Source: Lacinutrix jangbogonensis (lineage in GTDB: Bacteria; Bacteroidota; Bacteroidia; Flavobacteriales; Flavobacteriaceae). From it: a stretch of DNA of 64,000 nt. Positions 1-64,000 of this stretch are shown piece after piece. Where the stretch lies: NCBI RefSeq assembly GCF_000797445.1, contig NZ_JSWF01000016.1, forward strand, positions 112,921-176,920, given 5' to 3'. A program made the position numbers and the translations under genes. The notes beneath the pieces are model-generated. The model made no database searches, was not told the origin of the DNA, and was given only the letters and a program-made list of their open reading frames with translations. The first letter of the stretch is position 1. The number at the start of each line of letters is the position of its first letter.

Positions 1-1
1 A

Positions 2-661
2 GTTACAGTAACGGGTCAAAAAGGATGGGTGGACGAGTCTACTAAAACTCAAGCAATAGATTTAATGGTAAAACCTAAAATTTGGTTTAGTCCAAGCGCG
101 AAAGAATCTGCTTATGGTAAATTATTATGGTCTATTTTCGAATTAAATCATCTTGGGTTTAATTTTCCTTCCGAAAAACATAAAGCAATACAATTAAATA
201 CTTTTCGTACAGATAAAGAGAAAACACGTACAATTTCTTTAAGAGATGGCTTGTTTTTAGGTGGTAATATACCAGCGTTTACAGACCATTCCACCGAAGC
301 ATGGAATCATGCAAATCTTGAAGTGGAAATAGGAGATATTGATGCAAGTCAACATGATTTAGTAACAGAATTTAACGAACTCATAATGAAAGCATTTAAT
401 GCAGGTTCCGGTAATATGTTACAAAAAGGAAATATATTGGCTTGGAATGTTTGGTTTGATGCGCCTACCAAAGCAAATACGAAAGAATGGACAAATCATG
501 CTGTAGTTTGGCGAAAATCTATCGATGTAGACCATTGTAGTCCAGATGGCAATGGAAGTATAGCTAGATTTGCTAACGGTAAACCTTTTAGCGCAACAAA
601 AGAATTGGAAGAAGAAATTCTTGCAGATATTATAAAGTTTATTAAAAAACATCTTCCTTAA
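2..661 (+). CDS. Unrecognised protein, 5' end cut off by window edge
   Basis: The reading frame is open from base 2 to the TAA at 659-661, giving about 219 visible residues. A GTG at 29 could be taken as a start, but the frame continues upstream without a stop, so the gene most likely begins outside the window. The visible part has no signal peptide or membrane segment and ends in a charged, probably helical tail (KELEEEILADIIKFIKK). I do not recognise the family. The composition (mixed charged and aromatic residues, several Trp) suggests a soluble globular protein. It converges on the CIA30 gene, 38 bp away. No function is assigned. Confidence 0.7.
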   Translation, partial: VTVTGQKGWVDESTKTQAIDLMVKPKIWFSPSAKESAYGKLLWSIFELNHLGFNFPSEKHKAIQLNTFRTDKEKTRTISLRDGLFLGGNIPAFTDHSTEAWNHANLEVEIGDIDASQHDLVTEFNELIMKAFNAGSGNMLQKGNILAWNVWFDAPTKANTKEWTNHAVVWRKSIDVDHCSPDGNGSIARFANGKPFSATKELEEEILADIIKFIKKHLP

Positions 662-699
662 TAGTAGTGTTAAGCTATTTTGTGTAGGAGAAACTGCTT

Positions 700-1233
700 T
701 TATTTAAGTGTAATTGAATCAATCAGCAACTCAAAGCTTTCAGCCTTTTTATTTCCTATTAAAAAGGCTAATTCTTCTATGTTATTTTTATTAAAGTTTG
801 GATAGTTAAGTGTACGTCCTCTAAAAGCAGGATACATATCTTTTAAATTAATAGTAATGGTTTCCCATGTACCAGAAGTAGTAAATGCTGTAATATAAGA
901 GTAACGCTCGTATTTATTGTGTTTTATTCTAAATTGGTACGCTTTTCCATCTCCTTTTAATTTAATAGAAACTTTGGTATGATTAGAAACATCTATAGCG
1001 TCCATATCATAACGCAAAGAAGAAAATCCACCATTATTTTCTATAGAGACTTTACCACTAAATTTACCATGTCCATCTTTGTTTAAAGCAAAGTTTCCGC
1101 TAGAACGTCCGCCCATAACAACATCATCAACAATTCGCCAATTAGAAATGTTAGCCTCTTTAGTAAAATCGAAAATAGTTGTTGAGCTTATCATAGTTGC
1201 AGTAAATAATAAAATGAAGGCTATAGGTTTCAT
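700..1233 (-). CDS. CIA30-domain (NADH:ubiquinone oxidoreductase intermediate-associated 30) protein
   Basis: 177 residues. After a short hydrophobic N-terminus (MKPIAFILLFTATMISS), the protein contains the hallmark W-R-I-V-D-D-V-V-M-G-G-R-S block near residue 32, then G-F-S-S-L-R-Y-D and the beta-rich pattern of the CIA30 (PF08547) jelly-roll fold. In eukaryotes the domain is in a complex I assembly factor. In bacteria it occurs in stand-alone proteins of unknown role that probably bind a carbohydrate or protein. The hydrophobic start suggests export, though no clear cleavage site is seen. It is a single gene with 207 bp before the next one. Family membership is secure; function is not. Confidence 0.85.
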   Translation of the reverse strand: MKPIAFILLFTATMISSTTIFDFTKEANISNWRIVDDVVMGGRSSGNFALNKDGHGKFSGKVSIENNGGFSSLRYDMDAIDVSNHTKVSIKLKGDGKAYQFRIKHNKYERYSYITAFTTSGTWETITINLKDMYPAFRGRTLNYPNFNKNNIEELAFLIGNKKAESFELLIDSITLK

Positions 1234-1440
1234 AGTATTTTTTTAGCAAATTTACAGATTAATCTATGGCTTTTCTGTCAATAAAAAGTTAAAAGTGGCT
1301 TGTTACTCTTGAGAAAGCATGAAATCTAAATTATGTATCGCTTTTAAATGGATTAGTATTCTACTAAAGTAAATTTAGCTTAAATATTGAGAATGCCAGT
1401 TAGTTTGTAATTACTAGGTTTGTTGTGATTTCTAATACTA

Positions 1441-2934
1441 TTAATTAAAATCTAAAATTACTGTAGCACCATGTCTACCTTGGTGAAATATAGTTACAGG
1501 TGTTGGGTGAGGAGATGGTTGTCCTGCAAAACCTGGAAACATTAGGTGGTTAACAGTCAACGGGAAAGTTAGAGTGTCCGAAGCGCTATTAACCGACATG
1601 AAATTTTGATTGTATTGGTAAATACTTATGTTGTGTGCCGATACTCTTAATCCTGGGACTAAATTATTCCCAGACAAAACCATAGTATCTCCATAATTGT
1701 AACTAGTTTGATTTGTACTTGATATTATTGGTACATTTTCTGCTAGAATATCTATTGTATAAGGTGTTATTGCTTTAATTACATTATTAACTTTGTAAAC
1801 AATTTTGTAATCTGTTGCAGATGTAATATTTATTGGAAAATCTATTTTAAATCTTGTTGATATGTTGCTATTAGAACCGTTTGATGTGTAATTAGTATAA
1901 GATAATTCATAACTATTTGCAGAATTCTCTATAAATATTTTAGCATTAGGAATTGTGAGATCTATATTTTGTGTCCTTACAAAAGGATTTGCATTTTGGT
2001 AATATAGGCTGGCTGAATTACTTGTTATTGGAGAAGTGTTTAGTGTTAAAAATAGAAATTTCTTGGTTATAACGGTATAAATATTAGAAGATCCATTGGC
2101 GGCTGTTACTGTATATGGCACACCAATGTTGAAGTTTTGTGGTACGTTTGTATCTGGGTTAACTGTTGCGTTTTCAGAAATAGTAAGTGTAGGCACGGCT
2201 CCTGAAAAATCTAAAATGTAAGATTCTAAAGCTATAGTTAGGTTCGTGTCGTCTATTACACCAATAAAAGTTTCGCCATCCAAAGTAACTTCAAAACTCA
2301 ATATTCTTTTCTCATTAGAGAGTGGAGTATTGTTAATAATAACACTGTAAGTTCGTTGTTCTCCATTTTCGGCAGTAACAGTATAAGAAATAGGAAGAGA
2401 GAAGTCTTGTGCTACATTTAAACTAGGGTTAATTGTCGCTCCTTGAGAAATTGAGATATTTGGAATAAGTGTGTTGTCTATTTCTATGCCCATTGTTTCT
2501 ATTGAAACAGTATTATTAGTATGGTCAATCACGCCTATATATTCAGTTCCGTTAGGGCTTATATTGAATGATAAAATTTTACTATCACTTCTAATTGTTG
2601 TTACGGTATAAATAGCTTCGTCTCCATTTTCTGCTTTAACAGTAAACGCTACAGGAATACTAAAATTAAAGGAAACAGAAGCTGAAGGTGTTATTATAGC
2701 CTTGTTTGAGATCGTAATTTCTGGAGAAATTAGATTAGAAATATCCAAATCATTTACAACAACAGTAATGGCTTTTGAGTCTTGATTAATAATTCCATTA
2801 AAAACATCACCATTATTCTCTATTTTGAAGGATAAGATTTTGTTTTCACTGCTCAATACAATGGTCTCATCGTCTTTAGAACAATTTAAAATTAGGCAAA
2901 GGCTTGCTAACAGGACTAAAAACTTAAATTTCAT
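1441..2934 (-). CDS. Surface lipoprotein with three about 85-residue beta repeats and a C-terminal IPT-like region
   Basis: 497 residues. The N-terminus is a lipoprotein signal (MKFKFLVLLASLCLILNCSKDDE; acylated Cys at 18). Three repeats follow at about 30-115, 116-205 and 210-292. Each has ILSF at its start, then G-x-I-D/N, P-x-I/L-x-I-S, a V/A-x-A-x-N-G stretch and Y-x-V at its end, as in DUF5018-like modules of Bacteroidota lipoproteins. The last about 200 residues are different: Asn/Ser-rich, with a G-D-x-M-V-L-S-G-N-N-L-V-P-G segment typical of IPT/TIG folds. It is probably an outer-membrane or surface protein of unknown ligand. It is transcribed alone, or behind nothing on its strand. 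Confidence 0.75.
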   Translation of the reverse strand: MKFKFLVLLASLCLILNCSKDDETIVLSSENKILSFKIENNGDVFNGIINQDSKAITVVVNDLDISNLISPEITISNKAIITPSASVSFNFSIPVAFTVKAENGDEAIYTVTTIRSDSKILSFNISPNGTEYIGVIDHTNNTVSIETMGIEIDNTLIPNISISQGATINPSLNVAQDFSLPISYTVTAENGEQRTYSVIINNTPLSNEKRILSFEVTLDGETFIGVIDDTNLTIALESYILDFSGAVPTLTISENATVNPDTNVPQNFNIGVPYTVTAANGSSNIYTVITKKFLFLTLNTSPITSNSASLYYQNANPFVRTQNIDLTIPNAKIFIENSANSYELSYTNYTSNGSNSNISTRFKIDFPINITSATDYKIVYKVNNVIKAITPYTIDILAENVPIISSTNQTSYNYGDTMVLSGNNLVPGLRVSAHNISIYQYNQNFMSVNSASDTLTFPLTVNHLMFPGFAGQPSPHPTPVTIFHQGRHGATVILDFN

Positions 2935-3019
2935 ACTTTTTATATTTTTTATATTTTTTTTTCAAAAAGGGAAGCTACGCCTAATTACAGAATTATACAA
3001 GTCACTGGAGAGGTGTTTT

Positions 3020-3607
3020 CTAGCCATGAATAGTTTCACTCTTGCCATAACTCTTTATCAATTCTCCTTCGAAAGCAACAAGGTCTTGCCAGCGTTTGTC
3101 TACATCAATATCTTTTCCATATTGTCTAGCAAAAGTTATAAAAGTGGTGTAATGTCCGGCTTCGCTAATCATTAAATCGTGATAAAACTTTGATAATTCT
3201 TCATCGTTAATACGTTCAGAAAGTAATTTAAAACGTTCACAACTTCGCGCTTCTATCATAGCAGAAAACAATAAACGATCTACAAAGCTTTGCTGTCTGC
3301 TGCCACCTTTATTCATGAATTTATACAACTGATTGACATAATGATCTTTGCGCTCGCGACCTAGAGTATAGCCTCGTTTTTTAATAATGTCATGCACCAT
3401 TTCAAAATGCTCCAATTCTTCTTTAGCAAGTTTTAAAAGTTCTGTTACCAATTCTGGATGTTCGCTATTGTGCGTAATAATGGTAATAGCGTTAGTTGCT
3501 GCTTTTTGTTCGCACCAAGCATGGTCTGTTAATATTTCTTCAATATTACTTTCTACAATAGTTACCCAACGCGGATCGGTTTCAAGTTTTAAGTGAAGCA
3601 TGCTCAT
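3020..3607 (-). CDS. miaE: tRNA-(ms2io6A)-hydroxylase MiaE
   Basis: 195 residues, the normal length for bacterial MiaE. It hydroxylates the isopentenyl group of 2-methylthio-N6-isopentenyladenosine at tRNA position 37, using a ferritin-like di-iron centre and O2. The iron ligands can be placed by family pattern: the Glu of the first helix (AWCEQKA), the Glu-x-x-His pair of EELEHFEMVH, the Glu of MIEARSCERF, and the Glu-x-x-His pair of SEAGHYTTF. The start MSMLHLKL fits the family. On the minus strand, TATCTTTAC (3625-3633) lies about 20 bp before the start and resembles the Bacteroidota -7 box; no clear -33 TTG was found. Gene identity is firm. Confidence 0.93.
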   Translation of the reverse strand: MSMLHLKLETDPRWVTIVESNIEEILTDHAWCEQKAATNAITIITHNSEHPELVTELLKLAKEELEHFEMVHDIIKKRGYTLGRERKDHYVNQLYKFMNKGGSRQQSFVDRLLFSAMIEARSCERFKLLSERINDEELSKFYHDLMISEAGHYTTFITFARQYGKDIDVDKRWQDLVAFEGELIKSYGKSETIHG

Positions 3608-3770
3608 AGTTTACTGTTTTTTTTGTAAAGATAATTATTATAGATATAATTTATGCTTGTCACTTCTAGTGAAATTTTTATTTTAGAATTTTGTATCAAT
3701 AAGCAATAGAAATATTTAAGGTTCTCGATACCGTTTTCCTTCGTCGAATTATTCGAGTTGAGAAAATCTA

Positions 3771-4844
3771 CTAATTGTGATAAATAGCTTTTAGCTTCTC
3801 AAAAACGAATTGCGCACTAGTAATTGCGCCTTCCATTTTACCCGGAAATACAGGGCTTGTTTCTGCTCCAGCAATAAATAGTTTGTTGTCTAAATATGTA
3901 TTTTGAAATAAGGGATGACCATTATTGGATTGTGGTATTATAAAACGGTCACTAGTACTGGTAGTGTATTTTTCGTTTGCCCATACACATTCTTCATAGC
4001 TTTCAAAAGTTAAAGCTTGATCTCCATAATAACTTTGTAATTGCTTTAAAGCTAGTTTTTTTCGTTCTTCTTTTTTGTTTTTTGAAAACGCTGAGCTCAT
4101 AAAACCGCTTAATGCGTATAGGTTGCTGTTAGCATTAGAATGGTCGTAGAATTCTTGAATAACACCAACGCTACTATAAATTGTGCCACTAGTGTCTTTT
4201 GATTTCCAAAAAGGCGTTTTATAAGTAAAGCCAATCCTAATAGAATTATGCATCCAAGTATGGGTTTTTAATAAAAGCTCTTGAAAGTCTTGTGGTAAAG
4301 CAGGTTCTATAGCTATTTTTTTTGAAAATAATAATGGTGGAAGCGTAGATACAATATGCTTGCAATAGTATGTTGTGTCGTTACTGCTTGCTTCTAAGTC
4401 ATCAGCGAGCAATTTTATAGTGAGAATCTTTTGGTTGCATGTAATCGTGTTTTCTGAAAGTCTCTCTGATAGACTTTTAATAATAGAATACGTGCCATTT
4501 GTAACGCGATAGCTTACTAAGTTGTTTTCAGGTAGTTCCACCAGCTGAACAGCTTGTGTTTTGTTAGGGTGGTAAATAGCCGTGTTGCCATAATGTTGCT
4601 TAAAAACAGAGATCCCAAGTTCTTTTAACAATGCTAAAGCATTAAATTGTTGGTCTATTAACCAAGTAGCGCCTAATTCTATTGGGGCTTGATTGGTATT
4701 GTGTTTTGTATTAATCCTACCGCCAATAGTACTGTTGGCCTCGAGAACTTTAACTTTGATATTTATGCTTTTAAGTAAGTAGGCGAGTGTTAAACCAGTT
4801 AAGCCACCACCAATAATAAGTACATCAGTTTTTATTGTTTTCAT
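3771..4844 (-). CDS. FAD-dependent flavin monoamine oxidase family protein
   Basis: 357 residues. The N-terminus has a Rossmann dinucleotide-binding fingerprint (V-L-I-I-G-G-G-L-T-G-L-T-L-A, with the acidic strand end VKVLEA about 25 residues on) followed by the GGR motif (STIGGRINT). The C-terminus has the second FAD contact (LFIAGAETSPVFPGKMEGAITSA). This is the amino-oxidase/protoporphyrinogen-oxidase fold. It is short for the family, so the substrate domain is compact and the substrate unknown (an amine or a polyene). It starts 3 bp after recG on the same strand, so the two are probably co-transcribed, though no functional link is known. Soluble, with no signal peptide. Confidence 0.85.
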   Translation of the reverse strand: MKTIKTDVLIIGGGLTGLTLAYLLKSINIKVKVLEANSTIGGRINTKHNTNQAPIELGATWLIDQQFNALALLKELGISVFKQHYGNTAIYHPNKTQAVQLVELPENNLVSYRVTNGTYSIIKSLSERLSENTITCNQKILTIKLLADDLEASSNDTTYYCKHIVSTLPPLLFSKKIAIEPALPQDFQELLLKTHTWMHNSIRIGFTYKTPFWKSKDTSGTIYSSVGVIQEFYDHSNANSNLYALSGFMSSAFSKNKKEERKKLALKQLQSYYGDQALTFESYEECVWANEKYTTSTSDRFIIPQSNNGHPLFQNTYLDNKLFIAGAETSPVFPGKMEGAITSAQFVFEKLKAIYHN

Positions 4845-4847
4845 AGA

Positions 4848-6950
4848 TTACGAAATGTAGTTCCAAATATTCTTATACTTACTCATTTGTCTATAGGTTT
4901 CCAAAATCACAGCATTTTCCTCGTGACCAAGTGATGGGTCTTTTTCTAAAACCTTTTTAGCCGAAAAACGAGCTTGTTGTAAAATGTCGCTATCTTTTAT
5001 AATATCTGCTATCCTAAGATTTAAAATGCCACTTTGTTGTGTTCCTGTAATATCACCAGGCCCACGAAGTTTTAAATCAACTTCAGCAATTTCGAAACCA
5101 TCATTAGTTCTTACCATGGTTTGAATACGTTTTTTACTGTTTTCAGATTGTTTATGGCTCGTCATTAAAATACAATAACTTTGTTCTGCTCCACGACCAA
5201 CACGACCTCTTAATTGGTGTAATTGCGATAAGCCAAAACGCTCTGCGCTTTCGATAATCATTACCGAAGCATTAGGTACATTTACGCCAACTTCAATTAC
5301 AGTTGTTGCAACCATTATTTGTGTTTGACCTTTTATAAAACGTTGCATTTCGAACTCTTTATCTGCAGGTTTCATTTTGCCATGTACAATAGAAATTTGA
5401 TACTCTGGAGTAGGGAAGTCTCGAGAGATACTTTCATAGCCATCCATTAAATCTTTGTAGTCCATTTGTGCGCTTTCTTGTATCAATGGATAGACAATAT
5501 AAACCTGTCTTTTTTTCTTGATTTCTGAACGCATAAATTGAAAAACTTTTAGTCTATTTGAGTCGTATCTATGGACTGTTTTTATGGCCTTTCTTCCAGG
5601 TGGTAATTCGTCTATAATCGAGATGTCTAAATCACCATAAACAGACATTGCTAAAGTACGTGGAATTGGTGTTGCAGTCATTACTAAAACGTGAGGAGGG
5701 AAGGTGTTTTTTTTCCATAATTTTGAACGTTGTTTTACGCCAAATCTATGTTGCTCGTCTATAATTGCTAAGCCTAAATTTTTAAATATCACCTTATCTT
5801 CAAGTAGAGCGTGCGTACCAATTAGGATGTCTAATTCGCCATTCTCGAGCATTTCATGGATTTCACGACGTTGTGAAGTGTTACTTGAACCTTGAAGCAG
5901 TTTAATGCTGATATTTAGTTCTTTGCATAGTTCTTCTAATCCATTATAATGTTGTACTGACAAAATAGCAGTAGGTGCCATTAAGCATGCTTGGAAACCA
6001 TTGTCAAGTGCTATAAGCATTGACATCAATGCTACAATTGTTTTTCCAGATCCAACATCGCCTTGTAATAAGCGATTCATTTGGGCGTTACTACCCATAT
6101 CTGCTCTAATTTCTTTCAGAACTCTTTTTTGCGCACCAGTTAATTCGAACGGTAAATGGTTTTTGAAAAAGCTATTGAAATGTGCTCCAACGGTTTCAAA
6201 AGGAAATCCTTTTATCTTAGATTTATGGATTAAATTTTTCAGAATTAATTGTAACTGTATGTAAAATAATTCTTCAAATTTTAGTCGAAATTCAGCCTTA
6301 AAAAGTAAGTCGGAATTCTTAGGGAAATGAATGTTAAAAAGAGCTTCAGATTTAGGAATTAATTTAAGGTTTTCCAGGAGGTCTTTAGAGAGTGTTTCTA
6401 CAAATTTCCCACCAGTTTCTATGAAGAGATTTTGCATGATTTTTATCATCATGCGATTGGTGATTCCTCTTGTAGATAACTTCTCTGTAGAAGGATAAAT
6501 AGGTTGTAAAGATGAGCGCAAACTTTGCTCGTGTTCAGACAATAATTCAATATCTGGATGTGCCATATTGTACTTGCCCCCAAAACTATTTACCTTCCCA
6601 AATATAACATAAGACACATTTGTTTTTAGCCCTTCTCTAATCCATTTCTGGCCACGAAACCATACCAATTCCATAGTGCCTGTATCGTCTTGAAAAGTAG
6701 CAACTAAACGTTTTCCTCTTTTCTGAGAAATTTCTTTAAAACTAGTTATTTTTCCAATAACTTGAACTTCTGCAGTGTTTTGATGTAGTGTATTTACTTT
6801 ATAGTATTTCGTGCGATCTAAATAACGATTTGGAAATAGATTGATGAGGTCTTGATAGGTATGAATACCAAGTTCCTTGCGAAGCAAATCTGCACGATTT
6901 GGTCCAACACCTTTAAGATAATCTATTGAAGTTTGAAGATTAGTAGCCAT
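4848..6950 (-). CDS. recG: ATP-dependent DNA helicase RecG
   Basis: 700 residues, full length for RecG, which reverses stalled replication forks and branch-migrates Holliday junctions. Domain order: an N-terminal wedge with a helix-hairpin-helix-like start (YLKGVGPNRADLL) and an OB-fold (residues about 55-160); a superfamily 2 motor with Walker A GDVGSGKT near 285, motif II DEQH, motif III TATPIPRT; then the second RecA lobe with ATTVIEVGVNVP and QLRGRVGRG (motif VI). Nothing is missing. It is first in a probable two-gene operon with the amine oxidase. Upstream 86 bp separate it from the divergent PNGase-like locus. Confidence 0.96.
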   Translation of the reverse strand: MATNLQTSIDYLKGVGPNRADLLRKELGIHTYQDLINLFPNRYLDRTKYYKVNTLHQNTAEVQVIGKITSFKEISQKRGKRLVATFQDDTGTMELVWFRGQKWIREGLKTNVSYVIFGKVNSFGGKYNMAHPDIELLSEHEQSLRSSLQPIYPSTEKLSTRGITNRMMIKIMQNLFIETGGKFVETLSKDLLENLKLIPKSEALFNIHFPKNSDLLFKAEFRLKFEELFYIQLQLILKNLIHKSKIKGFPFETVGAHFNSFFKNHLPFELTGAQKRVLKEIRADMGSNAQMNRLLQGDVGSGKTIVALMSMLIALDNGFQACLMAPTAILSVQHYNGLEELCKELNISIKLLQGSSNTSQRREIHEMLENGELDILIGTHALLEDKVIFKNLGLAIIDEQHRFGVKQRSKLWKKNTFPPHVLVMTATPIPRTLAMSVYGDLDISIIDELPPGRKAIKTVHRYDSNRLKVFQFMRSEIKKKRQVYIVYPLIQESAQMDYKDLMDGYESISRDFPTPEYQISIVHGKMKPADKEFEMQRFIKGQTQIMVATTVIEVGVNVPNASVMIIESAERFGLSQLHQLRGRVGRGAEQSYCILMTSHKQSENSKKRIQTMVRTNDGFEIAEVDLKLRGPGDITGTQQSGILNLRIADIIKDSDILQQARFSAKKVLEKDPSLGHEENAVILETYRQMSKYKNIWNYIS

Positions 6951-7036
6951 TTTTCAAATAAAAAACTAAAATACATGATTTATCAAATTAAAATAGAATT
7001 TTTCTTAAATTCGTGCAGCCTTTAAAATAATTAAAA

Positions 7037-8736
7037 ATGAAAAAACCAAGTTAATTAAAGTTGCTGAGATAGTTACCGTAATTATTGGAATGTTATTTAT
7101 TATTAATTGTAGTAGTAATGACGATTCTCAAACTGTAACGCCATCAGCGCAAATAATATCTACTGGAAGTATTTTAAAATATGGGGATGTCGATGTTTTG
7201 TGTTATTCTGTTTCACAAAGTTTACAAGTTAAAGGCACCAATTTAACAGGAAATATATCGCTTTCTACATCTGCAAATTTTCAATTATCTCTTGATGATG
7301 CTAGTTTTAGTAACGCAGTAACTATTAATGCAGCGTCTGGAAACGCTGGAAACACAATTATTTATGTAAGGTTCTCACCTGCACAGGATGCCATTGGTAA
7401 TACAACAGGTAATTTAACTTTATAAAGTTCTCAGGCTACAGTAATCACATTAGCATTAATAGGTATGGGTGTTAGTATTACTCCAATAATAAATGTATTT
7501 GGTACAATTAATAATTTTGGTGATGTTATGGTTTTGGAAAATGCTGTAGAACAAAACATTAATGTAAATGGAGATAATCTGGTGTCAGATATTACCGTTT
7601 CTGCAAGCACAGATTTTAATGTATCCCTAGATAATGTTACGTATACTTCTTCTTTACAAGTCCCTGCTGCAATAGTAAATGATAATACAACTGTTTATGT
7701 GCGTTTTAGTCCAAGTGTAGTTGGTAATGGAACAGGAACGATAACCATGTCTAATCAAGACACTACGGATGCTGTCATTGATGTAGAAGGTAATGGAATT
7801 CCTGTAATACAAAATTATGTCTCATTTAATAAACAAGCTTTGGGTTTTGGAGGAGGTTTTAATCAATCTGCATCCCAAACATTTAATTTGTCTGCAGATT
7901 TAACTAATATTGTGCAAATTAAAATGTTTGTGCAAATAGATTGTCCTACTTCTGGTTGCGATGATTGGGACCGTTTTGCTAATATTAAAGTAAAAGACCA
8001 AGTAACAGGAAGTTGGTTTGAAATTGGTCGTTATATTACACCATATTGGACAGGAACACAGCAATTAGATAGAGGTTTAGAATTCGACGTTACTGACTTT
8101 AAAGGGTTATTGTCCGGAGCTGTAGAATTAAGAATTTATATTGAGAATTGGACTTCTAAAGCAGATTTAATTTCTGTAGATTTTGATTATATTGAAGGGA
8201 CTCCAGATTATCCGTATTATGCAGTTTCTGAGGTTTTAGGCTATCATGCTAATTCTATAGATGGTGTGCCTTACGGCGTAAGGTATAGTTTAGATTTAGA
8301 CAAACAAATTAGTGTTCCTGGCAATGCAGAAAGTACACATTTAAGAACAGCTATTTCTGGTTGGGGCCACGCAACACCAAATGATGCAGGAGGAAGACCT
8401 TGTGCAGAATGGTGTTACAGAACACACGATATTAAAATAAATGGAAGTAATGCTTTTAGTCATTATCTAGGGCCTTTGGGTTGTGCATCTAATCCTGTAA
8501 ACAATCAAAATCCTGGAAATTGGACTCCGGATAGAGCAGGTTGGTGTCCTGGAATGGCAGTACCAACAAGAATAGATAATTTAACTTCTCCAATGGCTGG
8601 AAGTACTTTTACTTTTGAATATGATTTTGAAGATTGGGTAAATAACGGAGCAAACGGAAGTGCTTATTATGCGACATCAACATATGTAGTTGTAAAAAGT
8701 AATTCGGTAATTACTGCACCGAATGTGATAGATTAA
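7037..8736 (+). pseudogene. PNGase F-like peptide-N-glycosidase lipoprotein gene with frameshift and in-frame stop
   Basis: The 3' two thirds match peptide-N4-(N-acetyl-beta-glucosaminyl)asparagine amidase F, which releases N-glycans from glycoproteins. CDDWDRFAN, YIENW and CAEWCYRT carry the equivalents of catalytic Asp60, Glu118 and Glu206 (codons 7969, 8143 and 8407), and the C-terminal domain aligns to its end. Two Ig-like repeats (about 100 residues) lie upstream. There are two lesions. ATG at 7037 is followed by six A (7040-7045); seven would join it to a lipoprotein signal ending IINCSS. An in-frame TAA at 7423-7425 also splits the repeats, although both sides keep the same frame. Intact pieces are 7090-7425 and 7465-8736. 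It is probably a recent pseudogene, because the active site is still perfect. Confidence 0.85.
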
Positions 8737-8753
8737 TAGTAATAGAGTAAAAC

Positions 8754-8790
8754 AAAAAGACCACTATTTCGTGAAAAAAATGGTCTTTTG
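8754..8790. terminator. Bidirectional rho-independent terminator
   Basis: AAAAGACCA (8755-8763) pairs with TGGTCTTTT (8781-8789) around a 17-nt loop that can pair further through TTT/AAA. It sits between the convergent PNGase-like locus and the universal stress gene, with A/T runs on both sides, so it can serve both strands. Confidence 0.7.
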
Positions 8791-8814
8791 ATTTATATAA
8801 AGTTCTACTATATT

Positions 8815-9576
8815 TTATTGTTCTCCTTTAAGCACTAAAAGTGGTTTTCTGCTTTCAAAATCAGATTTACTTACACCATTATCGTGTAAAGTTTCGCTCC
8901 ATAGTTTCTGAAAGAAACCACGTTTACGTCTAAAAACGCATATAAGATCTGGTTCTACAACGTGAATGTATTCTAATAAGCCTTGGAATAATGTTGCGTT
9001 TTCAGTAGAATAATATTTTGAAGTTAAAATAGCTAAATCTTTATCGAACATTAAGTCTTCAGGTAAATATTCTGGTGTTTTAACTTGTAAAAGCGTCATC
9101 TGAGCTTTAAGTTGTAAAAGTATAGTTTCAATTGGTTTTGTAGCATCTTCAGCTTTTATTATACCAGATTTTATAGCTGTTAAAACAGTAGCTATTGCTT
9201 CAAATTTATAATCTTCCGGAATTAATAAAACGGGCATATCTGTTTTTCTCACAATACTACCAGATAAATCGTCTAAATATAGTTTCTCGTTAGTTTTTGG
9301 AGTCCTTGCAGAAGCTACAATTAAATCCACGTTAAAATCTACACAGAATTCTTTAATGTATTCCAAAGTTTCTCCTTCGAAAAAGCGAAAATTAATATCA
9401 ACACCTTGATTTTTAGCATGAGCGATAATTTCTTCTAAATGATCTTGCTCATCAATTTCTGTTAATTGAATACCATATATCATTTCTGCTCCAACCGCTT
9501 TTGCAAAGTCGATAGCATAAATAAGTGTTGCTTTTTTCTCTTTAAGTGAGCTAATAGGTACTAAAAAGGTCTTCAT
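8815..9576 (-). CDS. Universal stress protein (UspA family), double-length
   Basis: 253 residues. The N-terminal half is a complete UspA domain: FLVPISSLKEKKATLIYAI at the start, A-S-A-R-T near residue 90, and the nucleotide-contact segment L-S-G-S-I-V-R-K-T-D-M-P-V-L-L-I-P ending near residue 120. The C-terminal half (about 130-253) looks like a second, more degenerate Usp fold without the G-S-x-V motif. Flavobacterial genomes commonly carry such tandem Usp proteins. Cytoplasmic, with a stress-related role by family. Single gene, ending at the shared terminator at 8754-8790. Confidence 0.85.
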   Translation of the reverse strand: MKTFLVPISSLKEKKATLIYAIDFAKAVGAEMIYGIQLTEIDEQDHLEEIIAHAKNQGVDINFRFFEGETLEYIKEFCVDFNVDLIVASARTPKTNEKLYLDDLSGSIVRKTDMPVLLIPEDYKFEAIATVLTAIKSGIIKAEDATKPIETILLQLKAQMTLLQVKTPEYLPEDLMFDKDLAILTSKYYSTENATLFQGLLEYIHVVEPDLICVFRRKRGFFQKLWSETLHDNGVSKSDFESRKPLLVLKGEQ

Positions 9577-9752
9577 TATTATTTAATATTTTCAAATTTT
9601 GTGCAAAAGTAGTTTATTTAGAGGAATTCATCACATTCTTGCTAATATTTCGTTTTAGGGTAGTTATTTATTGTACACTGAATTGCTGCGTATTCGAACT
9701 CATAGAATTATAAAAAATTGTATTTTGGTCTGATACTTGATTTAATCCTTAT

Positions 9753-11804
9753 ATGAGATACTTGATTTTTGTTTTAATTATTTTTATTTGCTTTTCTTCG
9801 GAAGCCCAACAGGTTGAATATGTAGATTTTAAGACAGTGAATGCGAGGTTAGTAATTGTTCCAGACTCAACAAAGGTGTCTGGAAAAGTGAAATATTCAT
9901 TTGAAATCTTGGAGAATATAGATTCAATTTATATTGACGCTATAAATATGAAGTTTAAGGATGTTCTTTTAAATGATAAAAAAATAGAATTTATCAACGA
10001 CCTAAAGAAGGTTTGGTTTAAATCTAAATTTAGAAAAAATGTAACTTATTCTCTTACCTTCAACTATGTAGCTTATCCTAAAAAAGCAATGTACTTTGTT
10101 AAAAGGAATGAAGATTGGCAAATCTGGACTCAAGGTCAAGGGAAGTTTACTAGTAACTGGTTACCAAGTATTGATGATACAAACGATAAAATTGAGTTTG
10201 ATTTTTCAATTGTTAACTACGCAGATTATAAAGTAATTGCAAATGGAAAGTTGATAAAACGAGAAGGTGCGGTAAACATTTCTCAATGGCATTTCAACAT
10301 GCAAAAACCAATGTCAAGCTATCTCGTAGCATTAGCTATTGGTAAATACGATAAAAAAGAAATCACCTCTAAAAGTGGAATTCCATTAGAACTCTATTAT
10401 TATCCTGAAGATTCGGCTAAAGTAGAACCAACGTATCGCTACACAAAACAAATGTTCGATTTCTTGGAAGAAGAAATTGGTGTTCCATTTCCTTGGCAAA
10501 ACTATAAACAGGTTCCTGTAAAAGATTTTTTATACTCAGGAATGGAAAATACAAGTCTTACTATTTTTAGTGACGATTTTATGATTGATAAAACTAGTTT
10601 TGTAGATAAAAACTATGTAAACGTAAATGCTCATGAACTCGCTCACCAGTGGTTTGGAGATTTTGTAACTGCAACCGAAGGTAAACACCATTGGCTACAA
10701 GAAGGTTTCGCAACTTATTATGCTTTGCTCGCAGAACGCGATATTTTTGGTGAAGATTATTATTACAATAGACTTTACGAATATGCGAAACAGCTCATAG
10801 TTCAAGAGCAAGAAGACAAAGCAACTGCGTTGCTAGATCCAAAAGCGAGTAGTATAACCTTTTACAAAAAAGGAGCTTGGGCTTTACATGTTTTAAAAGA
10901 AAGAGTAGGAGAGCAGGTGTTTAAAAAGGCAGTGATTAATTACTTGAATAAGCATGCTTATAAAAATGTAGAAACTAATGATTTTATTTCTGAAGTTGAA
11001 AAAATTTCAGGACAAGATTTAAGTGATTTTGAAAAGGATTGGTTATTGTCAAAAGAGTTGCCAATTTCAAAAATGAGAGCTACTTTAAAGAAAAACGAAA
11101 GCATTGCTTTTTTAGAAACAATAGAGCATACACCTTATTTAAGCTATAGAACAGACAAAAATGGGTTTATTCCTTCTAGTTTAGTTCATGAGTTGCCAAA
11201 AGGATTTTATATTGAAAGACTTGCTGTATTAAGCGAAGCTTTAAAGAAGCCAGATTACCCTACTTATAAAGATTTAATTGAGGAAGCTTTTAATTCTAAA
11301 GAAATAAAAATACGTCAACTTTTAGCTAAGCATAGTCCAGATGGTTTTAAGAAAGAGAGCGAAACATTATTACTAGATGCATCTTATACTACAATAGAAA
11401 TAGCATTATCAAATTTATGGTCTAAGTTCCCTAAAGATAGAGCTAAGTACTTAGATGCTACAAAAGATGTCGTTGGTTTTAACGATAAAAATGTAAGAAC
11501 TTTATGGTTGGCTTTAGCCTTATTAACACCCGAATATAATTCAGGATTCAACACCGTTTATATAAAAGAATTAAGCGATTACACTTCGTCTAAATATAGT
11601 TTCCAAACACGACAAAATGCATTTTCTTTTATTAATAATCTACAGATTTTTAATATTGAAACATTAATAAATTTAATTGATGCAACAGCTCACCATAATT
11701 GGAGATTTAAGAGTTTTGCACGCGATTTATTAAAATCGTTAAGTGAAGAAGAAAAATATAAAGAGATAATTGCTAATTTGCAAGAGCAACTAAAAGAACA
11801 GTAA
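9753..11804 (+). CDS. Secreted M1 family (gluzincin) aminopeptidase
   Basis: 683 residues with an N-terminal signal peptide (MRYLIFVLIIFICFSSEAQQ). The N-terminal beta domain carries the substrate-binding SGMENTS, equivalent to the GxMEN exopeptidase motif. The zinc site is complete: HELAHQWFGD, then the third ligand Glu in WLQEGFATYY 18 residues after the second His. A Tyr in the SITFYKKGAWALH segment is the likely transition-state stabiliser. A helical C-terminal domain follows. It is expected to trim N-terminal residues from peptides in the periplasm or outside. Contrast the inactive M1-like protein at 51874-54711. No partner gene; the patatin gene follows 88 bp later. Confidence 0.93.
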   Translation: MRYLIFVLIIFICFSSEAQQVEYVDFKTVNARLVIVPDSTKVSGKVKYSFEILENIDSIYIDAINMKFKDVLLNDKKIEFINDLKKVWFKSKFRKNVTYSLTFNYVAYPKKAMYFVKRNEDWQIWTQGQGKFTSNWLPSIDDTNDKIEFDFSIVNYADYKVIANGKLIKREGAVNISQWHFNMQKPMSSYLVALAIGKYDKKEITSKSGIPLELYYYPEDSAKVEPTYRYTKQMFDFLEEEIGVPFPWQNYKQVPVKDFLYSGMENTSLTIFSDDFMIDKTSFVDKNYVNVNAHELAHQWFGDFVTATEGKHHWLQEGFATYYALLAERDIFGEDYYYNRLYEYAKQLIVQEQEDKATALLDPKASSITFYKKGAWALHVLKERVGEQVFKKAVINYLNKHAYKNVETNDFISEVEKISGQDLSDFEKDWLLSKELPISKMRATLKKNESIAFLETIEHTPYLSYRTDKNGFIPSSLVHELPKGFYIERLAVLSEALKKPDYPTYKDLIEEAFNSKEIKIRQLLAKHSPDGFKKESETLLLDASYTTIEIALSNLWSKFPKDRAKYLDATKDVVGFNDKNVRTLWLALALLTPEYNSGFNTVYIKELSDYTSSKYSFQTRQNAFSFINNLQIFNIETLINLIDATAHHNWRFKSFARDLLKSLSEEEKYKEIIANLQEQLKEQ

Positions 11805-11892
11805 TTCTAAATGACGTTGCTTACCAAACTGCTAACTCGAAAGATTAATTTAATGAGAATTCCGTCTTTTCGGAAATAAAAAACAACAATAA

Positions 11893-12819
11893 TTGAAAGC
11901 ACTAGTAATTTCAGGAGGAGGAAGTAAAGGCGCATTTGCTGGAGGAGTTGCACAATATCTTATTGAGCATGAAGGGCGAGAATACGATATGTTTTTGGGG
12001 ACTTCGACTGGAAGTTTATTGGTTCCACATCTAGCTTCAAACGATATTGGAAAATTGTACGATGTGTTTACCCATGTAAACCAACATTCTATTTTTAGTA
12101 TTAATCCTTTCATTATAAAAAAGAAAAATGGTAGAGAGTATGTGTCTATAAACTACTTTAATACCTTACTTCAATTTATAAAGAGAAGGCGAACGTTTGG
12201 CGAGAGTAAATCTTTAAAAAAGTTAATTAGAAAAAACTTTACGCTAGAAGAGTATAATCGCATTCGTAAAGAAAAAGAAGATGTGGTTGTAACGGTTGCT
12301 AACCTTTCTAAAAACCGAACAGAATACAAATCTATTAACGATTTTAGTTATGAAGAATTCTGCGATTGGATTTGGATTTCATGTAATTATATTCCGTTTA
12401 TGTCTTTAGTAAAACGTAATGGTTTTGAGTATGCAGATGGTGGTTTAGGCTGTGTTGTTCCCATTCGAGAAGCCATAAATAGAGGCGCAACAGAAATAGA
12501 TGCTATTATACTAGAAAGTGAAAATCTAGAATACAATAAAGTATTGGGTAAAAATCCATTTTCTTTAATGATTAACCTCTTTGGCCACTTGTTAGACCAG
12601 GTAGAAAGAGGAGATATTACTATTGGAAAATTGGCTGCTAAGCATAGGAATGTTAAGCTTAATTTGTATTATACTCCAACAAAATTGACAGAAAACTCGC
12701 TTATTTTTAATAAGACTTTAATGGAAAAGTGGTGGAGGGAAGGGTTTTTATATGCTCAAGAAAAACATGGGGAAAGTAATCCGTTAAATTCGACAGTGCC
12801 AATAAAACCTAATGTATAA
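11893..12819 (+). CDS. Patatin-like phospholipase
   Basis: 308 residues. The oxyanion-hole glycine motif opens the protein (KALVISGGGSKGAFAGGV), the nucleophile elbow is GTSTGS with Ser near residue 43, and the catalytic Asp is in the DGG of EYADGGLGC near 180. This Ser-Asp dyad defines patatins, which hydrolyse acyl esters of phospholipids. The start codon is TTG at 11893; it is chosen because the glycine motif begins at residue 8 as usual, and no ATG exists upstream in frame at a useful place. No signal peptide, so probably cytosolic or membrane-associated. It may be read through from the aminopeptidase, but no link in function is evident. Confidence 0.9.
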   Translation: MKALVISGGGSKGAFAGGVAQYLIEHEGREYDMFLGTSTGSLLVPHLASNDIGKLYDVFTHVNQHSIFSINPFIIKKKNGREYVSINYFNTLLQFIKRRRTFGESKSLKKLIRKNFTLEEYNRIRKEKEDVVVTVANLSKNRTEYKSINDFSYEEFCDWIWISCNYIPFMSLVKRNGFEYADGGLGCVVPIREAINRGATEIDAIILESENLEYNKVLGKNPFSLMINLFGHLLDQVERGDITIGKLAAKHRNVKLNLYYTPTKLTENSLIFNKTLMEKWWREGFLYAQEKHGESNPLNSTVPIKPNV

Positions 12820-12912
12820 AATTGTAGAGTAGTAATTTTTAATAAAGAATTGTCTAAAAAAAAACAGCCAAATCATTGGGATATTGCTTTCTTTATATAT
12901 TTAATTTTCTGG

Positions 12913-13434
12913 CTATTGCCAAAGCTCACTTACCTCTTGTTTAATGTATGATAAGGCAGCACTGCTTGGTGGAGTTCTGTCTATCATGTCTGTTAAAATG
13001 TACTCTCTTAACTTATCGGCAGAATCTACTTTATCATTCAAAGCTGCTTTTCTAATAAGTTGAACTGTTGCATTTTTAGAAGCATTAATAATACTCCAGC
13101 AATTATCTGTAATATAGATTTGTTGCGATAAATTGTGTTCGAACTCTTGTTCTATACTGTTGACCAAGAGGTTTTCGTAATCTTGTTTGTTAGAAGATAC
13201 AGGTGCAATTCTGGTTAATAATTTGTTAGGTGAAATGCGTTCTAAAAACAATGAAAACCTTTCGTATGCCTGGAAACGTTGAGGTAGGGATTCTTTTTTA
13301 AGGTCTTTAAGCATTAAAAAGTTACGCCTATTGTTTTCGTTCTCTACATGTTCTCTAAAAAACATAAAAGCTAATGCGCCAACAATTAAAGAAGGTACAG
13401 CAAATAGTAATAGATTAATTAATTGATCTCCCAT
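12913..13434 (-). CDS. Membrane-anchored conserved hypothetical protein
   Basis: 173 residues. One transmembrane segment lies at about residues 5-25 (LINLLLFAVPSLIVGALAFMFF), followed by a charged cytoplasmic helical region (R-E-H-V-E-N-E-N-N-R-R) and a largely alpha-helical domain without recognisable catalytic motifs. I believe similar proteins occur widely in flavobacteria but cannot name a function. It is preceded by the FMN-binding protein on the same strand, 150 bp upstream, so co-transcription is possible but not shown. Confidence 0.75.
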   Translation of the reverse strand: MGDQLINLLLFAVPSLIVGALAFMFFREHVENENNRRNFLMLKDLKKESLPQRFQAYERFSLFLERISPNKLLTRIAPVSSNKQDYENLLVNSIEQEFEHNLSQQIYITDNCWSIINASKNATVQLIRKAALNDKVDSADKLREYILTDMIDRTPPSSAALSYIKQEVSELWQ

Positions 13435-13584
13435 ATATTTTCGTTTTTAGTTTTTAACAAACATAATACGTTTTTAATTAGTGCACAAGAAAACCGATAA
13501 TTGAATCAAAGCTGTTTTCTGCTAAGTGATAACCAAAAGTTGATTTGTCAATTGGAATCAACATACAATTAATTCACTTTGTTG

Positions 13585-15153
13585 TTAAGCCTTACTTTGT
13601 GCTTTATAACCTCCTAAATGCTCACAATCTTTTAAAGATTGCATACCCTTAAAAGGTACGGGTGTTTTGTTGTATTGGTATGTTACACTTAACTCTGAAG
13701 ATAAATTGTGGTCATCTACATTTATTTCAATATCTGTCATTTTAAACTGGCAAGGATGCTCGTAACCAGCAGCATGTGTAATTTCGATAAACTCTTTTCT
13801 AAAGGTTTTAAAATACTGTGCAGCACGTTCAGATTTTAATGGTACATCTATACCACGTTGCAACCATTGGCTCTGTGTAGCAACGCCACTTGGGCATTTG
13901 TTTGTGTGGCAAACTTTTGCTTGAATACAACCAATACTCATCATGGCTTCCCGCGCAACATTAATAACATCAACTCCCATTGAAAAAGCCATAGCAGCTT
14001 TGCCAGGGAAACCTAATTTACCACTACCAATAAAAACCACTTGTTTTTCTAATTCCTTTTTCTGAAACAATTTATATAAATCACCAAAAGCATACACCCA
14101 AGGTAAGCTTACATGATCTGCAAAACTTGGAGGCGCAGCACCAGTGCCGCCTTCGCCACCATCTACAGTTATAAAATCTGGACCTTTACCGGTGTTTTTC
14201 ATAATATTTGTTAGCTCTTCCCATTGTTCTAGTTTTCCAATGGCAGCCTTAATACCAACAGGTAATCCTGTTTCTTCGGCTATAGCTTCTATAAAATCTA
14301 CCATTTCTGGAATGGTAGTAAATGCCTTATGGTTTGGAGGAGATAATACTGTTTTACCAACTTCCACGCCACGGATATCCGCAATTTCTTGCGTTATTTT
14401 CGCGCCCGGTAGTACACCACCTTTCCCTGGTTTTGCACCTTGAGAAAGTTTTAGTTCGATAGCACGAATAAACGGATTATCTTCCACCAGTTTCTTCATT
14501 TTTTCCATTGAAAAACCACCATCATCTGCTCGAACACCAAAGTAGCCTGTTCCAAAATGAAATACAACATCTCCACCATTACTATGGTAAGGAGATAAAC
14601 CACCTTCTCCAGTATTGTGGTAAGCACCGGCCATTTTTGTGCCTTTGTTTAACGAGTCGATTGCTCTTGCAGACAAAGAGCCAAAACTCATTGCTGAAAC
14701 ATTAATTACTGAGGCTGGACGAAAGGGTCTTCTACGTTTGTTATGCGCGCCAATAACTTTTGCGCATGGTAAAAAGTATTTGTCTTTAGCATTAATATGG
14801 TCGTCTGCAACTTTATAAGGCAACATGGCATTATTAATAAAAATATGCTGATGCGCATAAATATCGCGATCTGTACCAAAACCTTCGTAATTGTTTTCGC
14901 TTTTAGCGGAAGCATATATCCAACTACGTTCTATGCGATTAAAAGGTAGTTCTTCTCTATTGTTTGCTACAAAATATTGACGAATTTCTGGGCCAATGCT
15001 TTCAAATAAATAACGAATGTGACCAACAATTGGATAATTATGACTTATGGTATGCCTTGATTGTATAATATCACGAAGTGCTAATATTGCTAAGGCAATA
15101 ATAATCCATAGCCACCAAGTAATGCCAGATAAAAAGGTTAGAAAAGTATCCAT
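13585..15153 (-). CDS. FMN-binding glutamate synthase family protein (GltB central/FMN domain), membrane-anchored
   Basis: 522 residues. An N-terminal transmembrane helix (ITWWLWIIIALAILAL) is followed by the FMN (beta/alpha)8 barrel of the glutamate synthase large subunit. Visible signatures are VSAMSFGSLSARAI, GEGGLSPYH, LSQGAKPGKGGVLPG, the active loop TVDGGEGGTGAAPPS, and a 3Fe-4S type cluster C-x5-C-x4-C in CIQAKVCHTNKC. It lacks the glutaminase domain and the C-terminal GXGXG helix domain of GltB, so it is not a complete glutamate synthase; stand-alone homologues have uncertain substrates. It is encoded alone. Its 5' side faces the 691-bp regulatory gap that holds cassette A (15226-15355). 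Confidence 0.88.
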   Translation of the reverse strand: MDTFLTFLSGITWWLWIIIALAILALRDIIQSRHTISHNYPIVGHIRYLFESIGPEIRQYFVANNREELPFNRIERSWIYASAKSENNYEGFGTDRDIYAHQHIFINNAMLPYKVADDHINAKDKYFLPCAKVIGAHNKRRRPFRPASVINVSAMSFGSLSARAIDSLNKGTKMAGAYHNTGEGGLSPYHSNGGDVVFHFGTGYFGVRADDGGFSMEKMKKLVEDNPFIRAIELKLSQGAKPGKGGVLPGAKITQEIADIRGVEVGKTVLSPPNHKAFTTIPEMVDFIEAIAEETGLPVGIKAAIGKLEQWEELTNIMKNTGKGPDFITVDGGEGGTGAAPPSFADHVSLPWVYAFGDLYKLFQKKELEKQVVFIGSGKLGFPGKAAMAFSMGVDVINVAREAMMSIGCIQAKVCHTNKCPSGVATQSQWLQRGIDVPLKSERAAQYFKTFRKEFIEITHAAGYEHPCQFKMTDIEINVDDHNLSSELSVTYQYNKTPVPFKGMQSLKDCEHLGGYKAQSKA

Positions 15154-15225
15154 AGGTTTTGAAAGGTTTTTTCAAAAATAAGGATAATCTATAATTTTGG
15201 TGCTAAACTAATTATTTAAAAAAAG

Positions 15226-15258
15226 AAAAACCATTATAACAAAGTTACAATGGTTTTT
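15226..15258 (-). terminator. Minus-strand terminator hairpin of cassette A
   Basis: A 15-bp stem (15226-15240 with 15244-15258) closes a 3-nt loop. The only irregular pair is A/C if read on plus but G/U if read on minus, and the T-rich tail (TTTTTCTTTTTTT) follows on minus. So it fits a minus-strand RNA, yet no minus-strand gene lies to its right before the giant gene. Confidence 0.65.
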
Positions 15259-15355
15259 TATATATAATTAGATAGATTATTAGCACTTACAATATAAAAC
15301 GTATTTAAGTATTAAACAATACGTATGTATGTCGAAAACTACGTACTAGTACGTA
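15226..15355 (-). promoter_or_regulatory. Cassette A: three TACGTA boxes, possible promoter and terminator
   Basis: TACGTA occurs at 15320, 15340 and 15350, so box spacings are 20 and 10 bp, one or two helical turns. The last two form a perfect 16-bp palindrome, TACGTACTAGTACGTA. On the minus strand, TTG (15317-15319) lies 20 nt from TATATTGT (15289-15296), a weak match to the Bacteroidota TTG/TAnnTTTG promoter. The terminator follows, so a transcript of only about 60 nt is predicted. The whole unit recurs at 27117-27245 without any gap in the alignment between boxes and hairpin. Box identity and spacing are seen directly; promoter and small RNA are inference. Confidence 0.55.
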
Positions 15356-15739
15356 ATGCTTTATAATTATTAATTTGTTTATAATGTGGTGTTTATGCAT
15401 TTTATGTGGTTCTTTAAATGGAATATGTATTTTGGTTGGACGTGAGTTTGAGCATGTTTTAAACTTTTTTATACTAAACATCAAGGCTATAGAAATTTGT
15501 ATTTTTCGGATAACTGCTCTTCTATACCGTAAGTGCAAAAATTTATGAAATTACTAGCACGTAATAATGGGTTTTGTATTAAAATAAACTTGGTTTAAGC
15601 ACATTGATATATTCAGTATTTCTAGTCTTATTTAAGTCTTTATTAAAAGAAATTATCTTAAGAACTGGCTAATCGTGCTCATAAAATAATTCATCAATTA
15701 AAGGGCTTGTTTCTAAGTGGTTATGTTTTTTTAAGACGC

Positions 15740-15754
15740 TACGTACCCTACGTA
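15740..15754 (+). promoter_or_regulatory. Paired TACGTA boxes upstream of the giant gene
   Basis: TACGTA-CCC-TACGTA, with box starts 9 bp apart, about 90 bp before the ATG at 15845. It resembles the palindrome in cassettes A and B (spacer of 3 rather than 4). It is a likely operator for the neighbouring NarL/LuxR-type regulators, by inference from position and shared sequence. Confidence 0.45.
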
Positions 15755-15844
15755 AATTGCGGTTGTTGTAGAGCTGTATTGGTTTATATGTTATATTTTG
15801 TAGAAATAAACAACCCATTTTCAACACGTTTTATTAAAGTATCC

Positions 15845-18800
15845 ATGAAAAATAAACTACTAATTGTCCTAGCCATTCTAGTAAGTCACATTGCATTTTC
15901 ACAATGTATGGTAGAAGAGGTATCCTTAACAGAAAGAATTAATAAAGCATCAATTATTATTGAAGGCGAAGTGATCTCGAAACAAGGTTTTTGGGATGCC
16001 AAGCGTCAAAATATTTATACTGTTAATACAATACAGCCTTTTAAAAACTTTAAAGGCGTGTTATTTAATAATGCAACCGTAGATATTATTACAATGGGAG
16101 GGACTGTTGGTCTTAACAGATTAGATGTTAGTAATGCTTTAAAACTAAATATTGGTGATATAGGCCTATTTGTTTTGAAGAATTCACCAGTGTCCTTAAC
16201 CCAAAGAGGCAATTTTTTAACCACTGTGGAAGGTGCACAAGGATTTATAAATTATGATACTTCTGATGGTTCTGCCAATGATGGTTTTAAACGCTATCCT
16301 TCAGTAGAACAACAATTATATGCAAACATAGAATCTAAAGTTGGTAAAAACTTAACGGTTTTAAAATCGGTAAATTTATTTCAGAATAATAATGAAAGTC
16401 AGGCTGATGTTATTACTGGATTTGGTCCAACTACTATAAATGCTGGAGTTAGTGATGTGTTTAATATTATTGGAACAGGTTTTGGTAGCTCTCAAGGGAC
16501 AGTGCAATTTAGAGATAGCAATACCGGAGGGGCAACTTGGGTTTCTGCCTTGGATAGTGATATTATATCATGGAACAATACTTTTATCAGAGTAAAAGTG
16601 ATTTCTAGTGCAAGTACTGGGCAATTTCGAGTAAAAAAATCTAATAACGTAAATATAACAAGTAGCAACAGTCAAATTCTAACTGTAAACTGGGCGCATC
16701 TTAACACGGAATATGAATTAGTTCCGGGTACACCAAATAGTTATGAGATAAACTTAAGAGCTAAGGATGCTAATGGAGGTTATCAATTTAAATTTGCGCC
16801 TAACTTTAGTGCTACTAATGCGCAAGCATCTTTTAATAGGGCTTTAGCAACCTGGAACTGTGGTTCTGGAGTTAATTTTGAAAGCTCAGGAAATACATCA
16901 GTAAATGCAGTTGCTTCAGATAATACTAATACTGTAATGTATAATACCTCAGCACAAATTATTGCTGGCGGTGGAAGTGCTAGTAACTTAGCTACAGCGT
17001 TTAGTTGGTATAGTGGATGTTTTGTTGGGAATTCAGTGGAATGGTATGTTAAGGAGATTGATATTGTGGTTAATAGCGATATAAGTTGGTATTATGGCTT
17101 TGGAGACCCAGGAGACCCTAACAAGTTTAGTTTTGAAACTGTAGCGCTTCACGAATTGGGTCATGCACAACAATTGGGTCATGTAGGACAACAAAACGAT
17201 GTTATGTATTATGCTTTAAATACAGGTGAAAGTCTTACAACTTTAACTCCAGAAACCTTAAATGGCGCTAGTTACGTTATGAATAAAAGCACCACTACTT
17301 CTGTATGTGGCGAACCCGTGATGACAACATATGCTGGAAGTATTTGTTGTAATAATCCAGATATCGCCTCTCAACCTTCAGATGTTTTTGAATGTGTAGG
17401 TGAATCTGCTTCCTTTTCAGTAACCTCAAATTATGGAACATCTTTTCAATGGCAAATAAACGATGGAGGTTGGACAAATATTTCAACTAATAATTCGTCC
17501 TATAGTAATTCTAATACTCATGAACTTACTATTCCTGTTATTGTTGGAAGTATGAATAATTCTGAATACAGATGCGTTGTTACTAATTCTTGTGCAACAT
17601 CAGTAATCTCATCGCCTAAGAGTTTAACTTTAGAGCCTTTACCAACTGCAACATTATCTGCTACCGCAGAAACAGCTTGTGAGAATAATGATGGTACAAT
17701 TACATTTACATTTCCAGATAGCCTAGATCGCGGTGGCATTGAATTTAGTATCAACGGTGGTGCTTCGTATCCTTACCATTATGATGACGATATAGGATCT
17801 GCTACCATTACAGGTATAACACCTGCAACGTATAGTGTTTTTACAAGATATGGTGATGATTCTTGTGTTAACGAGGTTGGAGATATAACTGTTAATGAAA
17901 ATAATACCCCACTAGCTTCTGTGTCTAGTTCTACAACTTCAGACTGCATTAATAATAATGGAAGCGTAACTTTAACATGGACGCCGACAATAAACAGAAC
18001 ACAGATTGAATTTAGTATAGATGGAGGAAATACGTATCCTTATTTGGTAAACAACTCAAATGGTAGTAAAACACTCTTTAACTTATCTCCTGGACTCAAA
18101 GACTTATGGGTACGTTGGGGCAACGACGAATGTCCTGTAGATATGGAAGATGTTACCATAATTAATTCAAATTGTAATTTTTCTAATGGATTTAAAACCA
18201 CTTGGAAAACAAATAATCCAGGAGCCTCAGGAAATAATAGTATTACAATACCAATAGCAAGTTCTGGTGTTTATAATTATCATGTAAATTGGGGAGATGG
18301 ACAAACAGACTATAATGTTACCGCAAGTATTACGCATACCTATGCTAGTGCAGGGACTTATACTGTAGAGATAATTGGAGATTTTCCACAAATTTATTTT
18401 AATAATTCGGGAGACAAAGAAAAAATTCTATCTGTAGAAAAATGGGGATCCACAAATTGGACTAGTATGTTTAGGGCTTTTTATGGGTGTAGTAATTTAG
18501 TTGTAAATGCTAATGATAATCCAGACCTAACAGGAGTCACTTCTTTGGCTGGTATGTTTTGGAATGCGTCATCTTTTAATCAAGATATAAGTACTTGGAA
18601 TGTAAGTGGTATTACTAATATGGGATACCTGTTTAATGGCGCTACAGCTTTTAATAAAGATATTAGCGGTTGGAACGTTAGTGGTGTCGAAAATATGTCA
18701 TATATGTTCAGGAGTGCATCTAATTTTAACCAAAATATAAGTAACTGGAATGTAAGTGATGTTTTAAATATGAGCAGTATGTTTAGAAGTGCTAATGCAT

Positions 18801-21800
18801 TCGATCAAGATTTAGGATCTTGGGATATTAGTAGTATAGCAAACATGGCTTCTATGTTTACAAATGTAACCTTGTCTTCATCAAATTATGATAATACCTT
18901 AATAGGTTGGAATACTTTAAGTGGTGCAGAAACAACAATACCAACAGGTATTACTTTTAGCGGAGGTAATAGTAATTTCTGTATTGGAGAAGACGCCAGA
19001 ACAAATTTAGATACAACACACAATTGGACGATTACAGATGGTGGGAAAGACTGTTCTTCAGCATTTATAACCACATGGAAAACAGATAATCCAGGTGTTT
19101 CTAATGCTAATAGTATTACAATTCCAACAAATGGTGTAGATCCTTATAATTATAACGTTAATTGGGGAGATGGCGCAACTAATAGTAATGTAACTAATGC
19201 TATAACACATGCGTATGCTACTTCGGGAACCTATACAGTAAAGATAACTGGTGATTTTCCTCAGATTCATTTTAATAGTTCTGGAGATCCAGAAAAGTTA
19301 CTTTCTGTAGCCCAATGGGGAAGCCAAGTATGGGAAAGTATGGAAAATAGTTTTTCTGGTTGTACAAATATGGTTATAAATGCAAGCGATAATCCAGACC
19401 TTTCAGAGGTGACTTCCTTTTTCCGTGTTTTTCGTGGCGCCGAAGCTATGAATCAAGATATAAGTGGTTGGAATGTAAGTACAGTAACAAGTTTTAGTCA
19501 AGCCTTTTATGGAGCTACTACATTTAACCAAGATATAAGTACTTGGGATGTTAGTGAAGCAATGGCAATGAACCAGATGTTTAGGGAGGCAGTAGATTTT
19601 AATCAAAACATAGGAGGATGGAACGTAAGTAAAGTAGAGTCTATGAACCAGATGCTCCGTGGAGCTGTAGATTTTGATCAAAATTTAGGAGATTGGGATA
19701 TTAGTAGCATGCTAAGTATGACTTCAATGTTTTTAGACATGGCCATGTCTTTAACAAATTATGATAATACGTTAATAGGTTGGAATACCTTAAGCGGTAT
19801 AGAAATAGCTATTCCAACAGGTATTACTTTTAGTGGTGGAAATAGTAATTTTTGTCTTGGAGAAGCCGCAAGAACTAATTTAGATACTACACACAGTTGG
19901 ACTATTACAGATGGTGGTAAAGATTGTTCTTCAGCATTTATAACCACATGGAAAACAGATAATGAAGGCGTTACTAATGATAATAGCATTAGAATCCTTA
20001 CAAACGGTGTAGATTCTTATAATTTTAATATTAATTGGGGAGATGGCACAAACAATAGTAATGTTACAGGAACTATAACACATACTTATGCTACTGCTGG
20101 TAACTATACAGTAACTATTAATGGAGATTTTCCTCTTTTTTGGTTTGGAAACACTGGAGATAAGGAAAAGTTGCTTTCTGTAGACCAATGGGGAGACCAA
20201 GTATGGAAAAGTATGCAAGGTAGTTTTTATGGTTGTACAAATATGGTTATTAATGCAACAGATAGTCCAGACCTTTCAGAAGTTACTTCATTTATAAATA
20301 TTTTTCGTGGTGCTACTGTTATGAATCAAGACATAAGCACTTGGGACGTAGGTAATGTAGAATCTATGACAGCTGCTTTTTTTGGCGCTACAGCCTTTAA
20401 TAAAGATTTAAGCACTTGGGATGTAAGTAATGTTTTAAATATGAATAACATGTTTGCGAATGCAACGGTATTCGATCATAATCTTGGAGATTGGGACATT
20501 AGTAGTGTGTCAAGTATGGCAAATATGTTTAATAATGCAGCCTTGTCTTTATCAAATTATGATAATACGTTAATAGGTTGGAATACCTTAAGCGGTTCGG
20601 AAACAGCAATACCTACAGGTGTTACTTTTAGCGGTGGAAACAGTAAGTATTGCAGTGGAGAAGCCGCAAGAACTAATTTAGATACTACTCACAACTGGAC
20701 TATTACAGATGATGGCAAAGTCATAGATTGTTTACCGTTTATAAGTACTTGGAAAACAAATAATACAGGCCAAACAAATAATAATAGTATAAGAATACCA
20801 AAACTTACATCAAGTTCATATGTATATAATTATATTGTTGATTGGGGAGATGGACAAACAGACACCAACGTTACTGGGAGTAGAGTGCATACGTATGATT
20901 TACCAGGAACATACATCGTAAAAATATATGGCGATTATCCACACATGCGTTTTGCAAATACGGGCGATAAACTTAAAATTCTATCTATAGAACAATGGGG
21001 AAACCAACAATGGGCAAGTATGGAACGAAGTTTCGAAGGGTGTAATAATTTAGTAATTAGTGCAACAGATAATCCAGATCTTTCGCAGGCCACTTCTTTT
21101 TATCGCATATTTAAAGAAGCTACTTCTATGAATCAAGATATAAGTGGATGGAATGTAAGCACAATTACAAATATGGTTTCAACCTTTTATGGAGCAACAG
21201 CATTTAATCAAGATATAAGTACTTGGAATGTTAGTAATGTTGATGATATGGGTGGTATGTTTTTTGATGCCATTGCCTTTAATCAAGATATTAGTGGATG
21301 GATTGTTAGTAAAGTTACACGTATGGACTCTATGTTTAAAAATGCCTTTGCGTTTAATCAAGATATTGATAATTGGGACGTTAGTGATGTTTTAGGCATG
21401 GTTAGTATGTTTGAAAATGCGGGTTCGTTTGATCAAGATCTTGGGTCTTGGGATATTAGTAGTATAGAACCTAACGGTATGGCTACTATGTTTGCTGGAG
21501 TATTATTATCACCAACCAATTATGATAATACTTTAATTGGCTGGAACACTCTAAGTAGTTCAGAAATTAAAGTCCCTACTTTTACCAGTTTTGATGGTGG
21601 TAATAGTAGGTATTGTAACAGTGCTATCGAACATGCGAGTCTAAATACTAATTACTTTTGGTCTATTACAGATGGTGGTTTAGACTGTTCTAGACCTTTT
21701 ATTAGTACTTGGAAAACAAATAACTTAGGACCCACAAATAATACGCAAATAACAATACCGGTCTCGAGTTCTGAAACGTATAACTATACGGTGTATTGGG

Positions 21801-23299
21801 GAGATGGAACTAGTAATGCTAATGTAACAGCAGGTATGACACATACATATGCTAACGCAGGAACCTACACCGTAAAAATATATGGCGATTTTCCACACAT
21901 ACGTTTTGCATTTGCAGGTGATAGACGTAAAATTCTATCTATAGAGCAATGGGGAAGCCAAGCTTGGTTAAGTATGGCAGACAGTTTCGATGGGTGTCTT
22001 AATTTGGTAGTTAATGCAGCCGATAATCCAGACCTTTCGCAAGCTACTTCTTTATCAAGTATTTTTCGAGATGCAACTGCAATGAATCAAGATATTAGTG
22101 GTTGGGATGTGAGTACCATTACTAATATGGAAAAAGCCTTTTGGGGAGCTACAGCTTTTAATCAAGATTTAAGTACTTGGGATGTTAGTGCTGTTACAGA
22201 TATGTCTGAGATGTTTAGAAGTGCTAATTCGTTTGATCAAGACCTTGGAGCTTGGGATATAAGTAGTATTGCACCTAGTGGTATGGCTGATATGTTTACC
22301 CAAACAACACTATCTACTGCTAACTACGACAATACATTAATAGGTTGGAGTACAGTAACTGGACAAGAATTAAGGGTGCCATCTTTTACTGACTTTAACG
22401 GTGGTAATAGTAAGTTTTGTGCTGGCAAAGACGCACGCGATATTCTAAATAGCCCGCTATATTCGTGGACAATTACAGATGCAGGCAGTAATTGTGCAGA
22501 AGTTGCTATAAAAGTAGTTTTACAAGGTGCTGCTTTAAATCCTAATACTGGTGAAGAATCTTTAATGCGTGACGATTTACGTGTAAACAATCTACTACCA
22601 ACAACTAGTCCTTATACAGATGCTTTAGTGGCAGACTTAACAGTGTTCGATGCTGGAGGAACTTCAGGTTTAGAGCCAATAAATAATGACATTGTAGACT
22701 GGGTTTTTGTTGAATTTCGTGATGCTACTAATAGTTCAATTACTACAGCCAGTCAATCTGCATTACTGCAGCGTGATGGCGATGTTGTTGCTATTGATGG
22801 TGTTTCAGATTTAGACCTAAATTTCGCGACTGGTAATTATTATGTGGTCGTGAAGCATCGTAACCATTTAGGTGTTATGACCCAAAATGCGGTTACACTA
22901 GATGCGTCTAAGATTTTATTAGATTTTACCGATATTATAGGTGTCAATAACCAATTTACCTACGGTTCAAATGCGCAAGCTATTATTGTAGGTTCACCAA
23001 ATAAGTTAGCACTTTGGTCTGGAAACACTAATGGAGATCAATACGTTCAATATACAGGTGCAACGCCAGATGTACCTAATATTTTATCAACGGTGTTAAA
23101 TAATCCAGGAAATTTTTTAAATTTCCCGACCTATTCATTTTCAGAATATAATACAAATGATGTTGATATGAATGGAAGTATTCAATATAGTGGAGCATCT
23201 CCAGACTCGCCTTTTATATTACAAAACACCCTTTCGCATCCAGGGAATTTTTTAAACTTTAGTACGTATAGAATACAAGAACAACTGCCAGAAAACTAA
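15845..23299 (+). CDS. Giant secreted protein: IPT + metzincin-like protease + five PKD/BspA modules + dockerin-like C-terminus
   Basis: 2484 residues from ATG 15845, chosen because a signal peptide (MKNKLLIVLAILVSHIAFSQ) starts there; the frame is open upstream to 15707. In order: an N-terminal domain; IPT/TIG-like fold (about 195-290); a matrixin-type protease with HELGHAQQLGH near residue 436 and a Met-turn at about 454 (DVMYYALNTGE); an Ig-like region; two SprB-like repeats of about 90 residues; five tandem modules, each a PKD domain (W-G-D-G, H-T-Y-A-x-A-G-T-Y-T-V) plus 3-5 BspA repeats (F-N-Q-D-I-S-x-W-N/D-V-S-x-V-x-x-M); and a C-terminal domain ending in two N/D-x-N-G-x-x-Q-Y motifs. 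It is probably exported to the cell surface for adhesion or proteolysis. No classical T9SS type A tail is seen. Likely regulated by the adjacent two-component pairs. Confidence 0.88.
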   Translation: MKNKLLIVLAILVSHIAFSQCMVEEVSLTERINKASIIIEGEVISKQGFWDAKRQNIYTVNTIQPFKNFKGVLFNNATVDIITMGGTVGLNRLDVSNALKLNIGDIGLFVLKNSPVSLTQRGNFLTTVEGAQGFINYDTSDGSANDGFKRYPSVEQQLYANIESKVGKNLTVLKSVNLFQNNNESQADVITGFGPTTINAGVSDVFNIIGTGFGSSQGTVQFRDSNTGGATWVSALDSDIISWNNTFIRVKVISSASTGQFRVKKSNNVNITSSNSQILTVNWAHLNTEYELVPGTPNSYEINLRAKDANGGYQFKFAPNFSATNAQASFNRALATWNCGSGVNFESSGNTSVNAVASDNTNTVMYNTSAQIIAGGGSASNLATAFSWYSGCFVGNSVEWYVKEIDIVVNSDISWYYGFGDPGDPNKFSFETVALHELGHAQQLGHVGQQNDVMYYALNTGESLTTLTPETLNGASYVMNKSTTTSVCGEPVMTTYAGSICCNNPDIASQPSDVFECVGESASFSVTSNYGTSFQWQINDGGWTNISTNNSSYSNSNTHELTIPVIVGSMNNSEYRCVVTNSCATSVISSPKSLTLEPLPTATLSATAETACENNDGTITFTFPDSLDRGGIEFSINGGASYPYHYDDDIGSATITGITPATYSVFTRYGDDSCVNEVGDITVNENNTPLASVSSSTTSDCINNNGSVTLTWTPTINRTQIEFSIDGGNTYPYLVNNSNGSKTLFNLSPGLKDLWVRWGNDECPVDMEDVTIINSNCNFSNGFKTTWKTNNPGASGNNSITIPIASSGVYNYHVNWGDGQTDYNVTASITHTYASAGTYTVEIIGDFPQIYFNNSGDKEKILSVEKWGSTNWTSMFRAFYGCSNLVVNANDNPDLTGVTSLAGMFWNASSFNQDISTWNVSGITNMGYLFNGATAFNKDISGWNVSGVENMSYMFRSASNFNQNISNWNVSDVLNMSSMFRSANAFDQDLGSWDISSIANMASMFTNVTLSSSNYDNTLIGWNTLSGAETTIPTGITFSGGNSNFCIGEDARTNLDTTHNWTITDGGKDCSSAFITTWKTDNPGVSNANSITIPTNGVDPYNYNVNWGDGATNSNVTNAITHAYATSGTYTVKITGDFPQIHFNSSGDPEKLLSVAQWGSQVWESMENSFSGCTNMVINASDNPDLSEVTSFFRVFRGAEAMNQDISGWNVSTVTSFSQAFYGATTFNQDISTWDVSEAMAMNQMFREAVDFNQNIGGWNVSKVESMNQMLRGAVDFDQNLGDWDISSMLSMTSMFLDMAMSLTNYDNTLIGWNTLSGIEIAIPTGITFSGGNSNFCLGEAARTNLDTTHSWTITDGGKDCSSAFITTWKTDNEGVTNDNSIRILTNGVDSYNFNINWGDGTNNSNVTGTITHTYATAGNYTVTINGDFPLFWFGNTGDKEKLLSVDQWGDQVWKSMQGSFYGCTNMVINATDSPDLSEVTSFINIFRGATVMNQDISTWDVGNVESMTAAFFGATAFNKDLSTWDVSNVLNMNNMFANATVFDHNLGDWDISSVSSMANMFNNAALSLSNYDNTLIGWNTLSGSETAIPTGVTFSGGNSKYCSGEAARTNLDTTHNWTITDDGKVIDCLPFISTWKTNNTGQTNNNSIRIPKLTSSSYVYNYIVDWGDGQTDTNVTGSRVHTYDLPGTYIVKIYGDYPHMRFANTGDKLKILSIEQWGNQQWASMERSFEGCNNLVISATDNPDLSQATSFYRIFKEATSMNQDISGWNVSTITNMVSTFYGATAFNQDISTWNVSNVDDMGGMFFDAIAFNQDISGWIVSKVTRMDSMFKNAFAFNQDIDNWDVSDVLGMVSMFENAGSFDQDLGSWDISSIEPNGMATMFAGVLLSPTNYDNTLIGWNTLSSSEIKVPTFTSFDGGNSRYCNSAIEHASLNTNYFWSITDGGLDCSRPFISTWKTNNLGPTNNTQITIPVSSSETYNYTVYWGDGTSNANVTAGMTHTYANAGTYTVKIYGDFPHIRFAFAGDRRKILSIEQWGSQAWLSMADSFDGCLNLVVNAADNPDLSQATSLSSIFRDATAMNQDISGWDVSTITNMEKAFWGATAFNQDLSTWDVSAVTDMSEMFRSANSFDQDLGAWDISSIAPSGMADMFTQTTLSTANYDNTLIGWSTVTGQELRVPSFTDFNGGNSKFCAGKDARDILNSPLYSWTITDAGSNCAEVAIKVVLQGAALNPNTGEESLMRDDLRVNNLLPTTSPYTDALVADLTVFDAGGTSGLEPINNDIVDWVFVEFRDATNSSITTASQSALLQRDGDVVAIDGVSDLDLNFATGNYYVVVKHRNHLGVMTQNAVTLDASKILLDFTDIIGVNNQFTYGSNAQAIIVGSPNKLALWSGNTNGDQYVQYTGATPDVPNILSTVLNNPGNFLNFPTYSFSEYNTNDVDMNGSIQYSGASPDSPFILQNTLSHPGNFLNFSTYRIQEQLPEN
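18191..22497 (+). repeat. Five tandem PKD + BspA-LRR modules inside the giant gene
   Basis: Module starts (F-I/K-x-T-W-K) are at 18191, 19064, 19937, 20738 and 21698. Lengths are 873, 873, 801, 960 and about 799 bp. They contain 4, 4, 3, 5 and 3 BspA units of about 25 residues, so most of the length difference comes from unit number. Each ends in N-Y-D-N-T-L-I-G-W and W-S/T-I-T-D-x-G. Modules 1-3 are closer to each other than to 4-5, which suggests serial duplication. Confidence 0.85.
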
Positions 23300-23336
23300 T
23301 TACAGTGTAATTAATTTAAGTCGTTATTAATACATT

Positions 23337-23377
23337 TTAAAAGGGAATTGCTAATTTTAAAAGCAGTTCCTTTTTTT
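23337..23377 (+). terminator. Rho-independent terminator of the giant gene
   Basis: AAAAGGGAATTGCT pairs with AGCAGTTCCTTTT (G/U wobbles only if read on plus) and is followed by a T run. It lies about 40 bp after the stop of the giant gene, before the convergent regulator gene. Confidence 0.7.
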
Positions 23378-23409
23378 ATGAATCCAACTCAAATACTTAT
23401 AGCTTACAG

Positions 23410-24057
23410 CTATTCTTCTATAAAAAGAAGTTCTTTATACTCTGTAGTCCAATTAAAAAGGGCATCTATACTCGTTTTTAATTCTAATTTTGTAATAATA
23501 TTAGTTCTATGTTTTTGTACCGTTCTTACGGAAATAAATAAGGATTCGGCGATCTCTTTTGTAGTATACTTTTTAGCAATTAATCTTATTATTGTATGCT
23601 CTGAAGGAGATAGTTTTTGAAATTTTTCTAACTCAGGTGAGATTTGGTTTTCATAAACAGCGTCAAATGTTTTACTAAAATAGTTCTCGCCATTACCCAA
23701 GGCTTCGATACAATTTTCTATTTGGTTAAAAGGTTCATCTTTTAGTAAATAACCAGAAATATTTAATGTTTTAGCTTTAATAATATAGCGTTTTTCTTTA
23801 TGGGAGGTAAGTAATATAAATTTGGTTTTTAAGTTTATGTTTCTGCATTCTTTTATCACTTGAAAACCGTTAAGTATTGGCATTTGGATATCTAAAATGG
23901 CAATATCTGGGTTATGCTTTAAAATAAGTTCTGAAGCGTCTTTACCATTTGTAGCAGTAGCAATAACATTATAGTTATTGGATACTAATTCTTCCGTTAA
24001 ACCTTTTAATAATAAAGGGTGATCGTCTGCTATTATAATTTTAATTTCTTTAGACAT
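23410..24057 (-). CDS. LuxR/NarL-family response regulator 1
   Basis: 215 residues. The receiver domain has the acidic pair DD at 11-12, phospho-acceptor Asp56 in DIAILDIQMP, the switch Thr/Ser in LLTSHK and the conserved Lys in LLKDEP. The C-terminal GerE helix-turn-helix spans about 145-205 (LSPSEHTIIRLIAKKYTTKEIAESLFISVRTVQKH). It starts 1 bp after the upstream sensor kinase gene stop, so the two form an operon and almost certainly a cognate pair. It is about as long as and clearly paralogous to regulator 2 (27268-27912). DNA target unknown; the paired TACGTA boxes nearby are candidates. Confidence 0.92.
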   Translation of the reverse strand: MSKEIKIIIADDHPLLLKGLTEELVSNNYNVIATATNGKDASELILKHNPDIAILDIQMPILNGFQVIKECRNINLKTKFILLTSHKEKRYIIKAKTLNISGYLLKDEPFNQIENCIEALGNGENYFSKTFDAVYENQISPELEKFQKLSPSEHTIIRLIAKKYTTKEIAESLFISVRTVQKHRTNIITKLELKTSIDALFNWTTEYKELLFIEE

Positions 24058-24058
24058 T

Positions 24059-27058
24059 TTATAGTGGTATTTGAGCTGTAATCTTTGTTCCTTTTTTTAA
24101 TTTACTGTCGATGGTTAATTCGCCTTTTAATATACGTATACGTTCATAAATTGTTTTAAGTCCTAAACTGTTTTTTATTTTCGCATTGGTAAGATCAAAT
24201 CCTTTTCCGTTATCTTCAATTGTTATTGTAATGAAGTTGTGCTCTTTTATAATGTTTACATATAGTGCTTTAGCGTCTGCGTGTTTTAAAATATTATTAA
24301 TGCATTCTTGTATAAAACGATAACAATTGAGGGCTTGTTCTTCATTAAAATAGGTGTCTATTTTATTAATCTCTGAAGAAACAAATAGGTTGGTTTGTTT
24401 GTCAATATCTAAAATCAATTGATCAATGCTTTCCGTTAAGCCAAGTTGTTTTAGTAAAGGCGGATATAAACCACGAGATAGCGCACGAACCTCTTCAAGG
24501 GTATTATGAGTAAGTGTTGTTATTTCTTCTTGATCTATGCTTTGGGCTTTTCTTTTAATCAAAGTAAGTTGCTGGCTAATACTATCGTGCAATTCTATTG
24601 CTATTCTACTGCGTTCATTTTCTTGAGATTGTATTAATCCTTGTGAAAAGTTTTCTTGAAGGGTTTTTTTAATTTGTGCTTGTTTTAAAAGCCATAATAA
24701 AGTGGAAATAATGACAATAGAAATTAACGAAATAAACCACCAATTTTTGTAAAAGAACTCTTTACTTTCGATGGTTAGATTTAATGTGTTTGCTATTTTC
24801 TTTCTTGAAAAATCTAATGCTTCAATTTCTAAATTATGATCTCCAGCTGCTAAATTTGGAATCTGTATTACATTTTGATGTTTTAATTCTATCCATTCTT
24901 TCTTGTTTAAACGGTATCTATAGTAGTAGTTTCCTGTAACTTTATTTGCCTTTTTTAAAGCGAAAATAAGCTCTAAAGCTCTGTTTTCTGAAGGTAGTAT
25001 AATGGGTTTGTTAGATTCTAAATCTAAACGGTTAAAATTGGTTGTGTATTTTTTTAAGGCTTTATCATATTTATTCACTTTAAGCAATACCAATTCTGCC
25101 GAATCTTTTTTTATATTTAAATCTTCAGGTCTAAAATAATTAAGGCCCTTAATGGTACCCACTAAAAAGGCTTTATCCTTTGTTTTTAAGGCGCTATATC
25201 TATTGGCTTCATTATTACTTAAACCTTCATTTTCTGAAAACCGTGTTGTTATTTTGTCTTTTGGATTAAAAGAAACAACTCCATTAAAGGTGTTAATCCA
25301 CCAGATATCATTATTAAAAAGAATGCTTGCAATTCCTGCATTTAAATCATCTTGGTATAAAGTTGTAAAACTTTCGTTGTCAGCATTAAAAGCTACTATT
25401 TTCCCGCTTCTTGTTCCTAGTAAATAACCGTAATCTTTATGGTAGTCGCACATTAAAATATAGGAGTCTTCCAGTTTAGATTTACTATTATAAAAATGAT
25501 GCGCTTTAGTCTTTAAATTATAAGTTAATAATCCTTTGTCGGTTACTGCAACAACTAAGTTGCTGTTTTTTAGTATTGCGATGTCAATAATATCTAAGGA
25601 GTCGGTTTTAAGGAGTGGTTTATGAGTTCTAGTTTTAGTATTAAACTGCATAAGCTTATAATTAGTTGTGCCATAAATAATAGTACTATCATTGGGACGC
25701 TCTAAACAATTTACAGGTTTTTGATTATAAGTTTCTGTCTCAAATGTATTGGTATCTACTCTCAAAATAGAAGCTTCGCTATTACTCCATATAATGTTGT
25801 TTTCTTTAAAAATGTTTCTAGTTGAGATAGGCGTAAAGGCATTGTCTTTGTTTTTTAATGCTAAAGGCTTAATTGTATTTTTAGAAGTGTTTAATTTAAA
25901 CCATCCGGATTCCTCGGTTGCTATTATATAGTTAGTAGAATCTAATGCACTTATAGCTCTAATGCTATGGGAGTTGAGGTGGTTTTTTATTTGTTTTTTT
26001 GGAAATCTATAATAATGTAATTCATTATTGTACGTCACCCATAAATCTTCATTTATATTTTTAGATGTAGCAATAAAGCCTTTAACGGTACTGTATTCTT
26101 TTTCCTCATAAATAGTCTTCAAACCAGCGTCGTCCAGAGTATCAAAACGGAGTTTGTTATTAATGGAAGATATAATAAGATGGTTTTTTAAATCATCATT
26201 ATAAGTTTCAATAAAATTTTTACTTAAGGTTTTGTTTGTAGTGCTGCAAATTAAAATTTCTTTAGTTTTTTCATTTATATAATGTAACTGAGAGCTATTA
26301 TTTATAAAACAATAGAAAGTCTTATTGGCCTTAAATAAATTTGTTATCCAGTATTTAGATTGATTTGTAGTTTTAAATGAATTTGAACCCATTGTTTTTA
26401 ATAAATTTCCTTTCCAATCGAACATCATAATAGGGAAACTGTCATCTCCAATTATACAATAGTCTTTAAAGTAAATAAATTGAGTAGAAGAGTCTATTAA
26501 AAATTCATTCTCGTTATTAGTAAAACTAAATACAGGCTTTAAACTAAGATCCTTGAGAATTATATTTACTGTTATTTCTTGTTCTTTTTGTGATAAAATA
26601 TAGTCTTTAAAATGGTATTTAAAAACCTTTGAGAGTTGTGTGGCACCCGAACTGTAACTACTTGTTTTTATTCTCGTAAACTTTGCCGTTACAGGATCGA
26701 ATAAAAATAGAATATGTTCAAACGATGTTACTGCTTTTATGTAGAACTTACCATCATTTCGTTTATAGATTTGTGATATCTTAGTTATTGGCTGTTCTAA
26801 AAGAGGTAAGGGTATGTTATGAAATGTATTGCCATCAAAACGTTGTAATGTTAGTTTCTGTTTATTTAAAACAATAGTCCTCACATTATAATTAACGCCA
26901 CCTAGCCATAAAAAACCATCATTATCCAAACACAGGGTAGCTATTAAATCTAATGCTAAGCCATCGTTTTTTGTGTAGGTTTTCTTGTTTAATCTACTGG
27001 ATTGGGAAAAGGAAAAAATAGAGAATAATAATATAAAGTATAAAAGACTTTTACTCAT
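24059..27058 (-). CDS. Y_Y_Y-type hybrid-like sensor histidine kinase 1
   Basis: 999 residues. The open frame reaches 27130, but I place the start at 27058, because there it gives a signal peptide (MSKSLLYFILLFSIFSFSQ) that aligns with the paralogue, and it removes a hydrophobic but unmatched leader. Order: about 650 residues of two-component-regulator propeller repeats (periplasmic sensor), Y_Y_Y domain, one membrane helix (WWFISLISIVIISTLLWLL), HisKA_3 dimerisation helix with phospho-accepting His (IAIELHDSISQQL, about residue 824), then HATPase_c (N-box ECINNILKH, G-box DNGKGFDL). Its own regulator follows directly. It probably senses an extracellular sugar or peptide, by analogy with polysaccharide-responsive relatives. 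Possibly controlled from the leader block at 27096-27115. Confidence 0.92.
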   Translation of the reverse strand: MSKSLLYFILLFSIFSFSQSSRLNKKTYTKNDGLALDLIATLCLDNDGFLWLGGVNYNVRTIVLNKQKLTLQRFDGNTFHNIPLPLLEQPITKISQIYKRNDGKFYIKAVTSFEHILFLFDPVTAKFTRIKTSSYSSGATQLSKVFKYHFKDYILSQKEQEITVNIILKDLSLKPVFSFTNNENEFLIDSSTQFIYFKDYCIIGDDSFPIMMFDWKGNLLKTMGSNSFKTTNQSKYWITNLFKANKTFYCFINNSSQLHYINEKTKEILICSTTNKTLSKNFIETYNDDLKNHLIISSINNKLRFDTLDDAGLKTIYEEKEYSTVKGFIATSKNINEDLWVTYNNELHYYRFPKKQIKNHLNSHSIRAISALDSTNYIIATEESGWFKLNTSKNTIKPLALKNKDNAFTPISTRNIFKENNIIWSNSEASILRVDTNTFETETYNQKPVNCLERPNDSTIIYGTTNYKLMQFNTKTRTHKPLLKTDSLDIIDIAILKNSNLVVAVTDKGLLTYNLKTKAHHFYNSKSKLEDSYILMCDYHKDYGYLLGTRSGKIVAFNADNESFTTLYQDDLNAGIASILFNNDIWWINTFNGVVSFNPKDKITTRFSENEGLSNNEANRYSALKTKDKAFLVGTIKGLNYFRPEDLNIKKDSAELVLLKVNKYDKALKKYTTNFNRLDLESNKPIILPSENRALELIFALKKANKVTGNYYYRYRLNKKEWIELKHQNVIQIPNLAAGDHNLEIEALDFSRKKIANTLNLTIESKEFFYKNWWFISLISIVIISTLLWLLKQAQIKKTLQENFSQGLIQSQENERSRIAIELHDSISQQLTLIKRKAQSIDQEEITTLTHNTLEEVRALSRGLYPPLLKQLGLTESIDQLILDIDKQTNLFVSSEINKIDTYFNEEQALNCYRFIQECINNILKHADAKALYVNIIKEHNFITITIEDNGKGFDLTNAKIKNSLGLKTIYERIRILKGELTIDSKLKKGTKITAQIPL

Positions 27059-27095
27059 TATGACTAAATTGGTTATTTTTTTAAGAAATACAGAA

Positions 27096-27115
27096 GTAAA
27101 GATATCTAAAAAAAA
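27096..27115 (-). promoter_or_regulatory. Leader block shared by both sensor kinase genes (copy 1)
   Basis: A 20-bp stretch (minus strand: T8-AGATATCTTTAC) is identical to 30947-30966, and each lies about 35-50 bp upstream of its kinase start. TATCTTTA resembles the Bacteroidota -7 element (TAnnTTTG), but no good -33 TTG was found. It is either a promoter element or a conserved 5' untranslated segment kept since the duplication. Confidence 0.5.
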
Positions 27116-27116
27116 G

Positions 27117-27149
27117 AAAACCGCCTTCAATAATATTGAAGACGGTTTT
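27117..27149 (-). terminator. Minus-strand terminator hairpin of cassette B
   Basis: A 15-bp stem (27117-27131 with 27135-27149) with a 3-nt loop. The single irregular pair is C/A on plus but G/U on minus, and TTTTCTTTTTTTT follows on minus. It can terminate the kinase 2/regulator 2 operon, whose last gene ends at 27268, or a short RNA starting in cassette B. Confidence 0.75.
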
Positions 27150-27245
27150 ATATATATAATAAAGTATTAATAGCATTTACAATATATAACGCTTGTTAGA
27201 ATTAAACAATACGTATGTATGTCGAAAACTACGTACCAGTACGTA
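27117..27245 (-). promoter_or_regulatory. Cassette B: three TACGTA boxes, possible promoter and terminator
   Basis: TACGTA at 27210, 27230 and 27240 keeps the 20- and 10-bp spacing of cassette A. The last two boxes read TACGTACCAGTACGTA, one base off a perfect palindrome. The 45-bp box region differs from cassette A by one base (27201-27245 against 15311-15355). The weak promoter TTG (27207-27209) and TATATTGT (27179-27186) have the same 20-nt spacing. The stem sequences differ from cassette A but the stem length, loop length and wobble type agree. It lies between regulator 2 and the kinase 1 gene. Confidence 0.55.
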
Positions 27246-27267
27246 GTTTTGAATATGTGTTATGTGC

Positions 27268-27912
27268 TTATAATGAGAGTATTATATCTTTATGGTTATT
27301 TGCCCAAACAGAAAGAGATTCTAAGTTGGACTCGAGATCAAGTTTATTTAGAATATTTGTGCGGTGTTTTTGTACCGTTCTTAAAGAAATATAAAGGGAT
27401 TCAGAAATGTCTTTAGATGAATTTCCTTGTGCAATAAGTCTAACAATTGTTCTTTCGGAGGGCGATAAACGTTTCATCTTTTCTAACTCTGGGGAAATTT
27501 CGGTTTCAAAAACGGTATTAAAAGTAGTACTAAAATAAGTGTTGCCATTTTTAATAGCATTAATACAGTTTTGAATTTCAATAAATGGCTCGTCCTTCAA
27601 TAGGTAACCTGAAATATTTAAAGTTTTCGCTTTATAAACAAAGCGACTTCCTTTATGGGTCGTCAATATAATAAACTTAGTTTTTAGGCCTTTACCTTCA
27701 CATTTTTTAATGACTTCAAAGCCATCAAGCAAAGGCATTTCTATGTCTAAAAGAGCAATGTCTGGATTTAGTTTGGTAATAAGCTCCAAGGCAATTGCTC
27801 CATTTTCGGCAGTAGAAATAACATTATATCCATTTGTTATTAGTTCTTCTGTTAGGCCTTTTAAAAGCATTGGGTGATCGTCTGCTACTATGATATTTAA
27901 ATTTTTAGCCAT
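27268..27912 (-). CDS. LuxR/NarL-family response regulator 2
   Basis: 214 residues. Receiver domain with DD at 11-12, phospho-acceptor Asp56 in DIALLDIEMP, Thr in ILTTHK and Lys in LLKDEP; GerE-type helix-turn-helix at about 144-205 (LSPSERTIVRLIAQGNSSKDISESLYISLRTVQKH). Its ATG overlaps the 3' end of the kinase 2 gene by 8 bp, a translational coupling typical of cognate pairs. It is close in sequence to regulator 1 along its length, and the DNA-recognition helices (SLRTVQKHR and SVRTVQKHR) are nearly the same. So both may bind the same or similar sites, such as the TACGTA pairs 20-60 bp past its stop codon. Confidence 0.92.
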   Translation of the reverse strand: MAKNLNIIVADDHPMLLKGLTEELITNGYNVISTAENGAIALELITKLNPDIALLDIEMPLLDGFEVIKKCEGKGLKTKFIILTTHKGSRFVYKAKTLNISGYLLKDEPFIEIQNCINAIKNGNTYFSTTFNTVFETEISPELEKMKRLSPSERTIVRLIAQGNSSKDISESLYISLRTVQKHRTNILNKLDLESNLESLSVWANNHKDIILSL

Positions 27913-30900
27913 TTTTTAATGGGATTTTTGCAGTAGTTAGTGTGCCTTGATTAGGTTTACTTTCGATTGTTAACTCTCCTTTTAATATTCGAATACGCTC
28001 ATAAATGGTTTTTAAACCAAGACTGTTTTGTTTTTTAGCGCGGGTAACATCAAAACCTTTGCCATTATCTTGAATACTAATTTTAATGTAATCATTTGTT
28101 TTTAACACGCTTATTGATAATGCCTTTGCATCGCCATGTTTTAAGCAGTTATTAACACATTCTTGAATAAAGCGGTAACAATTTAGAGTTTGGTCTTCAT
28201 TAAAATAAGTGTCAATTTTATCAACCTCTCCAGATATAAATAAATTAGTTTGTTCATCTACTTCTAGAATTAGTTGTTCTATACTTTTACTCAATCCTAA
28301 TTGTTTTAATAATGGAGGATATAAGCCATAAGAAATGGCTCTAACTTCTTCTAGCGTATTGTGAGTAAGAACTTTAATTTCCTCTTGATTCGTGTTTTGT
28401 GCTTTCCTTTTAATTAAGGTGAGTTGTTGACTAATACTATCATGTAATTCTCTAGCGATGCGTTTGCGTTCGTCTTCTTGAGATTTAATTAGGCCTTGAG
28501 AAAATTCTTCTTGGCGTCGTTTTCTGTTTTTTGCTTGTTGTAATAACCATAATAGAAAGCTTATTATGGATAAAGATATAATGGTGAAAAACCACCATTT
28601 TTTATAGAAAAATTCTGTGCTATAAATATTTATTATTAATGCGTTGGCAATTTTTTTTCCGGAAAAGTTTAGAGCTTCAATCTCTAAAGTATAATTTCCT
28701 GCAGCTAAATTGGGAAATTGTATTTCGTTTTGATCTTTTAAAGCTATCCAACCTTTATTATTTAAACGGTATCGGTAATTATAACCTTTATAAACAGCAT
28801 CAGTATTTTTAAGTCCAAAACCTACTTCTAGTCTTCTGTTTTCAGAAGGCAATGTAATGTCCGTGTTTTTACTAAAGACACTGCGGTCATAGGTGTTTTT
28901 AAAAGTTTCTTCAGCATTGTTAAATTGATTGATTTTTAAAAGGGTTAATGAAGCAGAATCATTTTCTGTTTTTAATTCTGAAGGTTTAAAGTAATTAAGA
29001 CCTTTTAGTGTGCCAACAAAGAAGCCGTCTTTGGTTTTTAAAGCACTATAACGATTAGCTTCGTAGTGACTAAAACCATCTTTTTCAGAAAAACGTATTT
29101 TGCTTTTAGTTTTGGGATTAAAAGCGATGTAACCATTAAAAGTGTTAATCCACCAAAGTTCTTTATCAAATAATATAGTAGCTATACCCGCTTTTAAATC
29201 GTCTTTAAAAATTGTTGTAAAGCTTTCTTTTTTAGCATTAAAGGCTACAATGTGCCCAGTTCTCGTACCCAATAAATAACCATAGTCTTTATGGTAGTCT
29301 AACATTAAAATATATGGGTCTTCTAAGTCTGTTTTATTATTATTATTATTATTATAAAGTGTATGTGCTTTAGTTTCTAAATTGTATGTTAATAAGCCTT
29401 TGTCTGTTCCCGCTACAATGAGATTACTATGTTTTTTATACTGAATATCGAAGAGGTAAAGCGAGTCGGTATTAACTAATGAAGAATGTACTTTAGTCTG
29501 TGTATTGAATTGCATTAAACGATACCTTTTAGTACCGTAGACAATAATACTATCGTTAATTTTTTCCATGCATATTACAGGAAAATGTTTAAAGCTTTTA
29601 AGTGTTTTGTTTTTTATATTAACTTTAATAATTCCACCATCACCATGAGACCATAAAATGTTGTTTTCAAAAATAAAGTTACGCGATCCAATAGATTTAA
29701 ATGGTTTGTTATTTAGTGTTAATGGAAATGTTTCAATTTTATCTTTACTGGGATTGATTTTAAACCAACCATTCATTTCGCTTGCAACTAGATAGTTTAT
29801 AGAATCTATTGGTTTAATGGTTCTAAATTCTAAATCGGGTAAATAGTTTTTAATTGATTTATTAGGGAATTTATAATAATGAAGTTTTCCATTTGTACTC
29901 AACCAAACATCTTTAGTTAAGTTTTTTGATAATACAGTAATACCATTTATGTCTTCAAAATTTATAAGATAATTTTGTTCAAATTGATTACTGCTATAAC
30001 TATTAAAGGTTAGTGCATCATTATTAGAAGCAAAAATAATAACATTACCCAAACTATCATTATAAGTGTTAAGATGCTTGTTCGGTAAACTAATGTTTTT
30101 AACTGGAATTAGGTTTTTTAATGCTTCATCTATTTTATAAAGATTTGGGTTTTTATTTAAAAATAAATAGGTAACACCTTCTTTTACAAAAGCTTCATCA
30201 ATAACTGTTTTTGAGTCTTTTGTCAAGTTGTAGGTGTTAATCAAGTCTAATTCTTTTAACAATTCACCATTCCAATCAAAAACTTTAACGTTGAAGTTGT
30301 CATCAGAAATCATGATGAAGTCTTTAAAAAAAAGCAACCTGCTTGAGCTATCTATTAAAACTTTGTTTTCAATGACAGTGAAGCTAAAGAGTTGAGTTGA
30401 AGATAAATCTATGGCTAGTTTTTTTATAGAAACTTTTGTTCCTTTTTGTATTAATAGATAATCTTCGTTTTTATAGGAAAATATTTTAGACAAGCCATCT
30501 AAATTAAAATCTAAACCTCCAAAATTTAAGGTTTCATATTTTGAAGTAAAAGGGTCAAAAAGAAGTAAACCATAGCCTTTAGTCAATTTTGTAGAGACAT
30601 AAAACTTACCATCTTTTCTTTTGTATAGCTGTTGTACTTGTTCTATTGCATTTTCAAAATCAGGTAAATTAATAGAATGAAAGCTGTTTCCATTAAAGCG
30701 TTGTAGTGCTAATTTTTTTTCGCTAATAATAATAGTTCTATCGTCATAATTACTTCCACCTAACCATAAAAAGCCATCGTTATCATAACATAAAGTATAA
30801 ATTCTATCCATTTCTATACCGTCTTGTTTGGTATATGTTTTCTGGTACAGTTTGTTAGATTGCGCAAAACTTGCTAAAGAAAAAATGAAAAGTAAGTATA

Positions 30901-30916
30901 AGATACTTTTATTCAT
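27905..30916 (-). CDS. Y_Y_Y-type sensor histidine kinase 2
   Basis: 1003 residues starting with a signal peptide (MNKSILYLLFIFSLASFAQ). The order is as in kinase 1: propeller repeats to about 690, Y_Y_Y domain, membrane helix (WWFFTIISLSIISFLLWLL, about 766-785), HisKA_3 with RIARELHDSISQQL (His about 825) and HATPase_c (ECVNNCLKH, DNGKGFDV). It is clearly a paralogue of kinase 1 from end to end, e.g. KTYTKQDGIEMDRIYTL against KTYTKNDGLALDLIATL. A run of six Asn from an AAT repeat (about 29331-29353) is a private insertion. Different propeller surfaces suggest different ligands. It ends over the start of regulator 2. Confidence 0.93.
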   Translation of the reverse strand: MNKSILYLLFIFSLASFAQSNKLYQKTYTKQDGIEMDRIYTLCYDNDGFLWLGGSNYDDRTIIISEKKLALQRFNGNSFHSINLPDFENAIEQVQQLYKRKDGKFYVSTKLTKGYGLLLFDPFTSKYETLNFGGLDFNLDGLSKIFSYKNEDYLLIQKGTKVSIKKLAIDLSSTQLFSFTVIENKVLIDSSSRLLFFKDFIMISDDNFNVKVFDWNGELLKELDLINTYNLTKDSKTVIDEAFVKEGVTYLFLNKNPNLYKIDEALKNLIPVKNISLPNKHLNTYNDSLGNVIIFASNNDALTFNSYSSNQFEQNYLINFEDINGITVLSKNLTKDVWLSTNGKLHYYKFPNKSIKNYLPDLEFRTIKPIDSINYLVASEMNGWFKINPSKDKIETFPLTLNNKPFKSIGSRNFIFENNILWSHGDGGIIKVNIKNKTLKSFKHFPVICMEKINDSIIVYGTKRYRLMQFNTQTKVHSSLVNTDSLYLFDIQYKKHSNLIVAGTDKGLLTYNLETKAHTLYNNNNNNKTDLEDPYILMLDYHKDYGYLLGTRTGHIVAFNAKKESFTTIFKDDLKAGIATILFDKELWWINTFNGYIAFNPKTKSKIRFSEKDGFSHYEANRYSALKTKDGFFVGTLKGLNYFKPSELKTENDSASLTLLKINQFNNAEETFKNTYDRSVFSKNTDITLPSENRRLEVGFGLKNTDAVYKGYNYRYRLNNKGWIALKDQNEIQFPNLAAGNYTLEIEALNFSGKKIANALIINIYSTEFFYKKWWFFTIISLSIISFLLWLLQQAKNRKRRQEEFSQGLIKSQEDERKRIARELHDSISQQLTLIKRKAQNTNQEEIKVLTHNTLEEVRAISYGLYPPLLKQLGLSKSIEQLILEVDEQTNLFISGEVDKIDTYFNEDQTLNCYRFIQECVNNCLKHGDAKALSISVLKTNDYIKISIQDNGKGFDVTRAKKQNSLGLKTIYERIRILKGELTIESKPNQGTLTTAKIPLKNG

Positions 30917-30946
30917 AGAAGCTTGTTTTTTTTAAATAAAAGCAAT

Positions 30947-30966
30947 GTAAAGATATCTAAAAAAAA
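30947..30966 (-). promoter_or_regulatory. Leader block shared by both sensor kinase genes (copy 2)
   Basis: Identical over 20 bp to 27096-27115 and in the same position, upstream of the kinase 2 start at 30916. There are no TACGTA boxes upstream of this gene, unlike kinase 1, so the two pairs may be regulated differently. Confidence 0.5.
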
Positions 30967-31067
30967 CAAATTATCATTTTCTTATTAATTGTTTATAATT
31001 TTTAATAAAACCGAAGCTTTAAAAGCTACACAATAGTTATTTTTAACCTTTTAAATTTGATACTACA

Positions 31068-33437
31068 TTGGAAAAATACTTAAGTCAGTTAAACGAAGCA
31101 CAATACGAGCCTACAGTTCAAAAAGATGGACCAATGATTATCATTGCTGGAGCAGGTTCTGGAAAAACACGAGTGTTAACGTATCGTATTGCTTACTTAA
31201 TGAGTCAAGGTATAGATGCTTTTAATATTCTCGCACTTACCTTTACAAACAAAGCAGCTAAAGAAATGAAAGGCAGAATTGCCGAAATTGTTGGCGATGG
31301 TGAAGCAAAAAACTTATGGATGGGAACATTTCACTCTGTTTTTGCCAAAATTCTTCGTTTTGAAGGACACCATTTAGGCTTTCCAAGTAACTTTACTATT
31401 TACGATACACAAGATTCTCAAAAGCTTTTAGGTTCTATTATTAAAGAAATGGGCTTAGAGAAAGATATTTATAAAACCAAACAGGTTTATAGTAGAATTT
31501 CTTCATATAAAAACAACTTAATTACTGTAAAAGCATATTTTAAAAACCCAGAATTAATGGAAGCCGATGTGATGGCTAGACGACCAAAAATGGGAGATAT
31601 TTATGCAGAATATGTTAATCGCTGTTTTAAGGCAGGAGCAATGGATTTTGATGATTTGTTGCTGCGTACAAACGAATTATTAACGCGTTTTCCGCAAGTT
31701 TTAGCAAAATACCAAAACAAATTTCGCTATATTTTGGTAGATGAGTATCAGGATACAAATCATTCGCAATACCTTATTGTTAGAGCTTTAGCAGATCGGT
31801 TTCAAAATATTTGTGTTGTTGGAGATGATGCACAAAGTATTTATGCCTTTCGTGGTGCTAATATTAGTAATATTCTAAATTTCCAGAAAGATTATGACGA
31901 CGTTAAAATGTATCGCTTAGAACAAAATTACCGCTCCACAAAAAATATTGTAGGTGCAGCAAATTCGGTAATAGAGCATAATAAAACAAAACTTGATAAA
32001 ATAGTTTGGACAGCAAATGAAGAGGGTCCAAAGGTAAAAGTAAATCGTTCTTTAACAGATGGAGATGAAGGCCGTTTTGTAGCAAGTACCATTTGGGAGG
32101 AAAAGATGACCAATCAATTACTAAATAGTGATTTTGCTATTTTGTACCGTACCAATTCGCAATCTCGTGCCATGGAAGACGCCTTGCGTAAGCGCGATAT
32201 CTCGTATCGTATTTATGGAGGAACATCTTTTTACCAGCGTAAAGAAATAAAGGATGTTACGGCATATTTGCGTTTAATACTTAATTCTTCAGACGAAGAA
32301 GCCTTAAAGCGTGTCATCAATTTTCCACCACGTGGTATTGGTCAGACAACAATAGATAGATTAGTTGTAGCAGCAAATGCAACCGGGAAAACAATGTTTG
32401 GTTTGTTAAAGGAAATAGATACCATTACTATTAATATAAATAATGGTACAAAAAATAAATTAAGAGACTTTGTTACTTTAATTGAAAGTTTCCAAGTCAT
32501 GAACCAAACGGCTAATGCTTTTGATTTAGCGGAGTATGTTACTAAAACTACGGGTTTAATTAGAGAATTTAATAAAGATGGAACACCAGAAGGTGTAATG
32601 AGACTTGAAAATGTTGAAGAATTATTAAATGGTATAAAAGATTTTGTTGAAGGTCAACTAGAAATTGCAGATTCTAAAGATGATTTAGCAGAATTTTTAG
32701 AAGATGTCGCTTTGGCAACAGACTTAGATGGCGATAAAGGCGATCCAAACCATGTAGCACTAATGACAATTCACTCTTCTAAAGGCTTAGAATTTAATCA
32801 TGTTTTTGTGGTTGGTTTAGAGGAAGATTTGTTTCCAAGCGCAATGAGTATGAGTACGCGAAGCGAACTAGAAGAAGAACGTCGATTATTTTACGTAGCT
32901 TTGACCAGAGCAGAAAAGAAAGCGTATTTAACATATGCATTGTCTCGTTACCGTTGGGGAAAACTAGTAGATTCTGAACCAAGTCGTTTTATTGAGGAAA
33001 TAGAAGATGAGTTTTTAGACATTATAACACCAATAGAAGAGCGTCGCATCAATCCAATGTTATCATCAGATATTTTTGGAGATGTAGCACCAAATAAAAT
33101 AAGATTTAAAAAAGCAGTACAACCTAAATTTCAAAAGAAAGTGGCAAAAAAGAAAGAACCTGTAAACTTCGAGATAAGTGTACCAAAAAAATTAAAAAAA
33201 GCTTCAGATATTGAAGCTCCAACAAATGCAGATACAAGTGCAAGTGCAAATATAAATACTGAAGATATTGTTGTTGGATTGAAAGTAAAACATTTAAAGT
33301 TTGGTAGAGGAGAGGTGTTAAGCATTGAAGGTAAAGGCGGAGATGTAAAAGCAGAAATTGACTTTGAATTTGGTGGTAAAAAGAAATTATTACTACGTTT
33401 TGCGAAGTTACAGCCTATACGTACACGTAGAATTTAA
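31068..33437 (+). CDS. UvrD/PcrA-type ATP-dependent DNA helicase
   Basis: 789 residues. A superfamily 1A motor with Q motif (LNEAQYEPT), Walker A GAGSGKTR near residue 29, TFTNKAAKEMK, Walker B DEYQDTN, GDDAQSIYAFRGA, EQNYRST, and the C-terminal motifs MTIHSSKGLEF and VALTRAEKK. Full length, with a C-terminal basic tail (KKVAKKKEPV) and a Tudor-like end (VVGLKVKHLKFGRGEVLSIEGKGGD) typical of PcrA. It unwinds 3'-tailed DNA in repair and in removing blocks to replication. The start is TTG at 31068, supported by the near-terminal LNEAQ motif. Faces kinase 2 head to head across 151 bp. Confidence 0.95.
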   Translation: MEKYLSQLNEAQYEPTVQKDGPMIIIAGAGSGKTRVLTYRIAYLMSQGIDAFNILALTFTNKAAKEMKGRIAEIVGDGEAKNLWMGTFHSVFAKILRFEGHHLGFPSNFTIYDTQDSQKLLGSIIKEMGLEKDIYKTKQVYSRISSYKNNLITVKAYFKNPELMEADVMARRPKMGDIYAEYVNRCFKAGAMDFDDLLLRTNELLTRFPQVLAKYQNKFRYILVDEYQDTNHSQYLIVRALADRFQNICVVGDDAQSIYAFRGANISNILNFQKDYDDVKMYRLEQNYRSTKNIVGAANSVIEHNKTKLDKIVWTANEEGPKVKVNRSLTDGDEGRFVASTIWEEKMTNQLLNSDFAILYRTNSQSRAMEDALRKRDISYRIYGGTSFYQRKEIKDVTAYLRLILNSSDEEALKRVINFPPRGIGQTTIDRLVVAANATGKTMFGLLKEIDTITININNGTKNKLRDFVTLIESFQVMNQTANAFDLAEYVTKTTGLIREFNKDGTPEGVMRLENVEELLNGIKDFVEGQLEIADSKDDLAEFLEDVALATDLDGDKGDPNHVALMTIHSSKGLEFNHVFVVGLEEDLFPSAMSMSTRSELEEERRLFYVALTRAEKKAYLTYALSRYRWGKLVDSEPSRFIEEIEDEFLDIITPIEERRINPMLSSDIFGDVAPNKIRFKKAVQPKFQKKVAKKKEPVNFEISVPKKLKKASDIEAPTNADTSASANINTEDIVVGLKVKHLKFGRGEVLSIEGKGGDVKAEIDFEFGGKKKLLLRFAKLQPIRTRRI

Positions 33438-33563
33438 ATGTTAAGGAATAGTTCGTATAAAGATACATTTGAACTTATTAACTCAGATAAAGAATTTTCA
33501 ATTGAATTATTTGAAGATTCTTTATTTATGAGATCCGGGCCAATATTAGTCAGCTTACATTAA
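33438..33563 (+). CDS. Possible 41-residue ORF directly after the helicase gene
   Basis: The ATG at 33438 follows the helicase TAA with no gap, and its TAA ends one base before the stop of the convergent esterase. The peptide (MLRNSSYKDTFELINSDKEF, then FSIELFEDSLFMRSG and a hydrophobic end) has no signature I recognise. It could be a real small protein, a read-through tail, or a leftover of a gene lost here. Kept only because nothing else explains this 126-bp stretch. Confidence 0.25.
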   Translation: MLRNSSYKDTFELINSDKEFSIELFEDSLFMRSGPILVSLH

Positions 33564-34421
33564 CTAGTGATGCGTTGTAATAAAGGCTTTCACTCTTGTC
33601 CAAGTATCCAATAAATGCTCTCCAGACCAACCATGCCCTTCATTTGAATAAAGAGTAAACTCATGCGTAATATCTAAATCTGTTAATTTAGCATCCATAT
33701 CTGCACCTTGCGAATTTGGTATTAATGGGTCCATGCCACCATAAAATAATACTGTTGGAGGTGAAGTATTTTTTGCTTGATGAAAAGGACTATAAAGTTC
33801 TAAAAAATCATTAGATGGTGTGACTCCAAAAAACAAAAAGCCTGGATTTATAATACTCGAATAGGCTGGATCTGCCAAATTTGTTGGTCCAACAATACTA
33901 GCAACCATATTAATGTTGTTCTGTGTGTCGTAATCATAACTCCATAGCATTGCTAAATGTGCGCCTGCACTAACACCAAAAAACCCATAATCTTGAGAAA
34001 TAATGTATTCACTTTGGTTTGTTTTTAAATGATTTATTACAGCTGTAATATCGTTAAGTTGCATTGGAAAAGGAGAAACACCTTGCGATGCTAAGCGATA
34101 ATTTATATTAACAATAGCATATTCTGGTAGGTCTTCTTGAATATTAGTTTTATAAGTATTCATATGTGTTTTATCACCAGAAGTCCAACCGCCGCCATGA
34201 ACAAGAATAATGATTTTTGTGTTTTTATTTCTGTTTTCTGGCAGGTGAATATCGTAAACTTGAGCGCTATCGTTACCATAAGATACATTTAGCATTTGGG
34301 TTGCCATAACGGTAGTTTCTGTCTCTTGCGGTTCTGTTGTGTTATCAGAATCTTCAGAACAAGAAAAGTTTAAAATAAATAGCGGTATAATAAATAAAAA
34401 ACGAAAAGATAATTTTTTCAT
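33564..34421 (-). CDS. Alpha/beta hydrolase (carboxylesterase/BD-FAE-like) lipoprotein
   Basis: 285 residues from the ATG at 34421. This start is preferred to the one 19 codons upstream (34478), because it begins a lipoprotein signal (MKKLSFRFLFIIPLFILNFSCSED), and the longer version would overlap the divergent gene. The alpha/beta hydrolase fold has oxyanion motif HGGGWTSGDK, nucleophile elbow G-V-S-A-G-A-H, catalytic Asp in GGMDPLIP and His in NEGHGWSG. This resembles the hormone-sensitive-lipase/BD-FAE group, which cleaves short acyl or feruloyl esters. Probably a periplasm- or surface-facing, membrane-anchored esterase of unknown substrate. Confidence 0.88.
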   Translation of the reverse strand: MKKLSFRFLFIIPLFILNFSCSEDSDNTTEPQETETTVMATQMLNVSYGNDSAQVYDIHLPENRNKNTKIIILVHGGGWTSGDKTHMNTYKTNIQEDLPEYAIVNINYRLASQGVSPFPMQLNDITAVINHLKTNQSEYIISQDYGFFGVSAGAHLAMLWSYDYDTQNNINMVASIVGPTNLADPAYSSIINPGFLFFGVTPSNDFLELYSPFHQAKNTSPPTVLFYGGMDPLIPNSQGADMDAKLTDLDITHEFTLYSNEGHGWSGEHLLDTWTRVKAFITTHH

Positions 34422-34433
34422 AAACAAATAAGT

Positions 34434-34449
34434 ATTTACTTTAGTAAAT
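34434..34449. promoter_or_regulatory. 7-2-7 inverted repeat between divergent genes
   Basis: ATTTACTTTAGTAAAT is perfect over 16 bp and lies in the 48-bp space between the divergent esterase (start 34421) and Sua5 (start 34470) genes. It could be a repressor site serving both promoters. Position and symmetry are seen; function is inferred. Confidence 0.35.
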
Positions 34450-34469
34450 GTTAATGTAAGGTACGTATT

Positions 34470-35090
34470 ATGGCACAATTTATTAGAATTTACGAAGAGA
34501 ATCCAAATCCTAAAGAGATTAAGAAGGTGGTCGATGTCTTAAAACGCGGCGGATTGGTAATTTTCCCTACTGATACTGTTTATGCTTTAGGTTGCGATAT
34601 TAATAATAATAAAGCTTTAGAACGCATTGCAAGAATTAAAGGCGTGAAGCTTGAAAAGGCTAAGCTGTCTTTTATCTGTCATGATTTAAGTAACTTAAGC
34701 GATCATGTAAGGCAAATAGGTACTAGTACATTTAAAATTTTAAAACGTGCATTACCTGGACCGTATACTTTTATTTTACCTGGTTCAAAGTCATTACCAT
34801 CAGTTTTTAAAAAGAAAAAAGAAGTTGGTATTCGTATTCCTAATAATAATATAACCTTAGAAATTGTAAAAGCTTTGGGAAATCCTTTAGTGTCTACATC
34901 TATTCGTGATGAAGACGAAATTTTAGAATATACCACAGATCCAGAGTTAATTCTCGAAAAGTGGAAAAACCTTGTCGATCTTGTTATTGATGGTGGTTAT
35001 GGTGGAAATGAAGGATCTACAATTGTAGATTTGTCTGGTGATGAACCTTTGGTGATTAGAGAAGGTAAAGGGAGTCTGGATATATTCTAG
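34470..35090 (+). CDS. L-threonylcarbamoyladenylate synthase (Sua5/YciO/YrdC family)
   Basis: 206 residues. The YrdC-like fold is shown by RGGLVIFPTDTVYALGCDI at 26-45 (nucleotide and threonine contact region) and by the P-G-P-Y-T-F-I-L-P-G segment near 91, VGIRIPNN near 112 and NPLVSTSIRDEDE near 130. The family makes threonylcarbamoyl-AMP, which goes to A37 of ANN-decoding tRNAs (t6A). The length fits the short TsaC/YciO type rather than full Sua5. YciO proteins are similar but not equivalent, so the exact subfamily is uncertain. Divergent from the esterase, with an inverted repeat between them. Confidence 0.88.
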   Translation: MAQFIRIYEENPNPKEIKKVVDVLKRGGLVIFPTDTVYALGCDINNNKALERIARIKGVKLEKAKLSFICHDLSNLSDHVRQIGTSTFKILKRALPGPYTFILPGSKSLPSVFKKKKEVGIRIPNNNITLEIVKALGNPLVSTSIRDEDEILEYTTDPELILEKWKNLVDLVIDGGYGGNEGSTIVDLSGDEPLVIREGKGSLDIF

Positions 35091-35119
35091 TATGAAAAAT
35101 TAAATATATTAATATTATA

Positions 35120-35468
35120 AGTTATATTGAATTTATAGCACACGCTTTAAAGGCTATTAAAGAATTCTATAGTAAAGTATGTGGTTGTAAATTCCAAGAT
35201 TATCGTAAAAATTATATTTTATTTTTTCAAACGTAATCAGGCTTAGATATTGGTTTCAAAAAATAAAAACAAAACAAGCAATAGGTTTTGGTGCTTTCGT
35301 TATAATTTAAAACGGAGACTTAATTGAAACTAAGCGAAATATTATTGAAACTAGCGGAAAATTAAAGTTGATATTTTTTCTTTCCCAGGAGGTTGTAGAT
35401 TTTCATTTTTAGATCCATCAGGAAATGAAATTACAGTTTTTACTTATGCTGATGAGTACTACTATTAG
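35120..35468 (+). pseudogene. Glyoxalase/bleomycin-resistance (VOC) family remnant
   Basis: Read across frames, this 350-bp stretch gives VOC signatures: I-E-F-I-A-H-A-L-K, K-E-F-Y-S-K-V-C-G-C-K-F-Q-D-Y at the front, S-G-L-D-I-G-F in the middle, and F-P-G-G-C-R-F-S-F-L-D-P-S-G-N-E at the end, a strong match to the C-terminal metal-binding segment. TAA stops occur in the first frame at 35234 and 35264. The frame changes between 35264 and 35278 and again near the A4 run at 35358-35361. So it is decayed, not a sequencing slip. It explains the otherwise empty space between Sua5 and the peroxidase. The original protein (about 115-120 residues) probably detoxified a small reactive compound or bound a metal. 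Confidence 0.8.
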
Positions 35469-35485
35469 TTTTTTTTATTATGTGT

Positions 35486-36838
35486 TTAATTACAACCTAA
35501 GTCTATTTGAGATTGAGAATCTCCATTTGGAATACAGTTTCCCGAGAAAACAGATTCTGGAACATAACGCTCCAAATTAGCATCATAAAGTGCGTTTTCT
35601 ACAAACGATGTTAAATCTAAAATTTCTTGCTGCGTTAAGTCAACATCTATAAAACTTTGTGCTAATTGAGTATTTGGGACTAACTCATTTTCTTTTTGTC
35701 CAGAAGCAATGTAGCTAATAATGTTTTTTAATGTTGTAAACGAGCCACCATGTCCATAAACAGAATTACCTTTTAGATTGTATATAGTCGGTACTTTAAA
35801 CTTAAAATTATCTTCAGGATTATTCGTGAAACCACCTCTGCCTTTTCGCATTGTATTTAATTGGTCTTCATTAATAACTATATTATTAGTCGCGTTCATA
35901 TCGTTTAAACCCAATGCATAAAAGGCATTAGATTTAAGAGCAGGCCCCGTATGGCAACTAACACAATTAGCCTTATCGAAAAAAAGAATTGCACCTCTTT
36001 TTTCTTCGATAGACATGGCGTTGTAATCACCGCTTAGCCAATATTGCCAAGGTGCTTCGTTAGATAATAGCGTTCGGTTATAAGCTGCAATAGCTAATCC
36101 TCCTGTTAATTTAGAATAACGCTCATTTTCATCTATATCTGGAAATGCTTGATCGAACATAGCTTTATATCCATGAGTATTGACAAAATCTAAGTCAATT
36201 TTTAACCTGTGCGCTGTTTGGCCATTCATTCCTTGTACTTCAAGACCTTCATATCCTAATACGTTTTCAGGAATAGTCTCAAGATGTAAATTTGTATACG
36301 GTGTATTAATATCTGTACCTCCTAAAGCACCATTCCATAACATCACTTTTTGATAAGCTACATTTAAAAGAGTAGGTACTTTTATTGGAAGAATATCTAC
36401 AGAGTCTAATGGCATATTAAGATTAGGAATCCTAGTTTCTCCTTGATTACCATAACCAAAACCGCCTTCACCAATACCTTGAGTATTTCCAGAATAGAAA
36501 CTTGAGGCCATTGGGTGACAGCTAGCACAGGAATAGGCACCTGTCTCACTATCCATTTTAGGATTCCCTCCAGTTGCAGTATCATGAACTAACATTTTTC
36601 CTAAAGTAACTTTAGCTGTTGTTATAGGGTTTAATGGGTCTTGAGGTATAGCTGCATAATCGTTAGCGCTTGGAAGTAAAAAATAACCTGAACCAATACC
36701 CATGGAATTGTTATCAATTAAGCTTAATAACTCACTATCTATTGTAGAAATATCTTCATAAGAAGATTCGTTTTCACACGAGAAAATAATAAGAATTAAA
36801 ATAAAGCTTAGAATTTTATATAAACAGTTGTGTAGCAT
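35486..36838 (-). CDS. Di-haem cytochrome c peroxidase (MauG/CCP family) lipoprotein 1
   Basis: 450 residues starting with a lipoprotein signal (YKILSFILILIIFSCENES). Two haem c-binding motifs are seen: CASCHP near residue 103 and CVSCHT in the second half, the diagnostic pair of di-haem peroxidases. The first lies in a region with PMASSFYSGNTQ, the second before GPALKSNAFYALGLND. CCP proteins reduce hydrogen peroxide with electrons from small cytochromes, but MauG-like members oxidise other substrates, and this one cannot be assigned. It is one of two in the window; the other (47988-49178) is shorter. Likely anchored to the periplasmic side of a membrane. Confidence 0.88.
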   Translation of the reverse strand: MLHNCLYKILSFILILIIFSCENESSYEDISTIDSELLSLIDNNSMGIGSGYFLLPSANDYAAIPQDPLNPITTAKVTLGKMLVHDTATGGNPKMDSETGAYSCASCHPMASSFYSGNTQGIGEGGFGYGNQGETRIPNLNMPLDSVDILPIKVPTLLNVAYQKVMLWNGALGGTDINTPYTNLHLETIPENVLGYEGLEVQGMNGQTAHRLKIDLDFVNTHGYKAMFDQAFPDIDENERYSKLTGGLAIAAYNRTLLSNEAPWQYWLSGDYNAMSIEEKRGAILFFDKANCVSCHTGPALKSNAFYALGLNDMNATNNIVINEDQLNTMRKGRGGFTNNPEDNFKFKVPTIYNLKGNSVYGHGGSFTTLKNIISYIASGQKENELVPNTQLAQSFIDVDLTQQEILDLTSFVENALYDANLERYVPESVFSGNCIPNGDSQSQIDLGCN

Positions 36839-36964
36839 TTTTCGTCTCGATTTTTATTGTAGCATTTAAATCTAGTTTTTTAATTGTTAACAATGTCCTT
36901 TTTTTAGATAAAAGTACATAATGTCTCTATAGAATTGAGTCAACTAGGTAGTTATTAAGCATAA

Positions 36965-36993
36965 AAAAGCCCAATCCTAAAGATTGGGCTTTT
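36965..36993 (-). terminator. Terminator after the OmpA-family gene
   Basis: A perfect 12-bp stem (AAAAGCCCAATC with GATTGGGCTTTT) with a 5-nt loop and T tracts on both sides, lying just 3' of the gene at 37016-37873 on the minus strand. It could act on either strand. Confidence 0.85.
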
Positions 36994-37015
36994 CAATTTT
37001 ATATAATCCTAAAGA

Positions 37016-37873
37016 TTAATTTTCTTCAGATAAATTTTTCATTTCCGTTTCAATCATTTCATAGAATTGATCGATTTTTGGTAGAATGTAGATTTTAGTT
37101 CTTCTGTTTATTGCTTTATTTGTTGGAGAGTCGTTAGCGACTAAAGGTAAGTGGTCTCCACGTCCAGCAGCAATTAACTGTTCAGGTTTTACACCTAAAT
37201 TTTGTAAAGCTCTTACAATTGCAGTACTACGTTTTACACTTAAATCCCAATTATCAATTAATACACCTTTTTTATAAGGTACATTATCTGTATGGCCTTC
37301 AACCATTGCTTCAAAGTTAGGCTTACTGTTAATTACAGTGGCAACTTTTCCAAGAATTTCATTTGCTCTACTACTTATATTATAACTTCCTGTTTTAAAT
37401 AATAGCTTATCGGATAGAGAGATAAAAACCACGCTTTTTTCAACGTTAATTTCAATGTCATCATCATTTAATCCTACTTCTTTCTTTAAACTAGTAACTA
37501 AGGCTAAAGTAACACTGTCTTTTTTAGTTATTGCATCTTGTAATCTAGAAATTTTTAATTCTTTCTCTTTAATGCTTTCTAAAGATTTTTCAAGATTTTT
37601 GGCACCTTGAGTTGTTAAAACAGTCATGTCTTTAGACGATTCTATTAAGGCTTTATTGTTTACCCTCATATCTGCAACGCGTTGTTTAAGTTCTTCTAAA
37701 CGAGCAGAAGCAGCAGCTTCATCAGCAAGACATTTATTTAGTTTAACTGTTGAAGTGTTTAAAAGATCTTGAGTGTTTTTTTGCTTTTCTTCAAGAGCTA
37801 TGAAATCTTTTTTAGAGACACATGAACTTAAGACTAGTAATGTAATAGCACTAAATACTAATAATTTTTTCAT
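37016..37873 (-). CDS. OmpA/MotB-domain lipoprotein
   Basis: 285 residues. Lipoprotein signal (LLVFSAITLLVLSSCVSKK), a long alpha-helical, probably coiled-coil region (about 25-130: EEKQKNTQDLLNTSTVK, EELKQRVADMRV), then an OmpA-like peptidoglycan-binding domain. Its core is visible as F-K-T-G-S-Y-N-I near 160, VEGHTDNVPY near 193 and RRTKIYILP near 258, the region where OmpA contacts diaminopimelate. It probably ties the outer membrane to peptidoglycan. A strong terminator follows. Its role in gliding or envelope upkeep is unknown. Confidence 0.9.
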   Translation of the reverse strand: MKKLLVFSAITLLVLSSCVSKKDFIALEEKQKNTQDLLNTSTVKLNKCLADEAAASARLEELKQRVADMRVNNKALIESSKDMTVLTTQGAKNLEKSLESIKEKELKISRLQDAITKKDSVTLALVTSLKKEVGLNDDDIEINVEKSVVFISLSDKLLFKTGSYNISSRANEILGKVATVINSKPNFEAMVEGHTDNVPYKKGVLIDNWDLSVKRSTAIVRALQNLGVKPEQLIAAGRGDHLPLVANDSPTNKAINRRTKIYILPKIDQFYEMIETEMKNLSEEN

Positions 37874-37966
37874 AATTGTTATCGGTTAAAATTAAATTTA
37901 AACAAGTCAAAAATAGCCAATTTTAATATGTTAAAAAAAGGATTAACAAAACTTTTGCTAAAAGTG

Positions 37967-38956
37967 CTACAAATTTGTAAAATACTTATTTTTAGTAGCA
38001 AAATAAGACCATACAACAGATTTTGTTTTGTAATAATTGGTTTTCTGTTTAAGCATATTACGCTGTTTTAATAGCATAGGTAACATGGCATAAAAACTAA
38101 TATGTGCTTTTAAAATGGCAAAAATATGTGCGAATTTTAATTCAAACAAAAATTTAATAGCGGCTAATCCATCTAAAGTCAATCTAGTAAATAGTAATAC
38201 AAAAAGATTACCAGAAGCATTCTTGGTTAAAGTTGCAAGGCTGTTTCTGAAATTTAGGTATGTTTTTTTTGGATTCGTTTTACTTAGTGTTGCGCCACCA
38301 ATATGATATACTATAGATTGTGAAACGTACTTGGAAGTAAAGCCCAAATTGAATGCCCTCCAGCATAAATCTATTTCTTCCATATGCGCAAAAAACGATT
38401 CGTCAAAACCATTTAAAGCATTAAAAACCTCTTTTCTAATAAAGAAACAGGCACCAGAAGCCCAAAAAATATTAGTGTTATCGTTGTACTGTCCTTGGTC
38501 TTCTTCAATCTCCTCAAAAATGCGACCACGACAGTAAGGGTAGCCATATTTGTCTATAAAACCGCCAGCTGCGCCAGCATATTCAAAGTATGTTTTCTTT
38601 TTGTAGTCTAATATTTTAGGTTGAATAATGGCTGTATTGTCTTCAGTTTTAAATGTGTCAATAACAGGAGTGAGCCAGTTTTTTGTAACTTCAATATCAC
38701 TATTAACTAAGCAGAATATATCTTCTTCTAAATGCTTTAAGGCGTCATTATAACCTTTAGCATAACCTCCGTTTTCTTTATTTCTAATAATTTTCACTTC
38801 AGGAAAATCAGATTCAATAAAACTAATAGAATCATCTGTAGAAGCATTATCTGCAACATAAATAGTTGCGTCTTGAGAATGTTCAATAATAGAAGGCAAG
38901 AACTTTCGTAAAAGTGCTTTTCCATTCCAATTTAATATGACTACAGCTGTTTTCAA
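37967..38956 (-). CDS. Family 2 glycosyltransferase (rhamnosyl-/galactosyl-transferase-like)
   Basis: 329 residues. GT-A fold: VVILNWNGKALLRKFLPS at the start, V-A-D-N-A-S-T-D-D-S (nucleotide-sugar binding), the metal/nucleotide-contact LVNSDIEV, and a C-terminal acceptor part with MEEIDLCWRAFNLGF. These are the conserved blocks of GT2 enzymes that add sugars to surface polysaccharide or lipid. A membrane-interacting C-terminus is likely. It ends its own group and overlaps the DUF998 gene by 4 bp, so it is co-translated with it. Acceptor unknown. Confidence 0.9.
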   Translation of the reverse strand: MKTAVVILNWNGKALLRKFLPSIIEHSQDATIYVADNASTDDSISFIESDFPEVKIIRNKENGGYAKGYNDALKHLEEDIFCLVNSDIEVTKNWLTPVIDTFKTEDNTAIIQPKILDYKKKTYFEYAGAAGGFIDKYGYPYCRGRIFEEIEEDQGQYNDNTNIFWASGACFFIRKEVFNALNGFDESFFAHMEEIDLCWRAFNLGFTSKYVSQSIVYHIGGATLSKTNPKKTYLNFRNSLATLTKNASGNLFVLLFTRLTLDGLAAIKFLFELKFAHIFAILKAHISFYAMLPMLLKQRNMLKQKTNYYKTKSVVWSYFATKNKYFTNL

Positions 38957-39579
38957 GTGTTTGTTTTAGTTTTTATATAAAGTGCAAAGTTAATTAACCA
39001 AAATAAGATACAACTTTCAACCAGTCTTTGATAAAATCCTATGTAATTACTTTCTGAGTTAATAACAAGAAGCTGAGTGAAAACAATAGCAACGATTCCA
39101 CAGATAATAGATAACATTGCGATTCTTTTCCCATTGCCCCATTTTTTTGCGCTAATTCCTATTAAAATTAGGCAAATAGGGACAACTAAATAGGTTAGGC
39201 CACCAGAGAAATTATGTATTAACTGTGAAATACTCGGGTTAATTAATGCTCTATTGCATCCAGCATCACAAGGGAAAATGGCAACTATAATTGTCCCAGC
39301 GCCATAAAAAACACCAAATAATATCAAGCCTATTTTTGTTAAACTGGATTTTGGTAAAAATTTTAATGCAGAAAAAGCAAAAGCTGTTATAAAAATACCA
39401 GTTGGAATATAGCCAAAAAGTCTAATGTAAATTCCGTATGTTGTATCTATAGCATAACTTTCACTAATAAATTGTTGTATGTGATTGTAACCAGGAATTA
39501 GAGCTCCACCTAAAATTGATGATACAATAAATAAAAGTGTACCAATAATTCCGGACCAAAAAGTAACTGTTTTATTCAT
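38953..39579 (-). CDS. DUF998 family integral membrane protein
   Basis: 208 residues from the ATG at 39579 (MNKTVTFWSG), preferred over the frame's earlier ATG at 39642, because it gives a clean membrane start and only 8 bp of overlap with the upstream gene. Six membrane segments are visible, among them ITILGTLLF-like, YIPTGIFITAFAFSAL, LILFGVFYGAGTIIVAIFP and IICGIVAIVFTQL. A G-A-G-T-I-I-V-A-I-F-P-C-D-A-G-C segment with paired Cys is typical of DUF998. Role unknown. It is coupled to the HsdR_N gene upstream and the GT2 gene downstream. Confidence 0.8.
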   Translation of the reverse strand: MNKTVTFWSGIIGTLLFIVSSILGGALIPGYNHIQQFISESYAIDTTYGIYIRLFGYIPTGIFITAFAFSALKFLPKSSLTKIGLILFGVFYGAGTIIVAIFPCDAGCNRALINPSISQLIHNFSGGLTYLVVPICLILIGISAKKWGNGKRIAMLSIICGIVAIVFTQLLVINSESNYIGFYQRLVESCILFWLINFALYIKTKTNT

Positions 39580-40027
39580 TTGAAGTATAATTAGGGATGT
39601 CTTCCAAAAACTCATATTTTTCAGCCTCAAAATCCATAACACAATAATAATGATTTAATCCATTAGTCACCATTAAATAGGTTGCATTTAAAGCCAAATT
39701 GTAACGTGCCACTTGGTCGAACGTATCTTGTTTAATTTTTATTTTTGGTGCTTTACATTCTACAATTAAGTGAATACTACCATCTGTATTAAAAACAACA
39801 ATATCATAACGTTTCTTTAAATCGTTGACTTTTAGTTCTTTTTCAACGTTAATAAGGGATTTAGGATAGCCTTTTACTTCAATTAAATAGTACACGCAAT
39901 GCTGCCTTACCCATTCTTCGGGTTGTAGGATTATAAATTTTTTACGAATAGCATCGAATATAGATACTTTATTTTCGCTATTTTTGAAACGAAACGTAAA
40001 CTTTGGAAAATTGAGTGCTTGCATCAA
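39572..40027 (-). CDS. Type I restriction HsdR N-terminal-domain protein (PD-(D/E)xK fold), stand-alone
   Basis: 151 residues. The pattern I-L-Q-P-E-E-W-V-R-Q-H near 32-42, D-I-V-V-F-N-T-D-G near 73, and V-E-C-K-A-P near 88-93 matches the HSDR_N_2 nuclease domain; the E-x-K with the upstream Asp supplies the PD-(D/E)xK metal site. Without HsdM, HsdS or a helicase, it cannot be a type I restriction enzyme. Small stand-alone members lie near holA in several Bacteroidota, so the position beside holA here (divergent, 114 bp) is typical. Its function is not known; a nuclease role in DNA repair is possible. Confidence 0.85.
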   Translation of the reverse strand: MMQALNFPKFTFRFKNSENKVSIFDAIRKKFIILQPEEWVRQHCVYYLIEVKGYPKSLINVEKELKVNDLKKRYDIVVFNTDGSIHLIVECKAPKIKIKQDTFDQVARYNLALNATYLMVTNGLNHYYCVMDFEAEKYEFLEDIPNYTSNE

Positions 40028-40141
40028 AGCAATTTATTGTTTTTTCAAAGTTAAGCTTCAACAATCAAAAACCAAATTACAACGGCTTTTTATTCGTTCA
40101 ATTTGGGATTTGGAATTATTTAATTTGGAATTTGAACTACT

Positions 40142-41146
40142 TTGGACGAAGTTAAAAAACTAGTTACAGACATAAGGAATAAGAAACTTGCACCTATTTA
40201 TTTACTAATGGGTGAAGAAGCATATTATATTGATAAAATTTCAGATTTTATTCAAGATACTGTTTTAGCCGAAGAAGAGAAAGGTTTTAATCAGATGGTC
40301 TTGTATGGTCGTGATGTTACAATAGAAGACATCGTGGGTAATGCCAAGCGTTTTCCAATGATGGCAGATAAACAAGTGGTTATCGTAAAAGAGGCTCAAG
40401 ACTTATCGCGTACTATTGATAAATTGGCAGATTATGCTAAAAATCCACAGCCATCCACCGTTTTGGTTATTTGCTATAAATACAAAAGCGTAGATAAGCG
40501 AAAGGCAGTTTATAAAGCTATAAAAAAAGCAGGTGTTGTTTTCGAGAGTAAAAAATTTTACGACAATCAAGTGCCAGATTGGATAAGAAGAACATTATCT
40601 ACAAAAGGTTATAAAATAGCTCCAAAAGCATCACAAATGTTAGTAGAGTTTTTGGGTACAGATTTAAGTAAAATTAATAATGAATTAGAAAAACTTCAAA
40701 TCGTTTTACCACAAGGCACCGAAATATCTCCATTGCATATTGAAGAAAATATTGGTATTAGTAAAGACTATAATAATTTCGAATTACGAAAAGCAATAGG
40801 TTCTCGTGATGATGTAAAGGCTTTTAAAATAGTGAATTATTTTGGTGAGAATCCAAAAGATAACCCAATGGTAGTGACGGTTTCGTTACTGTTTAATTTC
40901 TTTTCTCAATTATTACATTTACATGGTATGAGTGATAAATCGCCAAGAAGTGTTGCCTCTGCATTGCGTGTTAACCCCTATTTTGTAACTGAATATTTGG
41001 ATGCTGCACGAAATTTTCCAATGCGAAAAGTGAGTGGTATTATTGCAGTATTGAGAGAGTTTGATGTAAAAAGTAAAGGTGTAAATGCCAATGCGATACC
41101 ACAGAAAGATTTATTGAAGGAAATGCTAGTTAGGGTTTTAAATTAA
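40142..41146 (+). CDS. holA: DNA polymerase III subunit delta (HolA)
   Basis: 334 residues, as expected for HolA, the wrench of the clamp loader. The N-terminus has the typical APIYLLMGEEAYYIDKISDF, followed by a Walker-like but degenerate nucleotide fold, K-R-F-P-M-M-A-D-K-Q-V-V-I-V-K-E-A near 65-90, and an LAD-like lid with K-I-N-N-E-L-E-K-L near 180. The C-terminal helical collar ends with the pattern DLLKEMLVRVL. The start is TTG at 40142; the next ATG would remove the conserved first strand. Followed after 13 bp by the DinB-like gene, so the two may be one operon. Confidence 0.93.
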   Translation: MDEVKKLVTDIRNKKLAPIYLLMGEEAYYIDKISDFIQDTVLAEEEKGFNQMVLYGRDVTIEDIVGNAKRFPMMADKQVVIVKEAQDLSRTIDKLADYAKNPQPSTVLVICYKYKSVDKRKAVYKAIKKAGVVFESKKFYDNQVPDWIRRTLSTKGYKIAPKASQMLVEFLGTDLSKINNELEKLQIVLPQGTEISPLHIEENIGISKDYNNFELRKAIGSRDDVKAFKIVNYFGENPKDNPMVVTVSLLFNFFSQLLHLHGMSDKSPRSVASALRVNPYFVTEYLDAARNFPMRKVSGIIAVLREFDVKSKGVNANAIPQKDLLKEMLVRVLN

Positions 41147-41159
41147 ACCATTCTTTTAA

Positions 41160-41621
41160 ATGAAGAATAGAATGCTTGTTGCCATAATGATAGAATATAC
41201 AAGGGCAACTGCACCGTTAAAAGATATTCTTTCTCATATAACGGAAAAAGACTTTTCTGAAATTAGAGATTATAAAACTACAGATGAAGATTGTAAATCT
41301 ATTTTAGCAGTAGTAAATCATTGTATTAATTCGGGATATACTTATGCAAATTATATAGATTCTATAACTCAAGATAGTACTTGGTTAGCGTACGAAAAAG
41401 TTATTGTTAATCCTTTAATGGCAATAGATGAACTTGATAAAATGCTAGATTATACTCAAGCCATTTTAGAGAAGATAAGCTTTTATACCGATAAAGAATT
41501 AGAGCAGTTTCAAATTAAAACCAGATGGCATGTAACTTACGATGTTGAGCAATTATTAGAACATGCAATAGTACACATATTAAGACATCGTCTACAGATA
41601 GAAAATTTCCTTAAAACTTAA
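41160..41621 (+). CDS. DinB-like four-helix protein
   Basis: 153 residues. Four long helices are predicted, and the His residues that form the metal site in DinB/YfiT proteins can be seen: V-V-N-H-C-I-N-S near 63, and in the last helix E-H-A-I-V-H-I-L-R-H-R-L-Q. DinB-like proteins are often metal-dependent and bind or transfer thiols, but this one has no assigned substrate. The start could also be one of the internal ATGs (at 41172 or 41187). It follows holA by 13 bp and is followed by the cupin gene 6 bp later, so all three probably share a transcript. Confidence 0.75.
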   Translation: MKNRMLVAIMIEYTRATAPLKDILSHITEKDFSEIRDYKTTDEDCKSILAVVNHCINSGYTYANYIDSITQDSTWLAYEKVIVNPLMAIDELDKMLDYTQAILEKISFYTDKELEQFQIKTRWHVTYDVEQLLEHAIVHILRHRLQIENFLKT

Positions 41622-41627
41622 ATACAA

Positions 41628-41990
41628 ATGAAAAACTTATTATTTCTTCTTGTTATTGTACTGTTTTCTTGTAAACCAACCCAAAATCTTCCTGATCCTT
41701 ATGAAGTAGGTTGGAATGGAGAGAAAGTATGCGAGGTTTTAAGTGAAACGAAAAAACAACGCATTTTAAAATGTGTTTTTCCTCCAAATGTGGGGCACGA
41801 AAAACACTACCATAATCCACATTTTGGTTATACGTTAGCAGGAAGTACTTTCCAGATTACAGATGTAAAAGGGATACGAAATGTTCCAGTTAAAACAGGA
41901 ACTAATTGGTCTAAAACAGAATTAAGTGAGCACGAAGTGCTTAACGTTGGAGATAGTACCGCGGTGTTTTTAATTGTAGAGTCTAAGTAG
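41628..41990 (+). CDS. Small cupin-fold lipoprotein
   Basis: 120 residues. Lipoprotein signal MKNLLFLLVIVLFSCKP, then a compact beta barrel with a cupin-type motif: H-E-K-H-Y-H-N-P-H-F-G-Y-T-L-A-G (metal-binding His set) and a second conserved motif near E-H-E-V-L-N-V-G-D. Small cupins may bind or sense a ligand or catalyse a simple reaction. It ends the possible holA-dinB-cupin run. Weak A/T-rich inverted repeats occur after the stop but are not a clear terminator. Confidence 0.75.
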   Translation: MKNLLFLLVIVLFSCKPTQNLPDPYEVGWNGEKVCEVLSETKKQRILKCVFPPNVGHEKHYHNPHFGYTLAGSTFQITDVKGIRNVPVKTGTNWSKTELSEHEVLNVGDSTAVFLIVESK

Positions 41991-42052
41991 TATTCGATGA
42001 GATTAAGTTATTAATGATTACCATTAAAAAGTGATTTTTAAATATTTAATAA

Positions 42053-42523
42053 TCACATTTCATCCAGTTCCATATTAAAATCGTACTGTAAATCTTCATG
42101 AAGATTTACAATCTTCTTAGTTATCGCCTCAATATTACGATCGTAAATATTGGTGAGCGTTGTGTTTCTTGAAATAGAAGGTTTCATAGCTTTCAACTTT
42201 TTACAAAAGTAGAGTAGAAGTTCTACTTCTGTTTCTTTGTTAAGCGAATAGCGAATGTACTTTTTGGTGTTTCTTAAAATTTTCCGAACACTCTTTTTTA
42301 TATAGAAATAACTATCGGTATTAATAATGTCGAACTGTTCGTCTATTTCTTCTTTAACGGTTTCAATATAGCCAGCTTCACTGTCTGCTTCAAAAAGTAA
42401 ATAGGTGAGTAGTTCTTTGTTTTCCTTTTTAAAACGAGATAACCGCAAACAAAGCTCTGCAAGTTCTTCACTCGACTTGTGCTTTAGTTCTTTCCTTATG
42501 GTGACTACTGATACTGCTTTCAT
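42053..42523 (-). CDS. Conserved hypothetical protein, mainly helical
   Basis: 156 residues, strongly charged and largely alpha-helical (for example KELKHKSSEELAELCLRLS and EIDEQFDIINTDSYFYIKK), with no signal peptide, membrane helix or known catalytic motif. Lys-rich segments such as VRKILRNTKKYIRYSLNK could bind nucleic acid, but that is only a guess. It follows the P-loop gene on the same strand with 65 bp between, so it may be the last gene of the DUF202 group. Family unrecognised. Confidence 0.65.
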   Translation of the reverse strand: MKAVSVVTIRKELKHKSSEELAELCLRLSRFKKENKELLTYLLFEADSEAGYIETVKEEIDEQFDIINTDSYFYIKKSVRKILRNTKKYIRYSLNKETEVELLLYFCKKLKAMKPSISRNTTLTNIYDRNIEAITKKIVNLHEDLQYDFNMELDEM

Positions 42524-42588
42524 TACATGTTTATTTTTTTATTTCCGAGAAGACAGAAATCTCTTAATAAAAAAGGGATCTGTTTGGT

Positions 42589-43077
42589 TTATAACCTTAC
42601 GTGTACTCCTTTCTCTAATTCGTCTTTACTTGGTGTTTCAAACCAAGTTTCCATAAAATTAAAATCGGCTTCTGTAACTTCAAATTCAAACGTTTGACCT
42701 TTTTCAATATTACGATTTAAAACACGTTTTCTTCTTGTACTTTTAGGTATATCTAAAAAATGAAGTTTCACTTCAATAGCATTATCTATTGCAAAAATTC
42801 TGAATTTTTCACGATGTTCAAATTTTGAAAGGCCTAAGTCTAATATGGCGTCTGTTTTACTTTCTTTTAGTTGTAAAATTAAATCTAAAATTATTGATTC
42901 TGAGCGTTCAATACGTTCTAAAAACCATTGTAAACCATCGGTTTCAGTCTTATCTTTTAAAAACAAGGTGTTATTCCACTTGTCAATAGAAAAAACGACT
43001 CCTTTAGTTTCCTTTTTTAATTGATTAGAATATGTCGTTTTCCCAGAACCTGTATTACCAACTATTAAATGTATCAT
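42589..43077 (-). CDS. P-loop kinase-like ATP-binding protein (AAA_33/zeta-toxin-like fold)
   Basis: 162 residues, with Walker A G-N-T-G-S-G-K-T-T at 7-15 right at the N-terminus, followed by a Lys-rich lid region and I-L-D-L-G-L (Walker B-like) at about 80. R-R-K-R-V-L-N-R-N near 114 resembles the Arg lid of small-molecule or nucleotide kinases. Length and layout fit the AAA_33 group of predicted kinases, but no substrate can be named. The stop of DUF202 overlaps its start by one base (TAATG), so the two are translationally coupled. Confidence 0.8.
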   Translation of the reverse strand: MIHLIVGNTGSGKTTYSNQLKKETKGVVFSIDKWNNTLFLKDKTETDGLQWFLERIERSESIILDLILQLKESKTDAILDLGLSKFEHREKFRIFAIDNAIEVKLHFLDIPKSTRRKRVLNRNIEKGQTFEFEVTEADFNFMETWFETPSKDELEKGVHVRL

Positions 43078-43340
43078 TATATTTTGTAATGTTTCTTTAT
43101 CGTGTGTTTCACTTTAAAGAGTCTTAATATTCCAATAATTAAAATTATAGGAGAAATAATGGTTAATATAATCCCGAAAGTTTTAAGGTCCGTTAAAAAT
43201 TCTAGCTTAAGTATTGTTATTCCAGAACCTAAAAAGACCACAAACGTTCTAAAATAAGCTAAAAAAGTACGTTCGTTAGCTAGTTTAGTGCGTTCTATGG
43301 CTAACCAATCTCTTGTAGTTAAATCGTTTTCGTTTATCAT
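43077..43340 (-). CDS. DUF202 domain small membrane protein
   Basis: 87 residues. The family signature R-D-W-L-A-I-E-R-T-K-L-A-N-E-R-T-F-L-A-Y-F-R-T spans 10-32, followed by two membrane helices (VVFLGSGITILKL and FGIILTIISPIILIIGIL). DUF202 proteins are small inner-membrane proteins of unclear function. It begins a likely three-gene operon (DUF202, P-loop protein, helical protein), and a perfect 18-bp palindrome lies about 98 bp upstream (43438-43455), a candidate operator. Confidence 0.8.
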   Translation of the reverse strand: MINENDLTTRDWLAIERTKLANERTFLAYFRTFVVFLGSGITILKLEFLTDLKTFGIILTIISPIILIIGILRLFKVKHTIKKHYKI

Positions 43341-43437
43341 AAATTATCCTTCTCTTATTGAGATTAAAGAAACTGCTTTCATTTTAAGTATTAAATTAAA
43401 AGAGAACGTATCTTTAATATAAATTTAAAATTAATCA

Positions 43438-43455
43438 ATTGAAATGCATTTCAAT
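43438..43455. promoter_or_regulatory. Perfect 18-bp palindrome upstream of the DUF202 gene
   Basis: ATTGAAATGCATTTCAAT reads the same on both strands. It is placed 98-115 bp upstream of the DUF202 start and just beyond the terminator of the previous gene. It is a plausible dimeric repressor or activator site, though AT-rich palindromes also occur by chance. Confidence 0.35.
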
Positions 43456-43474
43456 ATAAAAACATAAAAAAAAT

Positions 43475-43513
43475 AAAAAGCTAGTTAGAAAAATAATCTA
43501 ACTAGCTTTTTTT
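43475..43513 (-). terminator. Strong terminator after the exported beta-propeller-like protein
   Basis: A perfect 15-bp stem (AAAAAGCTAGTTAGA with TCTAACTAGCTTTTT) with a 7-nt A/T loop, 24 bp 3' of the stop of the gene at 43538-44986. T tracts are present on both strands. Confidence 0.9.
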
Positions 43514-43537
43514 AATATTTAAAGATTGGTTATAATA

Positions 43538-44986
43538 TTACCAAGTCATTTTATTAAACCAATAACGATCTCCATAATTTGTAATGTAATATACCATAGC
43601 ATAATCCTTTACTTCTCTAACCGTTTTTGTTATCACAAAAGGAATAGTAGATGTTCCACTTTGATAAGGAATCACAGAAGGTCTGTTAAATGTGCCTTTA
43701 TTGTCTGTAAAAAATGTGCTAAATGTAATGTGTCTATCGTTATTTGAAAAAACACGTAATCCGTTTTCTAAAAACAAAGTAGATAGAGATCCTTTTTCTT
43801 TAGCTTGATTTTTTAATTTTTCAGACTTAAATAAAGGAGTGAAACTTTTTAAAGTACCCTTAGTATCAAAATTTACAATAACACTAGAGCCATAAGTATA
43901 GAAATAGTCTAAATCTGTACTTGTTGTGTTGCCAGTTTTTCTAAACTCACTATCGTATAAATACTTTTCTCCAATCATAAAAATATCGTCCCCTTTAACC
44001 TTAACATCAACAACTTGAAGACTTTTTAAGTCTTTAGCATTTAAGGTGTCGCTCCATTCATGAATTCCTATAAGATTATTTGTGCCTAAATTGTATAAAA
44101 AAGCACCATCATTGTTGTTTCCTTCTTTACTGTTTATTTTCACGACTGATTTTTTACCATTCCAGAAAAACCCTGTAAGCATTGATTGGCCGTTAACATC
44201 AATAAGTTCCATTTCCATTGGTATAAAACCTTCCGAAGAAAAATCTAAGGTCTCAACGCTTTTCCCATTAAAGGTCAATAATTTATTATTTCGACTTTTT
44301 TTGAAAGCATCAACAGTTTTGTTCATGACTACAAGACCAGAGTTTTGTAAAAAAACAGCTTCTCTATAAGACTTTCTGCTATCGAATGTTAGTGTTTTAG
44401 TCTGTTCCCAAAGTAAATTTAACTCCATATCGTACACCCAAATCATCACTTTTTCTTTTGTTTTCTTAACAAAAGGCATATTGGCAACAATGGCAAATTT
44501 TGTTTTATCTGGAGAGATCGCTATCTTGTAAAATCCAGATTTTGAATACTTCTGGATAGGAAAAGAAGATAACACTTTATTGTCACTCACACTATTTCCT
44601 TTCTCACTAAACACTTGTGCATTAACTTGATGTTTAGCAGATTTTTTATCCATAACTTTTGATAAAAAAATAAGTTTGCCATCAACTTCTATAACTTCTT
44701 GCAAGTCTGCAGCACGCAATCCTAATTTTGGTAAGTTAAAAGTAAGGCTTTCACCAGCTTTCATGTCTTGATCGTATTTTGTTAGAACCATAGCTTTGGT
44801 GTTATCCATCATCACATTATCTAAATGATGTAAGGTTGTAAAACCATAAGCAGAAGGAAACACAATTTTATAAGTGTCCTTTTCGCTTTCTTTTTTAAAG
44901 TGTGTGCTATGTTCTGTATTAAATACTTGAGCAAAACCAAAGCCAATAGTAAGGCAAGTAATTAAGGATAATATTATTTTTTTCAT
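43538..44986 (-). CDS. Exported protein of unknown function, possible beta-propeller
   Basis: 482 residues with signal peptide MKKIILSLITCLTIGFGFAQ. The rest alternates short beta-rich units with aromatic and charged residues (K-F-A-I-V-A-N-M-P-F, V-M-I-W-V-Y-D-M-E-L-N-L-L-W-E-Q) that look like propeller blades, but no named repeat is certain. It is a probable periplasmic or surface protein. The gene begins 2 bp after that at 44989-46182, whose product is also exported and of unknown function, so the two act together or are at least co-made. A strong terminator follows. Confidence 0.75.
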   Translation of the reverse strand: MKKIILSLITCLTIGFGFAQVFNTEHSTHFKKESEKDTYKIVFPSAYGFTTLHHLDNVMMDNTKAMVLTKYDQDMKAGESLTFNLPKLGLRAADLQEVIEVDGKLIFLSKVMDKKSAKHQVNAQVFSEKGNSVSDNKVLSSFPIQKYSKSGFYKIAISPDKTKFAIVANMPFVKKTKEKVMIWVYDMELNLLWEQTKTLTFDSRKSYREAVFLQNSGLVVMNKTVDAFKKSRNNKLLTFNGKSVETLDFSSEGFIPMEMELIDVNGQSMLTGFFWNGKKSVVKINSKEGNNNDGAFLYNLGTNNLIGIHEWSDTLNAKDLKSLQVVDVKVKGDDIFMIGEKYLYDSEFRKTGNTTSTDLDYFYTYGSSVIVNFDTKGTLKSFTPLFKSEKLKNQAKEKGSLSTLFLENGLRVFSNNDRHITFSTFFTDNKGTFNRPSVIPYQSGTSTIPFVITKTVREVKDYAMVYYITNYGDRYWFNKMTW

Positions 44987-44988
44987 AG

Positions 44989-46182
44989 TTATTTTAATTT
45001 ATAAACTTGCTCTTCAAGTTTTGTAAATGTTGCTTTTTCATCATAATTCAAATCAAGATCAATGCGTCTATCTTGCATTATTTCTAACGTTTCTTCGGCT
45101 TGAGCTTTATCTTTTATACTTATATCGACACGCATTAAATTAAATAAAATCATTTTTGCAACCTCTTTATTCATTGTTGCTTTTTTGTTTTTGTAATCTA
45201 CTTTTTCAAGTTCAGATTTCCATAGATTTCTAACCGAAATAAGTCCAGATATAGCACGTTCTCTTGTCTCTGAAGACGCGTTTTTCTTCATCTTTCTATA
45301 GGCAGAAATTGCTTTAATTTTAGCATTCTCTAAAACATCATACTCTCTTTTTTTGTTTTTCGGAAATTCTATAGTGATAGAAGATGCTACAGGAATAAAC
45401 CCATACTCTTCATCAAGATATTTACCAATAGACGTCATTATTTTATTGACGTTACTTTTTTCATAACGGTCTAAATTAATGGTGTTACTATTTGAAGATG
45501 TTAAAAATTTAAACTCTTCATCAAATTTTTTCTCGCCAATAATATCAGCACCTTTCATTACTTTAAGGTTTGTTGGTTGTGCGTAGAATGTTTGTCCGCC
45601 ATTATCCTGAAATTCCATTTTTGTAATATTAATGAGAATTAAAAGATCGTTACCTTTTTCATAGCCCATTAACTCAACGTTATCTGCCAATACTTGGTTA
45701 TCAAAAATAAGATGATCGTCTAAGTTTGGTTTCGTGTAAATAGGTTCTCTAGGTTTAACATATCTTGGTTTTGCAGGTACAGTTAATCTTGGTTTTTTAC
45801 CTTGATCTGTTATTGTTAAACGCTCTAAAAGTGATAGGCTTTTAAAATCTTTCATTTCTTTATCGTAGCGTGCTTCTGCTTTTTTAACTTCCTCATCATG
45901 TCCTGCTAAATGTGCATCAAATTCAGCTTCACTTTCTTCAACAATAGTGGTGTAATTTGCTTTCTCAGTTTCAAAGTCAGCTAAAGATTGTATGTTTAGC
46001 TCTTCTACAGTAAGTGTATAAGGTGTCTCAACAATTACGTTGTAACTTTTAATAGATTCCTCTAAGGGATTGTTAGGTGTTCTAACATTAAAATAACTAA
46101 TTTTCTCAGACATAGCACGCTGACCGAAAGAGGCTATAGAAATAGCTATACAAGCGAACATTAAAAGGTGATTTCTTTTCAT
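44989..46182 (-). CDS. Exported protein with coiled-coil region, partner of the propeller-like protein
   Basis: 397 residues. Signal peptide MKRNHLLMFACIAISIASFGQ, then a helical, coiled-coil-like segment (about 65-130: T-T-I-V-E-E-S-E-A-E-F-D-A-H and E-V-K-K-A-E-A-R-Y-D-K-E-M-K-D), a Pro/Lys-rich linker (VPAKPRYVKPREPIYTKP) and a C-terminal domain with many Lys/Glu. No family recognised. It is the first gene of a two-gene operon with 43538-44986 (2-bp gap). The Lys/Pro linker suggests a spacer between an inner and an outer part. Confidence 0.75.
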   Translation of the reverse strand: MKRNHLLMFACIAISIASFGQRAMSEKISYFNVRTPNNPLEESIKSYNVIVETPYTLTVEELNIQSLADFETEKANYTTIVEESEAEFDAHLAGHDEEVKKAEARYDKEMKDFKSLSLLERLTITDQGKKPRLTVPAKPRYVKPREPIYTKPNLDDHLIFDNQVLADNVELMGYEKGNDLLILINITKMEFQDNGGQTFYAQPTNLKVMKGADIIGEKKFDEEFKFLTSSNSNTINLDRYEKSNVNKIMTSIGKYLDEEYGFIPVASSITIEFPKNKKREYDVLENAKIKAISAYRKMKKNASSETRERAISGLISVRNLWKSELEKVDYKNKKATMNKEVAKMILFNLMRVDISIKDKAQAEETLEIMQDRRIDLDLNYDEKATFTKLEEQVYKLK

Positions 46183-46313
46183 TTTGTAAAATTTAAAATA
46201 TTTAGTAGTTTTTTACGATAGTAAACAGCCAGCGAAAATACAAAAATTAAGCTACAATTATTTTATAGCTTTATTTTAGAAGTGGTTTTCAATATTTTGC
46301 ATGTTAATATTTT

Positions 46314-47906
46314 TTATCCTTTTAGTAAATTAACGCTTACTGTGGCTAATTGGCTATTTGGAAACCTTGAAAAATGATTTGCTTCTGGTTTTAAACCAGC
46401 TTCTTCTGCTACTGTATTAAACACATCGACTTCCAATATATATTGGTCGCTGTAACCATGTGTCGCATCGTAAGCTGTAGCTGCAGTTCTACCAATGTTC
46501 TTAGCTGTAAGTTCTGGACTTATAGTATGCAATTCTATAATTAGCAATCCAAATTGCTCGACATAAGGCTTCCATTTTTGTAAATGTTCTAATAAAGAAT
46601 CTTCCACCAAATTATTACTAATACGTTTACCTTTATAAGCAAATGCTCCTGTTGATTTGCTAACACGATTAGAAGGTGTTTTTGGCCCTTCCCAAATACG
46701 ATTATGATCAAGGAAGGTTCGCACGTTTAGTAAATCTTTCAATTCTATATTATAATCTTCACGCAAATCTTGTGCTAATAAATCTGGTCTACCAATATCT
46801 CCCCAAATTACTTTAGCCCAAATATCAGCTTTTATTAAATTGGCTCGCGTTACTTTAAGTGCAGCTTTATTGAAATCTGCTCCAACAAGTAATAATGGAT
46901 ACTCTTCAAGCAATTTACCACGCAGCGTTTGGTGTTCTATAACATCGAATATATGCTGAATAAAAGCACCATTACCACAACCCATATCAAGAATACCTTT
47001 AGGCTGTTGTTCTATGGGTTTATTAAAGAGCTTAATAATAACTTGATCTATAACTTTAAAGTAAGTAGAATGTGCGCCACCGCTTCCCCAAACATTCATT
47101 TCGCGATGTACATGTTTTTCGGTTTCACCATCGGCAGATTTTAGTACTAATGGATTACCAAAAAGTAGTTCGTCTAATTGCAAGAATGTTGGCAAATAGG
47201 ACACAGTCACACCATAAGCAGAAGCGCGCTTAGCAAAAAACAGACCACGATCTGTAAATTGGTAATTTCCATTCTTCTTTTTAAACCATCCTAAATAACT
47301 TAAGAAATCTAATATTTTCTTAAAACTTTCTGGATCTTTATGGTATTCTTCAGCAGAAAAAGAGGCATCCATAAAGTATTTATGAAACAAGCCATTGACT
47401 CCTAATAGCACCGTAATCGGAGCCACTATGCAACCTTCGATATGTTTTAATATTTGGTGTTCTACGGTGTTTTCTTCTGGCTTCTGTAAGCCATAATTTA
47501 CGCTGTATTTTTTAAATATACGTTCTAAAACGATGAAAGCATCGCTTCCAATACCTTCGTAAGGAAAGCGAACAGCGTAGTTTAATACATTTACAGCATC
47601 TTCGTAAAGATGTGCTATTTTAAAAGCCGTTTCGCTGTTTTTATTAGTGGAATAGATTACAGTATTATTTTTAATATCTTGCGTTAGCCAGCCTTGAGAA
47701 CACAAAACTCTAAGGGCAATATTTAAATAACCTTCATTAGCTTTAAAGTGTGAAACAATTGTAGATAACTCTACTGTTTTATTATTCAGAATAAAATCTA
47801 AAACACCTTTTTTATACAACGCAAATGTCGTAGTTGCTGTGGCTATACCATCAAGATGTCTAAATATGTTACCTCTAAGTTGTGCTTTATCTTTTTTTGT
47901 TAGCAT
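46314..47906 (-). CDS. Class I SAM-dependent methyltransferase with N-terminal winged-helix domain
   Basis: 530 residues. The N-terminal about 110 residues look like the dimerisation/winged-helix region of O-methyltransferases. In the middle is the SAM-binding motif I D-M-G-C-G-N-G-A-F (near residue 305), with the following acidic strand end (L-L-V-G-A-D-F-N-K near 345) that binds the ribose. The length and the extra N-terminal part suggest a biosynthetic (polyketide- or specialised-metabolite-type) enzyme rather than a small housekeeping one. But no neighbouring biosynthetic genes are present, so the substrate is unknown. Transcribed alone, with TATCTTTA-like sequence before the start. Confidence 0.82.
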   Translation of the reverse strand: MLTKKDKAQLRGNIFRHLDGIATATTTFALYKKGVLDFILNNKTVELSTIVSHFKANEGYLNIALRVLCSQGWLTQDIKNNTVIYSTNKNSETAFKIAHLYEDAVNVLNYAVRFPYEGIGSDAFIVLERIFKKYSVNYGLQKPEENTVEHQILKHIEGCIVAPITVLLGVNGLFHKYFMDASFSAEEYHKDPESFKKILDFLSYLGWFKKKNGNYQFTDRGLFFAKRASAYGVTVSYLPTFLQLDELLFGNPLVLKSADGETEKHVHREMNVWGSGGAHSTYFKVIDQVIIKLFNKPIEQQPKGILDMGCGNGAFIQHIFDVIEHQTLRGKLLEEYPLLLVGADFNKAALKVTRANLIKADIWAKVIWGDIGRPDLLAQDLREDYNIELKDLLNVRTFLDHNRIWEGPKTPSNRVSKSTGAFAYKGKRISNNLVEDSLLEHLQKWKPYVEQFGLLIIELHTISPELTAKNIGRTAATAYDATHGYSDQYILEVDVFNTVAEEAGLKPEANHFSRFPNSQLATVSVNLLKG

Positions 47907-47933
47907 TTTTTTTAGTTTGATTTAAAGATATAA

Positions 47934-47963
47934 AAAAAGCGCTTACTAAAAGTAAACGCTTTT
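47934..47963 (-). terminator. Terminator of the second di-haem peroxidase gene
   Basis: AAAAGCGCTTACT pairs with AGTAAACGCTTTT, with one irregular pair that is G/U if read on minus, and T tracts after it on that strand. It lies 25 bp 3' of the peroxidase stop. Confidence 0.8.
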
Positions 47964-47987
47964 AAGTGCTATAAATATGCTACATAG

Positions 47988-49178
47988 TTAATTTATAAAA
48001 GGATTGCTCCATTTTTCATCTGTATAAACATTTGTGCCTCCTAGAGTTCTAATAAAGGCAATTACGGCATTCATTTCTTCTTGCGTCATGTTTAATTGTT
48101 GTCCGATACCGCTTGGTCTTAATCTCGGATCTAAATTTGGATTTGCGATAGTATTTATGTTATTGTAGTGGTTTAGTACTGTCGCTAAGTTACTACTAGC
48201 TCCAATATGCATAAATTGCCCGTTAGCTGTGCCATCTATTTTAACAACATCTCGAAGACTTGGAGACCTTGTAATTGTGAAATCTGTACCTATACCATTT
48301 GCATTGCCAATATTACCATTGTTTAAGGAATTTGGGTCTATATCAAATTCTGGAGCTTGATGGCATCCTGCGCAACCAACACCACCCGAAATACGTGAAC
48401 CTAGGTTATTGAAATTTGGTGCTTGCAAAAACAACTGTTTGCCTTGGTTTTCTTCTGTTGTATAATTAGGAAAAGGTTGCCCATCATTTGGTACTTGAGC
48501 TCGTCCTTCATCAAACTTGCTATCAAAAGATTGTATACTTCTTATAAATTGAGCTAAAGCATTTTGCACTTTAGTTTCATTAATTTCTGTGTTGCCAAAT
48601 GCAAAATTGAATAAATCTGGATAATATTCTGTAGTTTGAAGTTTCGCTATTAAGTCTTCAAAACCCAAATCGCCATTTTCTCCACTAAATCCCATTTCTA
48701 TATGATCTTGAATTGGCATTGTTGTTTGTATTTCTAAGGAGTTCGCGCGTTCATCCCAGAAAAATTTATTTTCATTTGAAAATCTTGAATTTATTAATCG
48801 CATTGAGTGTCTTCCGGTGACGCCGTCCACGCCAATACTTTGAGAGTTGTCATCACCAAACGCTAAATCTTGTTTATGGCAACTTGCACATGCGATGGTG
48901 TTATTTACCGAGAGGTTTTTGTCGTAAAACAGTACACGACCTAAAGTTGCTACTTCATCGTTTATCATATTACTAGCAGGCGTATTATCTTTAGTAATAT
49001 ATACTGGAATAAGCTGTTCGCTATAGTTAAATAAATTATCAAAATCGATATCTAATACGCTAGAAAAATCGAATGTAGGATCTTGATCTTGAGTTTGAGG
49101 ATCTTCAGTATTTTGTGCATCATCACTAGCACAACTTATTATTGTGAAAATAAGGCCTAAAAAAAATAATCTCTTCAT
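47988..49178 (-). CDS. Di-haem cytochrome c peroxidase (MauG/CCP family) lipoprotein 2
   Basis: 396 residues with a lipoprotein signal (LFFLGLIFTIISCASDD). Two haem c motifs are seen, CASCHK near residue 94 (in ACASCHKQDLAFGD) and CAGCHQ near 274. The region between, with M-R-L-I-N-S-R-F and F-F-W-D-E-R-A, is close to classical bacterial CCPs, and the D-E-R-A-N-S-L-E motif follows. It is more like canonical CCP than the copy at 35486-36838, so it is the better candidate for a true peroxide reductase. It ends its own unit with a terminator. Confidence 0.9.
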   Translation of the reverse strand: MKRLFFLGLIFTIISCASDDAQNTEDPQTQDQDPTFDFSSVLDIDFDNLFNYSEQLIPVYITKDNTPASNMINDEVATLGRVLFYDKNLSVNNTIACASCHKQDLAFGDDNSQSIGVDGVTGRHSMRLINSRFSNENKFFWDERANSLEIQTTMPIQDHIEMGFSGENGDLGFEDLIAKLQTTEYYPDLFNFAFGNTEINETKVQNALAQFIRSIQSFDSKFDEGRAQVPNDGQPFPNYTTEENQGKQLFLQAPNFNNLGSRISGGVGCAGCHQAPEFDIDPNSLNNGNIGNANGIGTDFTITRSPSLRDVVKIDGTANGQFMHIGASSNLATVLNHYNNINTIANPNLDPRLRPSGIGQQLNMTQEEMNAVIAFIRTLGGTNVYTDEKWSNPFIN

Positions 49179-49299
49179 AGTAGTTGGGTTTTATACTACT
49201 TATGACAAGATTATTTTAAAAAGGTTTAATTGAAATTATTTTAATTTTGATATAAAGTATGAAATTTTGATAATTAGACCGATATGATTTTAAAATAAT

Positions 49300-51711
49300 T
49301 TATCTCAATTTAGGATAATCTTTAGGATTATCTTCGTGCATTACATCGTAAATAGCTTCATATATATCTTCAGCTGAAGGTTTAGAGAAGTAATCACCAT
49401 CTGTACCATAAGCAGGTCTATGTGGTTTTGCAGCTAATGTTTTTGGAGCGCTATCTAAATATTGGTAACCGTTTTGTTTGTTTAATATTTCATCTAATAA
49501 ATATGCTGAAGCGCCTCCAGGAACATCTTCGTCTATTACCATTAAACGATTTGTTTTAGCTAAACTCTTTACAACATCATGGTTTAAATCGAAGGGCAAT
49601 AAAGATTGCGCATCAATAATTTCGACATCTATACCAACTTGTAATAACTCTTTTGCAACGTCTTGTACAATTCTTAGGGTAGAACCATAAGACAGAATAG
49701 TTATGTCGTTACCTTCTTTTACAGTTTCTACAACACCAATAGGTGTTTTAAACGCTCCGAAATTGGTAGGTTTTTTTTCTTTTAATCTGTAACCATTTAA
49801 ACATTCTACTACTAAGGCCGGCTCATCACTTTCTAGCAAGGTGTTATAAAAACCAGCAGCTTTAGTCATATTTCTTGGTACTAAAACATGAATACCACGA
49901 ATTAAGTTTAAAACGCCTCCCATTTGAGATCCAGAATGCCAAATACCTTCAAGTCTGTGACCACGAGTTCGTACAATTAAAGGTGCTTTTTGGCGTCCTT
50001 TAGTTCTGTAATGTACAGTAGCAAGATCATCACTCATTATTTGAAGTGCGTACATGATATAGTCCAAATATTGAATTTCTGCAATTGGTTTTAATCCACG
50101 CATTGCCATACCAATACCTTGGCCTATAATAGTGGCTTCGCGAATTCCAGCATCTGCAACTCGTAATTCACCATATTTTTCTTGTAAACCTTCTAATCCT
50201 TGGTTTACATCACCAATATTCCCAGCATCTTCACCAAAGATTAATGATTCTGGATATTTGCTAAAAATAGCATCAAAATTATCTCTTAATACCACACGAC
50301 CATCAACTTCTTCATTGCTGCCATCGTAAATGGGCTTGATCTCTTTTATGTTTTGAGCTGCAGAAGCAGTTTCGTTATGTAAATGAGAGCTGTATTTTGG
50401 TTGAACGATACTAAAATATGTATCAATCCATTGTATTAATTGTGTTTTGGCTGGAGATGTTTCTGAAACTAAATAGCGTAAAACACGTCTTGCCGCTGAA
50501 GCTAAATCTTTACGAGCAGGTTCTGCAATGGCCATTAAAGCGTTATTTATTTTTTCAATAAACACTCTATTTACACTTGATGCAGCTACTTGTGTTATAA
50601 TTGCTGAAATCTCGTTACGTTCATTTAAAATAGGATCTAAGTAAGCATTCCAAGCTGCTTTTTTGCCTTCTCGAACAGCTTTTTTAATTTCCTTTTCTAT
50701 AAGATTTAATTCTTCGTCTGTAGAAATTCCAGTTTCTATCATCCACTTACGCAACTGAACATTACAATCCATTTTTGCTTCCCAATCTAGACGTTCTTTA
50801 TCTTTATAGCGTTCGTGAGAGCCAGAAGTAGAGTGACCTTGTGGTTGTGTTAATTCATTAACATGTATTAAAACAGGCACATGTTCTTTTCTTGATATTT
50901 TAGCAGCTTCTTGATAGGTTTCAATAAGTGCAACATAATCCCAGCCTTTAACACGAAGAATTTCGTAGCCTTTGGCTTCATTATCACGTTGGAAACCGCT
51001 TAAAATCTCAGAGATGTTTTCTTTTGTTGTTTGGTATCTTGCGTGCACAGAAATGCCATAGTCATCATCCCAAACACTAACAACCATTGGTACTTGTAAA
51101 ACACCAGCAGCATTAATAGTTTCGAAGAATAAGCCTTCACTTGTACTCGCATTACCTATTGTTCCCCATGCAATTTCATTTCCTTTATCAGAAAATTTAG
51201 TAGCATCAATTCCTTTTACATTTCTGTAAATTTTTGACGCTTGAGCTAAACCTAAGAGTCTAGGCATTTGTCCTGCTGTAGGAGAAATATCTGCGCTTGA
51301 ATTTTTTTGTTTTGTAAGATTGTTCCATTGTCCATTCTCATCTAAACTAAAAGTAGAAAAATGCCCGCCCATTTGGCGACCACCAGACATTGGTTCTAAA
51401 GCGATATCTGTATTTGCATATAAACCTGAGAAAAAGGTTTGAATATCTAATGCACCAATGGCCATCATAAAGGTTTGGTCTCTGTAATAACCAGATCTAA
51501 AGTCTCCATTAGCAAAAGCTTTTGCCCAAGCGAGTTGTGGTACTTCTTTTCCGTCTCCAAAAATTCCAAACTTAGCTTTCCCAGTTAAAACTTCTCGACG
51601 ACCTAGTAAGCTACATTCTCGACTTGTAACAGCAATCTTATAATCTTCTAAAACTTGCGCTTTAAAATCGTTAAAGGATAACTCTTTTTTTAAGTCGGAA
51701 TTTGTGCTCAT
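49300..51711 (-). CDS. 2-oxoacid dehydrogenase E1 component, fused alpha and beta (branched-chain type)
   Basis: 803 residues from the ATG at 51711. The frame has another ATG at 51744, but the shorter start is followed by STNSDLKKELSF and fits the family. The N-terminal half is the E1 alpha region (TPP contact G-N-A-S-T-S-E-G-L-F-F-E-T, about 195). The C-terminal half is E1 beta: FGEDAGNIGDVNQG, I-R-E-A-T-I-I-G-Q-G-I-G-M-A-M-R-G, and H-S-G-S-Q-M-G-G-V-L. Such fused E1s occur in Bacteroidota and decarboxylate branched 2-oxoacids, or possibly pyruvate, before transfer to the lipoyl E2. No E2 or E3 gene is nearby. Confidence 0.9.
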   Translation of the reverse strand: MSTNSDLKKELSFNDFKAQVLEDYKIAVTSRECSLLGRREVLTGKAKFGIFGDGKEVPQLAWAKAFANGDFRSGYYRDQTFMMAIGALDIQTFFSGLYANTDIALEPMSGGRQMGGHFSTFSLDENGQWNNLTKQKNSSADISPTAGQMPRLLGLAQASKIYRNVKGIDATKFSDKGNEIAWGTIGNASTSEGLFFETINAAGVLQVPMVVSVWDDDYGISVHARYQTTKENISEILSGFQRDNEAKGYEILRVKGWDYVALIETYQEAAKISRKEHVPVLIHVNELTQPQGHSTSGSHERYKDKERLDWEAKMDCNVQLRKWMIETGISTDEELNLIEKEIKKAVREGKKAAWNAYLDPILNERNEISAIITQVAASSVNRVFIEKINNALMAIAEPARKDLASAARRVLRYLVSETSPAKTQLIQWIDTYFSIVQPKYSSHLHNETASAAQNIKEIKPIYDGSNEEVDGRVVLRDNFDAIFSKYPESLIFGEDAGNIGDVNQGLEGLQEKYGELRVADAGIREATIIGQGIGMAMRGLKPIAEIQYLDYIMYALQIMSDDLATVHYRTKGRQKAPLIVRTRGHRLEGIWHSGSQMGGVLNLIRGIHVLVPRNMTKAAGFYNTLLESDEPALVVECLNGYRLKEKKPTNFGAFKTPIGVVETVKEGNDITILSYGSTLRIVQDVAKELLQVGIDVEIIDAQSLLPFDLNHDVVKSLAKTNRLMVIDEDVPGGASAYLLDEILNKQNGYQYLDSAPKTLAAKPHRPAYGTDGDYFSKPSAEDIYEAIYDVMHEDNPKDYPKLR

Positions 51712-51873
51712 AGTTGTCTGTTTTTGTGAACACAAATTTAACAAATAAAAGTCGTTTTTGCAATATGAAACTATCTTAAAAAATTGCTAAGTTTTTAATA
51801 ATTCAACAATTTAACTGCGAATAATTCATAATAATGTATTTAAATGAAAATTCGTTGAAGATTACTCAGGTTT

Positions 51874-54711
51874 TTAATACCATCTTCTGGTAAATAAACT
51901 TAATAAAGTTTTAGGTGATAAAGTAATTATAAATCGAATACTTTGATCGTAATTAGGTTGTGCTATTTCCCACCCTAAATTAGAATACACAGGAAGGTAC
52001 AGTTCGAAATAGTCTTCAACCAAATTTAGACGTATTCCAGCATCGTAAACAAATTTAGGATTGTTGTTGTGGCTTTTTACTAGCCCTAGATCTCCATAAG
52101 CCATAATATAACGCCAAATGGTTGTACTTCCATTAGCCGTTGTTATCCATTGATTTGCAAAAGCTGGCTCTAATTGTGACTTAAATCCACCTTCAGAAAC
52201 AATGAGTTGCTGGCTAAATAATCCTGCTTCTTCAGAGCGCCCTATATAATCATAATCAAACAAATAATCTGTTGGTCTGTCTAAAGCAAAGCTGAAGAAA
52301 TTTGTAGTTTCATACGTTTTGTTATACAAAAAGGTTCCAGCGAATAAGCGTAAATTATATTGCCGGTTGCCCTCGGTAAGTTTTCTGAATTCTGCTGTCG
52401 CCGATAATTTACCAAAGTTTTTTGCCAGTTGTAAGTCTGTATCCCAAGAACTAAAGTTTTTTAAATTAGGATCTCTTTCGCCATATTTGATATTAAAAAC
52501 ACTGTATTTAGGTTCGCCTTCAGTTTCAAATTCTCCTGTTAGATCAACCTGTCTATCGATATTTACATATCTAAATTTTAAGAAGCTTCTTCTATTATCT
52601 CTCAAATTATTTGGATCTCTAAATCTAAAATCTATAAAAGGAGTATAAGAGGTGTATGATAGGTTAGGAGCGTAGTTGTAGTATTCCCCTCCAAGGCCAT
52701 ATTTAGTGTAGTAATTTCGTGAATGCTCTCTACGGTCTGCATAGCTTACAGAGGCGCTACCAACCAATTGTTTGCTTTTTATAGCGTATTTGGGGCTTAC
52801 TCGATATAAAAAATTCTTAGTTAAGAGTGTTTTATTATATAGTTTCAAGCCAGGTGTAATTCCATCGTAAAAATTATAACCAAATTCTGGCATAAAGAAC
52901 ACTTGACTATAATTAGGGTCTTCAATATCCTTAAATAATCTAAATTGAAGAGGTTTGTTATTAGCTAAAAACCCTCCTAAAGATTTCCAGTTATTTCTTA
53001 AATTCATTTCTGGAATAGTAGTGTTATAATTTAGTGCGAGCTTATCTGCTTCATTATTTGCAATTGTAATTGTTTTATAACCTTTAAAACCTTCAATCCA
53101 TTGCTTTGATAAAACACTATCGTCTTTAATAGTGAATAAAGACACTGGCATTAAATGATTCTTTTTGTTTTTAATAGTTATAGTTAGAGAGTCTTCTGTT
53201 TTTTCAACAGATTTAATTTTGAAATCTATTTTTTTACTGCTACCAACATAATCATCAAAAAACCAATTAATATTTTTATCTGTGTGTTGTACTAAATAGT
53301 CTTTAAAGGCTTCAGTAGTTGTAGCTTCAAGTTTGTTATCTTTTAAAAATTGAGTTAGCATTTTATTCATGGAATTAGTATCCATGTATTCGTCAAGATA
53401 TTTTAGTCCAACGCCTGCTTTGTATTTATTGGCGATATTTTTGTTGAATTTTAGAAGCGAATCTTTAGGCATATCTAATGGTTGATCTAAATTAGAACGT
53501 GCCATATGCATGTATAAAAAATTGTATTGATCGTTAAATTTTAAGTCTGAAGCATGAAACGCACGCACGCCCCAAATATCAGCGAGATTGCCTAAAATTT
53601 TCATATCTGGATAATTTTCATCAACGTATTTCATTAAATAATACGTTTGAATACCGTCTATTAACCACTGGTCTTCTCTTGGGTTTATTATTAATGTGTT
53701 TTCAAGATAATTATGTAAAGTTGACTTTAATATTTTTAATTCGTATTGAAACGAATCAGAAAACGGACGCACAAAATCGGGTAACAAGTTTAAACCATAA
53801 ATTGGGCTTTTCTTGTAGTCGATTTTGGTTATAAGCACTTTTTTATGCGGATAATCCCCAAGATTTTCACTAATAAAACTGGCGATTTTATCTGTAACAA
53901 CTGCTATTTCAGTAGGTTTTAAATTTTCTTCATCTATATTAGATTCTACAGTAAAATAATCGGTTTCTACACTTTCATAAGTATCTTTTTTATTTAAAAA
54001 CAGCTTAGAATTTATTCTATTATTTCCTTTAAGAATAGTGAGCCTTGTTCCATTTCCGTTGATGTCTTCTGTATATTCTTCATCTAATTCACTTATTAAA
54101 GAATAATTATTTGGGTAGTTAACCTTTAAACTAATATCTGCTTTAGGTACAAATGCATCGTCTAAATTTTTGTTGCTAAAGTATTGCCATTTACCATTAA
54201 ATACAGCAGGAGTAATGTACCAGTATCTTAAATTGTAATCGTCTTCATCTGTAATACCATAACGCGTAAACTTATCGTTTGGCACCTGTACAATATAAAC
54301 GAGATTAAGTGTGTAACTTTCGTTTGGCAGCAGAGGTTGGTTTAGCGTGACCTTTATAATATCTGGTTGCTTTTCTAAGCGTGAAAAAGTAGATTCTGTA
54401 TTGTTTTCTTTAATTGAAATTATGGTTGTAAATCCACGATCTTCATTTTTCGCAAAATGAAAGGTGTTTTTAAACTCATCTGCAAAGCGCTCTGCTAAAG
54501 GTGTATTTTTGGCTGAATAGCTATGACTCCAATCTGTTAGATAAATGGTGTCTAGAGCAATATTTGAAGTGTTATAATACGTTATAGCCTGCTCGATATT
54601 GATGCTTTTCTTTTCGAGATCGAAAGTCGCATTAATATCAAGTTTGTTCTGGCTATAAACAGAAAAACACAGAAATAGACAAAATATAAAGGAAGTGAAA
54701 TTTAGATTCAA
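51874..54711 (-). CDS. M1-like (gluzincin) fold without catalytic zinc site, fused to outer-membrane beta-barrel
   Basis: 945 residues. Signal peptide MNLNFTSFIFCLFLCFSVYS, then an M1-type N-terminal beta domain and a catalytic-like domain. At the place where M1 enzymes have HExxH, this protein has T-L-H-N-Y-L-E-N (encoded about 53699-53725). The G-x-M-E-N motif is replaced by G-L-N-L-L-P, and the last ligand Glu by Asp in W-L-I-D-G-I-Q-T-Y-Y. So zinc binding is very unlikely. From about 560 onward come many alternating amphipathic strands (for example L-K-F-R-Y-V-N-I-D-R and N-L-R-L-F-A-G-T-F-L-Y), ending LFTRRWY, an aromatic terminus typical of an outer-membrane barrel. Function unknown; a surface scaffold or receptor is possible. 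Confidence 0.82.
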   Translation of the reverse strand: MNLNFTSFIFCLFLCFSVYSQNKLDINATFDLEKKSINIEQAITYYNTSNIALDTIYLTDWSHSYSAKNTPLAERFADEFKNTFHFAKNEDRGFTTIISIKENNTESTFSRLEKQPDIIKVTLNQPLLPNESYTLNLVYIVQVPNDKFTRYGITDEDDYNLRYWYITPAVFNGKWQYFSNKNLDDAFVPKADISLKVNYPNNYSLISELDEEYTEDINGNGTRLTILKGNNRINSKLFLNKKDTYESVETDYFTVESNIDEENLKPTEIAVVTDKIASFISENLGDYPHKKVLITKIDYKKSPIYGLNLLPDFVRPFSDSFQYELKILKSTLHNYLENTLIINPREDQWLIDGIQTYYLMKYVDENYPDMKILGNLADIWGVRAFHASDLKFNDQYNFLYMHMARSNLDQPLDMPKDSLLKFNKNIANKYKAGVGLKYLDEYMDTNSMNKMLTQFLKDNKLEATTTEAFKDYLVQHTDKNINWFFDDYVGSSKKIDFKIKSVEKTEDSLTITIKNKKNHLMPVSLFTIKDDSVLSKQWIEGFKGYKTITIANNEADKLALNYNTTIPEMNLRNNWKSLGGFLANNKPLQFRLFKDIEDPNYSQVFFMPEFGYNFYDGITPGLKLYNKTLLTKNFLYRVSPKYAIKSKQLVGSASVSYADRREHSRNYYTKYGLGGEYYNYAPNLSYTSYTPFIDFRFRDPNNLRDNRRSFLKFRYVNIDRQVDLTGEFETEGEPKYSVFNIKYGERDPNLKNFSSWDTDLQLAKNFGKLSATAEFRKLTEGNRQYNLRLFAGTFLYNKTYETTNFFSFALDRPTDYLFDYDYIGRSEEAGLFSQQLIVSEGGFKSQLEPAFANQWITTANGSTTIWRYIMAYGDLGLVKSHNNNPKFVYDAGIRLNLVEDYFELYLPVYSNLGWEIAQPNYDQSIRFIITLSPKTLLSLFTRRWY

Positions 54712-54944
54712 TTTACTTTTAGCAACTTTAAAGATTTAACATTTACACCATTTAATGCAACATAATACATTCCGTTTGAATATGAAGTTGTATTAACATT
54801 TAATTAATTATTTTCGTTAATAGAAATGCTTACAGTCACTTATCGCAGGTGCTTTATATATTAATGCGATTCGTGAGATTTTAAAGTAATAAAAAAAGGA
54901 ATTATTAAATTTCACTTTTCAAGATTTGAGAATATAATTGAGTA

Positions 54945-55634
54945 TTAGAAGTTAGGACTTAAGCCCGATTCTTTATAGAAAGCATCTAAAATACTTACAA
55001 CTTCATCTTCTGTATCTACCACGTGAATTAAATCTAAATCTTTAGCGCTAACGTTTCCAAACTTCTCTAAAATGGTTTCTTTAACCCAATCCATTAATCC
55101 AGACCAGAAATCTGTACCAACCAATATAATAGGAAATTTTTCAATTTTATTAGTTTGAATTAAGGTAATGGCTTCAAATAATTCGTCTAAAGTTCCAAAA
55201 CCTCCAGGCATCACTACAAAACCTTGAGAGTACTTTACAAACATTACTTTTCTAACAAAGAAATAATCGAAATCTAGGCTTTTATCCTTATCGATATATG
55301 GATTGTCATGCTGCTCGAAAGGTAAAACGATATTTAATCCAACCGAAGTTCCTCCAGCCAAATACGCACCTTTATTACCCGCTTCCATAATACCTGGTCC
55401 ACCTCCTGTAATAACACCATAACCAGCATCGCAAATACTTTTAGCAACGCTTTCGGTTAATTTATAATATTTATGATCTGGCTTAGTTCTAGCAGATCCG
55501 AAAATAGAAACACAAGGACCAATTTGGCTCATTTTTTCAAATCCGCTAACAAATTCTCCCATAATTTTGAAGATGGCCCACGAATCGTTAGTTTTTTTCT
55601 CATTCCAACCTTTGTGATGTTGTTCTTTTCTCAT
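54945..55634 (-). CDS. LOG family protein (TIGR00730, Rossmann fold nucleotide hydrolase)
   Basis: 229 residues. The family signature is G-G-G-P-G-I-M-E-A-G-N-K-G-A near 75 and P-G-G-F-G-T-L-D-E-L-F-E near 145, exactly as in LOG and related lysine-decarboxylase-like proteins. LOG enzymes cleave cytokinin riboside monophosphates. Most bacterial members hydrolyse AMP or similar nucleotides to the base, so a nucleotide salvage or stress role is likely. Its N-terminal segment has a charged start (RKEQHHKGWNEKKT). Single gene; its 3' side is separated by about 230 bp of A/T-rich DNA from the M1-like gene. Confidence 0.9.
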   Translation of the reverse strand: MRKEQHHKGWNEKKTNDSWAIFKIMGEFVSGFEKMSQIGPCVSIFGSARTKPDHKYYKLTESVAKSICDAGYGVITGGGPGIMEAGNKGAYLAGGTSVGLNIVLPFEQHDNPYIDKDKSLDFDYFFVRKVMFVKYSQGFVVMPGGFGTLDELFEAITLIQTNKIEKFPIILVGTDFWSGLMDWVKETILEKFGNVSAKDLDLIHVVDTEDEVVSILDAFYKESGLSPNF

Positions 55635-55746
55635 TTTTTTATGTTTTACATTTCCGGATTTTGACAGTAATCAGTGTAAATTCTAGAAATTTTATGTTGT
55701 TATTTTTTGCTTAAAATCAAGCGTGCTAATTTAGTTCTTTTTTTAA

Positions 55747-55770
55747 CACTTCGACAAGCTCAGTGTGACA
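55747..55770. repeat. Short intergenic repeat-type sequence next to the uvrA stop
   Basis: CACTTCGACAAGCTCAGTGT followed by GACA looks like the interspersed elements that I recall in Bacteroidota intergenic DNA. Here it touches the uvrA stop codon. A related, less complete stretch (CGATACC...CGAATTATTCG) lies at about 3725-3755. Repeat status cannot be proven from one window. Confidence 0.4.
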
Positions 55771-58607
55771 TTATTTTTGATTCAATTCTTTCTTCAAAAA
55801 ATGTGCAGTATAACTCTTTTTATGTTTTGCTACTTTTTCTGGAGAGCCTTCTACAATAATTTGTCCTCCACCTTGTCCACCTTCGTAACCTACATCAATA
55901 ATGTGGTCTACGGTTTTAATAACATCTAGATTGTGTTCTATAATCAAAACAGTATTACCTTTATTTGCTAGCTTATTAAGAACAATCATTAAAACACGAA
56001 TGTCTTCAAAATGTAACCCAGTTGTAGGTTCATCTAAAATATAAAAGGTGTTTCCAGTATCGCGTTTACTTAATTCTGTCGCTAATTTTATACGTTGTGC
56101 CTCACCTCCAGAAAGTGTTGTGCTTTGTTGACCAAGCGTAATATAACCTAAGCCAACATCTTTAATGGTTTTAAGTTTTTTATGAATCTTAGGTATGTTT
56201 TCAAAAAATGGAACAGCTTCATTAATAGTCATGTTTAGTACATCGCTAATGCTTTTACCTTTATATCTAATCTCTAATGTTTCGCGATTAAAGCGCTTGC
56301 CTTGGCAGGTTTCGCATTCTACATATACGTCTGGAAGGAAATTCATTTCTATAACTCTTAATCCTCCTCCTTTACAAGTTTCGCAACGCCCACCAGTAAC
56401 ATTAAAACTAAAACGACCAGGTTTATAACCACGTATCATAGCTTCAGGAATTTTAGCAAAAAGACTTCTAACTTCACTAAAAGTACCTGTGTAAGTTGCA
56501 GGATTACTTCTTGGAGTTCTTCCAATTGGTGACTGATTAATATCGATAACCTTATCACAATGTTCTAAACCTTTAATACTTTTATAAGGCATTGGTTTTC
56601 TTACACCATTAAAATAGTAAGCATTAAGAATAGGATAGAGGGTTTCATTAATTAAAGTAGATTTTCCACTTCCTGAAACGCCTGTAACACCAATCATTTT
56701 TCCTAAAGGTAATTTTACCGAAACATTTTTTAAGTTATTACCAGTGCAGCCTTTTAGTTCAATAAACTTTCCATTGCCTTCACGACGTGTTTTTGGTATT
56801 TCTATTTTCTTTTTACCGTTAAGGTATTCCGCAGTTAACGTTTTTCCTTTAGTAATTGTTTTGGTGTGCCTTGACTAATAATTTCGCCACCATGTTTTCC
56901 TGCACGCGGTCCAATATCGATTACATGATCTGCACGTTCTATCATGTCTTTATCGTGCTCTACAACAATAACCGAATTTCCAATATCGCGAAGTGCAACA
57001 AGAGAATTAATTAGTTTTTCGTTATCTCGTTGGTGCAAACCAATACTTGGTTCGTCAAGTATATAGAGTACTCCAACCAATTGAGAACCTATTTGTGTAG
57101 CCAAACGAATACGTTGTGCTTCTCCACCAGAAAGTGATTTCGAGCTTCGGTTTAAGGACAGGTAAGTTAAACCAACATCCAATAAAAACTGAAGTCTGGC
57201 TTTAATCTCTTTTATTATTTCTTCGGCAATTTTGATTTGTTTTTCTGAAAGGTTTTCTTCTAATCCATTAAACCATTTTGCTAAATCTACAATATCTTTA
57301 TTCGCTAATTCTGCAATGTTTTTTCCAGCAACCTTAAAGTATAAAGATTCTTTTCTCAAGCGAGAACCTTCGCAAACAGGACATTCTATTTTGTCCATGT
57401 ATTCTTTTGCCCATCGTTTTAAAGAGGTTGATTCAGCGTTTTTATACTGACTGTCTATAAAATTAGCAACACCTTCAAAATCAATTTTATAATCTCTTTT
57501 TACACCAAGCGATTTACTATCTACAGAGAATTTTTCGTTACCACCATAGAGTATAATTTGTTTAGCTTCCTTTGGTATATCCTTGTAAGCATCGGTCATT
57601 TTAAAATTAAAGCGTTCGGCAATTAATTCTAATTGCTTAAAAATCCAACTTTTCTTTTCTGGTCCATGAGGCGCTAAAGCTCCATTTTTAATAGATAATG
57701 AATCATCTGGAATAATTTTTTTCTCATTCACTTGGTATAAGTCTCCAATACCATTACAGTTTTGGCAAGCTCCTTTTGGTGAGTTAAAAGAAAAATTATT
57801 TGGTTCAGGATTTGGATATGAAACACCTGAACTTGGGCACATTAAATTTCTACTAAAATAACGTGCTTCTTGAGTGTCATGATCTATAACCATTAACACA
57901 TCGTCACCATGATACATCGCTGTGTTTATGCTTTCTTCTAAGCGTTTATCGTTTGCAATAGAATCATCAATTTTAAGTCTATCGATTACAATTTCAATAT
58001 CATGCATTTTATAACGATCCAGCTTCATGCCTTTAACAATATCCTTGATATCGCCATCGGTTCTCACTTTTACAAAGCCTTGTTTCCCAATTTGCTCAAA
58101 CAATTCACGATAGTGTCCTTTTCTAGAACGCACAACAGGTGATAATATATTTATTTTTTTGCCTTTATAGCTTTCTATTATTAACGTTTTTATTTGTTCG
58201 TCACTATAACTCACCATTTTTTCGCCAGTGTTGTAACTGTACGCATCACTAGCACGCGCATAAAATAAACGCAGAAAATCGTAGATTTCTGTAATAGTCC
58301 CAACAGTAGAACGTGGCGATTTACTAGTTGTTTTTTGTTCAATAGCGATAACAGGAGATAGTCCGTCGATTTTATCAACATCAGGACGTTCTAGACCACC
58401 CAAAAACTGTCTAGCATAAGCCGAAAATGTTTCGATATATCGGCGTTGGCCTTCAGCATAAATAGTATCGAAAGCAAGAGACGATTTACCGCTACCAGAT
58501 AAACCAGTAATGACTACTAGTTTTTCTCGCGGAATGGTTACATCTATGTTTTTTAGATTATGAACTCTGGCACCTTGTACCACAATGTTTTCTTCAAAAT
58601 TTGTCAT
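55771..58607 (-). pseudogene. uvrA: uvrA, excinuclease ABC subunit A, split by a single-base frameshift
   Basis: UvrA recognises DNA damage for nucleotide excision repair. The N-terminal ORF (56835-58607, 590 residues) has Walker [30 protein letters not shown], the zinc-binding C-P-V-C-E-G and the ABC signature [13 protein letters not shown] followed by ILDEPSIGLH. The C-terminal ORF (55771-56697) has Walker [10 protein letters not shown] and [14 protein letters not shown] plus [10 protein letters not shown]. Between them the frame is lost at a five-T run (56841-56845; AAAAA on minus). With six, the protein reads [15 protein letters not shown] without a break and is 945 residues, the normal length. 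So it is either a sequencing or assembly error or a recent loss of function. Confidence 0.85.
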
Positions 58608-58835
58608 AGTAATTGCAAAACTCTGCTGTTTTTAAACAGATTTGCGAAGTTAAGGTTTTTACACTTCTTTCTGAAATGGAATTAGTTAGGATTTTATTAA
58701 AATTGAATACTATTTTTAGTATTTAATTTTTAACTTCGATTTTAAATATAATACCATTCTGCTCTTTATTTGGAATTTATTATAAGACAATTTTAAATAC
58801 TTTTCGCTTTCGCGGAAATAATAAACATACAGTTG

Positions 58836-59360
58836 ATGCAAATACTAGGAATAGGCTCAAGAATTAGCCACGAAGAACACGGAAAAGGAGTCGTAACAAA
58901 TGTCGATAACGAACATTATTGGGTAACGTTTATTGACAATGGTTTAGAAACGATTTCGCTTGACGAAGATTTTGAAATTATTGAAGCGACTGAAGATGAA
59001 GTTGATAAAGTCAGTTTTTTCGATGTAGAGCAAAGCCTAATGCGATTGCTTAAGAAATATAGCGATGTTTCTGAAGTTATAACGATTGGCGACAAATGGA
59101 AAGGTGGTAAGCTTATTTTAGAACCAGGAGACACCAACTTAAAAAGTAAGGAAATTAAGATTGACGATTTCTTTCACAAAATCACAATGGTTCGCGATCG
59201 TTTACGTGTTATGGAACAAAAAGTGAATTCTAGTAATCTTGAAGAACAAGAAAAGATAGATTTGCAACAATATATTACACGTGTTTATGGTAGTTTAACT
59301 ACGTTTAATGTGTTGTTTAAGGTTAAGGAACAGCAGTTTGTTGGGCAGAAGAGTAAATAG
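58836..59360 (+). CDS. Conserved hypothetical protein with Tudor-like N-terminus
   Basis: 174 residues. The ATG at 58836 directly follows a TTG at 58833; either could be used, and the ATG is chosen. The N-terminal 60 residues (GIGSRISHEEHGKGVVTNVD and EHYWVTFIDNGLETISL) resemble the small beta barrel found at the C-terminus of PcrA/UvrD (compare VGLKVKHLKFGRGEVLSIEG in the helicase of this window). Thereafter it is helical, with R-D-R-L-R-V-M-E-Q-K-V-N-S-S-N-L-E-E-Q-E. Probably cytosolic. A protein- or nucleic-acid-binding role is plausible; no enzyme motif is seen. Divergent from uvrA. Confidence 0.7.
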   Translation: MQILGIGSRISHEEHGKGVVTNVDNEHYWVTFIDNGLETISLDEDFEIIEATEDEVDKVSFFDVEQSLMRLLKKYSDVSEVITIGDKWKGGKLILEPGDTNLKSKEIKIDDFFHKITMVRDRLRVMEQKVNSSNLEEQEKIDLQQYITRVYGSLTTFNVLFKVKEQQFVGQKSK

Positions 59361-59408
59361 TGTAAAGTATGTGGTAATCTTAAAAAAAAAACCAAGTTTC
59401 AAAAAAAA

Positions 59409-59439
59409 AAGGCCTCAAATTTAATATAATTTAAGGCTT
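59409..59439 (-). terminator. Terminator after the secreted metalloprotease gene
   Basis: A stem AAAGGCCTCAAATT / AATTTAAGGCTTT with one bulge and one G/U pair if read on minus, and a long T run after it on that strand. It lies 22 bp 3' of the stop at 59461. Confidence 0.6.
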
Positions 59440-59460
59440 TTAATTTGAGTATAAAATTTA

Positions 59461-62184
59461 TTATTTTATAATTAATTTTTTAGTTACCGTTTTATCTCCA
59501 TCTGTAACTTTTATTAAATACATTCCAGAACTTACATTTTCTAAAGCAATGGTTTCGTTAAAATTAGGTTTTGAATCATAAATATTTTCATATACAATTC
59601 TTCCAGAAATATCAAAAATATTAACATTAATATCTTTTCCTGAGTTAGAATTGAATGCTAAAGAAAAGTCTCCATTATTAGGATTAGGATATAGTGAGAA
59701 ATTATTAAATTCAAAACTATCAAGGTCTAAAGTTTCTGTAATTATAGTTGCTGATGTTGTACATAACTCAATCGACCATTCATTTACAACACCAGTGTTA
59801 CCATTAAAAAAATCAACAAATATTAATTCCCATGTTCCAGAAGGATTATTTCCGGTAAATCCAGTCATTGGATTTGTAGGTGCATACGTTCCTGCTGTTG
59901 GAGAAGCACATACAATTGGAGCTTCCCCATCTTTAAAAGTGATATCAATGTTTCCATATTGTGAGTCGTTACAGCTTCTATTCCATAAATTAGAAAAACC
60001 ACCTCCATTAGGCGTTTGTAATTGCATAATTAAGTCTCCTATGTAAGAATGGGTGACATTTGCGCTTATTCTAACATCTGTAATTAGTGTAGTCTCTGTA
60101 ACAGTAATAGGTATAAAAACAAGAGGGCCTTGTACATTTGCTCCTCCACCATCCGGAATTGCAGTTGTAATTGGTCCAGTTGTATAGGTGTTACAAACAG
60201 TATTGGTTGTTACAGTAGCTCCTACAGAGAATGATTTAGATATTGCAAAGAATATATTTCCTACTGCTTCTATTTTTATTCTACAATACGGTTCCAAAAC
60301 TGTAGGAAAAGTAACGAGTTCTGTTCCATCATTTGCAGTGTTAGAAGCCAATGTTGTTGGGAAAGTTAAGCCGCCATCTGTAGATAACAAGATATTTACG
60401 TTAGATGTGTTGATTCCATTAGCAGTTGTACCTGCAACATCCCAAGTAATGGTTGTAGAACTTCCGTTTGAAAAGCTTTCGTTTGTTGTGTCTGGCGCTG
60501 TTATTCTAAAAGGACCTGTATTTACTAATGTAACCGTCATGTCGTCTCTGCTAGTTTGCCCACCATTTGGAAAACCATTATCTCTAACGGTTAAAGCAAA
60601 ATCCATTGTTCTAACGACATTTGGCATAACTTCCCAAGTAGGAGTTAAGTTATTATCTAAGATGTCGCTTAATTGTGGGAATGTGCGATCTCCAGTTGTC
60701 ATTGGAGTGTATGATCTAAATTGAGGCTCTGTTGTATTTGTTGTTGAAGGAATATTTGTTGAAATTCCTACATCGGTTTGTTCCCAACAGTAAGATAATG
60801 TTGTCCCATCTACATCGTTTGCAGTTCCAGATAGTGTAAAAGCAGTGCCGTAAGGAATGGTATAATCATTTCCTGCACTAACTACAGGTGCAGTATTTCC
60901 GTTTGGTGTATTTGTAGAACACGTTGGTTCTCCCGGAGGTGTAATACGTGTCCATATTTCTGCAATACTAATGGCGTGAAAGTGATCGTCAGTACTTTCT
61001 TGTATATTATCTGAACCACATGTACCTGCATACGCCATAATTGTTGTTCCACTTCCCGGCTCAACGGCCGTAGTAGCACTTCTGTTTCCTCCAGAACAGT
61101 TACCTTGACCACCATTGAATGTATGGTTTGCACCAAACTGGTGTCCAATTTCGTGAGCTACAAAATCAACATCAAATAAATCTCCTACAGGATTTGAAGT
61201 CCCTGTAACACCTCCAGCTTTTGCATTACTGTAACAAATACCACCAAGTGCAGCTACTCCACCACCACCAGTAGTAAATACGTGACCAATGTCGTAATTT
61301 GCTGTTCCAATGTTTGCATCTATAATTATTTGATTTTCATTTATTAATGCACTTGGATCACCATCCGTAAACCCATCATTTTCAGCTAAAAATATAATAC
61401 TAGCATTATCTACTAAAACCATTGTTAATGCCATATCTCTTTCAAAAAGGCCATTTACTCTTGTCATTGTAACGTTCATTGCGGCTAGCACTGTTGCTCT
61501 TTTTACAGCATCTGATGCAGCAGATTGTCCGGCAGCATTGATATGATAGTTTGCATATTCTTGTGTGCATGATAGTGCTAAACGGAATATTCTTAATGTA
61601 CCATCATCAGCATTCTTATTAAAAATACTAGTGTCCTCATTTTTATTTTCTAATACTTCGATTACTTCGCATCCTAGTCTATCTATTTTAGACCTTACAT
61701 TCTTTTTTGCATAAAAAACGTAGTTTTTTAAATCTTCACTATAGGGGTCAATAAAATAAGTGTTACCAATAGAATAGATAGCTCCATGAAAACCAAAAAT
61801 TGTTGTAGAAAACCGAATAACATCTCCAGAACCATCTTGGCTCATACCTACATAAGATTGTATTTCTGGATTATTATTAGCTAAATTTTCTTCTAAAATT
61901 GAAGCATTGTAAACGTTATAATTTTTAGTCTTGCCTTCAATCGTAGGGAAATTTACAAAAATAGTAGAATTAGTATTAGAGCTTCTGTGTGGTGCTTGAT
62001 CTAGCTTGTTTTTTAAACTTTGTAAATCCAAACTGAAATAGTCAGCACTATTTATTTCGATGTTTTTTTCTAGTATTTTTTCATTTTTAAGTTCATCTTG
62101 TTTTTTTGATGTCCAAAAAGATTCACCTTGTGAAAATCCTATGATTGGAATTAAAATGAGTAATAAAAGGTGGTTTTTGTTCAT
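59461..62184 (-). CDS. Secreted metzincin (reprolysin-like) protease with P-domain and T9SS type A tail
   Basis: 907 residues. Signal peptide MNKNHLLLLILIPIIGFSQG, a propeptide-like region, then a zinc protease with the full metzincin motif HEIGHQFGANH near residue 346 and a Met-turn Met (TTIMAYAGTCG). It is followed by cadherin-like and fibronectin-type beta domains, a proprotein-convertase P domain (residues about 650-800), and a C-terminal T9SS sorting domain: FEFNNFSLYPNPNNGDFSLA, G-R-I-V-Y-E and the final KKLIIK. So it is exported across the outer membrane by the type IX system and probably cleaved and anchored there. Substrate unknown; a general extracellular protease is likely. Single gene. 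Confidence 0.93.
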   Translation of the reverse strand: MNKNHLLLLILIPIIGFSQGESFWTSKKQDELKNEKILEKNIEINSADYFSLDLQSLKNKLDQAPHRSSNTNSTIFVNFPTIEGKTKNYNVYNASILEENLANNNPEIQSYVGMSQDGSGDVIRFSTTIFGFHGAIYSIGNTYFIDPYSEDLKNYVFYAKKNVRSKIDRLGCEVIEVLENKNEDTSIFNKNADDGTLRIFRLALSCTQEYANYHINAAGQSAASDAVKRATVLAAMNVTMTRVNGLFERDMALTMVLVDNASIIFLAENDGFTDGDPSALINENQIIIDANIGTANYDIGHVFTTGGGGVAALGGICYSNAKAGGVTGTSNPVGDLFDVDFVAHEIGHQFGANHTFNGGQGNCSGGNRSATTAVEPGSGTTIMAYAGTCGSDNIQESTDDHFHAISIAEIWTRITPPGEPTCSTNTPNGNTAPVVSAGNDYTIPYGTAFTLSGTANDVDGTTLSYCWEQTDVGISTNIPSTTNTTEPQFRSYTPMTTGDRTFPQLSDILDNNLTPTWEVMPNVVRTMDFALTVRDNGFPNGGQTSRDDMTVTLVNTGPFRITAPDTTNESFSNGSSTTITWDVAGTTANGINTSNVNILLSTDGGLTFPTTLASNTANDGTELVTFPTVLEPYCRIKIEAVGNIFFAISKSFSVGATVTTNTVCNTYTTGPITTAIPDGGGANVQGPLVFIPITVTETTLITDVRISANVTHSYIGDLIMQLQTPNGGGFSNLWNRSCNDSQYGNIDITFKDGEAPIVCASPTAGTYAPTNPMTGFTGNNPSGTWELIFVDFFNGNTGVVNEWSIELCTTSATIITETLDLDSFEFNNFSLYPNPNNGDFSLAFNSNSGKDINVNIFDISGRIVYENIYDSKPNFNETIALENVSSGMYLIKVTDGDKTVTKKLIIK

Positions 62185-62339
62185 AATTAGCGATTTTAAA
62201 TTTGTTATAATATACTGAAAAACAATTAATTTATTTTAATAAATGATTTAAAAACTACTACTTCTGCCTTTTAAAAGTAACGGCGTAAAAGCATAAAATT
62301 TAAGAGTTTAATTTGTTAAATAATATCTATTGCTGTTAT

Positions 62340-63083
62340 TTATAGTAAATTTTTATTAGTTTTAATATTTTCTATTTCCAATCCTAGAACCATTAACTTA
62401 TGAAACGTTGGTAATAGCGCTCCAGTTTCTGTTGTTGTCCAATCGCTCCATGATGCTTCCAATCCATCAATAGGTAAAATATCTACCCACATTTGAAAAC
62501 TTTTAGGTTTTCCATCGTCATTTAAATACCATAAATAGGAGTCTCCAGGTGTCGAACCACCGGAAGAATAAGTAACTAATAATGCTTTTTTATTATTTTC
62601 TAAAGTAACAATGCGTCTTGTTGTACCTTCATCAAATACCTTATAAGGAGCGACTAACCAAAAGGTGTCGTTATTAAAATATGCTAATGCTTTTTGAATG
62701 AGTTCTTGGTTTTCTTCACCTTCAATTTTGACGTCATCCTGAAACGTTTCGCTTTTAGAATTGTTATTTAAGTCTAAATTCACTTTATATTTTTTCCAGT
62801 AGACTTCACAGGTGTTTTTGGTTTTATTCCATTTATAATGATGACGTTTTTTAAAAGTAAATTCTATATAATCTGTTGCTTTATAGGCATTGTAATTTAA
62901 TGCGTTAAGCATTTTATTAGCTAAAACATCTGCTTGTGCAGTTTCTTCTCCAATAGGCAATTCTTCATTGTATTTGAAGTGAAGAAAACCATAGAGTAGA
63001 AGCGTAGGCAGAGTAAAAAAAACTACAACACCTGCTATTATTTTTAGACCCCATTTAAGTGTTAGTTTTTTCTTTTTTCTCAT
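62340..63083 (-). CDS. Membrane-anchored conserved hypothetical protein
   Basis: 247 residues. A basic start (MRKKKKLTLKWGLK) precedes one membrane helix (IIAGVVVFFTLPTLLLYGFL), with the rest most likely outside the inner membrane. The C-terminal domain is Lys- and aromatic-rich (YIEFTFKKRHHYKWNKTKNTC) and ends with W-S-D-W and L-P-T-F-H-K-L. I recognise no family. It lies downstream of the partial type IX substrate on the same strand, 63 bp away, and may be co-transcribed. Confidence 0.65.
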   Translation of the reverse strand: MRKKKKLTLKWGLKIIAGVVVFFTLPTLLLYGFLHFKYNEELPIGEETAQADVLANKMLNALNYNAYKATDYIEFTFKKRHHYKWNKTKNTCEVYWKKYKVNLDLNNNSKSETFQDDVKIEGEENQELIQKALAYFNNDTFWLVAPYKVFDEGTTRRIVTLENNKKALLVTYSSGGSTPGDSYLWYLNDDGKPKSFQMWVDILPIDGLEASWSDWTTTETGALLPTFHKLMVLGLEIENIKTNKNLL

Positions 63084-63146
63084 TTTACTAATTTTTAGCT
63101 TTAGTCAAATTTAGTATATTAAAATCTTAGTATTTACGAATTTCTT

Positions 63147-64000
63147 TTATCTCTTCAACGTAAAGTGAGCACGTATTGATTTCTTTTCATCTGTACTTGG
63201 TTCTCTGTATTCTAAAGTAAACCAGTAGTCGCTTGTTGGTACTGGATTGCCATTGTAAGTCCCATTCCATCCTGCACCTGTTGGACTTAATTGTTTTAGG
63301 AGTTTCCCATAACGATCGAAGATGTAAATCACAGCATCTGGTTGGTTACCAATAGCAGATATATTCCAAGTATCATTATAACCATCACCATTTGGTGTAA
63401 AGTAATGTGGGTAATCCATAACCATAATAGTTATTGTACTTTCTCCACAACCTATCCTATCTCTTACTGTTATGGTGTGCTGTCCTGCTGAAACATCTGT
63501 AAACGTGTACATACTATCGTTTGGCTCGTTGGTTTCCCAACTACCGCCATCTAGACTAAACTCGTATATTGCTATGGAGTTGTTTGTAGCATCGCTTGCA
63601 CTTGCTGTTACTGCAATATCGTGTTGGTCTGCAAAGGCTAAGCTTGTTACTTCTGCGTCTATTACTGGTGGCTCGCTTACTGTTACAAAAGTGTCTACTG
63701 GTATACTTGCGCATCCTGTAGCATTATCTGTAGCTATAACACTATAAGTACCGCCGCTTGTTGGCGCTATACTTGAACCTGTTTCACCTGGTAATATTGT
63801 ACCTTCTAATGACCATACAAAAGTATATAATGTAGCATCTAAGCCTGTGTCTATTACTGGCGAATTTATAATTTCTGTACCATTAGTATTGATACATAAT
63901 AAATACTCAGCCTCTAAAGTAAAGGATGGCATTGGATTGACTTGTAGGGTGATCTCTGCTGTTTCATAACAGGTAGAACTGTCTTGTTCATTGTCTATTA
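63147..64000 (-). CDS. Large secreted protein with T9SS type B sorting domain, 5' end cut off by window edge
   Basis: About 284 residues are visible, and the frame stays open to the right edge (63933-64000), so the gene begins outside. The visible portion has SprB-like and PKD-like repeats (for example F-V-W-S-L-E-G-T-I-L-P-G, Y-S-V-I-A-T-D-N-A-T-G-C) and a C-terminal type B domain: P-H-Y-F-T-P-N-G-D-G-Y-N-D-T-W-N near 180 and I-Y-I-F-D-R-Y-G-K-L-L-K-Q-L near 205, ending A-H-F-T-L-K-R. Type B proteins are exported by the type IX system and include adhesins such as SprB-like gliding proteins. Function of this one unknown. Confidence 0.85.
   Translation of the reverse strand, partial: IDNEQDSSTCYETAEITLQVNPMPSFTLEAEYLLCINTNGTEIINSPVIDTGLDATLYTFVWSLEGTILPGETGSSIAPTSGGTYSVIATDNATGCASIPVDTFVTVSEPPVIDAEVTSLAFADQHDIAVTASASDATNNSIAIYEFSLDGGSWETNEPNDSMYTFTDVSAGQHTITVRDRIGCGESTITIMVMDYPHYFTPNGDGYNDTWNISAIGNQPDAVIYIFDRYGKLLKQLSPTGAGWNGTYNGNPVPTSDYWFTLEYREPSTDEKKSIRAHFTLKR

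Follow-up and report, generated by a model that had tools for sequence, protein, structure and literature searches.

Two TACGTA-boxed cassettes beside kinase-regulator pairs in Lacinutrix jangbogonensis resemble short members of a candidate small-RNA family of the Flavobacteriaceae

The stretch of the Lacinutrix jangbogonensis genome analysed here as a whole (64 kb, hereafter the window) carries two pairs of histidine kinase and response regulator genes, identified by Pfam, and two short intergenic cassettes designated copies A and B. On the minus strand the order is a kinase gene with Y_Y_Y and regulator-propeller matches (HK2, 27905..30916), a LuxR-type response regulator gene with Response_reg and GerE domains (RR2, 27268..27912), copy B, a second kinase gene (HK1, 24059..27058) and a second LuxR-type response regulator gene (RR1, 23410..24057). 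Beyond RR1 lie a plus-strand surface-protein gene, then copy A, and then a minus-strand glutamate-synthase-like gene (13585..15153; PF01645), assigned by Pfam and by synteny, which also adjoins the cassette downstream in related genomes. The surface-protein gene (15845..23299) encodes DUF285, PKD and matrixin-like domains according to Pfam and its translation, and the latter suggests a probable start at 15845 with a signal-peptide-like N-terminus. Ahead of this gene, on the plus strand, is TACGTACCCTACGTA (15740..15754, with a 9-bp step), possibly a further target site; in a related genome, G195, a secreted-protein gene is preceded by a triple of TACGTA boxes. Copy B is directly behind RR2, and copy A is behind only the decayed end of a response regulator gene.

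Read on the minus strand, the cassettes extend from 15355 to 15218 (copy A) and from 27245 to 27108 (copy B). Each opens with three TACGTA boxes at offsets 0, 10 and 30, which places them on a 10-bp grid (15350-15355, 15340-15345 and 15320-15325 in A, spanning 15320..15355; 27240-27245, 27230-27235 and 27210-27215 in B, spanning 27210..27245). The boxes are followed by TTG, 20 nt and TATATTG, identically laid out in the two copies (TTG 15319-15317 and TATATTG 15296-15290 in A, within 15290..15319; TTG 27209-27207 and TATATTG 27186-27180 in B, within 27180..27209), an arrangement that we take to be promoter-like with reference to the Bacteroidota promoter consensus. An earlier note on this DNA, made from its letters alone, had proposed a weak promoter; the promoter is boxed by TACGTA rather than merely weak. 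Downstream, a small RNA of about 70 nt is predicted for each copy from a putative start site, by folding and a terminator-like end in A (15218..15288) and by folding in B (27108..27178). Its parts are a 5' motif (GTGCTAATAAT, 15286-15276 in A; ATGCTATTAAT, 27176-27166 in B), an AT-rich linker, a hairpin (15258-15226 in A; 27149-27117 in B) and a T-run (15225-15218 and 27116-27108, respectively). The predicted folds of both RNAs show a single-stranded 5' end and then a terminator, composed of the hairpin and the T-run.

Counted from the first box, the two copies are identical at 44 of the first 45 positions and at 71 of 80 positions, without gaps, to the end of the 5' motif. The earlier note had claimed a gapless alignment from the boxes to the hairpin, and this is correct to within one base, the hairpin starting 97 nt from the box start in A and 96 nt in B; in a MAFFT alignment a 2-nt gap is placed in the linker. 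Reading and folding agree with its description of the hairpins, each of which has on the minus strand 15 bp and a 3-nt loop, one pair that is G-U only on this strand (the plus strand has one mismatch in each copy) and a T tail consisting of C and seven or eight T (CTTTTTTT in A, CTTTTTTTT in B). The stems differ in sequence between the copies, as direct reading confirmed.

The TACGTA N4 TACGTA box pair is exact in both copies. Across the 4.0-Mb genome, exact TACGTANNNNTACGTA occurs at three places, namely A, B and one site within a coding gene that resembles tryptophanyl-tRNA synthetase (named by eye from its translation), and with one mismatch it occurs at 6 places, compared with 15 for the reversed control. 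The 27-base string running from box to box is found only at A and B in this genome at up to three mismatches, and the strict 27-mer occurs in one of 299 genomes of the family, that of L. jangbogonensis. A DNA search of the genome likewise returned A and B only, besides a 26-nt box self-match in B and weak matches, and an Rfam scan of the 64-kb window gave no family at the gathering score.

The stretch upstream of copy A (15356..15470, minus strand) resembles, in a box-anchored alignment, the decayed remnant of the 3' end of a response regulator gene. Its 115 nt score 20 against the end of the regulator gene of genome G304 and 13 against the end of RR2, values that 0 of 2000 dinucleotide shuffles reached in either case (maxima 6 and 5); against the regulator end of G303 the score is -3, reached by 53 of 2000 shuffles, which is no clear match. 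The best remnant score was reached by 0 of 804 other pieces of the window, and an unanchored alignment of the copy A flank with the regulator genes was not significant. The boxes and promoter of copy A are kept in sequence next to this decayed stretch. Copy A probably outlived its own regulator gene and would be served in trans by RR1 or RR2. The remnant corrects the assertion that copy A has no gene needing a terminator, since the trace of an upstream gene is there, and it bears out, for the place of copy A, the suggestion of a leftover from a lost kinase/regulator pair. Since B lies behind a regulator gene and A behind the remnant of one, the idea of a tiny RNA and the idea of a leftover both hold.

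A short form resembling A and B occurs in seven other genomes, among which the box type tracks the regulator type: five have a response regulator together with TACGTA boxes, and two are without. Three of the five (G304, G303 and G171) share the order response regulator, cassette, glutamate-synthase-like gene, and in the other two (G306 and G195) the cassette has a kinase and a response regulator on its upstream side and large secreted-protein genes downstream. The two genomes where TACGTA boxes are missing (G294 and G091) have the RNA part ahead of the glutamate-synthase-like gene, and their upstream gene encodes a one-protein 7TMR-DISM-LuxR regulator (Pfam, run on the G294 protein). At these two loci (L006 and L008) the regulator swap is, by sequence comparison, accompanied by a putative operator swap. 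ACCCAAAAACCACCC is common to both loci where the TACGTA boxes would be.

The box triple, at no more than one mismatch, was found in 27 of 397 sampled Flavobacteriaceae genomes and its reversed control in five; the one-mismatch matches are mostly unrelated sites, several of them before a gene named by eye as nitrite-reductase-like. Eight of the 11 exact matches lie behind a response regulator gene, and downstream of the exact triples is either a secreted-protein gene or an A/B-like cassette. TACGTATWAATACTTAG...TACGTA is present immediately upstream of the nitrite-reductase-like gene in six genomes (L104-L106, L109, L112 and L125), where it is probably the operator of a different regulon.

A more widespread, canonical form was recovered with a pattern of a box pair plus CTATTAAT, which accepts only gaps of at least 36 nt and hence covers box-to-motif distances from 51 nt upwards. 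It matched 71 of the 397 sampled Flavobacteriaceae genomes, among them at least three (G108, G172 and G288) with chance-like matches only. These matches span 47 of 237 genera, and the rows contain none to the reversed control. The pattern matched 0 of 284 genomes of the order outside Flavobacteriaceae, the four genomes with a match in an order-wide sample of 346 (62 of them family members, counted by hand) all being within the family; a box-plus-motif match was present in 0 of 30 genomes of genus g127. Two or more matches occur in 41 of the 71 genomes, and arrays hold 1 to 8 copies, the eight of G356 being spaced 138-140 bp apart. Among 30 inspected loci, an orphan LuxR-type response regulator gene lies upstream on the same strand in 28, an aspartyl-protease-like gene precedes the regulator in 26 (Pfam run on one), and a sucB-like gene lies downstream and faces the array in 22; the names sucB and TatD, like that of the tryptophanyl-tRNA synthetase, were given by eye from translations.

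A scan of the fetched loci that allowed distances of 45-89 nt yielded 187 rows, counted without L001-L005 and exact duplicates and including about ten chance-like rows. In 159 of them GCTATTAAT stands exactly 51 nt from the first box, and a terminator-like hairpin is present in 165. The upstream consensus reads TACGTAgttcTACGTATT..., with TTTAcAnT immediately 5' of GCTATTAAT, and the predicted canonical RNA has a median length of 73 nt (135 of 155 copies). An Rfam search of nine related loci gave four weak matches below the gathering score, which were taken as chance, and none to FopS/GibS; searches of an open-access library of the literature listed no description of this TACGTA small-RNA family. 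By eye, the last array unit is followed at 32 loci (L107, L153-L155, L157, L158, L164, L167, L169-L173, L176, L181-L184, L186, L193, L194, L202-L204, L208, L212, L213, L215, L219, L224, L227 and L229) by an ORF that encodes about 35-43 residues, including a single hydrophobic stretch, and that often has an end similar to INILVNFF; L251 of L. jangbogonensis also has such an ORF. This ORF may encode a membrane mini-protein, with the last small-RNA unit as its possible leader.

Covariation was counted in 51 of 89 eligible copies, eligibility requiring a terminator at least as stable as -10 kcal/mol and a linker no longer than 27 nt that contains GGGA or AGGG. The two helices have 94.0% of cells paired, a percentage inflated by the selection for a stable terminator, with two-sided changes at 16 of 22 pairs; 130 cells changed two-sidedly, whereas shuffled alignments averaged 31 and slid ones did not exceed 38. 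G-U pairs exceed A-C by 108:4 in the terminator stem and by 94:9 in the first stem, and the sense hairpin is the more stable in 140 of 165 cases and the antisense hairpin in 17. The G-U excess and the stability of the sense hairpin fix the RNA strand, and the G-U excess points to the strand that had been proposed for A and B. Compensatory change had also been read from A and B, for which two copies alone are insufficient, but the family does covary, as counted on canonical members with A and B excluded. The family search found further copies in many genomes, their stems strongly covarying, and to this extent the reading of the cassette as a tiny RNA gains support from comparative sequence. RNAalifold returned no structure for the first ten-sequence alignment, in which the arms were misaligned. 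A covariance model built from five short forms (R1) picked up so many terminator-like sites in whole genomes that the counts do not rely on it.

By sequence criteria, A and B belong to a short and divergent form of this canonical family. They carry the 5' motif GCTATTAAT, exact in B and with one mismatch in A (GCTAATAAT), at 71 nt from the box start, as against the canonical 51 nt; an extra box pair lies two turns upstream, and the third box stands where canonical members have their second box, at 41 nt. The first hairpin with its AGGGA loop is absent from both. The canonical covariance model (R2) reported four other short forms (33 to 37 bits) but, with E values up to 10 allowed, neither A and B nor three other short forms. 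Kinase leaders in six loci start with TAnnTTTACAnnGCT[AT]TTA, which resembles the small RNA 5' end (window position 30955, minus strand; L033:6962; L264:2826; L265:5087, minus; L266:2285, minus; L263:2127); the leader of HK2 is among them and that of HK1 is not. Because these leaders start similarly, part of the 5' motif may be a feature of the transcription-initiation region. Across the 64-kb window, TAnnTTTACAnnGCT[AT]TTA is not more frequent than in shuffles.

The canonical response regulator is present in full in 10 of 13 genomes of the genus, at 62-64% identity; it is partial with a stop in G301 and absent from G305. L. jangbogonensis has no full canonical regulator, its matches being RR1 (47%), RR2 (43%) and one further protein (38%). 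At the canonical place in this genome (L251, G000:C31:153-233) the end of the protease gene is followed by a copy and then by a mini-protein ORF, and the regulator gene is missing between. This copy, the only canonical one in the genome, lacks TACGTA boxes and has the palindrome CAGGTAGAACTACCTG at the position of TACGTAGAACTACGTA in its relatives; its motif is GCAATTAAT. The three copies in the L. jangbogonensis genome carry three different motifs, which argues against a single shared target.

The sequences upstream of the canonical arrays point to a candidate target. The 134,506 nt that precede the arrays contain 23 matches to ATTAATAGC, which is complementary to the 5' motif, and none to the reversed word; 18 of the 23 fall in response regulator start regions and two at protease starts. 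Regulator start regions could be parsed for 70 of 76 locus groups. TTAATAGC is present in 21 of these 70 and absent from 49, whereas 300 mononucleotide shuffles gave a mean of 0.35 and never more than 2; CCCT, which is complementary to the AGGG loop, is present in 42 of 70, against 8.55 in shuffles (maximum 15). Within a narrower interval, TTAATAGC occurs in 19 of 70 regulator, 0 of 33 TatD-like and 2 of 67 protease start regions, and CCCT occurs in the 40 nt that precede the start codon in 37 of 70, 1 of 33 and 3 of 67, respectively; the sucB-like gene, with one start region parsed, gave no control. The median duplex energy for regulator start regions is -15.2 compared with -12.7 for dinucleotide shuffles, a shift seen for the regulator only, and start regions beating all 20 shuffles number 15 of 67 for the regulator (3.2 expected), 1 of 33 for TatD (1.6) and 4 of 65 for the protease (3.1). 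The computed pairing of canonical RNAs with the start region of the regulator mRNA is, in both motif and duplex enrichment, specific to the regulator, with the limit that the motif was tested on the same data that suggested it and that the genomes are related. At loci like L157 the motif and loop complements are ordered as one antiparallel duplex, and at L164, L175, L189 and L210 their order is reversed. Because regulator starts carry both complements far above controls, the canonical RNAs likely repress their own response regulator. At L177 and L185 the aspartyl-protease-like gene that precedes the regulator has the 5'-motif complement immediately ahead of its start codon and is possibly a second target there. 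For the short form in the window, a pattern search for the corresponding complementarity to regulator start regions returned the cassette itself only, and among 44 window start regions no clear pairing was found, 19 (A) and 5 (B) of 100 shuffled RNAs performing equally well.

We consider it likely that A and B are minus-strand genes for small RNAs of about 70 nt, activated by response regulators through TACGTA boxes, and that they represent a short, diverged form of a Flavobacteriaceae family. The 10-bp box grid, the fixed promoter spacing, the conserved 5' motif, the covarying hairpins, the terminator-like ends and the adjacency to response regulator genes are all present in the sequence. The reading of the cassettes as RNA genes is well supported by these features, and activation of their promoters by response regulators through the boxes is a reasonable inference; feedback on the regulator can be predicted with good reason in the case of canonical arrays but has no support in that of A and B. 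The neighbouring LuxR-type response regulators would bind the TACGTA boxes and switch on the promoters of A and B. Among canonical members, often in tandem behind an orphan LuxR-type regulator gene, the regulator would drive a row of small RNAs whose 5' motif GCUAUUAAU and AGGGA loop would pair with the regulator's own start region and produce negative feedback. The canonical locus of L. jangbogonensis has lost its regulator and kept one degenerate copy, and the locus in the window is shared by two kinase-regulator pairs, the surface-protein gene and copies A and B. We hold a broader reading with about as much doubt as belief, according to which GCUAUUAAU and the AGGGA loop would form a two-part seed by which the tandem RNAs silence the regulator that drives them, and the last unit would be the leader of a membrane mini-protein of about 36 residues; in L. 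jangbogonensis the orphan regulator would be gone, its boxes having been taken over by the kinase-regulator pairs, the short forms and the surface-protein gene.

A and B might alternatively be decaying relics, derived from working small-RNA genes of the family and now functionless. The regulator remnant at copy A would fit such a history, as would the missing loop hairpin, the divergence of motifs among the three copies of the genome and the lack of a clear target among window start regions, but both copies retain the boxes, the promoter, the full 15-bp stem and the T tail although the adjoining remnant has decayed, and seven other genomes have the short form as well; we regard this explanation as unlikely. 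We give somewhat less credence to the possibility that the cassettes combine plain terminators with promoters, the hairpins ending transcription of RR2 and of the lost regulator gene and the boxed promoters serving HK1 and the glutamate-synthase-like gene, with no separate RNA of any importance. The hairpins do lie behind regulator genes and some 60 to 75 bp before the next genes, the same boxed promoter runs straight into a secreted-protein gene in several other genomes, and a mini-protein ORF follows the last unit of many arrays. However, a hairpin downstream of the boxed promoter would halt its transcripts before they reached the gene, array units of promoter, motif and terminator, up to 8 in a row and repeated every 140 bp or so, are too tightly spaced for larger genes, and the 5' motif is kept across genera.

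Two further explanations seem far less probable. The cassettes could be leader-peptide genes in which ATG CTA TTA AT... starts a tiny ORF and the hairpin is an attenuator, and the 5' motif indeed starts with ATG in B, G304, G294 and G091 and with GTG in A; G303, G171, G306 and G195 have no start codon at the same position, and on these sequences the mini-ORF reading of the motif is rejected and the explanation considered very improbable. They could also be a mobile or DNA-level repeat element containing no RNA gene, which would account for two near-identical copies in the window and tandem arrays elsewhere. Against this, the arrays hold one syntenic place, behind a response regulator gene (28 of 30) and mostly before the sucB-like gene (22 of 30), the stem changes show the strand asymmetry of an RNA, and the DNA search of the genome described above recovered A and B only, apart from the box self-match and weak matches; we attach hardly any weight to this possibility.

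For the small-RNA reading that we prefer, the nearest known wiring is that of Vibrio, where several Qrr small RNAs are activated by the response regulator LuxO and feed back on luxO; LuxO is a sigma-54 activator and the Qrr RNAs use Hfq. The likeness lies in multiple similar small RNAs that would be switched on by a response regulator and would feed back on its mRNA, and the difference in the regulator, which is of the LuxR/NarL type here, with both its control of the RNAs and the feedback being predictions. The nearest architecture is that of FopS/GibS of Bacteroides thetaiotaomicron, described in a report that also names Qrr (PMC11697453) as a set of paralogous small RNAs in which a single-stranded 5' seed comes before the terminator hairpin, reported to bind near the start codons of their targets; the 14 FopS copies are described there as dispersed and as having canonical promoters. 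This layout of seed and terminator is that of the short form, whereas the present copies stand behind a regulator gene and TACGTA boxes, are often in tandem and have no credible Rfam match. The same report mentions as paralogous families the CiaR-dependent small RNAs of Streptococcus and LhrC of Listeria (PMC11697453); by description, the former resemble the present family as paralogous short RNAs under one two-component regulator, and both differ in host and regulator. From the same bacterial family comes Rfp18 of Flavobacterium psychrophilum, a conserved small RNA that is reported to affect protease mRNAs and is described with at least three stem-loops (PMC9723704). The portions of the open-access Flavobacteriaceae literature consulted describe few small RNAs and tie none to a response regulator.

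At the array locus a regulator, its likely operator, an RNA and a predicted target lie side by side, across tens of genera, and because copy number (1 to 8), regulator type and boxes vary naturally, this wiring is genetically testable. Within the window, a conserved intergenic element that resembles an orphan terminator gains an explanation. If the interpretation is true, it would add regulator-small RNA feedback to a phylum whose RNA-based control is barely mapped.
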